Shown here one piece after another: positions 1-64,000 of a stretch of DNA of 64,000 nt. Position 1 is the stretch's first letter. Every line of letters begins with the position of its first letter. The position numbers and the translations under genes are program-made. The DNA is from Alcaligenaceae bacterium CGII-47 (GTDB taxonomy: Bacteria; Pseudomonadota; Gammaproteobacteria; Burkholderiales; Burkholderiaceae_B). The stretch is from positions 1 through 64,000 of the forward strand of contig JAHTBO010000002.1 of assembly GCA_019166125.1 (NCBI GenBank), in the 5' to 3' direction. The notes beneath the pieces are model-generated. The model saw nothing but the letters and a program-made list of their open reading frames with translations. It had not been told where the DNA came from and ran no database searches.

Positions 1-253
<253 letters not shown>

Positions 254-297
254 ATCGGCATCCTCTGCGGGTCACGGGCGAACATCGAGTGGCGTGA

Positions 298-843
298 TCA
301 TTGGCGCACCGACAAGGGGGTGAGGAAGGCGAGCAACTGGGCGAGCGCTCGTGGGGGTGAGCCCACAAAACGTGCGAGCAACGCAGCGGGTAAATCGCCC
401 GTAGGCACCGGGGGCATGAAGCGTGCGCAGGTGGCCCGCCATAGCGGGGTTACGGGAAAGTGATGCGTCCACCAGTGGCGCCAGCGGCCAAGGGTACGCG
501 TCGATACCGCGAGCACCTGGCCGAGCCGGGCCTGTGTGGCTGGGGAGCCAGCGCGCGCACCGCACCGCAGCACCACGGCAAGGGTGAGGTAGACGCGTCG
601 ACCCATGAAGCGCACCGACTGGGCCGTGCAGCGTTTGCGACAACGGCTACAGCAAAAACTGAAGCGCGATGAACAGTCTTCCCTCGCCTCGCGTGGGCAG
701 CCGCGGGGCTTACGCGGGTAGTTTGCCTGATGCAGCACCCCACCGCACGGGCAGCCAGTGGACTGGCACTCGCGGGCAAGCTCTTGGTCGATGTGCAACA
801 GCAAGGCAAAAAATCTGGGGTCATTCAAAAGGATATGGCACAC
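298..843 (-). CDS. Cysteine-rich conserved hypothetical protein (possible zinc ribbon)
   Basis: The predicted 181-residue protein starts with a GTG codon (VCHILLNDPRFFALLLHIDQ). It carries a CPCGG cluster near residue 31 and a second cluster with RFSFCCSRCRKRC around residues 60-70, which looks like a four-cysteine metal site. A basic stretch, VRFMGRRVYLTLAVVL, follows. I remember similar proteins as widespread, unnamed proteobacterial hypotheticals often found near mobile elements, but I cannot assign a function. The gene lies just inside the flank of the IS3 element. Its Shine-Dalgarno sequence is weak, so the start is uncertain. Confidence 0.5.
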   Translation of the reverse strand: MCHILLNDPRFFALLLHIDQELARECQSTGCPCGGVLHQANYPRKPRGCPREAREDCSSRFSFCCSRCRKRCTAQSVRFMGRRVYLTLAVVLRCGARAGSPATQARLGQVLAVSTRTLGRWRHWWTHHFPVTPLWRATCARFMPPVPTGDLPAALLARFVGSPPRALAQLLAFLTPLSVRQ

Positions 844-930
844 TGGGAGCGTCTCGAGTCTTAGGAAACAAGAGACTCCCCCAAAAGATGTGTTTGTTCA
901 AGCATCTTGAGGGGGATCACCCGCCGACCA

Positions 931-2399
931 TCACGTTACTCGATCAAATCCCCGCCCAACCCCATCAAGATCGCTGATCGTACTCACTAGGTTCTTTACA
1001 TCGACATTGAGCTCTTGCAGCGGCGTGAGGTAGCGATCATGATCAGTTGGCTGCATTGTGGCTGCGAGTTCGGCGAGTTCGGCCAGCACTGTTCCCGCGC
1101 CTCTTGCGTCCTCAGGCTCATGGTTCACGTGCGCTTCGAGGACAGCCTGGCCAATCCACCAAGGCTGCCCGCGCACACCAGTAGCGCGGAGCAACTGCAC
1201 CTGCTCAGGTTCCGGCTCACGGAACAATACTGCGTCCGCAGCGATTAATATACGCCAGCGTTCGCGGACTGCTCCCCCAAGTTGAGCTTCAATCTCACGC
1301 CAACGTTCAATGAAGTCAAAGCCAAAATTCTCGAAGCGCAATACGTCATCTAGGCTTGACGTAGTAATCCAGGGACTCCAACTATCGAGACCCCCGTGCC
1401 CATCGCCGTGTGTTTCCCATACTTGCTCCACCAATGCTGTTGCTGCTTCGCGGACACGGTCTGCCTGATTCGTTTCGATAGCAACTTGTAGTAAAAATTT
1501 CGGCGCTACCGTCGGATTACGGCCACCTGCTACACCCGGGACCGCGGACATGAATGCCTCGAGTGGATCGAGAACGCTCTCATAGGCGACCGTATTGCCA
1601 GCGCGCGCCCGATGTAGCGAAAGCATGGCGCGCATCTCAGCGAGCGAAGCGAGAGTACGGTCGCCAGCTTGCGTGTCTTCGCTCACCCGACGCTCAAGGA
1701 CCTCAATTACACACAGGACATCGCTCCAGCGCTCCAGCGCTCCAGTAGCATCGCGTAAACATAAGCTTCGTGGAACACGTCTGCATGTCGCGCCCTTGGC
1801 AGCGTGCGGATTAAATCATCCAGAATATCCGGGTCTAATTTCCCGGCGACACGCTCCTTGCCTGCAATGATCGCGTGCGGCCATGCCCAGTTTGGATAGA
1901 GCATACGCGCCCGTGCGGCCTGTACTGCGGCGTTTTCTTGATAGGTTCCTAGCACTCGAAACAGCGCGTTAAAGACCGACGACGATGGGCATTCGTGCGC
2001 GAGCGCCTCTTTGAATAGAGCGTCGACGCGCGCACGCCGTTCGGTGGCCCGCTGAGAAGCCGCAGCGTTTCCGAACCCATGCATACGCCGCCCGTAATTC
2101 CCGCCGAGCACCCAAGCAAGAAGTGCCAGTGCCTCTGGGTGCGACCCCACATTCGCCTCGCTCAGTAACGCTTCGGCGCCGTTGTCATCACCCTCCAGCC
2201 CCAAGCAGAAGCCATGCTTCGCTCGCTCACGGGGCGAAGGATCTGCGACCGTGGCATAAAGGGCGGCAGCTTCGCTATAGTTCTGCGCGTAGAGGAAGCG
2301 ATCCGCTTCAGGCCACCATGCCGCCGCCGGTGTGCTGGCCTCGCGAGCAGTAAGAATCTCGGCCAGATCTGGTGTGGGAGTCACGCAGCCTTTACGCAT
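931..2399 (-). pseudogene. TPR-like hypothetical protein split in two by an 8-bp tandem repeat
   Basis: Two consecutive reading frames, 2399-1707 and about 1745-931, look like one gene. The upstream frame (from ATG 2399, MRKGCVTPTPDLAEILTARE) has alanine-rich helical repeats of TPR type, for example YAQNYSEAAALYATVADPSP. It runs into three perfect copies of an 8-bp unit and stops after AMSCV. Removing one 8-bp copy joins LLERWS to DVLCVIEVLERRVSEDTQAG in a single frame of about 486 codons. The downstream half is acidic and unrecognised; it could be started separately from the GTG at 1686. No enzyme motif is visible. The product may be a scaffold or protein-interaction factor. Both halves look well conserved as coding sequence, so the break is recent or reversible. 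Confidence 0.65.
1722..1745. repeat. Three perfect tandem copies of an 8-bp unit (CGCTCCAG)
   Basis: The plus strand shows CGCTCCAG repeated exactly three times at 1722-1729, 1730-1737 and 1738-1745. The repeat lies inside the coding region of the TPR-like gene. Because 8 is not a multiple of 3, the number of copies sets the reading frame: two copies give a continuous gene, three copies give the split form seen here. Confidence 0.9.
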
Positions 2400-2684
2400 G
2401 GCAGATGGCCTCAACGAGGGCTGGTAGTAGGAGCATTGCTGTCTTTTTTGATATTCATTCGAAAAAGGAAAGCCCTTGCGACGAGGTAGAGGAGCATGTG
2501 TGCTTCTAGATCGAAGCAGAGCCATAGTGATTGTAGCCCGGGTCGAAAGCTGCAGAACCTCACAACCCAACATCAGCTGCTGGTTGAAAAACGTCAATCT
2601 ATCGCTTCTGGCTAAGCGTAGGAGCCAGAAGCGGCCTCAAGCTTATATGGTCGACCTTGCCTCAAGAATAGACTTTCTGAAGAG
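2400..2684. other. Gene-free stretch with an 11-bp hairpin
   Basis: No credible gene is seen in these 285 bases. They contain the upstream region of the TPR-like gene and, at 2603-2633, a perfect inverted repeat: CGCTTCTGGCT, nine loop bases, AGCCAGAAGCG. There is no T-run on either side, so a standard rho-independent terminator is unlikely. The hairpin lies near the point where the MFS remnant loses similarity, so it could mark an old insertion or deletion boundary. Confidence 0.55.
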
Positions 2685-3336
2685 CTACTTAGCGCAAAAC
2701 CTGGCAGTACCGCTCTGGAACAGAACTTTAATGTCATTCACCAAGGCCACTGCGCAAATCAATCCGTTGATAAGCGCTAACACCAGCAAGGCATCACGCC
2801 ACCCCCAATGGTCCAATGAGAGCTGCACCAGGGGAATAAACACGGTACTGGCAAATCCACCCCATAGCGTTATTGCGGTAATGCCTGCCCGAGCCTTATT
2901 CGTCCCGACCCGTCGAGCCATTACGGCAAACGCCGGGCTCGTACAGCGCCACTGCCTGTAAGGCGCCAATGCCAGCGATGAGCAGATAAAACCCCAATAA
3001 GCTATCGACCTGCGACCAACAGGCCAGCAATACGCCCGCTGCGAGCGACGCCCCACCCATCAGCACCCTGCCATACCCCTTATCGACAGCAACGCCAACG
3101 AGATAGGCCAAGAGCCCTTCCAGCACCAGGCCCATTGTGGCGACGCCATACACATCGGTCTTGGACCAGCCCAACTCAGCCATCATCGCTTCGGCAATTA
3201 AAGGAAAGCTGTAGTACAACGATCCCCATGCGCATATTTGGCCAATACCGAGGGCTATGGTGAGCCCGCGCGGATTGTCTGCGGTTTCTGGGGAACTGCG
3301 GGAGGCTCCCAGCGTATTAACCTGACTATTAGCCAT
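2685..3336 (-). pseudogene. MFS transporter, frameshifted and C-terminally truncated
   Basis: The frame starting at 3336 encodes a typical first half of a major facilitator protein (LTIALGIGQICAWGSLYYSF, then WSKTDVYGVATMGLVLEGLL and further membrane helices). It shifts frame in the GGG run at 2935-2937. One base fewer there would continue ALYEPAFAVMARRVGTNKAR and helices 5-6 in the lower frame, ending at 2685. Only about 200 of the usual 390-420 residues remain. It lies 12 bases downstream of the arsO-like gene on the same strand, so a role in exporting an arsenic species was possible, but the substrate is inference. The present copy cannot make a working transporter. Confidence 0.75.
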
Positions 3337-3348
3337 GTCACATTTACT

Positions 3349-4470
3349 TTACGGCTGAGTAAGAGTCTCATCTTGCAGTGCGTGAGCCACCTCAAGTGCC
3401 GTCGCCTTGGCATAACGCATGACACCGATCAGGGTTGCAGAGGCGAAGCCAGTCCATTCGCCATAACCCACTAACCATAAACCAGGTACTTTGACCGACT
3501 GAGCTCCGGAAAGCGCAACCTTGCCTTCCTGCGTAACAATACCCAGTGACTCCAGATGCCGCAGTGCCGGACGAAATCCAGTGCACCAAATGACCGCATC
3601 GCATGCCGTCTGCGATCCATCTTGCCAGATCACGCCCTTTTCTGTGAGCTCCCGAAATGGCCGCACAGCATTAAGCACGCCCCGCTCCCGCGCGGCTTTG
3701 ACCGGGGCCACCATCACAACATCGCCTAGCCCACCGGGCGGATCTTGCAGTACCCGCCCTTCTTGCTGCGCTTTCCATTTAGCCGTGGCACGTTAGAACA
3801 GCACCCGACCGTCCTCCTCGTCTGGCAGGAAGATTGGTTCAGTTTGCGTGACCCAAGTGGTTTTGGCCACATGCGATACCTCTGCCAGAATCTGCGCACC
3901 CGAATTACCGCCGCCTACGACAAGTACCTCCTTGTCGGCAAATGGCGCGGCGTTCCTGTAGTGTGCAGAATGCATCTGCAACCCGACATAAGAGGAGCGA
4001 TTCGGATAGGCCGGCACATAGGGATGGCTCCAGGTACCTGTCGCACTGATGACCGCGCGGGCGCGCCACACACCTTGATCCGCATGCGCAACAAAGCCAT
4101 CCCCATCGCGGCGAATATTCGCCGCGAACACAGGTCTTTCTATGGAAAAATCGTAGCGCTTTTCATATTCGGTTAAGTACCCAACGATGTCATCGCGCGT
4201 TGGATAGCCTTCTACAGACGGCATACCCCAACCTGGTAAGGAACTCCACTGGGCAGGAAAAAATAGGCGCAATGAATCCCAGCCATGAACCCACGCGCCT
4301 CCCGGTGCGTAGCCACTATCCAAAAGCACGACGCTCAAAGACGTACGCCTTAAAAAATACGCAACCGCCAAGGCAGACTGGCCGCCACCCACAATCACGA
4401 CATCGTAGACTCGCTCTCGCGTGGTGGCCAACACGTTTTCACCTTGCTGAGTGTGACTTTGCTCTGCCAT
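3349..4470 (-). pseudogene. arsO: ArsO-like FAD/NADPH monooxygenase interrupted by one nonsense codon
   Basis: The gene starts at ATG 4470. It has an N-terminal FAD motif, [19 protein letters not shown], then [14 protein letters not shown] and [15 protein letters not shown], and an NADPH motif, [18 protein letters not shown]. After DEEDGRVLF an in-frame TAA sits at 3793-3795. The same frame then continues as [13 protein letters not shown] and on to [15 protein letters not shown] and [19 protein letters not shown]. The full length would be about 373 codons. Family knowledge: these flavin monooxygenases (ArsO type) accompany arsenic operons, but their exact substrate is poorly defined. A GAA or GAG to TAA change is the simplest cause. 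The second half might start from the GTG/ATG cluster near 3717, but a split flavoenzyme is unlikely to work. Confidence 0.75.
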
Positions 4471-4669
4471 GGGTGTTGTTCCTTATGATTATTGCGTCGC
4501 TAAAGTGCTGCAAGACATGGCTAGCAGGCAACACGCGGGTTGCTTACCCACCTCTAATAGCACCTGTCACATTGAAGTGGGCTTGTGAGGACTCCATTGC
4601 GTTCCATAATAGCGCTGCTCGATCTCTGGCGTGAGCATCAGTGGCTCGAGCGCCCTACCGCACTTGGGA

Positions 4670-5125
4670 CTATTTTCGAGCATCTGGTTTGTTTTTTGTT
4701 TCTTCGAGCAACCGTTTAAAAGGCAAGGAAATCAGGTCGCAGTCAGTTAGTGCCACCGTGTCGCTGGTGTATCGATTTCGGTAAATGCCATCGAACCCCA
4801 GTAAGTCGCTTTTCATCGGAAACGAAAGAACCCGCTCGTCGCCCTCGATATTGCGCAGCACAGTTTTCAGAAAGCCGTATCGCACGATGTAAAGATTGGT
4901 GAGGGTTTGGCCCATCTGAAAAATGAACTGGCCCGCCTTGAGCTGGCAATGCTGAAATGGTAGTGCAGAAGTTTCTTTTGTTTGGTGTTTTGGCGCTAAC
5001 TTAAGTCGCAGCAAATCCAAGATGTCCTGAAGCGAAGAGAGAGACGGCGAGGTCTTTTGTCCTGCTAGGCGCGGGCCGGTTCCGGCCTCCTGATTATCCA
5101 GAGACGTAACAGGGGAGGAACCCAT
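4670..5125 (-). pseudogene. Crp/Fnr-family regulator lacking its DNA-binding domain
   Basis: From ATG 5125 (MGSSPVTSLDNQEAG), which follows a good AAGG ribosome site, the product has only a cyclic-nucleotide-type sensor domain: FQHCQLKAGQFIFQMGQ, LYIVRYGFLKT, SFPMKSDLLGFDGI, DLISLPFKRLLEE. It stops at 4670 after 151 residues. Fnr-type proteins are about 230-250 residues with a C-terminal helix-turn-helix, which is missing here. No N-terminal cysteine cluster for an Fe-S centre is seen. A perfect Fnr box precedes it. A separate, full-length Crp/Fnr gene lies at 33062-33823. The fragment may be dead, or it could act as a dominant-negative dimerisation partner; I favour decay because its neighbours are also broken. 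Confidence 0.65.
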
Positions 5126-5191
5126 ATTGCCTTCCCGGTCGGGTGAGTGAACCGTGATTAAAAATAGCGTATCACATGCTGAGGTATAAAT

Positions 5192-5205
5192 TTGACTTAG
5201 ATCAA
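5192..5205 (-). promoter_or_regulatory. Fnr/Anr-type box, perfect palindrome
   Basis: TTGAC-TTAG-ATCAA matches the Fnr consensus TTGAY-N4-RTCAA. Its centre is about 73 bases upstream of the truncated Crp/Fnr start. A CGCTATTTT segment at 5161-5169 on the minus strand is about where a -10 element would be for a class II site. Confidence 0.65.
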
Positions 5206-5224
5206 GATAGCGCAAGCCGAGCGT

Positions 5225-7807
5225 TCATGGGCACGCTGCCTGGCCGTACACCGGATGCCTGGCCCTCAGCGAGATTTTCCGGATCAACAGCTTGCAGCCT
5301 TCGAGCGTCAGCAGCAGTCCGACGCCCAAGCCGGCAGCCAACAGCATATCTCCCCGGGCGATCGACCCGAAGCCCAATAATTTTTGCGCCGCAGGCAGGT
5401 ACAGGATCAGCGCGGTGACGCCCACCAGCGCCATGGCGACATAAGCGAGCGCCGCGTTCTTGCGGGTGAAAGCGTCACTCAGTGATGCGGAGAACGAGCG
5501 GTTGACCAGGATCAGCGCCACAATCTGAGTGATCAGCGCAAAAAAGATCAGCGTACGCACTTCGACTTCCGGCATTCCTGACCAGGTTTTGACAAAAAAG
5601 ACGGCAGCCAGCATAGCAAAGGCAACACCGCCTTGCAGGAGACTCCAGGCAACCATAGGGACCGAGAACATGCGTTCGGCCGGGTCACGCGGCTGACGCT
5701 CCATGACGTTGTCCTCCGCGCGTTCCGCCTCGAATACGAGCGAACAGACCGGGTCGATCACCATTTCAAGCAAGGCGATATGAATTGGACCAAGAAGGAT
5801 GGGAAAGCCGAAGAACAAAGGTAAAAGCGCCAGTCCCCCAATCGGCACATGGACGGCAAAAATGAAAGCCACTGACTTGCGCATGTTGTCGTAGATTCGC
5901 CGCCCCAAGCGAACGGACTTAACGATGGATCCAAAATCATCGTCAAGCAGAACCATGGCGGAAGCTTCGCGCGCGACATCGGTTCCGCGTCTGCCCATGG
6001 CGACGCCGATATGTGCCGCTTTGAGCGAAGGCGCGTCGTTGACGCCATCGCCGGTCATTGCAACGACTTCGCCCTGGGCCTTGAATGCCTGAACAATACG
6101 CAGTTTCTGCTCCGGCATGATCCGCGCGAAGACGGTGACGATTTTCAGGCGTTGGGCAAGCTGTTCGTCGTCTAGTGTTTCGAGATCGGTTCCGGTCAAT
6201 ACGTCGCCATCGGGGATGCCTGCCTGCATGGCGATCGATCGTGCCGTTGCCGCATGGTCGCCTGTAATCATCACGACGCGAATGCCGGCTCGCTGACATT
6301 CGGTGATGGCGCTCGGGACGGTGGCGCGCAGCGGGTCGGCCAGTCCGACCAGGCCGACCAACGTATAGGTATAGCCGCGCTGAGATTCAGCCCAATTGAG
6401 ATCGGGAGCCGTTGCAGTCGCGACTGCCAACACACGGATGCCGCGTGTGGCCATTTCCTCGACCGCATCCGTCAGCTGCGTGGTTGCTTCCGGCGAAAGG
6501 CGGCACAGGCCCGCAATCGCTTCGGGTGCACCTTTGGCACGAATCTTCAGTATCCCGCCGCTATTCCATATGTTAGACATTGCCAGCAGATCAGGGCGTA
6601 GCCCATAGGTGTGGATTGGCCTACCACTCATTGCACCTGTTCCCACGCCAACGCTGTACGCGTTGTGCAAGGCGATTTCCATCGGATCGGTCGGATCAAC
6701 GGCGCTGGCCAAGGCTGCTGTTTCGAGCAAGTCACGGCAGTCGTTCGAGACGGGCGCTACACCATCCAAGGCTAGTTTCTCACCCGATGGAAGCCAGACC
6801 TCTGCAAGCACCATACGATTTTCGGTGAGGGTACCGGTCTTGTCGGTGCACAGAACTGTTGCCGATCCCAATGTCTCGATGGCCGCCGCGCGCCGAGTAA
6901 GCACACCAACCTTGCCTATCCGCCAGGCGCCCATCGCCATGAATACCGTCAGCACTACCGGGAACTCTTCAGGGAGCATCGACATGCCAACGGCAATCCC
7001 AGCCAGCATCGCCTCGAGCCATCCGCCGCGGAACAGTCCGTAAAGGAGCACAACCATCAGCGCGACCAGTGTTCCCCCGATCGCGCACCAGGTAACGATT
7101 AGGGTTGTCTCGCGCCGCAGGCGGGGCACTTCAGTGTCGAGCCTGGCGAGCGATTCGCCGATTCTACCGATCTCAGTGCGTGCTCCGGTCGCCAGGACGC
7201 GGGCAACCCCGTTGCCGCGCACGATGAGCGAGCCGGAATAAACATAGGGTAGGTCTTCGCCGCCGGGACGCTGTCCGTCATGATGTTCATCATCGCCGGT
7301 AGCCTCAAAAGCCACCACCTTGCTAACTGGCAGGGACTCTCCCGTTAGCAGCGACTCGTCGGCCTGCAGATCGCTTGCCTCGACCAGTACCGCGTCGGCG
7401 GCGATCCGGTCGCCTTGTTCCAGAACGAGCAGATCGCCCCGCACAACCTCACGACCCGCAATACGAATACGTGCGCCATCGCGCACGACGAGCGCACGCG
7501 GCGAGGATAGGTTGCGTAACGATTCGAGTACGCGTTCGGTACGGATTTCCTGGATCACCGTGATAGCGACCGAAAAGCTTGCGAAAACAAGCAAGACAAT
7601 GGCCTCGGTACGGTCACCGAGCAGCAGATAGGCGATGCCGCCGGCCAATAGCAGTGCGAGCATAGGCTCCCGCAAGACTTCGATGACGACGCGAAAGACC
7701 GAACGCCTGCCCGCCTGGGGCAATTCGTTGCGGCCTTCGAGACGCAGCCGCTCGTTCGCTATGTCGGCGGTCAGGCCGCGATGCTGATTGCCGTTGATCA
7801 TCATCAT
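5225..7807 (-). CDS. P-type cation-transporting ATPase (P2-like)
   Basis: This 860-residue ATPase is intact. It has the actuator motif LLTGES, the membrane-4 motif MLPEEFP (about residues 277-283), the phosphorylation site DKTGTLT (Asp about residue 322), then KGAPEAI, MITGDHAATARSIA and MTGDGVNDAPSLKAA, and a set of C-terminal helices. It lacks heavy-metal-binding domains and the CPC motif of P1B pumps. PEEFP sits where Ca2+ pumps have PEALP or PEGLP, so a P2-like divalent cation pump is likely, but the ion is unknown. The start MMMINGNQ at 7807 is chosen because AAGGA lies about ten bases upstream; a start at 7870 has no such site. It stands alone between the fnr remnant and the IS. Confidence 0.85.
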   Translation of the reverse strand: MMMINGNQHRGLTADIANERLRLEGRNELPQAGRRSVFRVVIEVLREPMLALLLAGGIAYLLLGDRTEAIVLLVFASFSVAITVIQEIRTERVLESLRNLSSPRALVVRDGARIRIAGREVVRGDLLVLEQGDRIAADAVLVEASDLQADESLLTGESLPVSKVVAFEATGDDEHHDGQRPGGEDLPYVYSGSLIVRGNGVARVLATGARTEIGRIGESLARLDTEVPRLRRETTLIVTWCAIGGTLVALMVVLLYGLFRGGWLEAMLAGIAVGMSMLPEEFPVVLTVFMAMGAWRIGKVGVLTRRAAAIETLGSATVLCTDKTGTLTENRMVLAEVWLPSGEKLALDGVAPVSNDCRDLLETAALASAVDPTDPMEIALHNAYSVGVGTGAMSGRPIHTYGLRPDLLAMSNIWNSGGILKIRAKGAPEAIAGLCRLSPEATTQLTDAVEEMATRGIRVLAVATATAPDLNWAESQRGYTYTLVGLVGLADPLRATVPSAITECQRAGIRVVMITGDHAATARSIAMQAGIPDGDVLTGTDLETLDDEQLAQRLKIVTVFARIMPEQKLRIVQAFKAQGEVVAMTGDGVNDAPSLKAAHIGVAMGRRGTDVAREASAMVLLDDDFGSIVKSVRLGRRIYDNMRKSVAFIFAVHVPIGGLALLPLFFGFPILLGPIHIALLEMVIDPVCSLVFEAERAEDNVMERQPRDPAERMFSVPMVAWSLLQGGVAFAMLAAVFFVKTWSGMPEVEVRTLIFFALITQIVALILVNRSFSASLSDAFTRKNAALAYVAMALVGVTALILYLPAAQKLLGFGSIARGDMLLAAGLGVGLLLTLEGCKLLIRKISLRARHPVYGQAACP

Positions 7808-8073
7808 GAGACTTGATTCCTTGTGGGAAAGCCCAGCTCTCGCTGCTGCACCCGTCCTCGTCTGTGTCAACTGGCCGATTGATGAAAATGTACACGGAAA
7901 TGTTCAATCTGTCATTGTGTCCTTTGCTCATCACGCAGCGCTGTACGATGCACAACGAGTCTCTTATCCTGCCAAGTCATGAGTGGCCATGGGACAATGA
8001 CTCATCGCTCATCTCATTCACGCAAAGCCTATGACGTCTTCAAACTGGAAGCTAACCCGGTAATCCCCCCTAC
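7808..8073. other. Gene-free stretch between the ATPase and the IS
   Basis: No recognisable gene is seen in these 266 bases. The region must hold the ATPase promoter on the minus strand, but no clear Fnr box or strong -10/-35 pair stands out. A short plus-strand frame from 7979 (MSGHGTMTHRSSHSRK) is cut by the IS end and resembles nothing I know. Confidence 0.5.
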
Positions 8074-8085
8074 ATGGACGCTCCC

Positions 8086-8345
8086 GGTTTGCCAAGCCGT
8101 CAATGAGTATGACATAGGTAAAGATTGCACCCGTACATTCGGACTTTCTCTGTGGTTTTACCACTGTCCCTGATGGAATGTGCTGGCCGGTGCCCCAATC
8201 GTTTTCTCGCACTCATCGTGCAGGGGGGATTTCGGGCTTTGCCGACCAAGGTCTAACCTGTTTGCCATCATCATTGATTACCTGAGCAATCGGTGAACTG
8301 AACTTCTATCAATATTTGGTTCTGCGTTCTCACGGGCCGAGCTGA
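8086..8345 (-). ncRNA. Candidate bridge/seekRNA region of the IS1111 element
   Basis: The 260 bases between the transposase stop and the end repeat contain no gene. In the IS1111 subgroup this position, downstream of the transposase, is where the guide RNA (seekRNA, or bridge RNA) is reported to be encoded. The assignment rests on position and family; I have not folded the RNA or found its guide loops. Exact RNA ends are unknown. Confidence 0.45.
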
Positions 8346-9371
8346 TTACGCTTCAGAGTAATCAGCTCGGAATTCTCTATCATGCGCTAACAGCGCCCAC
8401 ACAATCCGGGCATTTTTATTCGCCAGCGCTACCGTAGCCACGTTCTTATGGCGTCGTGCCAATAGCCGCGCCAACCATGAATTCGCTTGAGGTGGCTTCT
8501 GTCCCGCGCACCGAATAATGGCCCGCCCACCATGAATCAGTAACGTACGTAAATACGTATCGCCGCGCTTGCTGATGCCAAGCAAATTCATCTTCCCTCC
8601 GGTTGAATGCTGTTTGGGAACTAGCCCCAGCCACGCCGCCAGCTGCCGACCGTTAGCGAAACTCTTCGCGTTACCGATCGAGGCCACGAGTGCTGAGGCT
8701 GTAATGGGTCCGATACCTGGAACCTTCTCAAGCTTTCGAGAAAGCTCGTTGGATCGATGCCAGACGTTGATTTGCCGTTCTAACTCATTGACCTGACGAT
8801 CTAAATCCTTCAGATGTTCCAACAAACGCCATATCAGCTCTTGAAACATGCCCGGCAACTCACCCTTAGCCTGATCGAGCAATATCGGCACACGCTGATA
8901 AACGGAGCTGATTCCTACAGGCAATACTAGACCGAACTCACTCAGCAACCCACGAATCTGATTCGCCTGCGCCGTACGCGCTTTGATCAATCCCTGCCTT
9001 ACACGATGCACCGCCAATATGGCTTGCTGCTCAACGTTCTTGATCGGGACAAACCGCATGTTGGGCCGTCGCACCGCCTCGCAAATCGCCTCAGCATCGG
9101 CCACGTCATGTTTATTGGTTTTTACGTAAGGCTTAACGAACTGCGGCGCCATGAGCCGGACCGTGTGGCCTTGCTCCTGAAGTTTACGTGCCCAGTAATG
9201 TGCACTGCCACAGGCCTCCATACCGATCAGGCAAGGCGGCAGATTCACAAAGAACTGGGCCACCTGGGCTCGCCTTAGTTGCTTCCTGAGTATGACCTTG
9301 CCTTGTGCATCCACGCCGTGAATCTGAAACACATCTTTTGCCAGATCAATACCAACAGTTGTAATCTGCAT
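8346..9371 (-). CDS. IS110/IS1111-family DEDD transposase
   Basis: The 341-residue protein has the RuvC-like N-terminal catalytic domain: TTVGIDLAKDVFQIHG with the first Asp, LIGMEACGSAHYWARKL with the Glu, and KTNKHDVADAEAICEA with the remaining acidic residues. The C-terminal domain carries the family signature VPGIGPITASALVASIG, then FANGRQLAAWLGLVP and GISKRGDTYLRTLLIHGGRA with the conserved serine region upstream. Length and motifs are complete, so the enzyme is probably active. IS110 enzymes act with a structured RNA made from their own non-coding end, which for the IS1111 subgroup lies after the gene. Confidence 0.92.
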   Translation of the reverse strand: MQITTVGIDLAKDVFQIHGVDAQGKVILRKQLRRAQVAQFFVNLPPCLIGMEACGSAHYWARKLQEQGHTVRLMAPQFVKPYVKTNKHDVADAEAICEAVRRPNMRFVPIKNVEQQAILAVHRVRQGLIKARTAQANQIRGLLSEFGLVLPVGISSVYQRVPILLDQAKGELPGMFQELIWRLLEHLKDLDRQVNELERQINVWHRSNELSRKLEKVPGIGPITASALVASIGNAKSFANGRQLAAWLGLVPKQHSTGGKMNLLGISKRGDTYLRTLLIHGGRAIIRCAGQKPPQANSWLARLLARRHKNVATVALANKNARIVWALLAHDREFRADYSEA

Positions 9372-9474
9372 GATGACGCTCCTCTCGGTTCAAGTGGTGA
9401 GTTAACACTGCCACTTTGGCACATTTGATGCCGTTACGGGTGGGAGCGTCCATTCCATTGTTTTTCAGCAGTAA

Positions 9475-9840
9475 GCGGCAGTAGAATCTGTTAAAGGCCT
9501 GCGGAAATATCTACCCGAATGGAAGGCATACTTCAAACTGGCGCAGACCCCGCAGACATTCAAAGACCTTGACTCCTGGATTCGACATCGCATCAGGTCC
9601 ACGCAACTGAAGCAGTGGCGCCGAGGCACAACTATCTACCGCGAGCTCCGCAAGTTGGGAGCGTCTGATGCGGTGGCAAGGGGTGCGGCAAGCGCTGGTG
9701 CAGGTGCGCGGTGGTGGCACTGCAGCGGCACGGTGGTACACCAGGTGCTAACGGTCCGCTACTTCGACAGCCTCGGGATTCCCCCGAACTTGTTCTCTGC
9801 TGTCAAACTTGTACAATGCCTGTCACTCTTTGGGGAGTAG
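9475..9840 (+). pseudogene. Group II intron reverse transcriptase/maturase, C-terminal remnant
   Basis: The plus-strand frame reads SVKGLRKYLPEWKAYFKLAQ, then TPQTFKDLDSWIRHRIR, LKQWRRGTTIYRELRKLGAS and RYFDSLGIPP. This is the maturase-specific X domain that ends group II intron proteins. The reverse transcriptase domain is absent: the frame opens only 22 bases after the IS1111 end repeat. The frame stays open past the homologous part and stops at 9840 inside the mntP leader. No clear domain V hairpin follows. Either the IS insertion or an earlier deletion removed the 5' part. Confidence 0.8.
9790..9817 (+). promoter_or_regulatory. Probable promoter of the mntP riboswitch transcript
   Basis: TTGTTC (9790-9795), 16 bases and TACAAT (9812-9817) form a plausible sigma-70 promoter. 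A start near 9824 would place the conserved riboswitch core directly at the 5' end of the transcript. Confidence 0.45.
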
Positions 9841-9930
9841 CCATCTTCTGAGCAATTCAGTAGAGTCCATGTCAACATACTCGACCTCTGTCGTGGTACG
9901 GATAGCCGCAAGGTAGGCAAGACCATTGAC
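9828..9930 (+). promoter_or_regulatory. yybP-ykoY (manganese) riboswitch
   Basis: The leader of mntP carries the conserved elements of the yybP-ykoY RNA: GGGGAGTAG at 9832-9840, GTCAACATACTCG at 9871-9883 and GGCAAGACC at 9916-9924. This RNA senses Mn2+ and turns on manganese exporters. Downstream, GGTCGGGCG (9945-9953) can pair with CGCCTGACC (9971-9979), directly before a GGAG ribosome site at 9980-9983. That suggests control of translation start. The boundaries are approximate. Confidence 0.8.
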
Positions 9931-9993
9931 ATTTCTGCGTATCAGGTCGGGCGCGCGGAAGTGCCATGGCCGCCTGACCGGAGTATCCCTGTC

Positions 9994-10563
9994 ATGAGCC
10001 TTGTCTCCCTCGTTCTTATAGCCCTTGCGATGTCCACTGATGCGTTTGCTGCAGCAATTGGCAAAGGTGCGGCCATGCGAAAGCCCCATTTCTTCCAGGC
10101 GCTACGTATCGGAATTTTGTTTGGCACGATTGAAGCGATCACACCCGTAATAGGCTGGGCTGTCGGGTCAATAGCAGTTGCATGGATATACGATTGGGAC
10201 CATTGGATTGCTTTTGCTTTGCTACTTGCCTTAGGGGGTCGAATGATCTGGGAAGGAGCCAAAACACAGGATGAGACGACACCTCCGATGGACGCCGCAG
10301 ATCAGTCCCTCCTGGCACTTGCCCTGACAGCGGTTGCAACCAGCATTGACGCAATGGCGGTCGGAGTGGGCCTTGCATTCGTCAATGTGAATATCGTTGA
10401 AGCGGCTCTACTGATCGGATTGGCGACGATGATTATGGTGACCACGGGCATCATGATCGGAAGATTCTTGGGGGCTGTTATCGGGAAAAAAGCTGAAATC
10501 CTTGGTGGGTTTGTGTTAATGGGGGTTGGTGCCATGATCCTATATGAGCATTTATCGATCTAG
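9994..10563 (+). CDS. mntP: Manganese efflux pump MntP
   Basis: The 189-residue membrane protein has two homologous halves, each with an acidic helix: [20 protein letters not shown] at the N terminus and [20 protein letters not shown] in the middle. That is the DUF204/MntP hallmark, and E. coli MntP is nearly the same length. It exports Mn2+ across the inner membrane. The ATG at 9994 is chosen over one at 9961 because it follows the GGAG site at 9980-9983 and matches the usual MntP start. The Mn2+ riboswitch upstream supports the assignment. A decayed second copy lies at 12485. Confidence 0.93.
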
Positions 10564-10565
10564 CA

Positions 10566-11445
10566 TCAATGATGATGTCGATGATGAGCGTCGGGAAAGT
10601 GCACATGACTATGGGTGAGTGGTTCATGTCGATGCCAATGGCTGTGTGCTGTGCCCGGCGCGACGGGCGTATGGTGCGAATGCTGATGATGTTCGTCGTG
10701 GGTATGTTGATGCTAGTGCTCCAGCACCTCATGCGTATGAATATGGCTATGGCGCTCAGTCAGGTGCAGCCAAATGCCGATCGCCATCAATAAGCCCGCG
10801 ACAAGTAGAGGAAGAGTCACTGACTCGCCCAGCATGATAGCCAGCACGGTGCCAAAGAACGGCGCCAGCGACAAGTCCCTTCACTGCAGCGATCCAGGTA
10901 GCATCTGTGAGCGAGACCTTGCGTGTGAGGTTGTTGTCAACGCCCCAGGCCAAACAAGCGCCTAGCACAGCCAATGCAGGCCAAACGTGAGAAAAACGCG
11001 CTTCGCCAGGCCAGCTTAACACCAGCGCACCGGCGGCGATGGCAACCATGCCTAGCGCGATGCGGCGATCAAAATTCTCTTTAAAGACAAACCATGCCAA
11101 AAGTGCGGTGAACACCCCTTCTGCATTCAGCAGCAATGAGGCACCCGACGCAGGCATTTCTGTCAGCCCGATCATGAGCAATACCGGGCCACAAACACCA
11201 CCAGCGATAATTGCTCCCACAAACCAAGGCGCCTCTTGACGGGCAAGGTGTACCGCTGGCGCTCGGCTCAGCAGGCGATATAGGGAGAGCCCCAGGCCGG
11301 ATCCAAAATAGAGCAAGCCTGCTAGCAACCAGGGGCTTACGTTTTCGAGCAATGATTTAGCTAGTGGCGTTCCCGCGCCAAATAGCAGTGCGGCCACTAA
11401 GGCTGCCGCGACGCCGGGCTGGCGTAGACCCTGTTTCCAACTCAT
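10566..11445 (-). pseudogene. DMT/EamA-family exporter with histidine-rich tail, internally deleted
   Basis: The gene starts at 11445 (MSWKQGLRQPGVAAALVAAL) and encodes the first five to six helices of an EamA-type transporter, with LTEMPASGASLLLNAEGVFT. After KGLVAG the sequence jumps within GGCGCCGTTC to what should be the ninth helix region, FFGTVLAIMLGESVTLPLLV, now in another frame. About 40-50 residues appear lost. The shifted frame continues into a remarkable tail rich in histidine (HSHIHTHEVLEH, HTHDEHHQHSHH, HRHEPLTHSHVHF) and ends at 10566. An in-frame TAG also replaces a probable GAG within the tail. A metal ligand role of the tail is inference from composition. The original frame now stops at 10756. 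Confidence 0.75.
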
Positions 11446-11493
11446 GTCGGATGGTTCCTTGTTGGTAGGTAAATTGTCTCACCCCCAAAGAAA

Positions 11494-11700
11494 TCAAGCA
11501 ACGCACGGCGAAGCTCCCGCGGCAAGACCGCGCAGAAGTGCGATCTGATCCGGAGTGACCGTCATAGTGCCATCAGGCAGTCCCCAGCTACGCGCCCGGT
11601 CAGCAAGCATCCCCCGCACGATGCTCTCCGTGTGCTCCGGACTAGGGGGTGGAAAATACACCGGACGCAGACAGGTGTCATAATAACCACAGCCGGACAT
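11494..11700 (-). CDS. Small hypothetical protein overlapping the ICMT-like gene
   Basis: A 68-residue frame starts at ATG 11700 (MSGCGYYDTCLRPVYFPPPS) inside the last codons of the ICMT-like gene and overlaps it by 23 bases. Composition is protein-like, with a PPPSPEHTESIVRGMLADRA helix and a short C-terminal helix with a free cysteine. No family is recognised. Translational coupling to the methyltransferase is plausible. It may alternatively be a chance frame, so confidence is modest. Confidence 0.4.
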   Translation of the reverse strand: MSGCGYYDTCLRPVYFPPPSPEHTESIVRGMLADRARSWGLPDGTMTVTPDQIALLRGLAAGASPCVA

Positions 11701-12358
11701 GGATCCAGCCAGCCTGCTGAGCAACGTCAATCACTTCGAAGATAGGAATTGCGAGAAAATAGGGTGCAGCGTCACGCAGAGTGCGCCAAATACTGGCGAG
11801 ATCTACAGTGGCGTATCCGGATGAGTGCCATCTGCGTGGGCGTGGCCAAAACCGAGGCACCTGAGCACAATAGTTATCAAATTGCGGACCAAAAGCCGCA
11901 CGCAACAACTGCTCTTCTTTGCCTATGATCCAACGAAAAATCGCCAATGCTGCAAGGGCGAGCACGAGCCCAACCACCAGGCTGCCAGTCTGTAAGCCAA
12001 TTCCGAATACTGCCAATACAGAGAACACGTATAAGGGGTTACGGCTCACCGAATAGGGTCCATCAGACACAAGATCTGCCCCCTTGCGACCACCCAAATA
12101 CAGCATGCATGCGCAGCGACCCAAGATTGCAATGATGAGGCACCCCAGCCCTATCCACTCTAGGCCCTCGTGTACCCATCCTCCATTTGACCATGCCGAT
12201 CCCACCCAGATCAGTGCAGCGAGCGCAGCGACGCCTAGCGTCGTTAATGCATACCGACGAATGACCTGGGCGTGCGCCAAATGTGCCCAGATCGCATCAA
12301 CATTGTCATGCTTTGCACTATTGGCGGCGCGTTTCGAAATGTGTGTTAAAAAAGTCAT
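11678..12358 (-). CDS. Isoprenylcysteine methyltransferase-like (ICMT/PEMT) membrane protein
   Basis: The 226-residue protein has about four to five membrane helices followed by the signature of ICMT/phospholipid methyltransferase-like proteins: GADLVSDGPYSVSRNPLYVF, then EEQLLRAAFGPQFDNYCAQV with the Glu and Tyr of the SAM pocket, and PRFWPR. These proteins are thought to methylate small-molecule or lipid carboxyl or amine groups, but bacterial substrates are mostly unknown. The start at 12358 (MTFLTHISKRAANSAKHDNV) follows AGGGGAT. Neighbouring genes are metal-related, so a role in metal detoxification is possible but not shown. Confidence 0.75.
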   Translation of the reverse strand: MTFLTHISKRAANSAKHDNVDAIWAHLAHAQVIRRYALTTLGVAALAALIWVGSAWSNGGWVHEGLEWIGLGCLIIAILGRCACMLYLGGRKGADLVSDGPYSVSRNPLYVFSVLAVFGIGLQTGSLVVGLVLALAALAIFRWIIGKEEQLLRAAFGPQFDNYCAQVPRFWPRPRRWHSSGYATVDLASIWRTLRDAAPYFLAIPIFEVIDVAQQAGWIHVRLWLL

Positions 12359-12484
12359 CGCTATCCCCTTGAGATAGATGGCAGGCAAGGCTGCTACCCC
12401 ACTTTGGATGGGTGCCAAAATTTTGATGGTCGTGCATTCTATCCGTTTTGGAATGTTCTGTTGTATAAGCTCTCTGTCCCTATT

Positions 12485-12566
12485 ATGAGCCTAACCTCCC
12501 TTTTCCTCATCGCCCTTGCGATGTCCACTGACGCGTTTGCCGCTGCGTATCGGCATACTATTTGGC
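12485..12566 (+). pseudogene. mntP: Second mntP copy, reduced to a fragment
   Basis: The sequence opens with ATGAGCCTAACCTCCCT and encodes [20 protein letters not shown], nearly the same as the N terminus of the intact mntP at 9994. It then jumps to ATCGGCATACTATTTGGCAT, equal to RIGILFG of the intact gene. Compared with the intact copy exactly 50 bases are missing, which breaks the frame. The likely ancestral sequences on both sides share a GCTGC-type repeat. The rest of the gene is gone, and no riboswitch motif lies upstream. Confidence 0.8.
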
Positions 12567-12613
12567 ATTCATGGTGACACACGGAACCCTCGCTGAGGTA
12601 CTACAATGGATAA

Positions 12614-12829
12614 ATGACCATTGCGCCAATGCTCGAATCGACGGTCACTTGTCCACACTGCGGATTCGAAAAAAATGAAATCATGCCATTGGATGCATGT
12701 CAGTTTTTCTATGAATGCGTAGCATGTCACACAATATTAAAACCCAAAATGGGTGACTGCTGCGTATTCTGCTCTTATGGAACCAAAGAGTGCCCGCCCA
12801 AGCAACACGCCGGCGATGTGTGCTGCTAA
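12614..12829 (+). CDS. GDCCVxC-domain small cysteine-rich protein
   Basis: The 71-residue protein has a CPHCGF pair, CQFFYECVACH, and the family signature KMGDCCVFCSYGTKECPPKQ followed by a terminal Cys pair. Twelve cysteines in 71 residues suggest metal or thiol binding. In some bacteria a selenocysteine is used in the GDCCVxC motif; here all positions are ordinary Cys codons. Its function is unknown. It precedes chrA by about 30 bases on the same strand, so the two may be co-transcribed. Confidence 0.75.
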   Translation: MTIAPMLESTVTCPHCGFEKNEIMPLDACQFFYECVACHTILKPKMGDCCVFCSYGTKECPPKQHAGDVCC

Positions 12830-12860
12830 TCCTGAAACAGTATCACTTTCGAACAAATGC

Positions 12861-14066
12861 ATGACCAGCTCCTCCGCCGATAATCACCGATCATGGTCGG
12901 TTTTTCTGATTTTTTTGCGTCTTGGATTCACGTCGTTCGGCGGCCCCGTCGCGCACTTAGGCTATTTTCGCGCTGAGTTTGTCACGCATCGCCGTTGGCT
13001 CTCTGAACGTAGCTACGCTGATCTGGTTGCTCTTTGCCAGTTCTTGCCTGGGCCAGCAAGCAGCCAGGTGGGCATCGCACTAGGTCTATCTCGAGCAGGA
13101 TACTGCGGAGCGCTGGCTGCGTGGGCTGGCTTTACACTGCCCTCGGCAATTGCCTTGATCCTGTTCGCACTCGGGATTACCAACTATGGCGATGCCGTCC
13201 CGCCAGGTGTTTTGCATGGCTTAAAAGTAATGGCCGTCGCCGTGGTTGCCCAAGCAGTATGGGGTATGGCGCGCACCCTATGCACCGATGGGTGGCGCAT
13301 CACAATTATGGTGATTGCTGCCTGTGTTGTTTTGCTTGCACCGTCTGCCTGGGGGCAGGTTGGCGTGATAATTGTTGCCGGTATCGCTGGGTGCCTATTA
13401 TTCCAGAGCACGCAGATTGCTGAGCATGACCCACTACCGATCACGGTCAGCCATCGGACTGGTATGGTCTGTTTGGCGCTGTTCTTTGCCCTGCTGCTCG
13501 GCTTGCCGATCTTGGCGGAACTGCTGCCCAGTCAAACGATAGTAGTAGTGGACGCCTTCTATCGTGTCGGATCACTAGTATTTGGTGGTGGGCACGTTGT
13601 GTTGCCACTGCTGCAAGCCGAAGTGGTGCCCCCCGGCTGGGTGGGTAATGAATCTTTCCTTGCGGGGTATGGCGCGGCCCAAGCGGTTCCGGGCCCTCTG
13701 TTCACGTTTGCAGCGTTCCTGGGTGCGTCGATGACGACTACGCCTTCAGGCTGGATCGGTGGCATCGTGTGTCTGTTAGCGATCTTTGCGCCCTCTTTCT
13801 TATTGGTCGTCGGGGCCATGCCGTTTTGGGAACGTCTGCGCCGCAATGGCAGCACCCAAGCCGCGCTGATTGGGGTCAATGCAGCGGTGGTTGGCCTGCT
13901 GCTGGCCGCACTCTATCATCCTGTATGGACGAGCGCGATCATGCAGCCTCAGGACTTTGGCTTAGCTATCATCGCGCTGATCGCATTGATGTTCTGGAAG
14001 CTTTCGCCGTGGCTGGTTGTCGTTGGCAGTGGCACACTGGGTTGGTTATTAAGTATTGCGTTGTAA
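12861..14066 (+). CDS. chrA: Chromate transporter ChrA (two-domain)
   Basis: The protein of about 401 residues has the two repeated CHR domains of long ChrA proteins. The first has FLRLGFTSFGGPVAHLGYFR, ERSYADLVALCQFLPGPASS and GIALGLSRAGYCGALAAWAG; the second has YRVGSLVFGGGHVVLPLLQA and GYGAAQAVPGPLFTFAAFLG. About ten helices are predicted. These proteins export chromate driven by the proton gradient. The start at 12861 (MTSSSADNHRSWSVF) avoids overlap with the upstream gene, but its ribosome site is weak; earlier ATG codons at 12753 or 12816 are possible. No broken frame is seen. Confidence 0.9.
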   Translation: MTSSSADNHRSWSVFLIFLRLGFTSFGGPVAHLGYFRAEFVTHRRWLSERSYADLVALCQFLPGPASSQVGIALGLSRAGYCGALAAWAGFTLPSAIALILFALGITNYGDAVPPGVLHGLKVMAVAVVAQAVWGMARTLCTDGWRITIMVIAACVVLLAPSAWGQVGVIIVAGIAGCLLFQSTQIAEHDPLPITVSHRTGMVCLALFFALLLGLPILAELLPSQTIVVVDAFYRVGSLVFGGGHVVLPLLQAEVVPPGWVGNESFLAGYGAAQAVPGPLFTFAAFLGASMTTTPSGWIGGIVCLLAIFAPSFLLVVGAMPFWERLRRNGSTQAALIGVNAAVVGLLLAALYHPVWTSAIMQPQDFGLAIIALIALMFWKLSPWLVVVGSGTLGWLLSIAL

Positions 14067-14080
14067 TTTATCTGGAGATT

Positions 14081-14497
14081 TTAGTCGCGGGAAAATTCCT
14101 TGCCAGAAAAATCGACAGTGACTAGATTACCATCAAGTTCGCCCATGCCTGGTGCATTCAACGGCATGCCTGGCGCTGAAACACCTCTTATAGACGTATC
14201 AGCCAATAGTTTGCGCACAACATTGGCTGGCACATGTCCCTCAATTATCTGCCCTGTATCATCGACCACGCCGGTATGACACGAGCTCATCTCCATCGGC
14301 ACGCCAAGTTTTTGCTTGATTGAAGCCATATTGGCCGTCTTGATGGCTTTTACTTCAAAACCCGCATTGCGCATGTGCTCGACCCAACCAGAGCAACAGC
14401 CACAATTGGGATCTTGGTATACGGTAATCGCCTTGTCGGCCGCCTGTGCAAGAAACGATGTAGCCGCCAGGGCGATTGCTGCGAGCCAGAATTTCAT
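14081..14497 (-). CDS. DUF411 periplasmic metal-binding protein
   Basis: The 138-residue protein begins with a signal peptide (MKFWLAAIALAATSFLAQAA). It has the DUF411 signature VYQDPNCGCCSGWVEHMRNAG, then MEMSSCHTGVV, EGHVPANVVRKLL and GVSAPGMPLNAPGM. The CGCC pair and following Met and Cys are suited to copper binding. Such proteins occur with copper efflux genes and are presumed copper carriers or sensors in the periplasm. It is convergent with chrA (14 bases apart) and divergent from the cupredoxin remnant. Confidence 0.85.
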   Translation of the reverse strand: MKFWLAAIALAATSFLAQAADKAITVYQDPNCGCCSGWVEHMRNAGFEVKAIKTANMASIKQKLGVPMEMSSCHTGVVDDTGQIIEGHVPANVVRKLLADTSIRGVSAPGMPLNAPGMGELDGNLVTVDFSGKEFSRD

Positions 14498-14536
14498 GAG
14501 GCATACTCCATAAAGAATATAATATCTTAGCTTCTG

Positions 14537-14925
14537 ATGAAAAAAATACTATTGATATTGATCTTAAGCACCCTACCCGCCCTGACACTCGCCTCCGGGA
14601 GTCACGATGGGGGGCATGGTATGTCCAGCATACAAGAAAACAGATCAACGATTAGGCCGGTGATACTGTCCGATTCCTGATTAGAAATTCAGGCAAAATT
14701 ACCCACGAACTGGTTATCGGCTCAGTCGCCGAAATGCGAGATCATGCCGCAATGATGAAAAACACACCGGGCATGAAACATGCCGAGCCCAATATGATTT
14801 CACTTGATGCTGGAAAGAATGGCGAGCTGATCTGGCAGTTCACCCAGGCGGGCACTGTCGACTTTGCCTGCCTGGTGGCTGGCCACATGGAAGCGGGCAT
14901 GATCGGTAAGGTAAACGTCCATTGA
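14537..14925 (+). pseudogene. Cupredoxin-like copper protein, internally deleted
   Basis: The ATG at 14537 opens a signal peptide (MKKILLILILSTLPALTLAS) followed by GSHDGGHGMSS. This frame stops after 47 residues. From about 14655 another frame encodes the rest of a cupredoxin: AGDTVRFLIRNSGKITHELV, MKHAEPNMISLDAGKNGEL and VDFACLVAGHMEAGMIGKVN with the His, Cys, His and Met ligands of a type I copper site. The segment that normally joins them, with the first beta strands, is missing. The gene lay beside DUF411 and copA, a usual copper-tolerance set. Confidence 0.75.
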
Positions 14926-14982
14926 TGGGCGCTTACCTGCACCGCTTGGCTATGTAAGTGAACGCCTGGCCACGACGGCCTG

Positions 14983-16429
14983 TTATTTTGCCTTGCGTAA
15001 TCGCAGCGCATTGCCCACCACCGATGCCGAACTTAAACTCATGGCGAGCGCCGCGAACATAGGCGAGAGTAGCAGGCCTGTAAACGGATAAATCACCCCC
15101 GCCGCCAGCGGTACGCCCAATGCGTTATAAACAAATGCAAATCCCAGATTCTGCTTCATATTTGTCACGGTGGCGTCAGACAGATGACGGGCGATGGATA
15201 TCCCCCGCAAATCGCCCTTGACCAACGTGACCTGAGCGCTATTCATTGCCACATCGGTACCGGTGCCCATGGCAATACCCACATTGGCTTTGGCCAAGGC
15301 GGGCGCATCATTAATACCGTCACCCGCCATCGCCACGATATGCCCTTGATCTTGAAGCTTTGTGACCAGCTCAAGCTTATCGGCCGGTTTGACCTCGCCA
15401 TGGAATTCGTCGATACCCAGGCGCTGAGCAACTGCTTTGGCAGTGGATACCCCATCACCAGTAGCCATAATGACCCGGATTTCGGCGGCTTTCAGTTCGT
15501 CCAATGCTTCTTGTGTGGTGGCTTTAATAGGGTCCGACACGGCGAGTAGGCCCAACAGAAGGCCATCTGCGGCGAGATACATGACGCTTGCGCCCTGGAC
15601 ACGCAAACTCTCGGCCCTATTGCTCAGCGGCGCAACGTCCACCTCATCTTGCTGCATCAACGCGGTATTCCCGAGCACCAAGCGCTTGCCTTCGACCATG
15701 CCACGAACACCGATACCCGTACCCGATTCGAACTCATCCACCGCCGCCAATGCAATACCCTGATCGCGTGCGGCGCCAACAATGGCGTCGGCCAACGGGT
15801 GTTCGCTGCCTTGATCTAAGCTCGCAGCCAAGCGCAATGCCTCATCGGCGGCGCCTCCCGCGACGGGAACAGCTTGCTCAAATGAGGGGCGCCCTTCAGT
15901 CAGGGTGCCGGTCTTATCGACGATCAAGGTATCGACCTTGCGAAAGTTCTCGATAGCGGCGGCATCACGAAACAAGACGCCCTTGGTCGCACCACGCCCC
16001 GTAGCCACCATAATGGACATAGGCGTAGCCAGGCCTAGCGCACACGGACACGCAATGATCAGGACGGATACTGCGTTGATCAGGCCATATACCCAGCTAG
16101 GCTGAGGGCCCCAAAGTCCCCACACAAAAAATGTCGTCACAGCGATAGCAACAACTGTCATGACGAAATACCCTGCCACGTGATCGGCCATACGCTGCAT
16201 AGGTGCTCGAGAGCGCTGCGCTTGCGCCACGAGTTGCACAATTTGAGCCAATATGGTGGCCGTACCCACCTTTTCGGCGCGTATCACCAAGGCGCCCGAA
16301 GTGTTCATCGTTGCCCCGATTACTTTGTTGCCCACAGGTGTAGATCGTGCCTGACGAGGCCGGGCTGGCGTAATTCGCATCAACATCCGTGGATCCATGA
16401 TGAGCGTGCTCGTGGTCGTGTGGTGTCAT
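14983..16429 (-). pseudogene. copA: CopA-type copper P1B ATPase with its N-terminal half deleted
   Basis: The start at 16429 encodes MTPHDHEHAHHGSTDVDANY and then SGTIYTC, the usual opening of a heavy-metal-binding region ending in YTCPMHP. Immediately afterwards another frame continues STPVGNKVIGATMNTSGAL, the part after the TGE loop of the actuator domain. The rest is complete: IACPCALGLATP, VDKTGTLTEG, a P-type HP site (GSEHPLADAI), MAGDGINDAPALAKA and the last helices. The metal-binding domain, the first four helices and most of the actuator, about 300 residues, are absent. The two ends share ATCTACACCTGT, so a 12-bp repeat probably mediated the loss (inference). The remaining frame from 16398 is unlikely to pump. 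Confidence 0.75.
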
Positions 16430-16645
16430 AGCACAGCTGTTTCCCGCTTAGTAGTGATGCTTATTGATCTTGCCACACTTTACGGTCCTTGTGAGACCTT
16501 GACGATAGTGATCTTTGAGATATCGACGATTACATCGGTCAGCCCAGTGAATCCATCCTCTTCCCCTTGACGTAGGTCAAAACATCAGCAAGGTATTGCT
16601 AATAGCATAACGCCCAAGGATCTAATAATAGGGCAAAGTAATTTT
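16430..16645. other. Intergenic region in front of nosR
   Basis: This stretch of about 216 bases separates the divergent copA remnant and nosR. It contains the Fnr/Dnr-type box described separately and no gene. I saw no CueR-like copper operator for copA. Confidence 0.6.
16567..16580 (+). promoter_or_regulatory. Fnr/Dnr-type box of the nos operon
   Basis: TTGAC-GTAG-GTCAA is a perfect inverted repeat of the Fnr/Dnr/Nnr type. A -10-like TAGCAT at 16603-16608 would set the start near 16615, so the box is centred at about -41.5. This is the class II activator position. Nos operons are commonly controlled by such regulators in response to low oxygen and NO. Confidence 0.8.
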
Positions 16646-18937
16646 ATGGCTCCCAAGCGTACGGCCAAAGATAAGCATGTTATGACAATGCATATCTTTG
16701 TGACACTCCTCTTGCTATTAGCGATATTGTGCATCCCCCCCGCTAACGCTCAACGCCTACCTGAATTCCTTGATTCACTTAACGTTGCGGAAATATTCCC
16801 GGGAGCCGATCGTCTGGGACCTGCCGAAGGCAAGCCCATGGTCGCGCGTGCTTATGCGGGCGACCGGCAGCTCGGTTATGTTTATCTGACCACCGATGTG
16901 GTGAACACCCGCGGATATTCTAGCAAGCCCATTGACACGCTCGTGGCGATCGCCAATAGCGGTGAGATCGTCGGTGCCAGGCTGGTCCAGCATCACGAAC
17001 CTATCGTGCTCATCGGTATTCCTCAAGCAAAGGTCGATGCATTCATCAACGGCTATATTGGGTTGAACCTGGTCGACAAACCATTGCCTCCAGGATCCCC
17101 CACGCCCGTGGATATCATCAGTGGTGCCACGGTGACGGTCATGGTAATCGGCGACAGTATTACCCGTTCGGTTCGAGCAATCGCGCGCGCCTACCACTTG
17201 GGCAAGGCTGCTGCGATCACGTCGGGCGAACACTCACCCGTCGAAAACCGCATCATCGACACCGCAATCGACGAGATAAAGTCGTGGGACTATCTTGTAC
17301 AGAGCGGCGCTATCGGCAACCTGAAGCTGACAGTAGGCGACGTCAACGAGACATTCAGGCAAACAGGACGCCAGAACGCAATCGAGCACCCTGAACCAGG
17401 CGACCCATCTGATCCATTTATCGATCTCTATGCTGCCGTGGTCAGCGTACCTTCAATCGGGCGCAGCTTACTGGGCGATTCAGAATGGCAATACCTGCGC
17501 GACCGTCTCAAGCCGGGTCAACAGGCCGTGCTGATCGCTGGCGAAGGCCCCTACTCATTTAAAGGGTCAGGGTACGTGCGTGGCGGGATCTTTGATCGCA
17601 TCGAAGTCATCCAGAGTGACACAAGCTTTCGATTTACGGATTTGAACCACCAGCGGCTACCCAGCATCGCAGCCGCCGGGGCACCACGATTCAAAGAGAT
17701 CGCACTCTTTGTCGTTCCGGATGAAGTTCAATTGGATCCAATCAAGCCCTGGCGAATACAACTGATGGTGCAACGTGTCATCAACGTAAAGGAAAAAGCA
17801 TTCGCCATCTTTAACCTGAACTACCAATTGCCAAAGGAATACACCAAGCTTGATCCTGCGGCGCCCCTGACGGCACCACCTGCTACGCCATCTGAGCAGG
17901 GCGCTACGTCAGCGGGGGGCGCAGAGCATGCGAGTTCATCGAGCGCCTCAGCGGAAATCGATGAAGCACCCGTCTTGTGGAAACAGATCTGGCGCGCCAA
18001 GACCGGGCAGGTCGCCGCCGTCCTTGCTGCGTTGCTGCTATTGATCGGTGTGTTCTTCTTCCAGAATCAACTCGCTAGCAGGCCGGTATTCTACGATCGG
18101 TTCCGCCTGGCGTTCCTGACGTTTACCCTGATCTGGATCGGATGGTACGCCCAGGCACAGTTATCAGTCGTCAACGTGTTGACCTTCACTTCCGCTTTGC
18201 GTAGCGACTTTAGCTGGGAATACTTTCTGATGGATCCGGTCGTATTCATCCTTTGGTGCGCGACTGCAATATCCATGGTGTTCTGGAACCGCGGGGCATT
18301 TTGCGGCTGGCTATGTCCCTTTGGCGCGCTGCAGGAATTGACCAACCGTATCGCCAAACGCCTCGGTGTTAAGCAGATTCATGTCCCCCACGGCGCGCAC
18401 CAACGCCTCTCGGCCATTAAGTATGTCATCTTTATGGTGCTGTTCGGCCTTTCTATGTATGAGCTCTCGGTTGCCGAGCAATTGGCTGAGGTCGAGCCCT
18501 TCAAGACCGTCATTATCCTGAAATTCATGCGCTATTGGCCGTTTGTCCTGTTTGCCGTGCTCCTACTGGCGGCGGGCCTGTTTATTGAACGGTTTTACTG
18601 TCGCTATCTATGCCCTCTGGGTGCGGCATTGGCTATTCCTGCAAAGCTACGTACCTTTGATTGGCTGCGCCGCTACCGCACCTGCGGCAATCCTTGCCAG
18701 CGCTGCAATATCGAGTGCCCAGTCCAGGCGATCAACCCGGAAGGTGACATCAACCCAAATGAATGCATCCAGTGTCTGCACTGCCAGATGCTCTATCACC
18801 ACAAGGAAAAATGTCCTCATCTGATCCAGAAAAATGCGAAACGCCAACGAGTGAAAGCCCCGCCACCAGATCTGATCACACCAAAGGAAACCGTGATCCG
18901 ATTCATCCCAAAGACAGCACCAGACAAACCAGCTTAG
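16646..18937 (+). CDS. nosR: NosR, membrane flavo-iron-sulfur protein for N2O reduction
   Basis: The 763-residue protein has an N-terminal signal segment, then a periplasmic FMN-binding domain with the SGATVTV site (Thr about residue 162, covalent FMN). A membrane part follows with CGWLCPFGALQE and CRYLCPLGAALAI, the cysteine motifs of the NosR/NirI family, and finally a cytoplasmic ferredoxin-like end with CGNPCQRCNIECP and CIQCLHCQMLYHHKEKCP. It passes electrons to, or keeps active, NosZ. It starts the nos operon. A second in-frame ATG at 16682 would give a shorter signal segment; 16646 is kept because of the upstream AGGGCAAAG. Confidence 0.95.
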   Translation: MAPKRTAKDKHVMTMHIFVTLLLLLAILCIPPANAQRLPEFLDSLNVAEIFPGADRLGPAEGKPMVARAYAGDRQLGYVYLTTDVVNTRGYSSKPIDTLVAIANSGEIVGARLVQHHEPIVLIGIPQAKVDAFINGYIGLNLVDKPLPPGSPTPVDIISGATVTVMVIGDSITRSVRAIARAYHLGKAAAITSGEHSPVENRIIDTAIDEIKSWDYLVQSGAIGNLKLTVGDVNETFRQTGRQNAIEHPEPGDPSDPFIDLYAAVVSVPSIGRSLLGDSEWQYLRDRLKPGQQAVLIAGEGPYSFKGSGYVRGGIFDRIEVIQSDTSFRFTDLNHQRLPSIAAAGAPRFKEIALFVVPDEVQLDPIKPWRIQLMVQRVINVKEKAFAIFNLNYQLPKEYTKLDPAAPLTAPPATPSEQGATSAGGAEHASSSSASAEIDEAPVLWKQIWRAKTGQVAAVLAALLLLIGVFFFQNQLASRPVFYDRFRLAFLTFTLIWIGWYAQAQLSVVNVLTFTSALRSDFSWEYFLMDPVVFILWCATAISMVFWNRGAFCGWLCPFGALQELTNRIAKRLGVKQIHVPHGAHQRLSAIKYVIFMVLFGLSMYELSVAEQLAEVEPFKTVIILKFMRYWPFVLFAVLLLAAGLFIERFYCRYLCPLGAALAIPAKLRTFDWLRRYRTCGNPCQRCNIECPVQAINPEGDINPNECIQCLHCQMLYHHKEKCPHLIQKNAKRQRVKAPPPDLITPKETVIRFIPKTAPDKPA

Positions 18938-19073
18938 TGACGGAACTGCTATCAACCATAAGCCTTCTGACACGCATTATCGATTTACCACTTCGTTTTA
19001 CTGTTTATTCGTAACGGCGCGACAACTCTGCCAGAGCAGACTCTAGCGCCATCACAATCAAGGGGAATATTTC

Positions 19074-20987
19074 ATGTCTGATCAACCCAAAGCGGACAAA
19101 ACCGGTCTCAGCCGCCGTGGATTTCTGGGAACGGCTGCCTTATCGGGCGCAGCAGGCCTGGTCGGCGGCACCCATCTGCCCGTCTACGCCAAAGACGACA
19201 AACACAAAAAGGGCCAGTCTGCTGAGGTTGGTCCAGGCGAACTCGATGAGTACTATGCCTTCGCCTCTGGTGGCCAGTCTGGGGAAATACGCGTTCTGGG
19301 CTTGCCCTCGATGCGTGAGCTGGTACGCATTCCTGTCTTTAATATGTGCAGTGCAACCGGTTGGGGCCACACAAACGAGAGCCGCAAGATTCTGACTGAA
19401 GGGATGCTGCCTGCAACTCGAGAATATCTGAATACGATAGGTGGCGTCTATCCAAATGGCGATGCCCATCACCCGCATATGTCGTTTACTGATCAGACCT
19501 ATGACGGTCGCTATATCTTTATCAACGACAAGGCAAACAACCGAGTTGCGCGCATCCGTTGCGACGTGATGAAAACCGACAAGATCACCGAGATCCCAAA
19601 CGCCTCCGGGATCCATGGGCTGCGCCCGCAACGCTACCCGCGCACAGGCTACGTCTTTGCCAATGGCGAGCATATCGTACCTTTGCCCAATGACGGCACC
19701 CTGCTTGATGATCCCAAGAAAAACTTCTGGGCAATATATACCGCACTGGATGGCGATACCATGAAGGTAGCCTGGCAGGTCCAGGTCGACGGGAACCTCG
19801 ACAACAACGACACGGACTACCAGGGCAAGTACACGTTTTCGACCTGCTACAACTCAGAGAAAGGTCTTACCGTGCAGGATGCTACTGCCAACGAACAGGA
19901 CTGGGTTGTGGTGTTTAACATCGCGCGCATCGAGGAAGCCGTCAAGAATGGTGACTTCAAAGAGATGAACGGCGTACCGGTCATCGATGGCCGACACGGC
20001 TCGAAATACACACGATACATTCCCATACCAAATTCACCACACGGCTGCAATGCCGCGCCTGACGGCATCCACGTCGTCCTGAATGGCAAGCTCTCTCCCA
20101 CGGTGAGTGTACTTGACGTACGCACGCTCGACGACCTATTCGATGACAAGATCAAGCCACGCGACTGCATCGTCGCTGAACCGCAACTGGGCTTGGGACC
20201 GCTGCACACTGCCTTTGACGGACGCGGCAACGCCTATACCACCCTGTTCATCGACAGCCAGGTGGTGAAATGGAATATTGATAAAGCCAAGCGCGCCTAC
20301 AAAGGCGAAGACGTGGATCCAATCATCCAGAAGCTCGACGTGCACTACCAGCCTGGCCACAACCATACAACAATGGGCGAGACCAAGGAGGCTGACGGCA
20401 AGTGGTTGGTGTCACTCAACAAATTCTCGAAAGATCGCTTCCTGAATGTTGGCCCCCTAAAGCCCGAAAACGATCAGTTGATCGACATTTCAGGTGACGA
20501 GATGAAACTGGTTCACGACGGCCCAAGTTTCGCTGAGCCTCACGATATGTGTCTGGTCCATGCCTCAAAAGTCCATCCCTCACGCGTGTGGAAACGCAAT
20601 GACCCAATGTGGGAAGATGTACGCAAGATGGCCGAGAAGGACGGCGTAACACTCGAGAGCGCCTCCAACGTCATACGCGAGGGCAACAAGGTGCGGGTGT
20701 ACATGTTCGCGATTGCGCCCGTATTCAGCCTGCCCAGCTTCGAAGTCAACCAAGGTGATGAAGTGACCGTTGTTGTCACCAACGTCGAGGTCATTGAGGA
20801 TTTGACGCACGGGTTTACCCTGGAAGGGCATGGTATTGCGATGGAGATCGGCCCTCAGGCCACGTCGTCTGTGACCTTTGTCGCACAGAAACCGGGCGTG
20901 CATTGGTACTACTGCCAGTGGTTCTGTCACGCCTTGCATATGGAGATGTCAGGCCAGATGCTTGTTCATCCGAAAAAATCGACATAG
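19074..20987 (+). CDS. nosZ: Nitrous oxide reductase NosZ, clade I (TAT-exported)
   Basis: This 637-residue periplasmic copper enzyme reduces N2O to N2. It has a twin-arginine signal ([19 protein letters not shown]), the seven-bladed propeller domain with histidines for the CuZ cluster (for example [30 protein letters not shown]), and a C-terminal cupredoxin domain with the CuA ligands in [14 protein letters not shown] (Cys about 614 and 618, His about 622, Met about 625) plus His in DLTHGF. Length and motifs are complete. A good AAGGGGAA site precedes the ATG. It is 137 bases after nosR. Confidence 0.97.
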
Positions 20988-20993
20988 GATTGC

Positions 20994-22289
20994 ATGTCAA
21001 CTTTCTCATCCTCTATCAGGCGCCAGTGGCTTGCGTTCAGCATCTTGTTGTACGTCCTGGGTGCGTCTGATATCGCTTGTGCTGTATCGCGTGATGTTGC
21101 TGCTGGTGAGGACCTGCAGCAGGTCATCGCTGCGGCCGCACCCGGGGATGAGTTGCGCCTTGTTTCGGGCCGATACAAGGGTAATATCGTGATCGACAAG
21201 CCCCTTATCCTCAGGGGGCCTGCTGATCGCTCTGCTTTTATCATCGGCGCGCGCAAAGGCCGTTCAGTATCAATAGAGGCGCCAAATGTCACCCTGAGCC
21301 ATCTGACGGTAAAGAACTCAGGCCTGAGCCTGTCAGAGATGGACGCTGGGATATTTCTGGATAAGAAAGCCAATGGTGCCGTCATTGAAAACAATGATGT
21401 GCTGGATAACTCGGTAGGCGTCTATGTCTGGGGGCCCCACAACGCGACGGTTCAAAATAACCGTATCGTCGGCAATACCGAATTGCGGGTTGCAGAGCGC
21501 GGCAATGGTGTAACGCTGTGGAACTCACCGGGTTCGCGCATTATAGGTAACGATATCTCGCACGGGCGCGATGGCATATTTTCCAACACCAGCAAGGGCA
21601 ATGTCTTTCGCGCCAACCGTTTCAGCCATCTACGGTATGCCGTGCATTATATGTACACCAACGATAGTGAGATCAGCGAAAACATATCCGAGGGCAACAA
21701 TATTGCCTACGCCATCATGTTCTCCGAGCGTCTGATCATCCAGGACAATATCGCTCTTGATAGTCGTGACCAAGGCTTGATGCTGAACTACGCCAATCAC
21801 TCGAAAATCAGTGGGAATGTCATCAAGGGCGCAGAGAAATGCGTCTTTATATACAACGCCAATCGCAACCAGATCCGTAGCAACCATTTCGAGGACTGTG
21901 ACATCGGCATTCATTTTACGGCTGGGGCAGAAGGCAACCAGATTGTAGACAACGCATTCGTAAGCAACCGCAACCAGGTCAAATACGTGGGGACACGGCA
22001 CTTGGACTGGTCCAGCAATGGCCGAGGCAACTACTGGAGTGATAATACTGCGTTCGATCTGGACGGCGACGGCATCGCCGATACGGCATACCGCCCCAAC
22101 GACATCATCGACCAAGTGCTCTGGCGCGCACCAACTGCACGACTGCTATTAAACAGCCCGGCCGTATCGATCATCCGTTGGGCACAATCACAGTTCCCTG
22201 CCCTATTGCCTGGTGGCGTCATCGACAGCGCACCGATCATGAGCTTACCCGAGGCAAGGGCACTAAAAAACTTCAAGAACCTACCATGA
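20994..22289 (+). CDS. nosD: NosD, periplasmic copper-site maturation factor
   Basis: The 431-residue protein has a signal peptide (about residues 1-30, ending ASDIACAVS) followed by a right-handed beta-helix of NosD/CASH repeats, such as NGAVIENNDVLDNSVGVYVW, GSRIIGNDISHGRDGIF and NQIRSNHFEDCDIGIHF. NosD works with NosF and NosY to supply the CuZ site of NosZ. Its stop codon overlaps the nosF start (ATGA). Confidence 0.95.
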   Translation: MSTFSSSIRRQWLAFSILLYVLGASDIACAVSRDVAAGEDLQQVIAAAAPGDELRLVSGRYKGNIVIDKPLILRGPADRSAFIIGARKGRSVSIEAPNVTLSHLTVKNSGLSLSEMDAGIFLDKKANGAVIENNDVLDNSVGVYVWGPHNATVQNNRIVGNTELRVAERGNGVTLWNSPGSRIIGNDISHGRDGIFSNTSKGNVFRANRFSHLRYAVHYMYTNDSEISENISEGNNIAYAIMFSERLIIQDNIALDSRDQGLMLNYANHSKISGNVIKGAEKCVFIYNANRNQIRSNHFEDCDIGIHFTAGAEGNQIVDNAFVSNRNQVKYVGTRHLDWSSNGRGNYWSDNTAFDLDGDGIADTAYRPNDIIDQVLWRAPTARLLLNSPAVSIIRWAQSQFPALLPGGVIDSAPIMSLPEARALKNFKNLP

Positions 22290-23191
22290 CAAACGTCCAT
22301 GTTGCCTTATCGGGCGTCACCAAAGACTACGGCGCGCAGCGCGCCGTCAACCACGTGGATCTCGAGTTACGAGCGGGCGAATGCGTCGCCCTGGCTGGAC
22401 ACAATGGTGCGGGCAAGAGCACACTGATCAAACTGATGCTGGGCCTCATTCACCCCACCCAGGGGCAGATTCAGTTATTGGGTCAGGACGCCTCAAGCAA
22501 CACGGCTGTGCGCATGCGCAATCAGATCGGCTATCTGCCCGAGACTGTCGCCTTGTACCCCTCTCTCACCGGCAACGAAACGCTACAATTTTACGCAAGG
22601 CTCAAGCACCAGCCCGTATCGGATAACGCTGCACTGCTCTCGCGGGTAGGCATGACGCACGCCGCCCGACAACGCGTTGGTAGCTACTCTAAGGGCATGC
22701 GACAGAGGCTGGCGCTCGCCCAAGCGCTACTAGGCAAGCCTAAGGTACTTCTGTTCGATGAGCCCACTACTGGGCTGGATCCGGCTTCCCGGCTGATGTT
22801 CTATGAGATCGTGCGCGAACTGCGTAACAGTGGATCCACCGTATTGCTCAGTACGCACGCCCTTGCCGAGCTCGATGGCCACACCGATCGAGTTATCGTC
22901 ATGAAAAAAGGCAATAAAATCGCAGATGGCTCGATGTCGGTGCTACGCCACCAAGCAGATTTGCCGGTGCGCATCCAGATCAAGCTCAATGCCGAAGGTG
23001 CTACCGCCCCGCATCTACCTGATGGTTGGCTGCGCATCGACGAACAACGCTTCGAACTGCATTGCGCCGAGCGCGACAAGGTTGCAGCACTACGTAGCCT
23101 GGGCGCAATCACTCATATCGACGACATTGAAATACATGTTCCCAGCTTGGACGATATGTATGCCCATTTTCTACGACGAGATGACGAATGA
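22286..23191 (+). CDS. nosF: NosF, ABC transporter ATP-binding protein
   Basis: The 301-residue ATPase has the Walker A motif GHNGAGKST, the ABC signature YSKGMRQRLALAQAL, Walker B VLLFDEPTTGLDP and the switch His in LLSTHALAEL. It is the energy unit of the NosFY transporter that works with NosD on NosZ copper-centre assembly. The start at 22286 overlaps the nosD stop by four bases, which indicates translational coupling. A longer frame from 22178 lies inside nosD and is not credible. Confidence 0.95.
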   Translation: MTNVHVALSGVTKDYGAQRAVNHVDLELRAGECVALAGHNGAGKSTLIKLMLGLIHPTQGQIQLLGQDASSNTAVRMRNQIGYLPETVALYPSLTGNETLQFYARLKHQPVSDNAALLSRVGMTHAARQRVGSYSKGMRQRLALAQALLGKPKVLLFDEPTTGLDPASRLMFYEIVRELRNSGSTVLLSTHALAELDGHTDRVIVMKKGNKIADGSMSVLRHQADLPVRIQIKLNAEGATAPHLPDGWLRIDEQRFELHCAERDKVAALRSLGAITHIDDIEIHVPSLDDMYAHFLRRDDE

Positions 23192-24018
23192 ACGCCGTAT
23201 TGATCATCATCAACAAGGAAATCCGGGACGGACTACGCAACCGCTGGGTGCTCGCCACCACCTTATTATTGGCCGCATTTGCGCTGTCACTCGGCTTTCT
23301 AGGCAGCTCACCCACCGGTGCCGTCAAGGTTGATCCCCTTGTCGTCACCGTAGTCAGCCTATCGAGTTTGTCGATATTCTTAGTCCCGCTTATTGCTTTA
23401 TTGTTGTCCTACGACGCTATCGTAGGCGAGATCGAGCGTGGAACCATGGCCTTGCTGCTGAGCTACCCCATCGCACGCTGGCAAGTCGTCATCGGAAAGT
23501 TTATCGGCCACCTCGCCATCCTGTCTCTCGCCACTGCTGTAGGCTATGGATCAGCGGGTGTCGCCTTGCAGTGGGCGCACGGCACACTCGATATCGCGCA
23601 GTGGCAACCCTTTATTTTGTTGATTGTCGCGAGTGTGCTACTAGGCGCAAGCTTTCTCGCCATGGGCTATATGGTCAGCGCCTTAGTGCGCGAACGTGCG
23701 ACCGCTGCAGGTATCGTAATTGGCGTCTGGCTCTTTTTTGTCGTGATCTATGACATGGCCTTACTGGGCGCACTGGTTGCCGATCAGGGACGCTTCATTA
23801 CTGCGCCAATACTCAATATGATCTTGCTGTTCAATCCTTCTGACGTGTATCGCCTGCTCAATCTGACAGGCTATGAAAACATTGCCATGTTCTCTGGTAT
23901 GGCTGGGTTAAGCGGCCAGGCACGACTGGGCATGCCTGTCCTGATCTTCGCGCAGATTCTGTGGATCGCCGTGCCCTTTTGTCTGGCGGCTATTCTGTTC
24001 AAACGCAGGCAGTTATGA
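23188..24018 (+). CDS. nosY: NosY, ABC transporter permease
   Basis: The 276-residue inner-membrane protein has six predicted helices of the ABC-2 type, with a large periplasmic start region (NKEIRDGLRNRWVLATT) and the segment YDAIVGEIERGTMALLLSYP typical of NosY. It partners NosF. Its ATG overlaps the nosF stop by four bases, and its stop overlaps nosL by four. Confidence 0.94.
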   Translation: MNAVLIIINKEIRDGLRNRWVLATTLLLAAFALSLGFLGSSPTGAVKVDPLVVTVVSLSSLSIFLVPLIALLLSYDAIVGEIERGTMALLLSYPIARWQVVIGKFIGHLAILSLATAVGYGSAGVALQWAHGTLDIAQWQPFILLIVASVLLGASFLAMGYMVSALVRERATAAGIVIGVWLFFVVIYDMALLGALVADQGRFITAPILNMILLFNPSDVYRLLNLTGYENIAMFSGMAGLSGQARLGMPVLIFAQILWIAVPFCLAAILFKRRQL

Positions 24019-24551
24019 CACCATTTCGCATTGCTATCGCGCTACTAATATTCGGCACGCTCACGGCCTGCGGCAAGCTTGATACGGTCGCAAGCGCGCC
24101 CCCGCCCCCTCAGCCGATCACTGTGGATGCGGTCGGACACTACTGCGGTATGAACCTGACCGAACATGTCGGGCCCAAAGGCCAGATATTGCTTAATGAT
24201 CGCGAGCAGCCAGTCTGGTTCACGACGATCAAACAACTCTTTGCCTATACGCTACTGCCTGAAGAACCCAAAGGCATCCGCGCGCTCTACGTTAACGACA
24301 TGGGGCGGATGATCAACCAGGATCAACCCGAGGTCGATACGTGGATTGATGCGCGCAAGGCGTTCTACGTGATCGAGAGCGCTGTGTTGGGCGGTATGAG
24401 TGTCGAGGACGCAATGCCATTTAGTGATCTTGCCCAAGCACAAGAATTTGCAAACAAGAACAACGGCCGTATCGTGCGATTCGACGAGATGCCTGAAAAC
24501 TACATTCTGAATTACGACGATGCCGCACAAACCATGAACATGGGAAATTAG
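24015..24551 (+). CDS. nosL: NosL, copper-binding lipoprotein
   Basis: The 178-residue protein has a lipoprotein signal with an LTAC lipobox (Cys about residue 19), then the HYCGM motif at about 43-46, in which the Cys and Met bind Cu(I). NosL is a copper chaperone for NosZ. Later segments such as QPVWFTTIKQLFAYTL and NDMGRM are typical of the family. The start at 24015 overlaps the nosY stop (ATGA) and gives a normal lipoprotein signal; the longer frame from 23961 does not. Confidence 0.93.
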   Translation: MTPFRIAIALLIFGTLTACGKLDTVASAPPPPQPITVDAVGHYCGMNLTEHVGPKGQILLNDREQPVWFTTIKQLFAYTLLPEEPKGIRALYVNDMGRMINQDQPEVDTWIDARKAFYVIESAVLGGMSVEDAMPFSDLAQAQEFANKNNGRIVRFDEMPENYILNYDDAAQTMNMGN

Positions 24552-24571
24552 TCATTGTCCGGAGAATATCA

Positions 24572-25585
24572 ATGAAAGCACTTATCCCCACACGCCGCAG
24601 GTTCATCGGTATCATCGCGTCAGCCAGTTGCCTGACACTCAGCCCCTGGGCCATGCGCCAGGCGCTGGCTGGCTCACCCCCTAATCCAATTATCTGGCGC
24701 GGTATCGCGCTGGGGGCGGATGCTGAACTACGCATTTATCACACAGATCCGAACTTTGCTCAGGCGCTCATCGAGCGGTCAATCGCTGAAGTTCACCGCT
24801 TGGAACAGGTCTTTAGTCTGTATCAGGATGACAGCGCACTAAGCAAGCTTAACCGGGACGGTGTCTTGGATCATCCGCCGGCAGACCTGCTGCGCCTATT
24901 GAGCCAAAGCAGGCAGTTTAGCGAACGCACCGGCGGCGCATTTGACCCAAGCGTCCAATCACTATGGCGCGTCTATGCCGACCATTTCTCCACCCCAAAC
25001 GCGAACCCTGCCGGTCCCGATCAGCAACTGATCGACCAAGCTCTGGCACAAGTTGATTACCAGTCGATCGATTTGGACGCGGCACGCATACGACTGACGC
25101 ACCCCGGGATGGCTCTGACATTGAATGGTATCGCCCAAGGCTACATTACGGATCGTATCGCTGAAATGCTGAATCAGGCTGGTCTGACCCATGCCCTGAT
25201 CGATATGGGTGAGCTACGAGGCCTGAATTCGGATCTTGCTGCCCCCGCGTGGCAGGTCAGTTTGGCCAAGCCCGACAATCCCACACAGGGTTTTCAAACT
25301 GTCCAACTCAGAAACCAGGCACTGTCTACCTCTGGGGGCTACGGGACAAGCTTCGATACCGCCGGTCAATTCACGCATCTTTTTGATCCAAAAACCGGGT
25401 TGAGCCAGCCCGTGTACCGCAGCGTGTCGGTCATGGCTGATAACGCTACAGCTGCTGATGCATTATCGACCGCGCTGTCGAACATGCCTATGGATCAGGC
25501 GCGCACGGTGATCGAAACGTACAGTGCCAAGGCATGGCTCGTGATGCCTGATGGCTCTAATATCACGCTCGGAAAATATACCTGA
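24572..25585 (+). CDS. nosX: NosX/ApbE, FAD:protein FMN transferase
   Basis: The 337-residue protein has a TAT-like signal (TRRRFIGIIASASCLTLS), then ApbE motifs: GADAELRIYH, VFSLYQDDSALSKLN, GGAFDPSVQSLW, LNGIAQGYITDRI and GQFTHLFDPKTG with the terminal metal-binding ADALSTAL. ApbE-type enzymes attach FMN to a threonine of NosR-like proteins, which fits the SGAT site in NosR at the start of this operon. It closes the nosRZDFYLX cluster and follows nosL by 20 bases. Confidence 0.93.
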   Translation: MKALIPTRRRFIGIIASASCLTLSPWAMRQALAGSPPNPIIWRGIALGADAELRIYHTDPNFAQALIERSIAEVHRLEQVFSLYQDDSALSKLNRDGVLDHPPADLLRLLSQSRQFSERTGGAFDPSVQSLWRVYADHFSTPNANPAGPDQQLIDQALAQVDYQSIDLDAARIRLTHPGMALTLNGIAQGYITDRIAEMLNQAGLTHALIDMGELRGLNSDLAAPAWQVSLAKPDNPTQGFQTVQLRNQALSTSGGYGTSFDTAGQFTHLFDPKTGLSQPVYRSVSVMADNATAADALSTALSNMPMDQARTVIETYSAKAWLVMPDGSNITLGKYT

Positions 25586-25642
25586 CCCAAATATCAGCCA
25601 TTTAAACAGCTGCACGGGACGGCATCGGGGCGACCTCAAGGA

Positions 25643-28342
25643 TTAAGTAATAGGATGATCGGCGCTCAGATCCAGACAAATATTGACGATACCGTCAACG
25701 GGGCCGGATAAGGTAAAGCCAAATTTCTTCGCCAAATTCAACATGCGAGAATTTTCTACCAAGACCGTTCCCGTCATATACGCCGTGCCCCGCCCGCGAC
25801 AATACCGAATGGCTTTGGACAACATCCTGGAACCAAGGCCCTTGGATTGCAAACCGGTGCTGATAGCGATTCCCATGTCTGCTTGCTGATTATCGGGGTC
25901 AGTCGCTAGTCGTATCTCCCCGATGATCGCCTCATTTTCGGACTTATTCTGGCTGACAAGCACCATGGTCATTTCACGGCTATAGTCAATTTGCGTGACT
26001 CTGGCGAGTTCGGATTGGGGCAATTGATTCAAAGAGCAAAAGAAACGATTCCGTGCATCCTCTAGGGCAAGCGTCTGCAAAAAAAGCTGATAAGCCTGCG
26101 CGTCCGAGGGAAGAATAGGACGCAATAAGACAGCCCCCCCTTTGGCGCCTTCGTGCTCAAAGATTTCTTCAAGCTCCTTTGGGTAGGGCCGAATGGCCAG
26201 GCGATCCGCTCCCCCCTGCAGAGACGGCGCAACCTTTATCCGCGCGTCAAGCGCGATAGCACCGTGCTCATCGAGTAATAGAGGATTGATATCCAACTCG
26301 ACAATCTCGGGAATATCAATGACCAATTGAGATAATTTGACCAGCGTCAGATATAGACCAGGCAGATCGGCTGCAGGTCGATCACGATAGCCCTGCAGCA
26401 ACTTGAATACGCGCGTGGTCGCCACCAGATTCTTGGCAAGTGTCATATTCAGGGGCGGCAAGCTCACGGAACGATCATTAATAAGCTCTGCGGCAGTGCC
26501 TCCGTGACCAAATAAGATAACCGGGCCGAACGTCTCATCATTGGCCACGCCCAGAATCAATTCGTGTGCACCGGGCCGATTGATCATTGCCTGTACAGTA
26601 AACCCTGTGAGTTGAGCATTTGGATGAGCCTTATTGATCTGAGCCGCCATACGCTGTGCAGCGGCACGAACATGCTGCACCGATTCCAGGTTCAGGGCAA
26701 CGCCACCCACGTCGGATTTATGGGTGATATCAGGAGAGAGAACCTTGAGTGCAACGGGGAATCCGATTTGCTGCGCGAGCGTCACTGCAGCCTCGATGCT
26801 CGAGGCGACTCGCGTATCGACAACGGGGATACCATAAGCAGCCAGCACCGATTTGGCTTCCACTTCATTGAGGAGATCGCGTTGACTTTCAAGGGAAGTT
26901 TTCACAATCCCTCTTACTCGCTCGATATCAACCGAAAAGTCTGCAGGCTGTGAAGAGGGAGCTTCCAGTAGCAAGGCTTGGTTTCTCCGGTAGGCGAGCA
27001 AATACAAGAACGCCTGCACGGCCTCCTCGGGGGTCTGATAGGTGGGGATGCCTGCTTGACTGAAAATCTTCTTTGCTGCTGATACGCCCTGCCCTCCGAG
27101 CCAGCAGCTAAGCAGATTGCGCGACGATGCGGCAATCAGCGGAGCACATTCCAGCGCAATTTCTTTGCTTGGTACGATTGCTGTGGGAGCATGTATAAAC
27201 AGTACGGAATCGTAGCCATCATCGTCCAACAAAGCCGATAGTGCCTTGGCATAGCGTTCGGCGGAGGCATCCCCGATGATGTCGACGGGATTGGCCTTGG
27301 ACCAGGTGGCGGGCAGTATGGTGTCAAGCTTAAGTCTGGTTTTGGCGGATAAAGTGGTCAGCTCCTCCCCGGCCAGACCCAGCGCATCGGCTGCCATCAC
27401 CCCCGGACCGCCGCCATTGGTCAGAATGATCAGCTTATCGCCACGCAGGGGTTTGGCACGAGGCAACGTTTCAATGGCGCTGAATAAATCCTGAGTTGTA
27501 TCGACCCGCAGCATTCCTGATCTTCTGACTGCTGCATCGAATACGCTATCCGATCCCGCCATGGCGCCTGTGTGTGAAGCAGCAGCGACGGCTCCGGCTA
27601 CCGACCGCCCTGCCTTGACGACGATGACCGGCTTGTTGCGCGCGGCGGCACGTGCTGCGGACATGAACTTGCGGGCATGCTTGATCGATTCAATGTAGAG
27701 CAGGATGCTGCGAGTGTCCGAATCGCTTGCCAAATAATCCAATGCATCGCTGAAATCAATATCAGCACTGTTGCCGATCGAAATGAATTTTGAAAAGCCT
27801 GTATTGTTCTCGGCCGCCCAATCCAATACTGCTGTAGTGAGCGCCCCAGACTGCGAGACGAAAGCTATCTTGCCAGGGGATGCACTGGCTTGTGCAAAGC
27901 TGGCATTCAAACCGATGCCGGGAACGATCAATCCAATGCAATTAGGCCCCAAAATCCTAAGCAAGTAAGGTTTCGCTGCCTCCAGCATCGCTTGTTGTAT
28001 ATCTATGCCCGCTTTGGTGAACTGGCTATCGAGGCCTGCTGTCAGCACAATGGCGGCTTTGGTACCGAGGCGACCAAGCTGCCCTATCAAGCCTGGCACG
28101 GTGGGAGGCGGTGTGCATAGAATGGCCAGATCCGGAACTGTAGGCAGTGCCGATAGATTGCGGAAGGCCGGAAGGCCTGCTATATGATCGTACTTTGGAT
28201 TGACCGGTATGATCGGCCCCTGAAAACCACCCTGCATCAGATTTGACATCACCTTGGACCCAACGCTGTGGGGGCGATCTGTGGCGCCTATAACGACGAC
28301 CGAGCGGGGGCGGAACAAATAGTCCAGATTACGTATACTCAT
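25643..28342 (-). CDS. Acyl-CoA ligase (ADP-forming)-like protein with GNAT domain (Pat type)
   Basis: The 899-residue protein starts at 28342 (MSIRNLDYLFRPRSVVVIGA). It has a CoA-binding Rossmann domain, a succinyl-CoA-ligase-like domain (FVSQSGALTTAVLDWA), an ATP-grasp region (PVALKVLSPDITHKSDVGGV and LILGVANDETFGPVILFGHG) and a C-terminal GNAT acetyltransferase (TQIDYSREMTMVLVS, GLQSKGLGSRMLSKAIRY). This layout is the same as in the protein lysine acetyltransferases Pat/YfiQ, which often inactivate acetyl-CoA synthetase. Whether the ligase half is catalytic is not clear. It follows phaB by 61 bases on the same strand. Confidence 0.85.
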   Translation of the reverse strand: MSIRNLDYLFRPRSVVVIGATDRPHSVGSKVMSNLMQGGFQGPIIPVNPKYDHIAGLPAFRNLSALPTVPDLAILCTPPPTVPGLIGQLGRLGTKAAIVLTAGLDSQFTKAGIDIQQAMLEAAKPYLLRILGPNCIGLIVPGIGLNASFAQASASPGKIAFVSQSGALTTAVLDWAAENNTGFSKFISIGNSADIDFSDALDYLASDSDTRSILLYIESIKHARKFMSAARAAARNKPVIVVKAGRSVAGAVAAASHTGAMAGSDSVFDAAVRRSGMLRVDTTQDLFSAIETLPRAKPLRGDKLIILTNGGGPGVMAADALGLAGEELTTLSAKTRLKLDTILPATWSKANPVDIIGDASAERYAKALSALLDDDGYDSVLFIHAPTAIVPSKEIALECAPLIAASSRNLLSCWLGGQGVSAAKKIFSQAGIPTYQTPEEAVQAFLYLLAYRRNQALLLEAPSSQPADFSVDIERVRGIVKTSLESQRDLLNEVEAKSVLAAYGIPVVDTRVASSIEAAVTLAQQIGFPVALKVLSPDITHKSDVGGVALNLESVQHVRAAAQRMAAQINKAHPNAQLTGFTVQAMINRPGAHELILGVANDETFGPVILFGHGGTAAELINDRSVSLPPLNMTLAKNLVATTRVFKLLQGYRDRPAADLPGLYLTLVKLSQLVIDIPEIVELDINPLLLDEHGAIALDARIKVAPSLQGGADRLAIRPYPKELEEIFEHEGAKGGAVLLRPILPSDAQAYQLFLQTLALEDARNRFFCSLNQLPQSELARVTQIDYSREMTMVLVSQNKSENEAIIGEIRLATDPDNQQADMGIAISTGLQSKGLGSRMLSKAIRYCRGRGTAYMTGTVLVENSRMLNLAKKFGFTLSGPVDGIVNICLDLSADHPIT

Positions 28343-28403
28343 GATGACTAATCCGATTAGGGCTTGCCTGCCCTGCTCGGGCCAGGCGTTCTTGCTAGCG
28401 ATC

Positions 28404-29165
28404 TCAATACATATGCTGGCCGCCATTAATCGCAATATTAGCCCCTGTGATAAAAGCTGCCTCGCTCGACGTCAGGTAAGCCACTAAAGCAGCGACCTCA
28501 TCAGGTTCGCCTAGCCGCCCGATTGGTATTTCTGGCAGAATCCTGGTGTTCAGGATGTCCTGCGGGATATTTGTGACCATTGAGGTACGTAGATAGCCAG
28601 GCGAAACTGTATTTACTGTCACCCCTTTTTTGGCAACTTCCAGCGCGACGGATTTGGTAAAGCCATGGATGCCCGCCTTCGCTGCGGCATAATTCGCTTG
28701 CCCAAATGCGCCCTTCTGCCCGTTGACAGAAGAAATATTAATAATTCGCCCCCAGCCGCGCTGGACCATGCCGTCCACGACTTGTTTAGTCATATGGAAG
28801 ATGCTGTCCAAATCGGTATGAAGCACCGCGCGCCAGTCCTCCAGGGTCATTTTACGGATAGACGCGTCACGCGTAATGCCGGCGTTATTGACAAGCACAT
28901 CAATTGCACCTATTTCGGCCACGACCTGCGCCACTGTGCTCTGACACGAATCATAATCAGTGACGTCAAGGCGAAACGCCTTGAACTCGAATCCATTTTT
29001 TCGTTGTTCAGCCAGCCACTCAGCGGCACGATTATTGCTGGGTGAGTAGGTGGTCGCGACCTTCATGCCCCGTTTAGCCAAATGCTGACATATTGCTGTC
29101 CCTAGTCCCCCCATGCCGCCAGTTACCAGAGCTACGCGAGCTGAAATTTGCGTTGAAGCTACCAT
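28404..29165 (-). CDS. phaB: Acetoacetyl-CoA reductase PhaB
   Basis: The 253-residue short-chain dehydrogenase has the NADPH motif TGGMGGLG, NNAGITRD and the catalytic triad with Ser in NISSVNGQKGAFGQ and the YAAAK Tyr/Lys. It also has the PhaB-type C terminus ITGANIAINGGQHMY. It reduces acetoacetyl-CoA to (R)-3-hydroxybutyryl-CoA, the monomer for PHB synthase at 36348. PhaA, the thiolase, is not in the window. Its start is divergent from usp, with an Fnr-like box between. Confidence 0.92.
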   Translation of the reverse strand: MVASTQISARVALVTGGMGGLGTAICQHLAKRGMKVATTYSPSNNRAAEWLAEQRKNGFEFKAFRLDVTDYDSCQSTVAQVVAEIGAIDVLVNNAGITRDASIRKMTLEDWRAVLHTDLDSIFHMTKQVVDGMVQRGWGRIINISSVNGQKGAFGQANYAAAKAGIHGFTKSVALEVAKKGVTVNTVSPGYLRTSMVTNIPQDILNTRILPEIPIGRLGEPDEVAALVAYLTSSEAAFITGANIAINGGQHMY

Positions 29166-29227
29166 ACTATCCCCACTTGAATTGCTAAGCCATGTTTATA
29201 AGGTACGCTAGTGGGCTCGTCCGTATA

Positions 29228-29241
29228 TTGCGTTAGATCAA
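29228..29241. promoter_or_regulatory. Fnr-like box between phaB and usp
   Basis: TTGCG-TTAG-ATCAA has a perfect right half (ATCAA) and a left half differing from consensus. With a -10-like TAAACT at 29264-29269 on the plus strand it lies at about -41.5 for usp. It could also affect phaB on the other strand. The imperfect half lowers confidence. Confidence 0.45.
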
Positions 29242-29309
29242 CTTTAATAATCCGACCTAGGCCTAAACTAGATCATTCGTAACCAATTGCCTCGCCACAG
29301 GAGCTCGCC

Positions 29310-30149
29310 ATGCTTGGACGTATCGCCCTAGACCTAACCAACGACACCAATCAGACGTCACGCGTACAAGCGGCTATCCAGCTTGCTGCACAACACAAGG
29401 CTGAATTGATTGGTGTTTGCACTGATCTACCCACCCCTCGATATTCATATGGCGGAACCGGCGCCTCCGAGCAGATCCTGGATAGGCTGCTGGCACAGAT
29501 CGAACAAGAAAAGCTCGAAATAAAAGAACGCTTTTTAAAGGAGGCTGCGCTAGCAGGCATCAAAGCTCAATGTCGAATGCCCAAAGGCCCGATTGAGGAA
29601 GTCCTTGCGGCACATGCACGCTCCTGCGATCTGCTGATCATGAGCCAAACCGATATGGCTCAACCAAACTGGGCTATCCCGCCAAGCATCGTCGACACAG
29701 TTATTATTTCCGCGGGTCGCCCGGTCTTGGTGACGCCATATATCGGACAAATACATCAGCCTATGGGCCAACATATTCTTTTTTGCTGGGATTATGGCCG
29801 CCGATCCGCGCGAGCGCTAGCTGATGCTGCGCCAATGATCTCTGCAGCGACTAAGCTGACGGTGTTGACTGTTGATCCACAGCCTGAACTGCTGCGCTCA
29901 TTGGATATTGAATCAGCAGACCTGTTTGCCTACTGCGCGGCTCACCACTACCCGACGCCCAACGAAGTCCATACGATAAGCGAGGGAATTGGGGTCGGCA
30001 ATGCAATACTAAACGCAGCAACCGATTATGGCTGCGATATGATTGTTATGGGACTCTATAATCGCAGTCGAGTACGCGAATGGATACTCGGAGGCACCTC
30101 AAAGACCTTGCTTCAAACAATGACTGTCCCAATCGTGTTCTCACATTAA
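29310..30149 (+). CDS. Double-domain universal stress protein
   Basis: The 279-residue protein has two UspA domains. The first has IALDLTNDTNQTSRVQAAIQ and CDLLIMSQTDM, and the second has LFCWDYGRRSARALADAAP and CDMIVMGLYNRSRVREWILG, including the ending TVPIVFSH. The second contains a MG-type ATP-binding signature; the first is more divergent. Such Usp genes are commonly induced by low oxygen and starvation. It lies 30 bases before the arsA start but is not clearly linked to it. Confidence 0.88.
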   Translation: MLGRIALDLTNDTNQTSRVQAAIQLAAQHKAELIGVCTDLPTPRYSYGGTGASEQILDRLLAQIEQEKLEIKERFLKEAALAGIKAQCRMPKGPIEEVLAAHARSCDLLIMSQTDMAQPNWAIPPSIVDTVIISAGRPVLVTPYIGQIHQPMGQHILFCWDYGRRSARALADAAPMISAATKLTVLTVDPQPELLRSLDIESADLFAYCAAHHYPTPNEVHTISEGIGVGNAILNAATDYGCDMIVMGLYNRSRVREWILGGTSKTLLQTMTVPIVFSH

Positions 30150-30176
30150 GCCGTCTTCGTGAACAAAAGCCCTTGC

Positions 30177-31976
30177 ATGAAGTTTCTTGATCTCCCACCG
30201 CGATTCTTTTTCTTCACTGGCAAGGGTGGCGTAGGCAAGACCTCCATTGCCTGCGCTACTGCCGTCAAGCTGGCCGATGCGGGCAAGCGCGTCTTGCTGG
30301 TAAGCACCGACCCCGCCTCCAATGTGGGCCAGGTATTTGGTATTAGCATCGGTAACGCGATTACCGCCATCACTTCCGTGCCGAATCTATTCGCACTTGA
30401 AATCGACCCTGAGGCTGCCGCTCAGGGCTATCGGGACCGGATCGTCGGCCCAGTGCGCGGTGTATTACCCGATGCTGTCGTTCAAGGCATCGAGGAACAG
30501 CTCTCCGGCGCCTGCACCACCGAGATTGCGGCTTTTGATGAGTTTACTGGGCTTCTGATCGACTCTGCACTCACAGCGGGCTACGACCACATTCTGTTCG
30601 ACACCGCACCCACTGGGCACACAATTCGTCTGCTGCAACTGCCAGGCGCCTGGAGCGGTTTCCTTGAAGAAGGCAAAGGCGATGCCTCCTGCCTGGGCCC
30701 ACTGGCCGGTCTGGAAAAGCAGCGCGAGCAGTACAAGGCCGCCGTCGATGCACTGGCCGATGCCAAGCGCACACGCTTGGTGCTGGTCGCGCGGGGGCAA
30801 GCCTCAACTCTGCGCGAAGCAGCACGCACGCATGAGGAACTTGCGGATATTGGCCTGCGCCAGCAATACTTGGTGATCAACGGTGTACTGCCCAAAAGTG
30901 CCGCTAATGGCGATGCGTTGGCCACCGCCGTGTTTGCCCGTGAGCAAGCCGCGATGGCGGCGATCCCCAAGAGCCTCAAAGCCCTACCCTGCGATCAGAT
31001 CACTCTGAAATCCTTCAACCTGGTCGGCCTGTCTACGCTGCATCATTTATTCGACAGCACAGAGATGATGACAGACGATCAATCGGTGACCACGACAGCG
31101 CCAATACGCAATCAGCTGACGATGCCCACGCTCGCTACGCTGGTCGATGAGATCTCCGCCGACGGACATGGTCTGGTAATGGTGATGGGTAAGGGCGGCG
31201 TGGGCAAAACCACGCTGGCGGCAGCGGTGGCTGTCGAGCTCGCCTATCGCGGCTTGCCGGTTCATCTCACCACCTCTGATCCCGCGGCGCATTTGACCGA
31301 AACCCTCAGCGAAGCACTCGAGTGCCTGAGCGTGAGCCGCATCGACCCGCACGCCGAAACCCAACGCTACCGCGAGCATCTGCTGGATACCAAAGGCGCC
31401 AAGCTCGATGCCCAAGGCCGCGCGTTGCTCGAGGAAGACTTGCGTTCACCCTGCACCGAGGAAATCGCCGTTTTCCAGGCCTTTTCGCGCATTATTCGCG
31501 AGGCGGGCAAGAAGTTCGTGGTGATGGACACGGCGCCTACTGGACACACCTTATTGCTGCTGGACGCCACCGGTGCCTACCACCGGGAAATTACGCGCCA
31601 AATGGGCGGCAAAGGTCTGCATTTCACCACGCCCATGATGCAATTGCAGGACCCCAAAAAAACCAAGGTGTTGTTGGTCACGTTGGCGGAAACCACCCCG
31701 GTACTGGAGGCTGCCAAGCTGCAAGACGATCTGCGGCGTGCAGGCATCGAACCCTGGGCCTGGATCATCAACAACAGCATCGCCGCCGCCCACACCCGCT
31801 CGCCCCTGTTGCTGCAACGCGCTGCCAATGAGTGCAAAGAAATCGACGCCGTGGCGAACGTGCATGCCAAGCGCTACGCCATCGTACCGCTGCTGGCTGT
31901 AGAGCCGGTGGGACTGGAGAATTTGCGTGCGCTATCAGATAGCCCTAAAGAAATAGAACGAGAGAATCTTGCATGA
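30177..31976 (+). CDS. arsA: ArsA, arsenite-stimulated ATPase (two-domain)
   Basis: The protein of about 599 residues is a tandem ATPase with two P-loops, [20 protein letters not shown] and [19 protein letters not shown], and two DTAPTGHT switch motifs. Cysteines at [26 protein letters not shown] and [13 protein letters not shown] match the metalloid-binding sites of ArsA. It powers arsenite export with a membrane partner, here Acr3 (ATGA overlap). The ATG at 30177 ([13 protein letters not shown]) matches the family start; a GTG at 30159 would add six residues. No arsR or arsD is seen nearby. Confidence 0.93.
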
Positions 31977-33073
31977 GCGCACGATCTCCGATTGGTTTTT
32001 TTGAGCGCTACCTGTCCTTCTGGGTCGCACTATGCATCACGGCAGGCATCGGACTGGGCAGCGCTGTGCCGGGGCTGTTTCAAACTCTGGCTAGCTACGA
32101 ATACGGCTCGGTCAATTTCATTGTTGCCGTGCTGATCTGGTTTATGGTCTATCCAATGATGGTGTCGGTGGATTTTTCCAGCCTCAAACGCATTCATGAA
32201 CGCCCCAAAGGCCTGATCATCACACTGGTGGTGAACTGGCTGATCAAGCCCTTCACCATGGCTGGCCTTGGCGTGTTGTTTTTCAACTATTTTTTTATCG
32301 ACCTGATCGATCCGACCAACGCCAGCCAATACATCGCCGGCTTGATCCTGCTGGGTGCGGCGCCCTGTACCGCCATGGTGTTTGTCTGGTCGCAGCTGAC
32401 GCGGGGCGACGCCACCTATACCTTGGCTCAGGTGGCGCTCAATGATGTGATCATGATCTTTGCCTTTGCACCTTTGGTGGCCTTGCTGCTGGGGGTTACC
32501 GATATTCAGGTGCCGTGGGCGACCCTTATTCTCTCGGTCGGTTTGTACGTGCTGATCCCCTTGATTGCGGGGATTATCACCCGGACTCAACTGGGCCGTG
32601 GCGCTGACAACCCGACGCAAGCCGATCTCGCAGTGTCACGTTTCAACGCCCGCATAAAGCCTTTGTCGATACTCGGCCTGCTAGGCACTGTGGTGCTGCT
32701 GTTCGGTTTTCAAGGCCAAATCATTCTCGATGAGCCGCTGCTGATTGCGTTGATCGCTGTGCCATTGCTTATTCAGTCGTATGGTATTTTTGCGATAGCC
32801 TACGGTGTGGCCAAGCTGTGGAAAGTCCCGTTCAACGTGGCTGCGCCCTGCGCGCTGATTGGTACCTCGAACTTTTTCGAACTAGCTGTAGCCGTGGCCA
32901 TCGGTTTGTTTGGGCTCAATTCTGGTGCAGCGCTGGTTACTGTAGTCGGTGTATTAGTGGAAGTGCCCGTCATGCTATCCCTGGTCGCCTTCGCCAACCG
33001 TACTCAGGGTTGGTTTCCCCTCCGTTCAGAGCCCGCACCGCTTGCTCGTCGAGCAAGGCGTTTATACCGCTGA
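31973..33073 (+). CDS. acr3: Acr3-family arsenite exporter
   Basis: The 366-residue membrane protein has ten predicted helices and the Acr3 signature [20 protein letters not shown] with the conserved cysteine, plus [16 protein letters not shown] and [17 protein letters not shown]. It exports arsenite, or antimonite, through the inner membrane. The ATG overlaps the arsA stop by four bases, so the pair is translated together. The 3' end overlaps the convergent Crp/Fnr gene by 12 bases. Confidence 0.93.
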
Positions 33074-33823
33074 GTTCGGCGCATGCATGGATCGACCATC
33101 CCCGCACACAGCGGCTAAAAGATCAGGACGCAAAATACATACTTCCCTGCGGTCCACCGTGAGGATACCCTGGGCCACCATATGGCTGAATTCACGACTT
33201 ACTGTTTCCAGCGCTAGCCCGAGATAGTTGGCCAGATCACGACGAGACATCGGCAGCAACAAATTCAAGGGATCTCGAGACAATCGCTCGTGGCGACTGG
33301 CAAAGCTACGAAGAAACATGGCGAGCCGCACTAAGGCACGCAACTTACCCATTATGACCAAATGTTCCAAGGTCGCGTCTGCCCATCTACTGATTATCTG
33401 CATCATTTGCTGATGCAAGACAGGCAGTTGATCCAAAATTTGCAGAAGCTGTGCATGGGGAAGCGCCCAAACGTTAGAGCGCTCCAGCGCCTCAGCGCTA
33501 CCGAGAAAGGAATCCCTACCTAAACCGCCTATACCTACAATTTCGCCAGGCAGATGAAAGCCAAATACTTGCTCTCCGCCAACCGGATCCACCACGTAAG
33601 TCTTTAATGAGCCAGATCGTACAATGTATAGCGAGTGGGATGCATCGCCTTGGCGGAATATGGTCTCGCCGCGCTTTAATAGACGTTTATCGGCGATGAG
33701 GGGATCGAGTCGATCCAGGTCCGTGCTGCCGACGCCTGTGGGCAAATGAACCTGGCTTAGTGCAAACAGCTTATAGCTGCGCCGCAGCATATTGGCGTCG
33801 GCAATCGTGGTACTGGAATCCAC
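33062..33823 (-). CDS. Crp/Fnr-family transcription regulator
   Basis: The 253-residue regulator starts with GTG (33823) after GGAGA. It has a cyclic-nucleotide-type sensor domain ([29 protein letters not shown]) and a C-terminal helix-turn-helix, [20 protein letters not shown]. The Glu, Ser and Arg of ETVSR are the residues that read the TTGAT half-site in Fnr. No N-terminal cysteine cluster is present, so it does not look like an Fe-S oxygen sensor; a Dnr/FixK-like role is possible. It is the most likely factor, within this window, for the Fnr-type boxes seen near nosR, usp and the phasin gene (inference). Confidence 0.88.
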
Positions 33824-33890
33824 AGGCTATCTCCGATAAGTAATACGGGAGGCTGTGCTTGGCTTCTGTCAGTAGTGAAATTTTCTTATG

Positions 33891-36215
33891 TCAGTAGTCG
33901 AGCCGTCTACTTATTGTATCGAAATTACGAAATAACTCTTCTTCTTGTGCGAAGTGCAGATCAAGGACGACATCCAGGCGCTGCAGCACGCCGTGAATCT
34001 CGCGCAAAGTGGGCGCTGCTGACGTGTTGCTGCTCGTCGCATCTGCGATCATGCGTTCTAGCAGCCTTAACAAGCGGAAAATCTCACGATGACCTTGGCT
34101 CAGGGCCGCTAGCGGGTCATCGCCCCCTAATTTGTCGGTCAGCTCGGGATAGAGCTGCGCCTCATCGCTACGTTCGTGCGGCAATAATTCTTGACGCAAC
34201 TGGGCGACCAGCGACGCCAGCTCGTCCAGCGCCGTATCTTCAGGAAGTGAATGCAGCCGGTTTGTCAGTTCATGCGTACGCGCAAGCAGCGGCACCAATG
34301 CGATGTGTTGGCGTTCTATTTCTGCTAGCGCTTCTACGCCAAGGGAGGGGGGTGCGCTGGCGCCGCGCCCCGCACTGACCGCACGCAAAGCATTAACAAT
34401 CACCACGACATCGATGACTTCCTGAAGAATCGCACCCGCGAGCGGTGGGAGCTGTCCTATCGCTGCCGCGAGCATGGCCAGCAGCGATAATCCCATGCCC
34501 ACGATGATGCTTTGCATAGCGATACGACGCGTACGGTGTGCGATACCCAGCGCTTCAGCCACCCGATCAAGGCGATCAGTCAACAACACCACGTCAGCCG
34601 TGTCACTAGCAACCGTCGCGCCGCGCGCACCCATCGCAATACCCACGTCGGCCACCGCCAGCGCCGGCGCATCGTTAACGCCATCCCCGACCATGATCGT
34701 CAGCGTTCGCGCAGGTATCCGCTGGATCAGTGCCAACTTATCTGAAGGATGAAGCTGCGCGTGTACTTCATCAGCACCTACCGCCGTACCGACGGCCTGG
34801 GCTGCTTCGAGACGATCGCCCGTCAACACCACGATGCGATGAATGCCCGCCTGGCGCAACTTGCGCACTGCGCGTGGCGCATCCTGGCGCAGTCGGTCCG
34901 CGAAACTCAGCGCGCCAGCGATGACGCCGTCGATCACGACAAAGCTTCCGGTGGCATCGTCATAGTCCATCTGACGCAGAAAGCCTTGGACCCAGACGGC
35001 AGGCGCCACATTGCGGGATGCGTAATCATGGCTGCCAAGTATTATCTGATGACCGTCAACCTCACCACGCAGCCCCGCCCCGGCCTCCTCGACAATATCC
35101 CTGGGCGGGCTCAGCACAAGGCCTCGCTCGCGCGCAATGCGTACGATGTTTTGTGACGCTACGTGTGTTGAGGCCTGCGCCAGGGACGCTGCGAGCCGAA
35201 GCAGCTCGCTCTCTTCCATGAGGCCGCCGGTTTCGACTGCCAGCAAGACCATTTTGCCCGTTGTCAGCGTTCCGGTCTTGTCGAAAAACAGGATACGTGC
35301 TTGGGCAAGTGCCTCGAGCGCTGCCCCGCCTTTCACCAGTACGCCGCGCCTGGCACATCGCGACAACCCGCCGACGATCGCGACCGGCGCCGCCAGAATT
35401 AGCGGACAAGGCGTCGCGACCACGAGCACGGCGAGCGCACGTACCGCATCGCCACTGAGTATCCAGGCGACTCCTGCGATACCCAAGGTCAGCGGTATAA
35501 ACAGCAAAGCAAAGCGATCCGCCATGCGCGTCAACGGTGCTTGCGAACGCTGCGCATCTTCGACCATGCGGACAATGCCCGAATAAGTGCTCTGTGCTGC
35601 GGGATGAGATGCACGCATCTCAAAGGGCGTACCGACGTTCGCACTGCCGCTACGGATACGAGAACCCGGCAGATGCTTTACTGGCAACGACTCGCCGGTC
35701 AGCGAGGATTCATCCAGAATTGCAACTGAGTCGAGCACATCGCCGTCCACCGGGATGAGTTCTCCGGAACGCACCAGCAGTCTATCCCCGATGGCGACTG
35801 TCTCGATCGGAATCTGCTCGAGCTGTCCGTCCTTGTGCCGCCATGCAAACACGGGCGCGCGCTCGACAAGTTTACTGATTTCACGTCTTGCCAGGCGTGC
35901 AGCGTAGGCTTCCAGCGCACGACCACCGGTCAACATCACCGCGATGATCGCGGCCACCAGTGACTCATCGAGCAACAGCGCGCCAATGATCGCCAGCAAG
36001 GCAATTAGGTCCACGCCTAGCTCGCGGCGCCAGATGCGTCTCAAACTCTCGACCAGTAATAAGATGGCGACGAGAAGCGCACTTGCCATCCAACTCCAGC
36101 GCGCCAGAACCAGGTAGCCGGTCCCGTACATAAGCAATCCACCAGTCAGTGCTAGCAGACAGATTACGAGAAGCACCGTATCGATGTAGGTCAAATCCAT
36201 TGGAACCTGCTTCAT
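33891..36215 (-). CDS. P1B-5-type metal ATPase with C-terminal hemerythrin domain
   Basis: The 774-residue pump has the TGES actuator loop (about 173-176), the membrane motif TPCPL (about 268-272) instead of the CPC of copper pumps, the DKTGTLT site (Asp about 312) and MVGDGVNDAPALAVA. It has no N-terminal metal-binding domain. Residues from about 640 form a hemerythrin-like domain with diiron ligands in EIERQH, LLPHERSDEAQLYP, LSQGHREI and LDLHFAQEEELF. TPCP plus this domain defines the P1B-5 group, in which one studied member (Nia) moves nickel and iron. A role in iron or nickel export under low oxygen is plausible. Start 36215 follows AGAGGCAGC. Confidence 0.85.
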   Translation of the reverse strand: MKQVPMDLTYIDTVLLVICLLALTGGLLMYGTGYLVLARWSWMASALLVAILLLVESLRRIWRRELGVDLIALLAIIGALLLDESLVAAIIAVMLTGGRALEAYAARLARREISKLVERAPVFAWRHKDGQLEQIPIETVAIGDRLLVRSGELIPVDGDVLDSVAILDESSLTGESLPVKHLPGSRIRSGSANVGTPFEMRASHPAAQSTYSGIVRMVEDAQRSQAPLTRMADRFALLFIPLTLGIAGVAWILSGDAVRALAVLVVATPCPLILAAPVAIVGGLSRCARRGVLVKGGAALEALAQARILFFDKTGTLTTGKMVLLAVETGGLMEESELLRLAASLAQASTHVASQNIVRIARERGLVLSPPRDIVEEAGAGLRGEVDGHQIILGSHDYASRNVAPAVWVQGFLRQMDYDDATGSFVVIDGVIAGALSFADRLRQDAPRAVRKLRQAGIHRIVVLTGDRLEAAQAVGTAVGADEVHAQLHPSDKLALIQRIPARTLTIMVGDGVNDAPALAVADVGIAMGARGATVASDTADVVLLTDRLDRVAEALGIAHRTRRIAMQSIIVGMGLSLLAMLAAAIGQLPPLAGAILQEVIDVVVIVNALRAVSAGRGASAPPSLGVEALAEIERQHIALVPLLARTHELTNRLHSLPEDTALDELASLVAQLRQELLPHERSDEAQLYPELTDKLGGDDPLAALSQGHREIFRLLRLLERMIADATSSNTSAAPTLREIHGVLQRLDVVLDLHFAQEEELFRNFDTISRRLDY

Positions 36216-36347
36216 GCTGCCTCTATAATTTTTTCGTCAAGAATAGATATTGGCGCTGTTGCAGCGATGAAATGGATTCAACATGCGAGTTCCGAACAGA
36301 CGGACGCTCGTGAACGAGATGGCTTGCCACCCTTGGATCTGTTTTCG

Positions 36348-38108
36348 CTAAGGGATCAGCACATATTGCCCTGGTGCGTCGTCAAGCACCGCATAACCGC
36401 CTGCTTTATTGCCCATTTCAGGTGGCGCAACACGCTCGCTTGCGTGGCTTTGCAGCCAGGCCTCGCAAGCCGGCCACCAGGAACCTTCATAGGACGGTGA
36501 TTTATCCTGCCAGGCTTCAGGCGCAACATATCGTGCTGGGGCCTTCTGCGTACCCAATTGATAACCGCGCTTGACGCCCGGCCCAGGAGGATTAACGACG
36601 CCTACATTGTGGCCACCAGTGCTTAGACAGAATGTCACCTCGGTTTCGGTCAGTAAATTAATCTTGTAAACCGATTTCCATGGCGATACGGTGTCGCGTT
36701 GCGTACCCAAGCAGAAAATAGGAAGCTTGATATCCATTAATGCAACAGGACGGCCCGTCACTTGATAATTGCCTTGGGCAAGATCATTGTCCAGGTATAA
36801 GCTGCGCAAATATTCGCTGTGTTGGCGAAAAGGCATGCGCGTGGCATCGGCATTCCACGCTGTCAAATCAGTGACGGCTTGGCGTTTGCCCATCAGGTAG
36901 TCGCGTACCCGGCGTGAAAATACCAGATCACGCGAATTGAGCAGTGCAAAGGCACCTGACATCTGCTTGCCATCGAGGTAGCCTTGCGCCGACATCGCAT
37001 CATCAAGATAGGCTAACTGGCTCTCGTCGATGAACAGTCCCAGCTCGCCGGGATCAGCAAAATCCACCAAAGAAGCCAGCAGTGTCAAGGACGTCATACG
37101 TTCGTCACCATCACGCGCCATCGCGGCTGCAGCAATCGCCAGTAATGTACCCCCCAGGCAGTAGCCAAAACCTTGGACGCGCTGCCCGGGAACAATGGTT
37201 GTCACCGCATCCAGTGCTGCCATGATCCCGTCCTTCAGGTAGGCATCCATGCCCATATCGCGATCCGCTTTGTCAGGATTACGCCAAGACACCATGAATA
37301 CCGTATGACCTTGACCTACCAGATAACGTACCAAGGAATTATCAGGAGATAAATCCAGAATGTAATACTTTAGAATCCACGAAGGCACAATCAAGATAGG
37401 TTCAGCAAATACGGTCTCGGTCTGAGGTGCGTACTGAATCAACTCGATGAGCCGATTGCGGAAAACCACCTTGCCCGGCGTGATGGCGACTTCATGGCCG
37501 GGTCTGAACTGTTCAACACCTGCCGGCGGCTGGCGAGCGGCCAGACGTTGTGCGTCTTCGATCCAATTGCGCATGCCCTGCCACAGGTTCATCCCGCCCG
37601 TCTTATAAGTCTCGGCCAGCACTTCAGGGTTGGTAATAAAGAAATTGGATGGTGAGACCATGTCGAGGGCCTGACGCGCGGCAAACGTCACGAGTTCCTC
37701 ATGATGACGCGTCACCCCACGGACATCTGTGGTGGCATTGTGCCACCACTGCTGGTTAAGTAGAAAAGATTGGTAGATTAAATTAAATGGCCAATGTTGC
37801 CATTCTGATGCAGAAAAACGCTTGTCCTGCGGGAGCGGTTCAATGCAAGGTTCGCCCGGGCAATTAGTGTGGCCCGCCGCGTGTTGCGTCAGACGCTGCG
37901 TTTTGTGTAAAGCCTTCTCGGTAAGTGCCAATTGTTTGCCTGGCGAGAAGGCTAGGTGCAAGGCCCAATCCACCCAGGCTTGCGTTAAAGCAGCCGGTGA
38001 GATGCCCTGCGTGAGTCGCGCCAATGTGCCATGCAGCATGCGATCAAGATCATACGACGGTGTATTTTCAAAGGGGGTTGAAGGCTGCGATTTAGACGTT
38101 GTTTTCAT
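36348..38108 (-). CDS. phaC: Class I poly(3-hydroxyalkanoate) synthase PhaC
   Basis: The 586-residue enzyme polymerises (R)-3-hydroxyacyl-CoA. It has the lipase-like box GFGYCLGG (nucleophile Cys about 317), a catalytic Asp in QRDTVSP (about 472) and His in TGGHNVG (about 500), along with conserved WNADATRMPFRQHSEYLR and the class I YILDLSPDNSLVRYLV stretch. Its ATG overlaps the stop of the upstream kinase gene by four bases, so the two genes are translated together. With PhaB and the phasin it makes a PHB storage system. Confidence 0.95.
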   Translation of the reverse strand: MKTTSKSQPSTPFENTPSYDLDRMLHGTLARLTQGISPAALTQAWVDWALHLAFSPGKQLALTEKALHKTQRLTQHAAGHTNCPGEPCIEPLPQDKRFSASEWQHWPFNLIYQSFLLNQQWWHNATTDVRGVTRHHEELVTFAARQALDMVSPSNFFITNPEVLAETYKTGGMNLWQGMRNWIEDAQRLAARQPPAGVEQFRPGHEVAITPGKVVFRNRLIELIQYAPQTETVFAEPILIVPSWILKYYILDLSPDNSLVRYLVGQGHTVFMVSWRNPDKADRDMGMDAYLKDGIMAALDAVTTIVPGQRVQGFGYCLGGTLLAIAAAAMARDGDERMTSLTLLASLVDFADPGELGLFIDESQLAYLDDAMSAQGYLDGKQMSGAFALLNSRDLVFSRRVRDYLMGKRQAVTDLTAWNADATRMPFRQHSEYLRSLYLDNDLAQGNYQVTGRPVALMDIKLPIFCLGTQRDTVSPWKSVYKINLLTETEVTFCLSTGGHNVGVVNPPGPGVKRGYQLGTQKAPARYVAPEAWQDKSPSYEGSWWPACEAWLQSHASERVAPPEMGNKAGGYAVLDDAPGQYVLIP

Positions 38109-39628
38109 AAGGCTTTCATTGCTCGGCTAACAGTTGTTGAGGGGGGGCCGCTTGCCTCGATTTTTATCCAATCGGGTACGGAGATATTGCGCGCAAGTTG
38201 GGCGCGTACGACAGCCACTGTTGCATCGGAAGGATCATCATGCCGCTCGTTGACGCGTGTAATCATCTGCTGGGGATCGGCATATAGCCAAAGTCCCGTA
38301 AAGGGCACGTCCGCACTCCGGGCGACATGCTCGATCCGGTCCTGTTCAGCTAGCCGGTCAAATACACCGTCCGCCACCACGGCATGCTTACAATGTAGAA
38401 CAGCCTGTGCATCCTGCGCCAGCGCTGCGTAGACTTGTTCTGATACCTCGGGTCGATAGGCCTGCTCCGTCAGACGCGTCTCTGCAACAACACCATGGAT
38501 GCGCTTACGAATTCGATCGCTCGCAAGCACGCGAGCCCCGGGCGCCGGGCCAATTGCGTGGGCGATGGCTGCGGCGACGGTCGACTTACCGGTACCACTC
38601 AGCCCCCCAATCGCCACGAGACGTGGGGTCACAGGCGCGAGCAATCGCAGGGCCAACGCCGCATAGTCCGTCGCCTCACGCGCGAGCTCACGGTGTCGCG
38701 AGCCGTCACACTCCATGGCCTGCTCTGCCGCGATATGGGCGCGTATCGTCGCGCGTATCGTCATGAAGAAAGGCAAAAGCACTAAGCCTTGTGTCTCGTC
38801 ACATTCATCCATGTAGCGGTTGAAAACAAGATTGGCGCTCGGTTCGAGACCTCGATACCACAGATCCATTAATAAAAACGCCAGATCGTACAGGACATCA
38901 ATGGTGGCAACCTCATCATCGAACTCAATACAGTCGAACAGGGTCGGAACACCCTCGATCAAACAGATGTTGCGCAGGTGCAGATCGCCATGACAGCGCC
39001 GTACCTTACCGGCCATCCCCCGCTCATTTAAAAGCGTAGCGCAAGAATCAAAAGCTCTCCATAAACCCGTGGTCAGTGCAGCAACCGTGTCCGCTGCCAG
39101 CAAGCCACTGGCTGCGAGCGACACCTCGTTCATGGTAAGAACGGCGGCGATATTGGCTGCGCCGCTACGGTGATGATCGATAACGGCATCCGCGTGAAAA
39201 TGCGCAATCGTACGCGCTAGCTCTGTCATCAAGGTGGGCGTCAGCTGGCCACCTACAGCGAGTCTATCGAATAGCGTATCCTCATCAAAGCGCACCATCT
39301 CGACCACAGCATCAAGCAGCTCTCCAGGGCCATCAAACATGAGTTCGCCATCGGCCTCGCACGTGATACGCCGTACGGCAAGGTAGAGCATCGGAGCAGT
39401 CCGCCGATTCAGCTCAAGTTCCCGATAGCAGGCCGCCAAGCGGTGTTCTGGCGTAGAAAAGTCAACATAAGGCAAGCGCACAGCGCGCTTTAGCTTAAAG
39501 ACCCTAGTGCCAACAAAAATAATGACAGATATATGTGTCTGGGTCGTGCTGATATGCAGCGGTTGATCCCCATAACTTGCTGGATCCGTTAAAAATGCGA
39601 GGATAGTGCTCTGATCCTGAACAATCAT
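38105..39628 (-). CDS. APH-like domain fused to a P-loop kinase domain
   Basis: The 507-residue protein has an N-terminal aminoglycoside-phosphotransferase-like kinase (FKLKRAVRLPYVDFSTPEHR, CHGDLHLRNI with the catalytic Asp, and DCIEFDDEVATIDVLYDLAF) and a C-terminal AAA/P-loop domain (IGGLSGTGKSTVAAAIA and ASDRIRKRIHGV) like the AAA_33 nucleotide kinases. Similar fused proteins are common in betaproteobacteria and are usually unnamed. The target molecule is unknown. It overlaps phaC, so a link to PHA metabolism or phosphorylated intermediates is conceivable but unproved. Confidence 0.8.
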   Translation of the reverse strand: MIVQDQSTILAFLTDPASYGDQPLHISTTQTHISVIIFVGTRVFKLKRAVRLPYVDFSTPEHRLAACYRELELNRRTAPMLYLAVRRITCEADGELMFDGPGELLDAVVEMVRFDEDTLFDRLAVGGQLTPTLMTELARTIAHFHADAVIDHHRSGAANIAAVLTMNEVSLAASGLLAADTVAALTTGLWRAFDSCATLLNERGMAGKVRRCHGDLHLRNICLIEGVPTLFDCIEFDDEVATIDVLYDLAFLLMDLWYRGLEPSANLVFNRYMDECDETQGLVLLPFFMTIRATIRAHIAAEQAMECDGSRHRELAREATDYAALALRLLAPVTPRLVAIGGLSGTGKSTVAAAIAHAIGPAPGARVLASDRIRKRIHGVVAETRLTEQAYRPEVSEQVYAALAQDAQAVLHCKHAVVADGVFDRLAEQDRIEHVARSADVPFTGLWLYADPQQMITRVNERHDDPSDATVAVVRAQLARNISVPDWIKIEASGPPSTTVSRAMKAL

Positions 39629-39964
39629 ACCTGCTTGGCCAAACTCAGAAATAATCGGGTCATCACGAATTATTTTCCTGGGTTACTCGAATAAAAGGGT
39701 ATTGCAAAATGTGCAGAATCATTACTAATCGATATCCGAATTGTATCTTCTGTTCGAGTAAATCATACTCACTAGCTTATCGTCCGTGAGTATGTCGTAA
39801 AATAAATGATCCAGACATCCATTATTATAGTATCCCATTGAGATTATTGAGTATTGATTGAAATCAAACCTATTGCTTTGGTCGCGTACTATGATGAGTA
39901 AGTAGAAATAATTTTGTGTGGATCGGTATCTACACACCTCAGTTTCACGATCAAGGAGAACTCA
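39629..39964. other. Intergenic region between the kinase and phasin genes
   Basis: No gene is supported in this AT-rich stretch of 336 bases. It contains the promoters of the divergent kinase-phaC operon and phasin gene. On the plus side it holds a perfect Fnr box and a good -10 element; nothing else is recognised. Confidence 0.6.
39854..39895 (+). promoter_or_regulatory. Fnr box and -10 element of the phasin gene
   Basis: TTGAT-TGAA-ATCAA at 39854-39867 is a perfect Fnr consensus. TATGAT at 39890-39895 is a good -10 hexamer. The implied start near 39902 puts the box centre at about -41.5, the class II position used for direct activation. It suggests phasin expression at low oxygen. Confidence 0.8.
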
Positions 39965-40345
39965 ATGTCCACAGCGAACGCGGCAAAAGGCAAAGCTGCC
40001 AATATCAGTACGCTGCTCACGGCAAATGCTGCAGACACACAAGCAAACGCCACCCGTTTGTTCAGCCAAACCAACGAGTTAATGATCACCATGGCTCGCG
40101 CCCTTTGGGACAGTCAGACCAAACTACTCCAAACCGAGATTGAACAGGCAGTAAAGACATTTTCACCGCCTGCTACGGGTGGTGACCCGAGCGAGATATA
40201 CGCGGCATATTGCCAGCAGTGGCACGAAAGCTCCGAGCGTCGGATCACCCACATGCGTCAGGTCAATGATTTGATACGCGACTACAATTGGCAGGTTTTC
40301 GAGACTTATGCCGATAGCCTAGGCCAGTCAAGCAAGCCAAAGTAG
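39965..40345 (+). CDS. Phasin-family PHA granule protein
   Basis: The 126-residue protein is Ala- and Gln-rich, mostly helical, and without transmembrane segments, as in phasins that coat PHB granules. Segments NATRLFSQTNELMITMARAL and QQWHESSERRITHMRQVNDL are typical of phasin 2 proteins. The ATG at 39965 follows AAGGAGA. A perfect Fnr box lies upstream. The adjacent genes, phaC and the patatin fusion, support the PHA assignment. Confidence 0.75.
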   Translation: MSTANAAKGKAANISTLLTANAADTQANATRLFSQTNELMITMARALWDSQTKLLQTEIEQAVKTFSPPATGGDPSEIYAAYCQQWHESSERRITHMRQVNDLIRDYNWQVFETYADSLGQSSKPK

Positions 40346-40389
40346 AACGTCTTGTCGCCTAAGGCATCATTCGTGGATCAGTATATTCA

Positions 40390-42732
40390 TTGCACAGAGA
40401 GTCAATTCTGAATAATAAGCACACAGTTATCCAACCCTCGCCACCAGAGCAGGCTGATTTCCTGCTTGTCGGCGGAGGCATCTCAGCAGTTACCGCCGCG
40501 CAGACGCTACGCAATGAAGGCGCGCAGGGATCGATTCTCCTGCTTTGTGCTGAGACCGAATACCCCTATGAACGACCGCCCCTAACCAAGGGGTTTATGA
40601 CCGATGAGGTTCCCTCAAAGCAGTTACTGCTGATGGGGCCTGAAGACTATAAAAGCGACAATATCGACATCCGCTTGGGTTGCAGCGTGAGCTCGATTGA
40701 CCCCGCCACGCATAGCCTGGTCGACCAGGCAGGGCGAACCTATCACTATGGGAAACTACTACTCGCAACCGGCGCACAGCCGTGCCAATTAGCGGTACCC
40801 GGCGTTGATCTGGATGGCGTTTTCTCGTTTCGCTCGCTTATTGATGCGATGGCCGTACGCAGTTGGGTCGGAACGCATCCGGGTCCAGTAGGGATTATCG
40901 GCACAAGCTTCATTGCAATGGAGCTCGCTACCTCCTTCACCCGAATGGGGATAAAGGTCACGTTGATCGATCGGGCGGAAACTGTCTTTCCCAGAATACA
41001 TTCCGAGACGCTCTCAAGCTATTTTATCGATCAGTGTCAGAAGCATGGGATTGACGTCCTCTTGGGTCAGACCATTCGTAAAATCCGCGGCACCCGAAAG
41101 GTCACCGGCCTCGAGACCGCGTCGGGTAAAAAAGTCACCTGTAGCACCGTAATTATGGCAATCGGCACCCTGGCGCAGACCAATTTTCTCGAGCAATCAG
41201 GGCTGCACATCGAGGACGGAATCCTCGTTGACGAATTTTTACAGACGAACCACCCGGATATTTTTGCCTCAGGCGATGTGGCCAGCTACCTGGATCGTCA
41301 TGGAGATCGCCAAAGAGCGAGGCATTGGGAAAACGCGCGAAAACAGGGGCAACTTGCCGCAAAGAACATGCTCGGTCAGCAAGTCCCTTATAGCAGCGTG
41401 CTGCATTACTACTGCGACTTTCTGGATTTCAGTTTTACGTTTCTTGGAACCAGCGATCGAGCCGATAGGCAGATCCAGAGGGGTAGTTTGAAGGATAAAT
41501 CTTATGCGGAATTTTATATTCGTGATGATCGCATTATCGGCTTCTTCTCCACGGGCCGCCCTCCCGAAGAGACTCGGGTCGTAGAAACACTGATTCGAGA
41601 TCGCACCGATATCCAAACAGCAGGCGAGCAACTTGCCAACCCTGACGCCGACATACAGGATTTGGCGCGACAGACTATCCTGATCCTGCAAGGCGGCGGC
41701 GCGCTGGGTGCTTTTGAGTGCGGTGTCGTTCGCGCGATGGAGGAAGCCGGGATTGCGCCCATGGTTATAGGCGGCGTCTCGATTGGCGCTATTAACGGGG
41801 CGATCATCGCGGGCAACCCAGACAATGCGGCTTCGGCGGTTGAAGCTTTTTGGGATGAGATCGGTGTACATGGATCCGAACTCGCGCACGGCTCGATCAA
41901 TCGCGCGCTGGCGGTTGGAACCACAATGATGTGGGGTATCCCAGAGTTTTTCAGACCGCGCTGGCTAGCACCCGGTGTGCATGGCGAATGGTGGCCTTCT
42001 CAATGGACGAGCATCTATGACATTAATCCCCTCAGGAATTTACTGTGCAAATACATAGATTTTTCGACACTCTCCCAGAGTCCGGTGAGGCTCATCGTGT
42101 CCGCTGTCGATGTAGATCGTGGCGAACTTGTGTTCTTTGACAGCCGTATCGATAAGTTGACACCAGACCATATCCTGGCCAGTTGCAGCCTTCCTCCCAT
42201 GTTTCAGTGGACGACTATCGACGGGCGACACTACTGGGATGGCGGCATCATCAGCAATTCGCCCCTCGAACATGTGCTCAATCAGTGCGGCGCCGACAAT
42301 AAACAAGTCTTTATTGTCGATTTGTTTCCAGGGGAAAGACCCTTGCCGTCCAATCTCGCAGAGGTGCTCTCCCGGCGGGATGAAATTATTTATGGCGAGC
42401 GAATCCGTAATGACGGACATATTCGCGAACTGGCCCATGACTTTAAGGCACTTGTCGACGAGATCATGACTGCAGTCGAACCTGATGTCGCCGCCCGTCT
42501 TCGGCAAAGACCTCGCTATGTGCACTTGATGGGTCGGGGGGCAACGACTTCGATTACTCATATCGTTCGTGATGGCTCAGCCAAAGAGCCCCTGGCGGCA
42601 CACTACGACTTCTCTATGCAGTCGATCAATCGGCACCGAAAAGAAGGCTATATGATCGCCCAAAAGCTTCTCGCCTCATTGGAGCACACGCCAGTCCCGG
42701 ATGCCAACGGGCCAGCAGGGGCAACGCAATGA
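40390..42732 (+). CDS. FAD-dependent oxidoreductase fused to a patatin-like phospholipase
   Basis: The 780-residue protein joins two domains. Residues about 20-420 form a ferredoxin-reductase-like oxidoreductase: FLLVGGGISAVTAAQTL (FAD), YERPPLTKGFMTDEVPS, VGIIGTSFIAMELATSFTRM (NADH) and FASGDVASY. Residues from about 430 form a patatin domain: LQGGGALGAFECGVVRAMEE as the oxyanion motif, GGVSIGAINGAIIAG with the nucleophile Ser (about 463), and HYWDGGIISN with the catalytic Asp. The catalytic residues of both are present. The start appears to be TTG at 40390; no better start was found. It lies 45 bases after the phasin gene and overlaps the next gene by four bases. The substrate is unknown; a lipid or PHB-related hydrolase coupled to redox is possible. 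Confidence 0.8.
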   Translation: MHRESILNNKHTVIQPSPPEQADFLLVGGGISAVTAAQTLRNEGAQGSILLLCAETEYPYERPPLTKGFMTDEVPSKQLLLMGPEDYKSDNIDIRLGCSVSSIDPATHSLVDQAGRTYHYGKLLLATGAQPCQLAVPGVDLDGVFSFRSLIDAMAVRSWVGTHPGPVGIIGTSFIAMELATSFTRMGIKVTLIDRAETVFPRIHSETLSSYFIDQCQKHGIDVLLGQTIRKIRGTRKVTGLETASGKKVTCSTVIMAIGTLAQTNFLEQSGLHIEDGILVDEFLQTNHPDIFASGDVASYLDRHGDRQRARHWENARKQGQLAAKNMLGQQVPYSSVLHYYCDFLDFSFTFLGTSDRADRQIQRGSLKDKSYAEFYIRDDRIIGFFSTGRPPEETRVVETLIRDRTDIQTAGEQLANPDADIQDLARQTILILQGGGALGAFECGVVRAMEEAGIAPMVIGGVSIGAINGAIIAGNPDNAASAVEAFWDEIGVHGSELAHGSINRALAVGTTMMWGIPEFFRPRWLAPGVHGEWWPSQWTSIYDINPLRNLLCKYIDFSTLSQSPVRLIVSAVDVDRGELVFFDSRIDKLTPDHILASCSLPPMFQWTTIDGRHYWDGGIISNSPLEHVLNQCGADNKQVFIVDLFPGERPLPSNLAEVLSRRDEIIYGERIRNDGHIRELAHDFKALVDEIMTAVEPDVAARLRQRPRYVHLMGRGATTSITHIVRDGSAKEPLAAHYDFSMQSINRHRKEGYMIAQKLLASLEHTPVPDANGPAGATQ

Positions 42733-44276
42733 GCACTGAATTAAAGTCAATCCCTCGGTTCAAAGCAAATATTTGGCTGATGCTTTTAAGCCTTGCATTC
42801 GGCTTATATCCAGCGCTCTCGTTGGCACAGAGCACATTGCAATGGTTCAACCAGGACAGACCCTCAGCCCAGGCTATTGAGGCAATAGCATTGCTGAGCG
42901 CTGCCGATACGGACGGCTTGGTACCTAGCGACTATAACGTCGCATTTTTGCGCGGCGCGTTTGAATCCGCATTGCAGGGCCCCCCCCTGCCCTCGCCCGA
43001 CATCGCTCGGTTGGACGTGGCATTGACGGCTTCGATGGAGCGCTATTTACACGATTTGCGTCAGGGCAGGCTTGATCCACTGATGATTCACCAGCGTTTT
43101 AAAGCGCCCCCATTCGAATATTTTGATACCGCCGCCTATCTATCCGCTGCGCTCATGGCAAATCGTTTGCCTGAGGCTGTTCGTCTGGCTGCCCCCCAAA
43201 TACCCCTCTACGCTCGCCTGCGCGACGCGCTGGCGCAGTACCGCGAGTTACCCGACTGGCAAGCATGGGAGCACCCCCTTCCTGCTTTACCTGGAAACAA
43301 GATCGAAGCAGGCCAGACCTATCCGGGCATTCCCATGCTCGCGCGGCGCTTGATTGCCCTGGGCGATATGTCCGCTGATACGGTCGTTCCTGAATACTAC
43401 GAAGGTGCCCTGGTCGAAGGTGTTCGTTCATTTCAAGAACGCCATGGCCTGCTGGTGGACGGTGTTTTAGGTAAAACCACGCTCCGAGAGCTCGAAATAA
43501 AACCTGCTCGGCGTGTGCGCCAAATCGAATTGACGCTCGAGCGCCTGCGCTGGACACCCTTACTGCAGGCGCCACGAATGATTGTGGTCAATATCCCGGA
43601 ATTTGTACTAAGAGCCTATGAGGTAAAGAACGGACAGTTCGATGTCCAGGTACAAATGAAAATTATTGTTGGGCGCGCGCTGAACACGCGCACGCCCGTG
43701 TTTGACGAGGATATGCGCTTTATAGAATTCAGTCCGTACTGGAACGTGCCCCGATCTATTGTCAGGTCAGAGACCATACCTCGATTGCGCCGTGACCCTG
43801 CGTATTTTAAACAACAGGGGTTCGAGTTCGTGACCGGTGATGGCACCCCACTGAATACACTATCGGCAGACAATATCGATGCCTTAGAGCGCGGCGAGTT
43901 GCGTATCCGTCAGCGGCCAGGGCCCCGTAATGCACTAGGCGATATAAAGTTCATCTTTCCCAATAATCAAAACATCTATCTGCACCACACGCCGACACCC
44001 GAATTATTCAATCGGGACAGGCGTGATTTCAGTCATGGATGCATCCGGGTTGAAGACCCGATAGCCTTGGCAAAATTCGTCCTCTATGATGAACCGGACT
44101 GGCCAGAGACCCGCATCCGTGATGCCATGTCTCGTGCCGCATCCAGGACCATCAGCCTGCACCAGCCCGTGCGAGTATTAATTACATACAGCACGGTAAT
44201 CGTAAAAAATGATAAGGTTTACTTCTTTCCTGATCTATATAGTCAGGATGCGCTATTAGATAAGGCATTACAATGA
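42729..44276 (+). CDS. L,D-transpeptidase, YcbB/LdtD type
   Basis: The 515-residue exported protein has an N-terminal signal/anchor (LLSLAFGLYPALSLAQS), a scaffold region, a peptidoglycan-binding segment (EGVRSFQERHGLLVDGVLGKTTL) and the YkuD catalytic domain with FSHGCIRVEDPIALA (Cys about 438). These enzymes make 3-3 cross-links in peptidoglycan. It overlaps the patatin fusion upstream and the DUF882 gene downstream by four bases each. Confidence 0.9.
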   Translation: MSTELKSIPRFKANIWLMLLSLAFGLYPALSLAQSTLQWFNQDRPSAQAIEAIALLSAADTDGLVPSDYNVAFLRGAFESALQGPPLPSPDIARLDVALTASMERYLHDLRQGRLDPLMIHQRFKAPPFEYFDTAAYLSAALMANRLPEAVRLAAPQIPLYARLRDALAQYRELPDWQAWEHPLPALPGNKIEAGQTYPGIPMLARRLIALGDMSADTVVPEYYEGALVEGVRSFQERHGLLVDGVLGKTTLRELEIKPARRVRQIELTLERLRWTPLLQAPRMIVVNIPEFVLRAYEVKNGQFDVQVQMKIIVGRALNTRTPVFDEDMRFIEFSPYWNVPRSIVRSETIPRLRRDPAYFKQQGFEFVTGDGTPLNTLSADNIDALERGELRIRQRPGPRNALGDIKFIFPNNQNIYLHHTPTPELFNRDRRDFSHGCIRVEDPIALAKFVLYDEPDWPETRIRDAMSRAASRTISLHQPVRVLITYSTVIVKNDKVYFFPDLYSQDALLDKALQ

Positions 44277-44836
44277 CAAAACCACTCGAGCCGGCTCGCC
44301 GCCAGTTCCTTCGATACTCTGCCGGTATCGCCATGGTCGGAACTGGCATGTCACTAAGCTCACAGGCATTTGCTGGCAGTTCACAAGCCTATCGGCTAGC
44401 TTTCGACCATACCCATACACACGAAAAACTCTCTCTGATCTACTCAGTCGCGGGCGAGTACCAAGCCACGGCGCTTGATCGCCTTAATCACTTTTTACGT
44501 GATCACTACACAGGCACGGTAGGCACCATGGATCCGCAGTTGTTTGATATTCTGCACCGGATAACATCGGCATTAGAGACAAAACGATCGTTTCAGGTCA
44601 TTTCCGGATACCGTTGTGCGGCGACCAACGACAGGTTGCGCACGACCCGTGGCGGGGGCGTAGCCAAGCGCAGCTTACATATGGATGGGCGGGCGATCGA
44701 TATTCGTATCCCAGGGGTTCCGCTTACAGAGCTGCATCATGCCGCGCTGTCGCTTAAGGCCGGTGGTGTGGGTTTTTATCCTCGTGACCAGTTTGTGCAT
44801 ATCGACACGGGCAAGGTGCGTAGCTGGGGCACCTAG
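44273..44836 (+). CDS. DUF882/YcbK-type (MepK-like) peptidoglycan endopeptidase
   Basis: The 187-residue protein has a TAT signal (ARRQFLRYSAGIAMVGTGMS), then the M15A-like fold with VISGYRCAATNDRLR, SLHMDGRAIDIRIPG and FVHIDTGKVRSWG, which give the zinc ligands His, Asp and His. MepK cleaves cross-links made by L,D-transpeptidases, so the upstream Ldt is a fitting partner. The ATG overlaps the ldt stop. Confidence 0.88.
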   Translation: MTKPLEPARRQFLRYSAGIAMVGTGMSLSSQAFAGSSQAYRLAFDHTHTHEKLSLIYSVAGEYQATALDRLNHFLRDHYTGTVGTMDPQLFDILHRITSALETKRSFQVISGYRCAATNDRLRTTRGGGVAKRSLHMDGRAIDIRIPGVPLTELHHAALSLKAGGVGFYPRDQFVHIDTGKVRSWGT

Positions 44837-44852
44837 TGTCCTGAATAACCCC

Positions 44853-45746
44853 TCAAGACACATCGCGATCGACATGCTGGGGCTTTAGCGCCTCAAACCC
44901 GGCGATCACATCCAGCAGCTCTTCTGTGATCGCTGATTGCCGTGTTGTGTGCGTAGCCAGGGCCAACTCAGTGAGCCGCTCATCGATGCTTCGTTCAGCT
45001 TGTTGCATCCGTGCCAGGCGTGCTGCGTTTTCAGTTACCAGTGCCTCTGCGCTGGCACCAAACAGGCTCGCAAACAGATCGTTGCGCAATAGCGCTGCAA
45101 AAACAGCAACGCGCGTCATGTCGAAGTGCGGAAGGCTGTGCGAGGTCCACGGACGTTGTGATAGGCGCTCGAGCCGCTCAGCTGCAAGCGGGATCACTTG
45201 GCGCACAACCACGGCCTGTCGACCGTGCTCCGCCCGCTCGGTAAAAGCAAGTGTCACAGTGATATCCCGTTTTTTATCGGTATGCACCGCATCGATTCGG
45301 GCGATCAGCTCACCAACCAGACGGCTCACACCTTCAACGCTGGCCGGGGTCATGAGTGTCGCCTCTACATCCAGCCCAACCCCTCGAATCGCGTCCTCCA
45401 TCTGAGCCCCGACACAGAAAATAAGGTGGTCCTCCCCTATCCACGGAGCCTGAACCAATTCCATCGCAACCGCTTCGTTATAGCTACCACATAGCCCCTG
45501 ATCCGAACCAAAGACCACAATAAGTCGCAATACGTTGATCCCTACAGTTTGGTCAGGGATGCCATACATTTTTATAAAGGCCTGGAGGCCATCCAACACC
45601 GTATCGTGCCAATCATTGATGGCTCGCGCCGCTTGCTCGTAGGGGTACGCGTTAATCGCCGATAAGGTTTTCATCGTATGGACGATGTTACGGATGGTCT
45701 GTGTCGTACCGGTGCGACGCGTGAGGCTTTCAAGTGTCTGAGACAT
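44853..45746 (-). CDS. atpG: N-type ATPase gamma subunit
   Basis: The 297-residue subunit is the rotor stalk: the N terminus runs [20 protein letters not shown], followed by [14 protein letters not shown], and the C terminus ends [19 protein letters not shown], the two helices that form the coiled coil. It is divergent from ordinary AtpG (longer GSDQGLCG region retained). It is the last gene of the atpDCQRBEFAG operon and overlaps atpA by 17 bases. Confidence 0.9.
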
Positions 45747-47256
45747 TGTCCGTCAGCGCATTTTGTGCGATATCCAGAAGGATGTGGCGGTCGGCTTGTG
45801 TGAGCGCCAAATTATGTTTGATGTGCACGGCGATCTCGTCCATCTGTGCTTGGGCACAGACTTGGATGATGCGCGCCATACTCCCGACCACCTCCGTTTC
45901 CGACAAGGCATCAAAAACCCCCTCCGTCGCAGCGATGAGTATGGTCATCTGAGCAAGGATCCCCAGTGGCTGGCGCTCGGGTTGGCGCAGCGAGGCGCGT
46001 ACGGCTGCCCCCCGAGCCAGACGCGCCTTTGTCTGCTTATCCAGCCGTGCGCCAAAGCGCGCAAAATCCTCCAGCTCTTCAAATTGCGATAAGGTCACGC
46101 GCAAATTGCCAGCGATATCGCGAAAGGCCCGCAATTGCGCCTTACCGCCGACGCGCGATACCGATACACCCAGATCAACAGCCGGAAATTGATTTCGACG
46201 TGCGAGGCGCGGCGACAGGTAGATCTGCCCGTCAGTGATGGAAATCAAGTTGGTGGGTAAATAGGCTGATAAATTTTCCGCCTGAGTTTCAACAATAGGC
46301 AACACCGTGATCGAACCCGAGCCGGCATGCTCGGCGAATTGTCCCGCTCGCTCAAGCAGGCGGGCATGGACGTAGAAAATGTCACCTGGAAAGGCCTCGC
46401 GACCTGGCGGACGCCGCAGCAATAGCGATAATTCGCGATATGAACGGGCGTGATGCGTCATGTCGTCCAGCACCAGAAGCACGTCGTGGCCTTGGTCTGA
46501 AAAGCTCTCTGCAATGGACATCGCTGCATAGGGGGCGACAAACGAGAGCCCGGGTGGATTCTCGTCACCCGCCGTGACAACGATGGTGCGCTCTGCCATT
46601 CCCCCTGCTCTTAGGGCGCCAACAACCTTGGCCACCGCATCACCGCGTTGGCCGATTGCACAATAGATGCAGACAACATCCGTGTCCTTCTGATTGAGAA
46701 CCGTATCGATTGCAATGGAGGTTTTACCGGTCTGCCGATCGCCTACGATCAACTGACGCTGCCCAAGACCGATAGGCACCGCTGCATCCACCACCTTCAG
46801 GCCCGTTGCCAGCGACCGTGTAACGGGTGCTCGATCCAGAATCGGTGGCGCTTCAGTCTCGATAGGGCGCTGCGCAGCAATCACTGGCCCACCACCGTCC
46901 AGAGGACGCCCAATTGCATCAATAACCCGGCCCAAAAGTGCCTCACCCACTGGAACACTGAGAACCTTACGGGTGCGGCGTACATCCTCGCCCATACGCA
47001 CGAGCTCGGGTGGTCCGAGAAGCGCGACGCCCAGACGCCCAGGCTCAAGGTCGAGCACCAGACCACGCACACCACTGGCAAACTCCAGCATCTCATCCGA
47101 CACAGCGCGTACGAGCCCCGAAACAATGGCAATGCCCGCACCCACCTGGGCGACACGACCAATCTCTTCGATTCGTAGTCCTGGAGTCGGGGTACGGACC
47201 AATGCGTCAATCATTACCGCCGGATCAAGGCCCTGATCATAGGCTTCAGTGGGCAT
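45730..47256 (-). CDS. atpA: N-type ATPase alpha subunit
   Basis: The 508-residue F1 alpha subunit has the P-loop [20 protein letters not shown], then [19 protein letters not shown] and the alpha signature [20 protein letters not shown]. It belongs to the alternate N-ATPase; a separate housekeeping F-ATPase is expected elsewhere. It overlaps atpF by 11 bases and atpG by 17. Confidence 0.93.
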
Positions 47257-48016
47257 CGACTAAACCCTTTGCACGGTTGGTACTCGAGACTTGGTGCTCG
47301 AGCATTGCCGCTAGTTCGTCGACATAGCTGTCCACAGTCCAACTGACCTGCGTTCCCCCTACCCGCAGGATCAACCCGGGCGCCTGGGTAGGAACCGCGA
47401 CAAACTGCAAGGTGAGCTTGGGCAAACGAGCGCCTATTTGGTGTTTTAGTTCTGCCCGTACAGCGTCAGAAAGAACATCCCGCGTGGTAACAACGGCCTC
47501 ACTGGCATGGGCAGCGGCCTCAAGGAGCTCGCGCCCGGAGGCATCTATTTGTTTGCCTGCCTGAATGACTATCTGTTCCTCGAAAGTCTGATCCGCCAGA
47601 TCTACAAGTGCTTTGCGCGTCAGCGCAAGCAGCGCCTCAGCGCCTGATTTCTGTAACATCGCAGCATAGCGTTTCGCCTCGGCCTGCTGCTCACGGACGA
47701 AGGTCAGGCGCTCGATCTGAAGCTGTTCGCGCGCCTCGGTGATGATTTTTTGGTGGGTGGCTTGCGCCTGACTATCAATAGCTTTTAGCGCATCGGATTG
47801 ATCCGACTCGAGTTTGGCAAGCCTGCCTGCGTACTCGAGCTGCTTGGCGTCCGCTTCGTCGCGAACACGTCTTGCCTCGTCCATTCGCTGGGCGATCTCG
47901 GCCTCGCGCGCATCAATACCGTCAAGGATCGGTCGGTATAGAAACCGCTTAAGCAGCCAGACCAATATCAAAAAATTGGCGACCTGGGCAGCAATCGTGA
48001 TCCAATCAACTGTCAT
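47246..48016 (-). CDS. atpF: N-type ATPase b subunit with delta-like extension
   Basis: The 256-residue subunit has one N-terminal membrane helix ([20 protein letters not shown]), a long coiled coil ([20 protein letters not shown]) and a C-terminal domain absent from the usual b of about 156 residues. In N-ATPases AtpF is long and no separate delta gene exists, so this extension probably takes the delta role of binding F1. Confidence 0.9.
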
Positions 48017-48021
48017 TGACC

Positions 48022-48309
48022 TCAGCCCCCAGCGACTCGTGCGGCTTCGAGCGCAGCATTCCAGAACGGGTTGGCAAAAATAAGAATCATCGCCACGACA
48101 AAGCAGTAAATTGCTGTCGATTCGATCATCGCCAGACTGACGAATAGGGTTCGGGACAGCGCTGCTGCCGCGTCAGGCTGTTGAGCAATCGCTGCCAGTG
48201 CACTGGCGGCTGCTCGGCCTTCACCAAGAGCAGGACCAATCGCGCCAAAAGCGACAGTCAGTCCTGCAGTAAAAATCGACACAGCGGCGATAAAGGCGAG
48301 ATCGGTCAT
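48022..48309 (-). CDS. atpE: N-type ATPase c subunit, two acidic helices
   Basis: The 95-residue proteolipid has two helices. The first carries GEGRAAASAL with Glu about 30, and the second carries MIESTAIYCF with Glu about 63 followed by Ser and Thr. The GEG/EST pair is the double-carboxylate site of N-ATPases. The EST motif resembles Na+-binding c subunits, but the Gln of known Na+ rings is replaced by Glu here, so the ion (Na+ or H+) cannot be decided from sequence. It overlaps atpB by four bases. Confidence 0.92.
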   Translation of the reverse strand: MTDLAFIAAVSIFTAGLTVAFGAIGPALGEGRAAASALAAIAQQPDAAAALSRTLFVSLAMIESTAIYCFVVAMILIFANPFWNAALEAARVAGG

Positions 48310-49004
48310 GAGGTTTCCTTTTCTTTGCTTGGTTTATGGGGGGAATCGGCCATGGCGGATGATATATAAACGGTTGCGAGGATCGCGAATATATAGGCCT
48401 GGATCACCCCGACCAGCAGGCCCAGCATCTCCATGAGCACCGGAAAGAAAAATGGAGCAACCCCCAGCAGGATAGCGGCGATAACCGCCCCGCTCATGAT
48501 GTTGCCGTACAAGCGGATAGCCAATGACAGACTGCGCGTCATCTCGCTGAGAATATTAAAAGGCAGCATTATCCATGAGGGCTCAGTGTAAGTCCTTAAG
48601 TAGCTGCCAAACCCACGGCTAGCAATACCAAAGATCGGCACCGCCACCAGTACCGACAAAGCGAGCGCCGCGGTGGTCGAGAGCGACCCCGTGGGGGCAT
48701 GAAAGCCTGGCACGACCGAAAGCACATTCGAGGTGACAATGAACAGGAATAGTGTCCCCGAAAAATAAAGGACTTGGCGGGCGGGCCTCCCTGCTATTTC
48801 CGTATTTTGGCGCTCAATCCCCTGGACGATTACCTCCAGGGCGGTACGCCAGCGGTTCGGCGGAACATCTGCACGTAAATGGCGCGTGATCAACCATGCT
48901 GCGCCCGCCAGAATTGCCATCACGATCCATGTGAAATAAATTGTTGCATTGATCGGGATTCCTCCCAATTCAAAGACAACAATCGTATCTGGGGTCAGTT
49001 CCAT
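48306..49004 (-). CDS. atpB: N-type ATPase a subunit
   Basis: The 232-residue membrane subunit starts at 49004 (MELTPDTIVVFELGGIPINA). It has about five helices and the essential Arg in MTRSLSLAIRLYGNIMSGAV, next to the ion channel. The start overlaps the atpR stop by 10 bases. A longer upstream frame to 49253 lies within atpR and is rejected. Confidence 0.92.
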   Translation of the reverse strand: MELTPDTIVVFELGGIPINATIYFTWIVMAILAGAAWLITRHLRADVPPNRWRTALEVIVQGIERQNTEIAGRPARQVLYFSGTLFLFIVTSNVLSVVPGFHAPTGSLSTTAALALSVLVAVPIFGIASRGFGSYLRTYTEPSWIMLPFNILSEMTRSLSLAIRLYGNIMSGAVIAAILLGVAPFFFPVLMEMLGLLVGVIQAYIFAILATVYISSAMADSPHKPSKEKETS

Positions 49005-49300
49005 GATGTGCTCTGTGCCAGCGTACTGCCGCGAAGCCAGGCCAGCAATACGGTACGCAAGACAATAAAGGCCACAGCAAAACCCAAAGCGCCAGCAACT
49101 CCTAGCCAGGTCGCAACCGCCCAACCCCCAGCCAGAACCGCTGCGATGCGTAGCGCCGCGCTCGAGAACAGAACCGCGGCAGGATTCGCGCGGCGCAGCG
49201 CGATCTTCATTCCCCAAGCCAATCCCGCAAAAAACAACATGGAAAATAGACAACCGGCAAGCAATCCGACAAAAAAACCCATCCAGCTAAAGCTCATCAT
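48995..49300 (-). CDS. atpR: N-ATPase-specific membrane protein AtpR
   Basis: The protein of about 101 residues has three predicted helices (MGFFVGLLAGCLFSMLFFAG, AALRIAAVLAGGWAVATWLG, GFAVAFIVLRTVLLAW). AtpR is found only in N-ATPase operons. The start uses an ATG overlapping the atpQ stop, after an excellent AAGGAGGCG site. Confidence 0.88.
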   Translation of the reverse strand: MMSFSWMGFFVGLLAGCLFSMLFFAGLAWGMKIALRRANPAAVLFSSAALRIAAVLAGGWAVATWLGVAGALGFAVAFIVLRTVLLAWLRGSTLAQSTSWN

Positions 49301-49580
49301 TAATCGCCTCCTTCCTTTTCGACCCACCGCCAGGCAATCAGTGCGCCCACCAATACGCCTGCCACGATCAGCGAGATCGTCCACGAGAACGTTTGTGGAA
49401 ACGCCCGATCGAGCCACTGACCCAGAAACGTCCCACCAACGGTAGGGACTGCGACCGACCATCCAATCATCCCAAATGTACCGATTCCATGCAATGGGCT
49501 GGGGCCTGGATTATCACGTGCCGCCTGCATCCGCCTCGCATGACGTTCAATTTCATCGCTTACCCGATCATGCGGTTCAA

Positions 49581-49584
<4 letters not shown>
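49300..49584 (-). CDS. atpQ: N-ATPase-specific membrane protein AtpQ (AtpI-like)
   Basis: The 94-residue protein has an N-terminal cytoplasmic part and two helices: GWSVAVPTVGGTFLGQWLDR and WTISLIVAGVLVGALIAWRW. It resembles AtpI and occurs in N-ATPase operons. Its ATG overlaps the atpC stop by four bases. Confidence 0.87.
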
Positions 49585-51409
<1,825 letters not shown>

Positions 51410-51445
51410 TTAAACAGAAATCGCTCTGGTGGTCGTTGCGAAGCA

Positions 51446-52939
51446 TCAATAAGTTGGGGCCTCGTCACTAGACCAACCCCCACCACCCAACGCTTGGTGC
51501 AACGCTGCAGTATCAACAAGCCGTTGTGCCTGAGCCGCAATCAAGTCTGCCTGATTTTGTTGTGCCTGCTGCTGTGCAATAAGCAGCTGCACATAACTGG
51601 CGGCACCCAATGCATATTGCCTTTCCATAGATTCCAAAGAGCCCCGCGCTGCGGCGTCGGCGCTTGTGAGTGCAGCCAGCGTCTGTGCATCATTCTCTAG
51701 TGCACGCAATACGTCAGCCACATTGCGCAGAGCTTCGAGCACCACGCTTTGATAATTGGCCGCCGCTGCATCAAACGCCGCCAACGCAGCACGCTTTTCG
51801 GCAGGCAACCCCGGATTGAAAAGCGGTTGGGTTAACTGCGAGACGAGACTCCATACTGCAGAGCTACCGCCAAACAATGCGCCCGTACTTAATGCCTGAG
51901 AACCGAGGCTGGCACTGATATTGAGTTGGGGGTAGAGCTTGGCAATTGCAACGCCGTATTCTGCGTTGGCGGCATGCAATAGGGCCTCAGCTGCCTGAAT
52001 ATCGGGGCGGCGGCGCACCAACTCAGACGGCAAAACCAGCGGCAGCTCGGACGCAAGAGACAGCTCCTCCAGAGTAAAGGTGGGTAAGCCTCCTTTTCCT
52101 GGGGCTTGCCCGGCCAGCACGGCCAACAGATGCTCGGTCTGCTGGCGCTGTTGACGCAGCACAGGCAGACCGGCGCGCGTCTGCTCTACCTGGGTTTGCA
52201 GAGCCAGGACATCATCCGGTGCAGCCTGACCGAGGCGCACGCGCTCACGACCAAGATGCAGTTGTTCTTCCTGGGCGCGAAGGATAGCCTGCGTGGACTG
52301 GATCTGCCCCAAAAGCCTGGCCTGGGTGATCGCGCTGATTACGATGTTTGTCGCCAAGGTTAGGCGCGCACCTTCGAGCTCGTAGCGCTGATAGTCTGCC
52401 CGAGCGGCCAGCGCTTCGAGCCCACGCCGGTTTCCACCAGCCAAGTCAAGTTGGTAACGCACGCCAACGCTGGTGTTGTACAGACTAAACTCCCGCGCGT
52501 CACCGGTTTGCCCCAGCGTGCTGGGATTCAGGCGTTGACGCTGCGCACCGATGTCGGCGTTGACCTGTGGATAGAGCGTCGAGCCTGCTTGTGCCGCATA
52601 GGTTTCCTGTGCTTGGCGCAAGGTAGCCTTGGCAGAGGCCAGGGTTGGGCTGGCCTGAAAAGCCTGCTCGATCAGTGTATCGAGTTTGGATGACCCAAAG
52701 CTCTGCCACCACCGTGCGCTGACGTTTGCGCCGACGTTAAAGTGCTGGGCAACGCCCAAAGCCGTGGGGGCGGATGCTGTTTGTGCCGGCAAGGGCTGTG
52801 CTGTGTAGCCACGCACATCCGGGGCTATCGGCCGTTCGAAATCAGGTCCGACAGCGCAACCAGCCAGCAATCCGACAAGGATCAATGTCGTGATTGCGCG
52901 ACCGGCGTTGCTATCTGTCTTTGGATGTCGGTGTTGCAT
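51446..52939 (-). CDS. Outer-membrane efflux factor, NodT/OprM family (lipoprotein)
   Basis: The 497-residue protein starts at 52939 (MQHRHPKTDSNAGRAITTLI), following AAGGA, and has a lipobox LLAGC at about residue 28, then CAVGPDFERP. The mature part shows the two OEP repeats of TolC-like channels, with RWWQSFGSSKLDTLIEQAF and SLVSQLTQPLFNPG. It could be the outer-membrane channel for the exporter at 55702-58767 on the same strand, though four genes intervene. A start at 52969 is also possible. Confidence 0.88.
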   Translation of the reverse strand: MQHRHPKTDSNAGRAITTLILVGLLAGCAVGPDFERPIAPDVRGYTAQPLPAQTASAPTALGVAQHFNVGANVSARWWQSFGSSKLDTLIEQAFQASPTLASAKATLRQAQETYAAQAGSTLYPQVNADIGAQRQRLNPSTLGQTGDAREFSLYNTSVGVRYQLDLAGGNRRGLEALAARADYQRYELEGARLTLATNIVISAITQARLLGQIQSTQAILRAQEEQLHLGRERVRLGQAAPDDVLALQTQVEQTRAGLPVLRQQRQQTEHLLAVLAGQAPGKGGLPTFTLEELSLASELPLVLPSELVRRRPDIQAAEALLHAANAEYGVAIAKLYPQLNISASLGSQALSTGALFGGSSAVWSLVSQLTQPLFNPGLPAEKRAALAAFDAAAANYQSVVLEALRNVADVLRALENDAQTLAALTSADAAARGSLESMERQYALGAASYVQLLIAQQQAQQNQADLIAAQAQRLVDTAALHQALGGGGWSSDEAPTY

Positions 52940-52979
52940 GGAGATGTCCTTGAATTCAAATAGGCTCATGTCGCCCACC

Positions 52980-53831
52980 TCACGGCGGTGTGCCTTGGTA
53001 AAAATCGTGCAAAATAGCCACCGCTTCCTCGGCCTTTTCGACCACCGTGAACAGCTCAGCATCAGCGGCACTGATCATTCCTTCCTCGATAAGAAAGTCA
53101 AAATCCACGACGCGCCGCCAGAACTCACCGCCCAATAGCACGATAGGAATACGCGGCATTTTTTGGGTTTGCACCAAGGTCAGTACATCGAACAGCTCGT
53201 CAAGCGTGCCGTAGCCGCCGGGAAAGGCGACCAGCGCCCGCGCTCGCATCAGGAAATGCATCTTGCGCAGTGCAAAATAGCGGAAACGAAATGCCAGCTC
53301 TGGCGTAATGAAGGGGTTGGGTTGCTGCTCGTGCAGCAGCGTGATATTGAGTCCAATCGAGTTGGCGCCCGCCTCGAAAGCGCCCCGATTGGCTGCCTCC
53401 ATGATTCCCGGCCCACCGCCAGTGACTACGACGAAATCCTGCCGACCTTCGGACTGAAAGCAGCGTGAAACCATTTCAGCGAATCGCTGCGCCTCATCGT
53501 AGTAGCGCGAATAGGCAAGCTGGCGCGTGGCGACAGCAAGTTCGTGCATGATGTGTTGATCCTCAGGCTGTGCCTGAGCCCTCGCCTCGATCTGGCTCAG
53601 ATTGGCCTGCGCCTTTTCCGGAGAGATGATGCGTGCACTGCCAAAGATCACAACGGTGGAGCGGATATTATGCTGGCGCAGGATGTTCTCGGGTTTGAGC
53701 AGCTCAAGTTGCAGACGCACCGGGCGCAAGTCCGCACCGGCAAGAAACTCAACATCCTCACTCGCCAGACGGTAGGACGCCCCCTGCATGATCGCCTCTT
53801 GCATGGCATCGAGCTTATCCTGGTCAATCAT
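52980..53831 (-). CDS. LOG-family Rossmann-fold protein
   Basis: The 283-residue protein has the LOG/lysine-decarboxylase-like signatures VTGGGPGIMEAANRGAFEAG and ALVAFPGGYGTLDELFDVLT, with STVVIFGSARI upstream. Members of the LOG family cleave nucleotide 5'-monophosphates to a base and ribose 5-phosphate; many bacterial ones have unknown roles. The start at 53831 follows AGAGGT and overlaps the metallo-hydrolase stop by eight bases. Confidence 0.85.
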   Translation of the reverse strand: MIDQDKLDAMQEAIMQGASYRLASEDVEFLAGADLRPVRLQLELLKPENILRQHNIRSTVVIFGSARIISPEKAQANLSQIEARAQAQPEDQHIMHELAVATRQLAYSRYYDEAQRFAEMVSRCFQSEGRQDFVVVTGGGPGIMEAANRGAFEAGANSIGLNITLLHEQQPNPFITPELAFRFRYFALRKMHFLMRARALVAFPGGYGTLDELFDVLTLVQTQKMPRIPIVLLGGEFWRRVVDFDFLIEEGMISAADAELFTVVEKAEEAVAILHDFYQGTPP

Positions 53832-55257
53832 ATTTACCTCTTTCATTGGCTTCGGTTGGCCATGACGCAATCTGAGAAAATTCGGGCACGGTCACATGCC
53901 AGCCGCGCTCGGCGCGTAATTTTGCGGCAAACGCCAATGCAGAATTGGCCTCTCCATGCACCACGAAGGTCTGTTTGGGTGGCTGCCGAAAGTTCGCAGT
54001 CCAGGCCAGGAGCGCGGGTTGATCAGCGTGCGCCGAGAGCCCACCGACCGTATGGATCGCTGCCCGTACTGCGATATCTTCGCCAAAGATCCGCACCTGT
54101 GTTGCACCATCCACCAGACGGCGGCCAAGCGTGCCCTGCGCCTGGAAGCCAGTAATCAACACGCTGCATTCGCGTCGGCTAAGGTTATGGCGTAAGTGAT
54201 GCTTGACGCGCCCGGCGTCGCACATCCCGCTGGCCGAGATAATGATGGCGCCCGAACGCACCCGATTCAATGCCATGGACTCTTGTACGCTGGCCACGAA
54301 ATGCAGATAGGGCAAGTCTTTGCCAATAGTATGCCAATCCACCAGCCGCTTGGCCGCCTCATCGAATAGCTCCAGGTGCTGCATGGTGATCCGCGTCGCC
54401 TCGGTGGCCATGGGCGAGTCAACGAAGACTTTCAGGCCATGCAGCCGCCCTTCCCGGGTCAGCCGATGCAGGTGATAAAGAACCTCCTGGGTACGACCGA
54501 CCGCGAACGCGGGCACAATCACATTGCCGCCCTGCTCCCGCAAGGTATGTTCAACGATATGAATGAGCTCATCTTGGGTGGCTGACTGGTCCTTGTGCGC
54601 GCGGTCGCCGTAGGTAGATTCGATGACGAGGATATCGGCGTCTTCGATGGGCGTGGGGTCTCGCAGGATTGGCCGTCCAGGCTGGCCAAGATCACCGCTA
54701 AACACAAGTTTGGTCGTACGTTCACCTTCAGTCACCCAGATTTCGATGATGGCCGACCCGAGAATATGGCCCGCATCACGCAAACAACAACGCACCGCAG
54801 GATGCGGGGCAAGGCTTTGGTCATAGGAAACAGACCGCACCTGACGCAGGCAATCCCAAGCATCCTGTACGGTGTACAAGGGGTCGAACGTATCGGTCTT
54901 ACCATGCGCGGGCTTAGCGCGACGCTGTGCACGTTGGGCGTCAGACTCCTGAATGTGCGCGCTGTCGGGCAGCATTATTTGTAGCAGATCAGTCGTCGCA
55001 GCAGTGGCGTATATCGGCCCCCGAAAGCCCGCACGTGTCAGCTTGGGCAGCAAGCCACTGTGATCGATATGAGCATGGGTCAATAGCACGAAATCAATCG
55101 AGCCCGGGTCGAACGGAAACGCTTGCCTGTTACGTAGTGGTGCTTCGCGCCCACCCTGTATCATGCCGCAGTCAACGAGAAAACGGGTGTTGGCAAGCTG
55201 GATCAGGAAACACGATCCGGTTACTTCGCGGGCGGCACCTAGGAATGAAATTTTCAT
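53824..55257 (-). CDS. Metallo-beta-lactamase/beta-CASP RNA-processing-like hydrolase
   Basis: The 477-residue protein has the MBL metal site LLTHAHIDHSGLLP and CCLRDAGHILGSA, then FSGDLGQPGRPIL. It continues into a beta-CASP region and a C-terminal RMMBL part with ISASGMCDAGRV and SAHADQPALLAW. Such Ysh1-like proteins are often annotated as RNA specificity hydrolases. The substrate here is unknown. Its start overlaps the small membrane protein gene by four bases. Confidence 0.87.
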   Translation of the reverse strand: MKISFLGAAREVTGSCFLIQLANTRFLVDCGMIQGGREAPLRNRQAFPFDPGSIDFVLLTHAHIDHSGLLPKLTRAGFRGPIYATAATTDLLQIMLPDSAHIQESDAQRAQRRAKPAHGKTDTFDPLYTVQDAWDCLRQVRSVSYDQSLAPHPAVRCCLRDAGHILGSAIIEIWVTEGERTTKLVFSGDLGQPGRPILRDPTPIEDADILVIESTYGDRAHKDQSATQDELIHIVEHTLREQGGNVIVPAFAVGRTQEVLYHLHRLTREGRLHGLKVFVDSPMATEATRITMQHLELFDEAAKRLVDWHTIGKDLPYLHFVASVQESMALNRVRSGAIIISASGMCDAGRVKHHLRHNLSRRECSVLITGFQAQGTLGRRLVDGATQVRIFGEDIAVRAAIHTVGGLSAHADQPALLAWTANFRQPPKQTFVVHGEANSALAFAAKLRAERGWHVTVPEFSQIASWPTEANERGKYD

Positions 55258-55664
55258 CCTGCATCTCTACCACAAGCACCTGATAGCAAGCTGCGCCAGG
55301 CAATCGCCGCAATCGTCACCCACACGAGCGTTCGTAGGCTCATGGCGAACACCGTACGCATTTCATAGGCCCCGCCGGTATAGATGTGCGCACCGAATGC
55401 TGCAAAAACCAACGCTGTTGCTGCGGCAATGGCCACGGCCAGCCAGCTTGCCCATCGACGTCGTAGCCATAATCCAATGCCTGCTATGACGTAAGCGAAG
55501 CCAGCCAGGAAATTGAACCAGAGCACAAATAGCACATAGTCCCCGGCAGCAGCTTGTGCCACTTCGCCACCAAAGAGAACCGTGCCACCTTCCTTGATCG
55601 TTAGCAGACCAAAGGCGACCGCGACCAGCGAGATTAGCTGGATACCGAATCTACATTTTTTCAT
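55254..55664 (-). CDS. Small membrane protein, four helices
   Basis: The 136-residue protein has four hydrophobic helices, including LISLVAVAFGLLTIKEGGTV, YVLFVLWFNFLAGFAYVIAG and WASWLAVAIAAATALVFAAF. It has the general look of a DoxX-like membrane protein, but I do not recognise the family with certainty. The start at 55664 (MKKCRFGIQ) is preferred over the ATG at 55676. It overlaps the metallo-hydrolase start. Confidence 0.7.
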   Translation of the reverse strand: MKKCRFGIQLISLVAVAFGLLTIKEGGTVLFGGEVAQAAAGDYVLFVLWFNFLAGFAYVIAGIGLWLRRRWASWLAVAIAAATALVFAAFGAHIYTGGAYEMRTVFAMSLRTLVWVTIAAIAWRSLLSGACGRDAG

Positions 55665-55701
55665 GGATATCCCCATAGTTTTTTAATTTCCAGATGAAAA
55701 G

Positions 55702-56412
55702 TCAATCATATCCTCGTCCTTCTCCTGCTTCTTCGTGAGTGACCCCATCGCGGATATGGTAGATACGCTTGAAGGTTGGAATGATCTTTTCATCGTGGGT
55801 GACGACGATGATCGCGGTCTCGAACTTGCTCGCCATGTCGTTGAGAATGCGAATGACCGTCATTGCGCGCTCGGAATCCAGCGGTGCCGTGGGCTCATCA
55901 GCAAGGATCACCGGTGGACGATTCACTAATCCACGTGCAATGGCGACGCGTTGCTGCTCGCCACCCGAGAGCTGCGAGGGCATGGCGTGCGCTCGGTGCT
56001 GCACATCCAGCGCCGTGAGCAGCTCAAGCGCCCGTGCACGCGAGGCCCCATTCGCAACGCCCGCGAGCATCGGCAAGAGCGCTACGTTATCGGTAACATT
56101 AAGAAACGGGATCAGGTACGGTGCCTGGAATACGAAACCAATCTTGTCTCGTCGCAAGGCGCGCAGATCGCGCACCTTCCAAGCATCGTCATAGATCACT
56201 TCATCACCCAGCATCATGCGCCCTGCTGTCGGGTCTATTACCGCACCCAGGCATTTGAGCAGTGTGCTTTTGCCCGAGCCAGACGGCCCGATTAGCCCCA
56301 CCACCTCGCCAGGCGATACCTCCATATTGACGTCTTTCAACGCATAGACTGCGGTGTCGCCCTCGCCATAACGTTTGCTCAAGCCTTCGATACGGATCCC
56401 TTTTTCACTCAT
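55702..56412 (-). CDS. ABC exporter ATP-binding protein (MacB/LolD-like)
   Basis: The 236-residue ATPase has Walker A GPSGSGKSTLL, the signature SQLSGGEQQRVAIARGL and Walker B PPVILADEPTAPLDSE. It belongs to the MacB/LolD/FtsE group that works with FtsX-like permeases. It lies four bases after the permease gene and is part of the TetR-HlyD-FtsX-ATPase operon. Confidence 0.9.
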   Translation of the reverse strand: MSEKGIRIEGLSKRYGEGDTAVYALKDVNMEVSPGEVVGLIGPSGSGKSTLLKCLGAVIDPTAGRMMLGDEVIYDDAWKVRDLRALRRDKIGFVFQAPYLIPFLNVTDNVALLPMLAGVANGASRARALELLTALDVQHRAHAMPSQLSGGEQQRVAIARGLVNRPPVILADEPTAPLDSERAMTVIRILNDMASKFETAIIVVTHDEKIIPTFKRIYHIRDGVTHEEAGEGRGYD

Positions 56413-56416
56413 TTGA

Positions 56417-57619
56417 TCACCCTATGGCTTCGGCCGGATCGACCTTGAGCGCCATGCGAATGGCAACGAGACTGGCGAGAACGCAGATCAAAAGCACAGC
56501 AAAAAATCCGGCGATCGAATCCATCGGCGTGAGCAAGACATGCTTTGGAAAAGCGGGCGCGGAAAAAGTCGCCGTGATTTTTCCTACCGCAAAGCCGATG
56601 ACGCCCAGCGCCAACGCCTGTTGCAGAATCATCCCGGCAATGGTTCGATTGCGTGTGCCGATAAGTTTAAGCACCGCGATCTCGCGGATCTTGTCCATTG
56701 TCAGCGAATAGATAATAAAGGCAACGATCGCAGCGCTCACGACCGCCAAAATAACAAGAAACATACCGATCTGCTTGGCCGACGTCGCGATCAATTTACT
56801 CACGAGGATCTCTTCCATTTGTGCCCGAGTGTAGACCGTCAAACGCTTCCAGCGCCGGATGGATTCAGCCACCTCGTCGGGGGCGTGGCCAGGCTTGAGT
56901 GTGACCAGTACGGCGTTTACAAACGCATTGGTACTTTGCGAAGCGATTACTGCATCCAACAAGCCTGGAACACCGGGGCGATTGAAGGCCGGGTTAGCCT
57001 CGGTGCGACGCCGACTCTGCCAGATCGCATCGTTATCCTTAAGAAACTGAGCCTCTTGGGCATCCTTAAGCGGAATGAATACCATTGGGTCGCCGCTTGA
57101 GGACACCATACGTCGTGTCAACCCCACGACGGTGTAATGATTGCGGCGAATAACAACGCGATCCCCAAGTTTGAAGCCGGTGACGACATCCGCCACCGCC
57201 TCGTAATGGCCGCGCGTGATCTGACGCCCGGAGACCAGATAAGGCGGCCAACCGGGTGTGGCTCCCAACTCGCCAGGAGCAATACCGACCACCATGGCAC
57301 GCACATCACGTTCGTCCTTGCGTACCTGCATAATCAAGTAGGTTACGTTTGCGGCCTTTGACACCCCTGGCATGCCAAGAATCGTGCGATACACATCATC
57401 ATTGATGCTGGACGGTTCAGCATAAGGACCCTGCGTATCCTTCTGTACGACCCAAAGGTCCGCACCACTGTTGTCGAGTAACGCTTTACCATCGTCCACC
57501 ATGCCGCGGTACACCCCGGCCATTACAAGCGTGACGCCGATCAGCAGCCCGAGACCGATCCCTGTAAAGACAAACTTTCCCCACGCATGGAGGATGTCGC
57601 GGCCGGCCAGACTGATCAT
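56417..57619 (-). CDS. ABC exporter permease, FtsX/MacB-like
   Basis: The 400-residue permease has an N-terminal helix, a large periplasmic domain (residues about 40-260) and three C-terminal helices, as in MacB and LolC/E. The coupling segment LTMDKIREIAVLKLIGTRNR is typical. It overlaps the HlyD gene stop by four bases and pairs with the ATPase that follows. Confidence 0.88.
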   Translation of the reverse strand: MISLAGRDILHAWGKFVFTGIGLGLLIGVTLVMAGVYRGMVDDGKALLDNSGADLWVVQKDTQGPYAEPSSINDDVYRTILGMPGVSKAANVTYLIMQVRKDERDVRAMVVGIAPGELGATPGWPPYLVSGRQITRGHYEAVADVVTGFKLGDRVVIRRNHYTVVGLTRRMVSSSGDPMVFIPLKDAQEAQFLKDNDAIWQSRRRTEANPAFNRPGVPGLLDAVIASQSTNAFVNAVLVTLKPGHAPDEVAESIRRWKRLTVYTRAQMEEILVSKLIATSAKQIGMFLVILAVVSAAIVAFIIYSLTMDKIREIAVLKLIGTRNRTIAGMILQQALALGVIGFAVGKITATFSAPAFPKHVLLTPMDSIAGFFAVLLICVLASLVAIRMALKVDPAEAIG

Positions 57620-58767
57620 TGTGGTGTCCCCGGGATGTGATTGACGACATGAATACGGCTGCGCGCCGTCAATGCCTTTTCGCTATAGGCCACAACCTGA
57701 TCCCCGTTCTTGAGCCCCTCGTGCACCTGAACATAACCATCCAAGTCGGAAGCACCAAGTTTGACGGGAGTAAAGTGCAGATCACCATTTGTGATTTGCC
57801 AGACACCCACCTTGCCACCTTCATTCTGGACTGCAGCATTGGGGATCAGCGCAGCAGCCGGGAGCGTCGGCAAATCAATCGTGACCTCAGCCAGCTCGCC
57901 CAAGGGCGGCAATGACTCAGGCTGCTTATCAAATATCACCTTGGCAAGCATTTCCTCGGTTACTGCATCCGCCTTGATTTCGACGCGCAGCACATGACCC
58001 TCCATTGCCTGCGCACCACGCGAACGCAAAACGATACGCGCCGCCAGCCCCTTCGCTAGTCCGGATGCGCTGATCTGATCAATGCGAACATTAATCCACA
58101 GGCTCTTGGGATCAATAATTTCCACTACGGTCTGTCCCGCAACGATGGTTGTGCCGGGATCAGCATCGCGCACGGCGACCACACCATCGACCGGTGCGAT
58201 CAGGTTTAGATTCGCCCGTTGCGCGATGATTCCTTCTCGGTCGGAGCGCGCTCGGGCAATGTCTTCGCTAGCGGCAGATAATGCCGCATTGGCAATCTGC
58301 AGTTCCTGCCGCTTCGTGGTGACGATCTCTTCACTCGTGGAGCGCACTGAAAATAGTTTTTCATAGCGACGCGCCTGGGTTTGTGCATAGACTTGTCGGG
58401 CCTTTGCTTCGCCCAGCGCAGCTTCGGCACGTTTGAAAGCCGATTCCTGTGAGCGCACCCGATCATCAAGATCGACCGGATCCATTTCACCGAGCACCTG
58501 CCCGGCCTTGACTTGGTCACCCACATGCACATCTAGGCGCTTGACGCGCCCGGCGAACGTCGGTCCGATTTTGTAGCTATAGCGTGCCTCGACGGTACCA
58601 ATGCCAAAGAGCGACGGCGTGACCGCGCGCGAAGTGACGTCCACGACCGTCACAGCGACTGGCGCCAGTGGGCCTGAACGCAAACCAACATAAATAAAGA
58701 GCGCCAACAACGGGACAAGGACCGCCAGAAGCGCCAGCGTGCGACCTTGCAGCGCGAAACGTTTCAT
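57616..58767 (-). CDS. HlyD/MacA-like periplasmic adaptor
   Basis: The 383-residue protein has an N-terminal membrane anchor, lipoyl halves (FAGRVKRLDVHVGDQVKAGQ and NLIAPVDGVVAVRDADPG), a long hairpin (ALGEAKARQVYAQTQARRYE) and a beta-barrel and membrane-proximal domain. It links the inner-membrane ABC unit to an outer-membrane channel such as the NodT-like protein. It overlaps tetR and the permease by four bases each. Confidence 0.9.
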   Translation of the reverse strand: MKRFALQGRTLALLAVLVPLLALFIYVGLRSGPLAPVAVTVVDVTSRAVTPSLFGIGTVEARYSYKIGPTFAGRVKRLDVHVGDQVKAGQVLGEMDPVDLDDRVRSQESAFKRAEAALGEAKARQVYAQTQARRYEKLFSVRSTSEEIVTTKRQELQIANAALSAASEDIARARSDREGIIAQRANLNLIAPVDGVVAVRDADPGTTIVAGQTVVEIIDPKSLWINVRIDQISASGLAKGLAARIVLRSRGAQAMEGHVLRVEIKADAVTEEMLAKVIFDKQPESLPPLGELAEVTIDLPTLPAAALIPNAAVQNEGGKVGVWQITNGDLHFTPVKLGASDLDGYVQVHEGLKNGDQVVAYSEKALTARSRIHVVNHIPGTPQ

Positions 58768-59372
58768 AGCGTACTCCCGATACCACGACGATAGATGGCA
58801 AACACACGTGGTGCATCACGACGCATACTGGCGACATCACCGGCGAGCAGTGATTGCATAATCAAGCCCTGGACCATACCAATGAACAGCGTCGCCGCCG
58901 CTGCGCTGTCAAGAGAGGGCAATAGCTCGCCGCTAGCCTTGCCCTTCTCTATGAGACGATGCAAGCGCTCACCATAGCGTTGAATCAAGGTCTGAGCCAT
59001 GCGTTTGGCCGCTGTTGATTCGGGACGCTGAAGCTCACCGAACATCATTCTAGGTACGCCGGGGTGCTCGGTCACGAATTCGACGTGGCTCATAAACATC
59101 GCCTCCATCGCTACCAAAGGCGAATCAATACCTTGTGCTGAGCGATCAATTCTGGCTAATAGTCGATCCGCCACCCACTCCATGACGGCTAGCCAAATGG
59201 CTTCCTTGTTTGGGAAGTGCCGAAATAGCGCCCCTTGCGTCAAGTTCATGTGTTTGGCAATCGCTGCAGTGGTGATATCGCTTGGGTTTTGGGAGCCAGC
59301 AAGCGCTACGACGGACTGGACGGTTACGGCACGGCGTTCTTCTGCCGGCAGATGCTTGGGCTGGGGTTCCAC
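58764..59372 (-). CDS. TetR/AcrR-family repressor of the exporter operon
   Basis: The 202-residue regulator starts with GTG (59372) after AGGAG. Its N-terminal helix-turn-helix, ITTAAIAKHMNLTQGALFRH, is of the TetR type, and a C-terminal ligand domain follows. It is the first gene of the exporter operon. A 26-bp palindrome lies 13 bases upstream of its start, so autoregulation of the whole operon is likely. Confidence 0.9.
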   Translation of the reverse strand: MEPQPKHLPAEERRAVTVQSVVALAGSQNPSDITTAAIAKHMNLTQGALFRHFPNKEAIWLAVMEWVADRLLARIDRSAQGIDSPLVAMEAMFMSHVEFVTEHPGVPRMMFGELQRPESTAAKRMAQTLIQRYGERLHRLIEKGKASGELLPSLDSAAAATLFIGMVQGLIMQSLLAGDVASMRRDAPRVFAIYRRGIGSTL

Positions 59373-59384
59373 GAGCGCTCCTAT

Positions 59385-59410
59385 TAAGATAGTAATTGAT
59401 TACTATCTTA
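59385..59410. promoter_or_regulatory. Probable TetR operator, perfect 26-bp palindrome
   Basis: TAAGATAGTAAT, two bases (TG), then ATTACTATCTTA form a perfect 12-bp inverted repeat. It lies 13-38 bases upstream of the TetR start codon, so a bound dimer would block transcription or its start. Size and position are typical of TetR operators. Confidence 0.85.
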
Positions 59411-59485
59411 TCATAAGGAACAATTTATAACAGCGATAAATACACGATGTCGATGACGGCACCAACTGTCTTACCTAAGAACTAT

Positions 59486-59499
59486 TTGATGCAAATCAG
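59486..59499 (+). promoter_or_regulatory. Fnr-like box upstream of yceI
   Basis: TTGAT-GCAA-ATCAG matches the Fnr consensus in 9 of the 10 half-site bases. A TAGATA at 59524-59529 is near the expected -10 position for a class II site. The final mismatch keeps confidence modest. Confidence 0.45.
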
Positions 59500-59609
59500 A
59501 CAACTGACCATATAGCACTTACGTAGATAAGACGAACTGACTAGACTGGATCATGTCAGTACATGTTCAGAAGCGATGCCTGAACCTATCGTTATTACAG
59601 GAGAACACA

Positions 59610-60182
59610 ATGTCAAAATTACTTGCTGTGAACTTGTTGTGCTTATGCGCTTGGTCGAGTCAGGTCTATGCTCAAAGTGTTGTTTATGAAGTCGAACCTG
59701 ATCATAGTTTTGTTACATTCGAGGTTGTTCATAACAAAACATCCACCACACGGGGGCGGTTCGATCAGGTGGTGGGAACGGTCGAGCTCGATCAGGCGGC
59801 AAAAACAGGGCGTGCGGACATCCGCATTGACCCTGCCTCGATTAGTAGTGGCTCGAAGGGCTTTGATGAGCACCTACGCAACAAGGATTTTTTTGATGTC
59901 GCAGCATTCCCGGATGTGACCTTCCAGAGCCATACTTTTGACTTTGAAGGTAGTCAAGTCGTAGGGGTCACGGGGACCTTGACGCTCAGGGGGATCAAAA
60001 ATGAAGTCGCCCTCAAGGCAAATCGTTTTAATTGTTATCAGAACAAACGAATCGAACGTGAGATCTGTGGCGGGGATTTCGAAACCACGATCAAACGCAG
60101 CCAATATGGAATGAGCTTTGGCCTGCCCGGCATCCCGGATACGGTTCGACTCGTTATCCAGATCGAAGCGATCAAACAGTGA
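59610..60182 (+). CDS. YceI-family periplasmic lipid-binding protein
   Basis: The 190-residue protein has a signal peptide (MSKLLAVNLLCLCAWSSQVY, cleaved near AQS) and the YceI beta-barrel: YEVEPDHSFVTFEVVHNKT, RIDPASISSGSKGFDEHLRN, KDFFDVAAFPDVTFQS and the ending FGLPGIPDTVRLVIQIEA. YceI proteins bind isoprenoid-like lipids. The ATG at 59610 follows AGGAGAACAC. Confidence 0.9.
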   Translation: MSKLLAVNLLCLCAWSSQVYAQSVVYEVEPDHSFVTFEVVHNKTSTTRGRFDQVVGTVELDQAAKTGRADIRIDPASISSGSKGFDEHLRNKDFFDVAAFPDVTFQSHTFDFEGSQVVGVTGTLTLRGIKNEVALKANRFNCYQNKRIEREICGGDFETTIKRSQYGMSFGLPGIPDTVRLVIQIEAIKQ

Positions 60183-60247
60183 ATCATTTAGATCCAATGA
60201 TCCAGGCTGGAGGAATGGCGCTATTTAAACGGGTGCCCTTCTTTCAC

Positions 60248-61642
60248 CTAGAGTCCTCCTGGGAGCTTGAGGACGACGCGCAACCCGCCAGCAGGAGACT
60301 TTGTCGCGTAGACGCCTCCACCATATAACTGCGCCAGATCGTGCACGATCGCCAGGCCCAGGCCCGAGCCCGGAACATGTTCATCAGCACGTGCGCCGCG
60401 CTCAAAAATGGTCGCATATTCTGATTCGATGAGTCCTTCGCCGTCATCATCGACCATTAGCATGACCATGCGACCCTCAAGCCTCATACTTATCTCTACC
60501 CTGCTTTTTGCCCATTTGCACGCATTGTCCAGGATATTGCCGAACATCTCCTGGAAATCCTGTTCTTCCCCCCGCAGCATTATCCTGTCGTCAACGGACA
60601 TCAACGCGATGGTTAATCCACGCTCAGCGTAGAGTCGTTCCATCACCCGCACGAGTCCGATAATTAACGGGCGCAAAGGCAAGCGCATCATCGATGCTGT
60701 GCCTGCTGCAGCCACTCTGGCGCGTGCCAGGTGATAATCGACTTGGCGGCGCGCCAACGCGACCTGTTCGTTGACCAGCGTTGCCAAGGGGCTGTCCTCA
60801 GTGGATGCTCTATTGGCGAGTATGGTCAATGGCGTTTTTACGGCATGTGCAAGATTACCCGCCTGGGTGCGCGCCCGCTCAATGACCTGAGCATTTAGAC
60901 GTAACACACTATTGAAATCATCAACCAGTGGCTGAATTTCCGATGGGAAGCTGCCCTCGATGTTCGGGGCCTGGCCATCGCGCAATGCTGCCAAGCGCAA
61001 ACGCAGCTGACTCAGTGGGCGCAGACCAATAAAAACCTGCACGACCGCAGCGAGAATCAAACCTAGGGCCAGTACGCCGAGTGCAAGGTACATTAACCGC
61101 GTAAAGCGATTGATCGGCTCGTTCATCAGGTCTTGATCTGCTGCCACGATCAACCTAAGCGATTGTGCGGGGTCCTCGGCTGGCAACACCTTGCGCTCGA
61201 TGCCGAATACGCGTCGGCCATCAGGTCCCCTCAGCAGGAATTGATGGATGCCCCCATCGATGGACGGATCGGCAGGCAGGGCCAGAACATGGTCCCACAG
61301 CGAACGGGATCGTAATACACCCATTTGTGCTGCCGTGTGCGTATCTCCCAAGGAATCAATCTGCCAATATAAACCCGAGAATGGCGTACTCAGCCGCGGA
61401 TCAGTAAGTGGCATGGTTAACGCTGGATGCCCTGAGGAATCAATCGTCAGATTGCCAACAAGTTGATCCAGATGGATGGTGAGCTCGGATCGAAATTGGC
61501 TTTCAACATGACGGCTAAATAAGCTGTGCAGTCCCCAACCTACAACAAGAATCGAGGTCAGAATCCAGGCCAATGTTCCTACCAGCAAGCGCTTTTGCAA
61601 AGAGGCGTGCCATATTTTGCTAGAAACAGACATCTGTTTCAC
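60248..61642 (-). CDS. Sensor histidine kinase (PhoQ-like)
   Basis: The 464-residue kinase has an N-terminal helix, a periplasmic domain of about 150 residues, a second helix (LMYLALGVLALGLILAAVVQ), a HAMP-like segment, the H-box GNLAHAVKTPLTILANRAS and an ATP domain (NILDNACKWAKSRVEISMRL, DDDGEGL, GSGLGLAIVHDLAQLYGG). Its ATG overlaps the response-regulator stop by four bases. Confidence 0.92.
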   Translation of the reverse strand: MKQMSVSSKIWHASLQKRLLVGTLAWILTSILVVGWGLHSLFSRHVESQFRSELTIHLDQLVGNLTIDSSGHPALTMPLTDPRLSTPFSGLYWQIDSLGDTHTAAQMGVLRSRSLWDHVLALPADPSIDGGIHQFLLRGPDGRRVFGIERKVLPAEDPAQSLRLIVAADQDLMNEPINRFTRLMYLALGVLALGLILAAVVQVFIGLRPLSQLRLRLAALRDGQAPNIEGSFPSEIQPLVDDFNSVLRLNAQVIERARTQAGNLAHAVKTPLTILANRASTEDSPLATLVNEQVALARRQVDYHLARARVAAAGTASMMRLPLRPLIIGLVRVMERLYAERGLTIALMSVDDRIMLRGEEQDFQEMFGNILDNACKWAKSRVEISMRLEGRMVMLMVDDDGEGLIESEYATIFERGARADEHVPGSGLGLAIVHDLAQLYGGGVYATKSPAGGLRVVLKLPGGL

Positions 61643-62301
61643 TCGGGACAGATCAATCGGTACCCCCTGCCATGCACCGTTTCGATCAGTCCAGGGGGTA
61701 GTTTCTTGCGTAGACGACCGATAAATACATCGATCGTATTGGAGTCTCGGTCATGATCCTGAGCGTAAATGTGTTCGACCAGATCGGTGCGAGTAACCAG
61801 TTCACCAATATGATGCATCAGATAATCGAGTACCCGGAACTCATGACTCGTGAGCACGAGCAATTGTCCATTAACAGTAAACCGCCCGAATCGGGTATCG
61901 AGCATAATCGGCCCACATTGTAGTTCGACACTGGCATGGCCATGCGCTCGACGGATCAAGGCACGCAGGCGAGCGAGCAGCTCTTCCATGTGAAAGGGTT
62001 TGGTTAGATAATCATCCGCCCCCGCATCAATCCCCGCGACCTTTTCATGCCAATTGTCGCGCGCAGTTAAAATCAACACAGGCAGCACCCGACCGGCCGC
62101 GCGCCATCGCTTTAATACGGTGAGCCCATCCATCAAAGGCAGGCCCAAGTCGAGCACCACGGCATCGAATGGCTCTTGTTCACCCAGGAAGTGAGCGTCT
62201 ACGCCATTATCTGTCGTATCGACCACATAGCCCGCACCCGTGAGCGCTTCAACCAATTGCATGGCCAGCGTTGGCTCGTCTTCGACGACCAGGACACGCA
62301 T
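61639..62301 (-). CDS. OmpR/PhoP-family response regulator
   Basis: The 220-residue regulator has a receiver domain (VLVVEDEPTLAMQLVEAL, phospho-acceptor Asp in VVLDLGLPLMDG, LTARDNWHEKVAG) and a winged-helix DNA-binding domain (LTSHEFRVLDYLMHHIGELV, SNTIDVFIGRLRKKL). It pairs with the kinase downstream. Its ATG shares one base with the PepSY stop. Confidence 0.93.
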   Translation of the reverse strand: MRVLVVEDEPTLAMQLVEALTGAGYVVDTTDNGVDAHFLGEQEPFDAVVLDLGLPLMDGLTVLKRWRAAGRVLPVLILTARDNWHEKVAGIDAGADDYLTKPFHMEELLARLRALIRRAHGHASVELQCGPIMLDTRFGRFTVNGQLLVLTSHEFRVLDYLMHHIGELVTRTDLVEHIYAQDHDRDSNTIDVFIGRLRKKLPPGLIETVHGRGYRLICPE

Positions 62302-62642
62302 CAGTGTTTTCCTCCCGATCGCTCTTCACGCCCCTTAACCTCAAGCAACGAGCCGTCACGCGCATCGATTTTTAGTTTGATCAGTGAGCCTGCGGGGCGC
62401 AACAACTTGATCTCATAGATCCAGCGACTATCGTCACGTTCGAATTCAACTTTCATGATTTGCCCAGGGTAGTCGCGTTGGACTTGTTCAAGCACTGTTC
62501 GCAAGGGCATGACCTCACCGGCTGCCAGCGCCTGACGGGCTTGATCCTGGTCGCTCTCGGGGTCATGGCTGGCAACGGCAGGTACTAGCGACCAAGACAG
62601 CCCCATCCCTAAGGCCACCAGCAACGTAATTTTTTTCAGCAC
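62301..62642 (-). CDS. Exported PepSY-domain protein
   Basis: The 113-residue protein starts at a GTG (62642) with an ideal GGAG site and a signal peptide (VLKKITLLVALGMGLSWSLV, cleaved near AVASH). A single PepSY domain follows (EVMPLRTVLEQVQRDYPGQI, LIKLKIDARDGSLLEVKGRE). It precedes the two-component genes in one operon and may modulate the sensor from the periplasm. The longer frame to 62810 is rejected for lack of a signal and ribosome site. Confidence 0.85.
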   Translation of the reverse strand: MLKKITLLVALGMGLSWSLVPAVASHDPESDQDQARQALAAGEVMPLRTVLEQVQRDYPGQIMKVEFERDDSRWIYEIKLLRPAGSLIKLKIDARDGSLLEVKGREERSGGKH

Positions 62643-62724
62643 GATCGTTCTCCAGAGTCGGCGCTCGTATCCGCGTCGCGAGATAGGGCTTACCGCGTTA
62701 TAGCGCAACACAGATGAATATGGC

Positions 62725-62752
62725 ATGAACGAAGGCTTCAGAGAGCGTTCAT
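62725..62752. promoter_or_regulatory. Inverted repeat in the divergent promoter region
   Basis: ATGAACG (62725-62731), 14 bases and CGTTCAT (62746-62752) form an inverted repeat between the divergent PepSY operon and the ferric reductase gene. It may be the binding site of the response regulator for both directions. This is inference from position. Confidence 0.35.
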
Positions 62753-62821
62753 CAGCCACAGCACAAAATGGAGGCACTGAAAAACCCTCAGCTATAAAAC
62801 AGGCCATCACGGAATCTCGTC

Positions 62822-64000
62822 ATGAAAACACTACTCGCTGCGTTCTTGGCAAGCATCGCCTTCATCTGGGGCTGGCACGCACTTTATTCGAATGCGCTGC
62901 CGCCTGGCGACACCCTCTGGCTTATACGCCAAGAAGGTCTTTATCTTACCGGCTTGTTATCAATCTCGCTGATGTCTTTGGTCATGTTGCTGGCCACACG
63001 GCCTGCATGGCTCGAAACACCACTAGGGGGTATGGATCGCGTCTATCGCCTGCACAAGTGGGCAGGTATTTTGGCGATTGGTTTTGCCGCAATGCATTGG
63101 CTGCTAGAGATGTCCAGTGATCTGATCAAAGCATCGATCGGAAAAGCCGGGCGACCATCCAAAGCCGATTTTGCAGGCTTTACCGGCTCTTTCTTGCGTG
63201 ATTTTGCCGAGGACTTCGGAGAATGGGTAATCTATGCAATGTTGATTATGCTCGTGCTCACGCTGTGGAAGCGATTTCCGTACAAGTTTTGGCACTGGTT
63301 ACATCGCGGCATGCCCGTCTTGTATCTGATGCTCGTGTTTCACACTGTCGTGCTCACGCCAAGCGCTTACTGGAGCAGCCCAATTGGAGCTCTGCTTGCG
63401 ATCCTGTTGATCGGCGGCACGAGCGCCAGCATCATGTCCTTATCTGGCCGTATCGGTAAACGTCGCAAAGTTCAAGCCTCAATAGTAGCGATCGGGCAGC
63501 CCTCGTCCGATGTGACGCAAATAAGCTGTCAGATAGAAAATGGCTGGGCAGGCCACCAGCCTGGACAGTTCGCGTTTGTCACATTCAACCGTCTCGAGGG
63601 CGCCCACCCGTTTACGATCGCCAGCGCCGACCGAGGTGATGGCAGATTGGTCTTTCAGATCAAAGCATTGGGCGACTATACCCATGGACTCGCTCACCGG
63701 CTGAGTATTGGACAAGAGATCAGCATCGAAGGACCTTATGGACGTTTCGACTTCAGACGCGGCAGCCCACGTGTGCGCCAGGTTTGGGTCGCAGGCGGCA
63801 TCGGTATCACCCCCTTTATCGCCTGGCTGGAGTTCCTCCAAGACAAGGGCGCTCTGGATATGCCCGAAACTGTTCTGCACTACAGCACCCGGGATGCTTG
63901 CACAGATCCCTTTGTCCGTCAGCTTGAACAGTTGTGCGCCAAACTGCCGCACGTGCAGTTGCGTGTTCATGACTCTAAACAAGGGAACTATCTCACTGCC
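62822..64000 (+). CDS. Ferric-reductase-like flavocytochrome, 3' end outside the window
   Basis: From ATG 62822 the frame stays open to the window end (393 codons). The protein has about six to seven helices with heme-type histidines in RLHKWAGILAIGFAAMHWLL and WLHRGMPVLYLMLVFHTVVL. A cytoplasmic FAD domain follows with GQFAFVTFNRLEGAHPFTIA, and then an NAD(P) domain with VWVAGGIGITPFIAWLEFLQ. It resembles ferric reductases and related transmembrane oxidoreductases that move electrons across the inner membrane. It is divergent from the PepSY two-component operon, so it could be a target of that system. Confidence 0.88.
   Translation, partial: MKTLLAAFLASIAFIWGWHALYSNALPPGDTLWLIRQEGLYLTGLLSISLMSLVMLLATRPAWLETPLGGMDRVYRLHKWAGILAIGFAAMHWLLEMSSDLIKASIGKAGRPSKADFAGFTGSFLRDFAEDFGEWVIYAMLIMLVLTLWKRFPYKFWHWLHRGMPVLYLMLVFHTVVLTPSAYWSSPIGALLAILLIGGTSASIMSLSGRIGKRRKVQASIVAIGQPSSDVTQISCQIENGWAGHQPGQFAFVTFNRLEGAHPFTIASADRGDGRLVFQIKALGDYTHGLAHRLSIGQEISIEGPYGRFDFRRGSPRVRQVWVAGGIGITPFIAWLEFLQDKGALDMPETVLHYSTRDACTDPFVRQLEQLCAKLPHVQLRVHDSKQGNYLTA

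Follow-up and report, generated by a model that had tools for sequence, protein, structure and literature searches.

PHB serves bacteria both as a carbon store and as an electron sink, and to our knowledge the matching of its breakdown to the redox state of the cell is poorly understood. A possible precedent for the gene context considered here is bdhA-patD of Legionella.

According to the accessible parts of its descriptions, PhaZh1 of Haloferax mediterranei is a patatin-like PHA depolymerase that is encoded beside bdhA, is intracellular and granule-associated, and frees 3-hydroxybutyrate in vitro (PMC11205408, PMC4823750), and knocking out its gene did not significantly change how the cells mobilise PHA (PMC4823750). 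Like the fusion protein studied here, PhaZh1 belongs to the patatin-type hydrolases, the likeness being one of family name and description. Unlike the fusion, it is given no flavin domain in those parts of the descriptions (PMC11205408, PMC4823750), and it has a BDH neighbour, where our fusion has a phasin neighbour and not BDH. Another locus, BjG30 of Bradyrhizobium, comprises an efflux pump, TetR, acetoacetate decarboxylase and BDH, and thereby resembles in gene content two plasmid clusters with the fusion (L059 and L061); the accessible part of its description names no patatin or oxidoreductase, but the locus contains hypothetical genes (PMC4070704).

In respect of the domains themselves, patatin-DUF3734 proteins that stand alone occur in rhizobia, Burkholderia and others under the annotation "patatin-like phospholipase family protein"; they share both C-terminal domains with the fusion, and differ from it in that they are without the reductase domain and form a separate clade. 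The oxygenase-coupled NADH-ferredoxin reductases of the HcaD, putidaredoxin reductase and BphA4 type have Pyr_redox_2 and Reductase_C over about 400 residues, as in the fusion, which however is joined to a hydrolase, has lost the FWSDQ tryptophan and shows relaxed NAD glycines. In the open-access literature searched, the term DUF3734 was not found, and patatin, ferredoxin reductase and fusion together gave only papers unrelated by title.

In this study we analysed a window of 64,000 nucleotides from Alcaligenaceae bacterium CGII-47 (contig JAHTBO010000002.1, positions 1 to 64,000) and compared 27 loci that carry the fusion, the window included.

Results

The fusion gene and its neighbours

At 40390..42732 on the plus strand of the window, a flavoprotein reductase and a patatin are encoded in one chain of 780 aa, as the initial annotation had proposed. 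The frame is 789 codons long from stop to stop, of which 780 are open from a TTG (ORF analysis of the window); this start codon is uncertain, and no clear ribosome-binding site lies upstream of it. Four Pfam domains follow each other on the plus strand within the single frame: Pyr_redox_2, the FAD/NAD(P)H oxidoreductase domain (40459..41349, residues 24-320; 4.7e-56, 190.8 bits, over the cut-off), Reductase_C (41425..41664, residues 346-425; 28.6 bits, cut-off 25), Patatin (41680..42273, residues 431-628; 2.7e-29, 103.2 bits against a cut-off of 27.7) and DUF3734 (42385..42687, residues 666-766; 50.4 bits, cut-off 22). The codons of Ser464 and Asp617 in the patatin domain are 41779-41781 and 42238-42240. 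An AlphaFold2 model computed from a two-row alignment has a mean pLDDT of 33.3. The fusion occurs in scattered bacteria, and 24 other loci carry it as a single open frame; five of these loci lie on plasmids from named bacteria.

The gene stands directly after the phasin gene, as had been noted, with a gap of 44 nt. The phasin (39965..40345, plus strand) has 126 aa from its ATG, in a listed frame of 39914-40345, and matches PF09361 (Phasin_2) with 26.1 bits at a cut-off of 24.9. A divergent neighbour on the minus strand (36348..38108) encodes a class I-like PHA synthase, PhaC (PhaC_N 1.4e-57; TIGR01838 522.5 bits, under the cut-off of 622.65), and the host genome already encodes a canonical PhaZ. 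Neither BDH nor a decarboxylase adjoins the fusion in the window, where an SDR at 28404-29165 is merely 30% identical to BDH.

Downstream on the plus strand, the fusion stop overlaps the start codon (ATG) of the gene for an L,D-transpeptidase (YkuD; 42729..44276), and the gene of a MepK-like peptidoglycan endopeptidase (44273..44836; NF053624 194.4 bits, cut-off 185) overlaps that of the transpeptidase. The reported coupling to cell-wall genes holds in the window. When the window's transpeptidase and M15 proteins were compared by tblastn with the other 26 fusion loci (E 1e-4, 40% of length), neither gave a match, and peptidoglycan-gene coupling was rejected as a conserved trait.

PHB genes around the fusion and around stand-alone patatins

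A PHB-cycle gene directly adjoins the fusion in 12 of the 27 loci, and four arrangements were seen. Phasin adjoins it in the window and in the two closest relatives (L039 and L041, whose phasins are 48.8% identical); on two sphingomonad plasmids the order is acetoacetate decarboxylase-fusion-BDH, with phasin 1-3 kb off; BDH adjoins it in L052 and L064-L067, with the decarboxylase too in four of these five; and a divergent PhaZ is found in L054 and L063. Taken over all loci, BDH is a direct neighbour in 7/27. The 15 loci where no PHB gene adjoins include all six genus-g5 loci, and two of the 15 sit on contigs shorter than 4.5 kb. The initial annotation had raised redox-controlled PHB turnover and proposed looking for phasin and PHA genes beside relatives; for its PHB part, adjoining genes speak in favour in 12 loci and against in 15. 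In view of the 12 loci with PHB neighbours, PHB turnover, possibly under redox control, is a reasonable reading.

Co-occurrence at the genome level is uninformative in this respect (PhaC in 20 of the 22 genomes with the fusion and in 31 of 32 other genomes, phasin in 22/22 fusion genomes), and neither PhaC nor phasin co-occurrence was kept as evidence for a PHB link. One complete genome with the order decarboxylase-BDH-fusion (G848) gave no PhaC_N match. Among other neighbours, an annotated phospholipase A lies within the L061 cluster, and flavodoxin/FMN-reductase-like genes adjoin the fusion in L050 and L051.

All 12 stand-alone patatins scanned have both the Patatin and the DUF3734 domain, and those on plasmids are 34-38% identical to the window's patatin half. 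In the stretches around 14 plasmid copies, BDH was found at 11 loci and acetoacetate decarboxylase at nine; five of these 11 BDH matches reach no more than 39-42% identity with the reference, four of the five being annotated as 3-hydroxybutyrate dehydrogenase. Seven other stand-alone patatins gave no BDH match within the 1.5 kb flanks examined. Because the stand-alone DUF3734 patatins share this BDH and decarboxylase neighbourhood, the fusion takes the slot of that patatin. The fusion also suggests that DUF3734 patatins are probable 3-hydroxybutyrate-pathway hydrolases rather than phospholipases.

An FNR box upstream of the phasin gene

A perfect FNR/ANR-type box, TTGATTGAAATCAA, lies at 39854..39867, 97 nt upstream of the phasin start codon. 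Two perfect boxes were observed in the 64 kb versus 0.08 expected in shuffles, and the whole genome has 11 distinct sites. A perfect box also precedes the phasin start in both closest relatives, by 94 nt (L039) and 97 nt (L041), and the genome encodes a Crp-family protein (L089) with an FNR-type cysteine cluster, C-x2-C-x5-C, and E-T-V-S-R. According to the accessible part of a study on Herbaspirillum, a phasin gene is activated directly by Fnr paralogues, which also have phaC1 among their targets (PMC5934665). Judging from the sequence, low oxygen probably switches on the phasin-fusion unit via FNR in this bacterium. Across the fusion family, a perfect box within 3.5 kb upstream is present in 3/27 loci and one-mismatch boxes in two more; the idea that FNR controls the family in general was therefore rejected, and the box goes with the phasin found in the nearest clade.

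Discussion

With moderate confidence, we propose that the fusion acts inside the cell as a PHB-cycle hydrolase whose own flavin module ties it to the redox state, and that it is part of an FNR-switched phasin unit. Within this proposal, the role as a PHB-cycle hydrolase is rather probable, and the redox coupling of hydrolysis is put forward tentatively. The patatin-DUF3734 part, a Ser464-Asp617 hydrolase, would act at granules coated with phasin, presumably in the cytoplasm, and cleave 3-hydroxybutyrate ester bonds in PHB or in oligomers of it. The released 3-hydroxybutyrate would pass to a dehydrogenase, whose gene in some relatives is a direct neighbour, often together with that of acetoacetate decarboxylase. 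The FAD/NAD(P)H part may be a former ferredoxin-reductase-type flavoprotein, no longer carrying the FWSDQ tryptophan motif, which most likely acts as a sensor or a consumer of NAD(P)H and could in this way tie polymer breakdown to the redox state in one direction or the other. Phasin and fusion would share a transcript, switched on, probably, at low oxygen by FNR. A PHB-cycle hydrolase with its own flavin module would make redox matching directly testable on one purified protein.

A different use of the flavin part, possible but in our opinion doubtful, is the disposal of NAD(P)H in line, both halves being active enzymes of a single pathway: the patatin would free 3-hydroxybutyrate, the dehydrogenase would make NADH, and the flavin domain would reoxidise NAD(P)H, the acceptor being oxygen, a quinone or some soluble carrier, with no gating involved. 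The seven loci with adjoining BDH and the two with flavodoxin/FMN-reductase-like neighbours are in keeping with such a route. So are the acidic residue that 19 of the 25 fused proteins have after beta-2, a feature typical of NADH use, and W313, which is invariant in the fused set, though W also in 4/10 stand-alone rows. However, no recurring acceptor gene was seen beside the loci, where a crude regular-expression scan for iron-sulphur carriers gave scattered matches only, and the NAD glycines are less strictly kept in the fused clade, with S at the second position in 17/25 versus G in 10/10 stand-alone rows (the stand-alone reductase comparison comprises 10 rows, two of them identical). In the window the NAD motif is GTSFIA and not GxGxxG, a degeneration by which the NADH-driven reading is weakened. 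The FAD motif, GGGISA, has Ala in place of the third glycine, a position that is also loose in stand-alone reductases (G in 5/9 rows). The earlier statement that both active sites are complete thus applies to the patatin half, where the oxyanion loop GGG435-437, S464 (GxSxG) and D617 (DG[GA]) are invariant in 25/25 fused proteins, but not to the NAD motif.

We consider it unlikely that the oxidation state of FAD or bound NAD(P)H directly switches the patatin site on phasin-coated PHB granules, atop FNR control. Were it so, PHB would be drawn on only when the reductant pool requires, and PHB mobilisation would be under allosteric redox control within one polypeptide.

Membrane-lipid turnover, the other role that had been suggested, is less favoured by the gene context. 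The patatin would then be a phospholipase, the flavin part would repair or sense oxidised lipid, and the PHB neighbours would be incidental; patatin is a phospholipase fold, the patatin half matches a single solved chain, that of the patatin-like protein PlpD (5fqu, E 4.7e-10), and both the phospholipase A of the L061 cluster and the 15 loci with no adjoining PHB gene are compatible with this. This role is nevertheless unlikely: PHB-cycle genes adjoin the fusion in four different arrangements, and BDH or decarboxylase stands beside most of the 14 plasmid stand-alone DUF3734 patatins.

Still harder to sustain, and in our estimate very unlikely, is that the fusion is a true ferredoxin or rubredoxin reductase that carries a hydrolase by chance and supplies electrons to an oxygenase or another consumer whose gene lies elsewhere. 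The best NCBIfam and PDB matches are indeed oxygenase-type ferredoxin reductases (3lxd is the closest solved chain to the oxidoreductase domain, E 1.1e-55), and Reductase_C exceeds its cut-off; but the best NCBIfam family, HcaD, scores 250.7 bits against a cut-off of 450, and none among the best 25 of 50 families reaches its cut-off. On two plasmids a dioxygenase cluster follows downstream, yet both clusters encode their own reductase and ferredoxin. The FWSDQ-type tryptophan on the C-terminal domain has a role in ferredoxin contact; it is found in 10/10 stand-alone rows versus 0/25 fused proteins, which have F, Y or A instead (Tyr in the window, at residue 341 just ahead of Reductase_C), and ferredoxin reduction is therefore unlikely. 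For the flavin module, these residues make gating by the redox state or the disposal of NAD(P)H appear more plausible.

The refuting outcome named in the initial annotation, separate genes in all relatives and a fusion caused by an assembly error, did not come about. That two genes were joined by an assembly or sequencing artefact is practically ruled out by the uninterrupted frame of the 24 other loci, even though one in-frame stop is flagged in the genome-search matches of G257 and G556, where the listed frames are yet open across the homologous stretch, and the fusion is split in two further loci (G074 and G081). In the latter, the frame breaks within the patatin and Reductase_C domains and not between the halves, so that damage at a later time or an error of sequencing seems to be the cause.

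In the trees, both halves of the fusion cluster apart from their stand-alone relatives, except for one stand-alone reductase (L036), whose placement among the fused rows of the reductase tree is unresolved. The patatin tree puts 21 stand-alone rows in a separate clade (100/100); L001, which is included in another tree, was left out of it, and the stand-alone patatins L003 and L004, having no match at 1e-5, are in neither tree. The divergences of the two halves correlate with r = 0.91.

Structure and authenticity of the fusion gene

The open frame at 40390-42732 codes for a single chain of 780 residues, on which four Pfam domains exceed their cut-offs: Pyr_redox_2 (residues 24-320), Reductase_C (346-425), Patatin (431-628) and DUF3734 (666-766). 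The nearest solved structures to the reductase half are 3lxd and those of ferredoxin/rubredoxin reductases, and PlpD (5fqu) is the sole solved-structure match by sequence for the patatin half at E up to 0.1. On its upstream side the fusion is separated by 44 nt from the end of the phasin gene, and a divergent PhaC gene lies at 2.3 kb; on its downstream side, its stop codon shares bases with the start of an L,D-transpeptidase gene. The annotated start is a TTG without a clear ribosome-binding site and homology to the relatives begins near residue 20; this start may be wrong.

The initial annotation described one oxidoreductase-patatin chain, which is borne out by the open frame, the four domains and the single frames found in relatives. 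Among the 27 fusion loci used (the window and 26 relatives), 25 including the window have one frame longer than 700 residues (in L051 the called frame does not include the FAD end) and two are split; separate genes in all relatives were thus not found. That the fusion is an assembly artefact is ruled out by these single-frame relatives and by the splits, which lie within the patatin domain in genome G074 and within Reductase_C in genome G081, in neither case at a domain border. For genomes G257 and G556 the search marked one stop within each match, and the frames used there are open across the homologous stretch.

Two further composite genes occur nearby. A minus-strand gene at 38105-39628, which shares 4 nt with the PhaC gene, carries an APH-type kinase domain and a P-loop kinase (AAA_33), and matches about 30% identical to its product are found near the fusion in loci L054 and L062. 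Also near the PHB genes, 33891-36215 (minus strand) codes for a 774-residue P-type ATPase (E1-E2_ATPase and HAD hydrolase) whose C-terminus is a hemerythrin domain, a pairing which strikes us as unusual.

Distribution and evolution of the fusion

In the same family, 16 of 268 genomes (own genome counted) match the fusion at E 1e-100 or better, 14 of them in an uninterrupted frame and the remaining two, G074 and G081, in a split one; it occurs in two other genomes of 399 at order level, four of 369 at class level and one of 398 at phylum level, the last already among the order hits, where the samples overlap and the counts are lower bounds, since the search scored no more than two or three candidates in each genome. 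Five of 72,556 plasmid records, from Tardibacter, Xanthobacter, Sphingopyxis, Variovorax and Cupriavidus, contain at least 80% of its length.

In the reductase tree, 25 fused rows together with L036, a stand-alone and long-branched reductase, split from the nine other stand-alone rows with support 100/99. The patatin tree separates 25 fused rows from 21 stand-alone patatins at 100/100, and at 83/81 with fewer stand-alone rows. Mean pairwise identity among fused proteins is 45% and 53% for the two halves, and the values for one half correlate with those for the other (r = 0.91, from 300 non-independent pairs). Because the trees separate the fused rows and the identities correlate, the two halves have travelled as a unit, and the fusion appears, by sequence, to be one old event. 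Patchy spread, plasmid copies and an identity of only 43-44% between the window fusion and the copies in two same-genus genomes (G117 and G118) suggest horizontal transfer.

Conserved and lost residues

The patatin half retains oxyanion glycines 435-437, Ser464 and Asp617 in all 25 fused proteins. Of the FAD glycines in the flavin half, the first two are present in each of the 24 fused rows that cover them, and S or A has replaced the third in 19 of the 24. At the position of the second NAD glycine, 17 of 25 fused proteins have S, and all ten stand-alone reductase rows have G. The claim that both active sites are complete therefore holds for the patatin site and is too strong for the NAD site, which reads GTSFIA in the window protein. 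The tryptophan of FWSDQ, which in putidaredoxin reductase faces the iron-sulphur partner, is present in ten of ten stand-alone rows (two identical) versus none of 25 fused proteins. Every member of the fused set has W313, and W stands at this position in four of the ten stand-alone rows. Ferredoxin reduction by the flavin module is disfavoured.

PHB-cycle genes around fused and stand-alone patatins

The phasin/PHA context seen in the window recurs in part: the direct neighbour of the fusion is a PHB-cycle gene in 12 of 27 loci, the window included. Phasin adjoins it in the window, L039 and L041, the L039 phasin scoring 17 bits, below the Phasin_2 cut-off of 24.9, at 48.8% identity to the window phasin. 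3-Hydroxybutyrate dehydrogenase (BDH) lies upstream in L052 and L064-L067, with acetoacetate decarboxylase in four of these five, and PhaZ is divergent beside the fusion in L054 and L063. On two sphingomonad plasmids (L059 and L061), the decarboxylase is upstream, BDH downstream and a phasin 1-3 kb off. The other 15 loci are without such a direct neighbour (L008, L040, L042-L051, L053, L060 and L062); the contigs of L008 and L049 are only 3.5 and 4.3 kb long, and in L062 a PhaC gene lies at a distance of 7 kb. To assign the neighbours, annotations were combined with Pfam scans of 40 selected genes and with tblastn using 11 reference proteins; remote PHB genes may be missed because some Pfam-scanned genes are probably spurious frames. 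Mere co-occurrence is uninformative, since 20 of 22 fusion genomes have PhaC, as do 31 of 32 others, and all 22 fusion genomes have a phasin.

On the two sphingomonad plasmids the cluster also adjoins chlorocatechol/anthranilate dioxygenase genes; its gene content is similar to that of the genistein-induced BjG30 locus of Bradyrhizobium (PMC4070704). Genome G848 (L067) has decarboxylase, BDH and fusion in a row and no PhaC_N match; it may rely on a different type of synthase or on 3-hydroxybutyrate taken up from outside.

From 35 listed stand-alone patatin matches, 14 were taken with 4 kb flanks, the genus being varied on purpose, and all 12 scanned show Patatin plus DUF3734. BDH is matched around 11 of the 14 (about 3 kb away in L068) and acetoacetate decarboxylase around nine, neither being matched within the flanks of L072, L074 and L078. 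In five of the 11 BDH matches the identity is only 39-42%; four of these five carry the annotation 3-hydroxybutyrate dehydrogenase. No BDH match was seen within 1.5 kb flanks of seven other stand-alone patatins from the same-family search. Given these neighbours, the fusion occupies the slot that is filled in many organisms by a plain DUF3734 patatin. In Haloferax mediterranei, according to two reports (PMC11205408, PMC4823750), a patatin-like PHA depolymerase coded beside bdhA degrades PHB(V) in vitro, and its knockout has no significant effect in the cell.

Regulation and a possible low-oxygen setting

A perfect FNR-type box (39854-39867) stands 97 nt before the phasin start, and the promoter scan gave no sigma-70-like site in this region. 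The window holds two perfect boxes versus 0.08 expected, and the genome 11 in 3.45 Mb; the window's second box (23200-23213) is inside a predicted reading frame of the nitrous-oxide reductase (nos) cluster. The box belongs to phasin, because in L039 and L041, where phasin is reversed, a perfect box still precedes its start by 94 and 97 nt, respectively. It would also drive the fusion if phasin and fusion form one transcript. Eight Crp-family loci exceed the cut-off in the genome; among the six readable, one (L089) has both the FNR-type cysteine cluster and the ETVSR recognition helix. The Crp-family gene inside the window (33062-33823) has ETVSR and lacks the cluster. In Herbaspirillum, Fnr is reported to control a phasin gene and phaC1 directly (PMC5934665).

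Genes suited to low oxygen flank the PHB region, namely the nos cluster (16646-25585) and an F1F0 ATPase operon (44853-51409), whose gamma subunit comes closest to the alternate type (TIGR03323, 215.1 bits, under the cut-off of 282.35); this arrangement suggests a low-oxygen gene island. The ATPase operon also adjoins the fusion in L039 and L041.

Proposed role

Alongside the directly observed fused frame, conservation, gene context and FNR-type box, the best supported reading is a cytoplasmic hydrolase that serves the PHB/3-hydroxybutyrate route and has a flavin module tethered to it, for which we infer both substrate and coupling. The patatin half would carry out the hydrolysis, and in the window's lineage the fusion would be co-expressed with phasin under low oxygen. 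The flavin module might gate hydrolysis by the flavin or NAD(P)H state, or might reoxidise NAD(P)H made downstream; in the window protein the NAD motif is degenerate, which counts to some degree against both ideas. Since the host also has a classical PhaZ and, coded elsewhere, a BDH-like protein (40% identity), the fusion would be an extra route. The component parts are already known; among the papers listed in searches of open-access literature, no description of the flavin-patatin combination or its PHB context was found.

In two genomes of the genus labelled g5, flavodoxin/FMN-reductase-like genes adjoin the fusion (L050, 11486-11992; L051, 8240-8752), and their products are possible electron partners of it.
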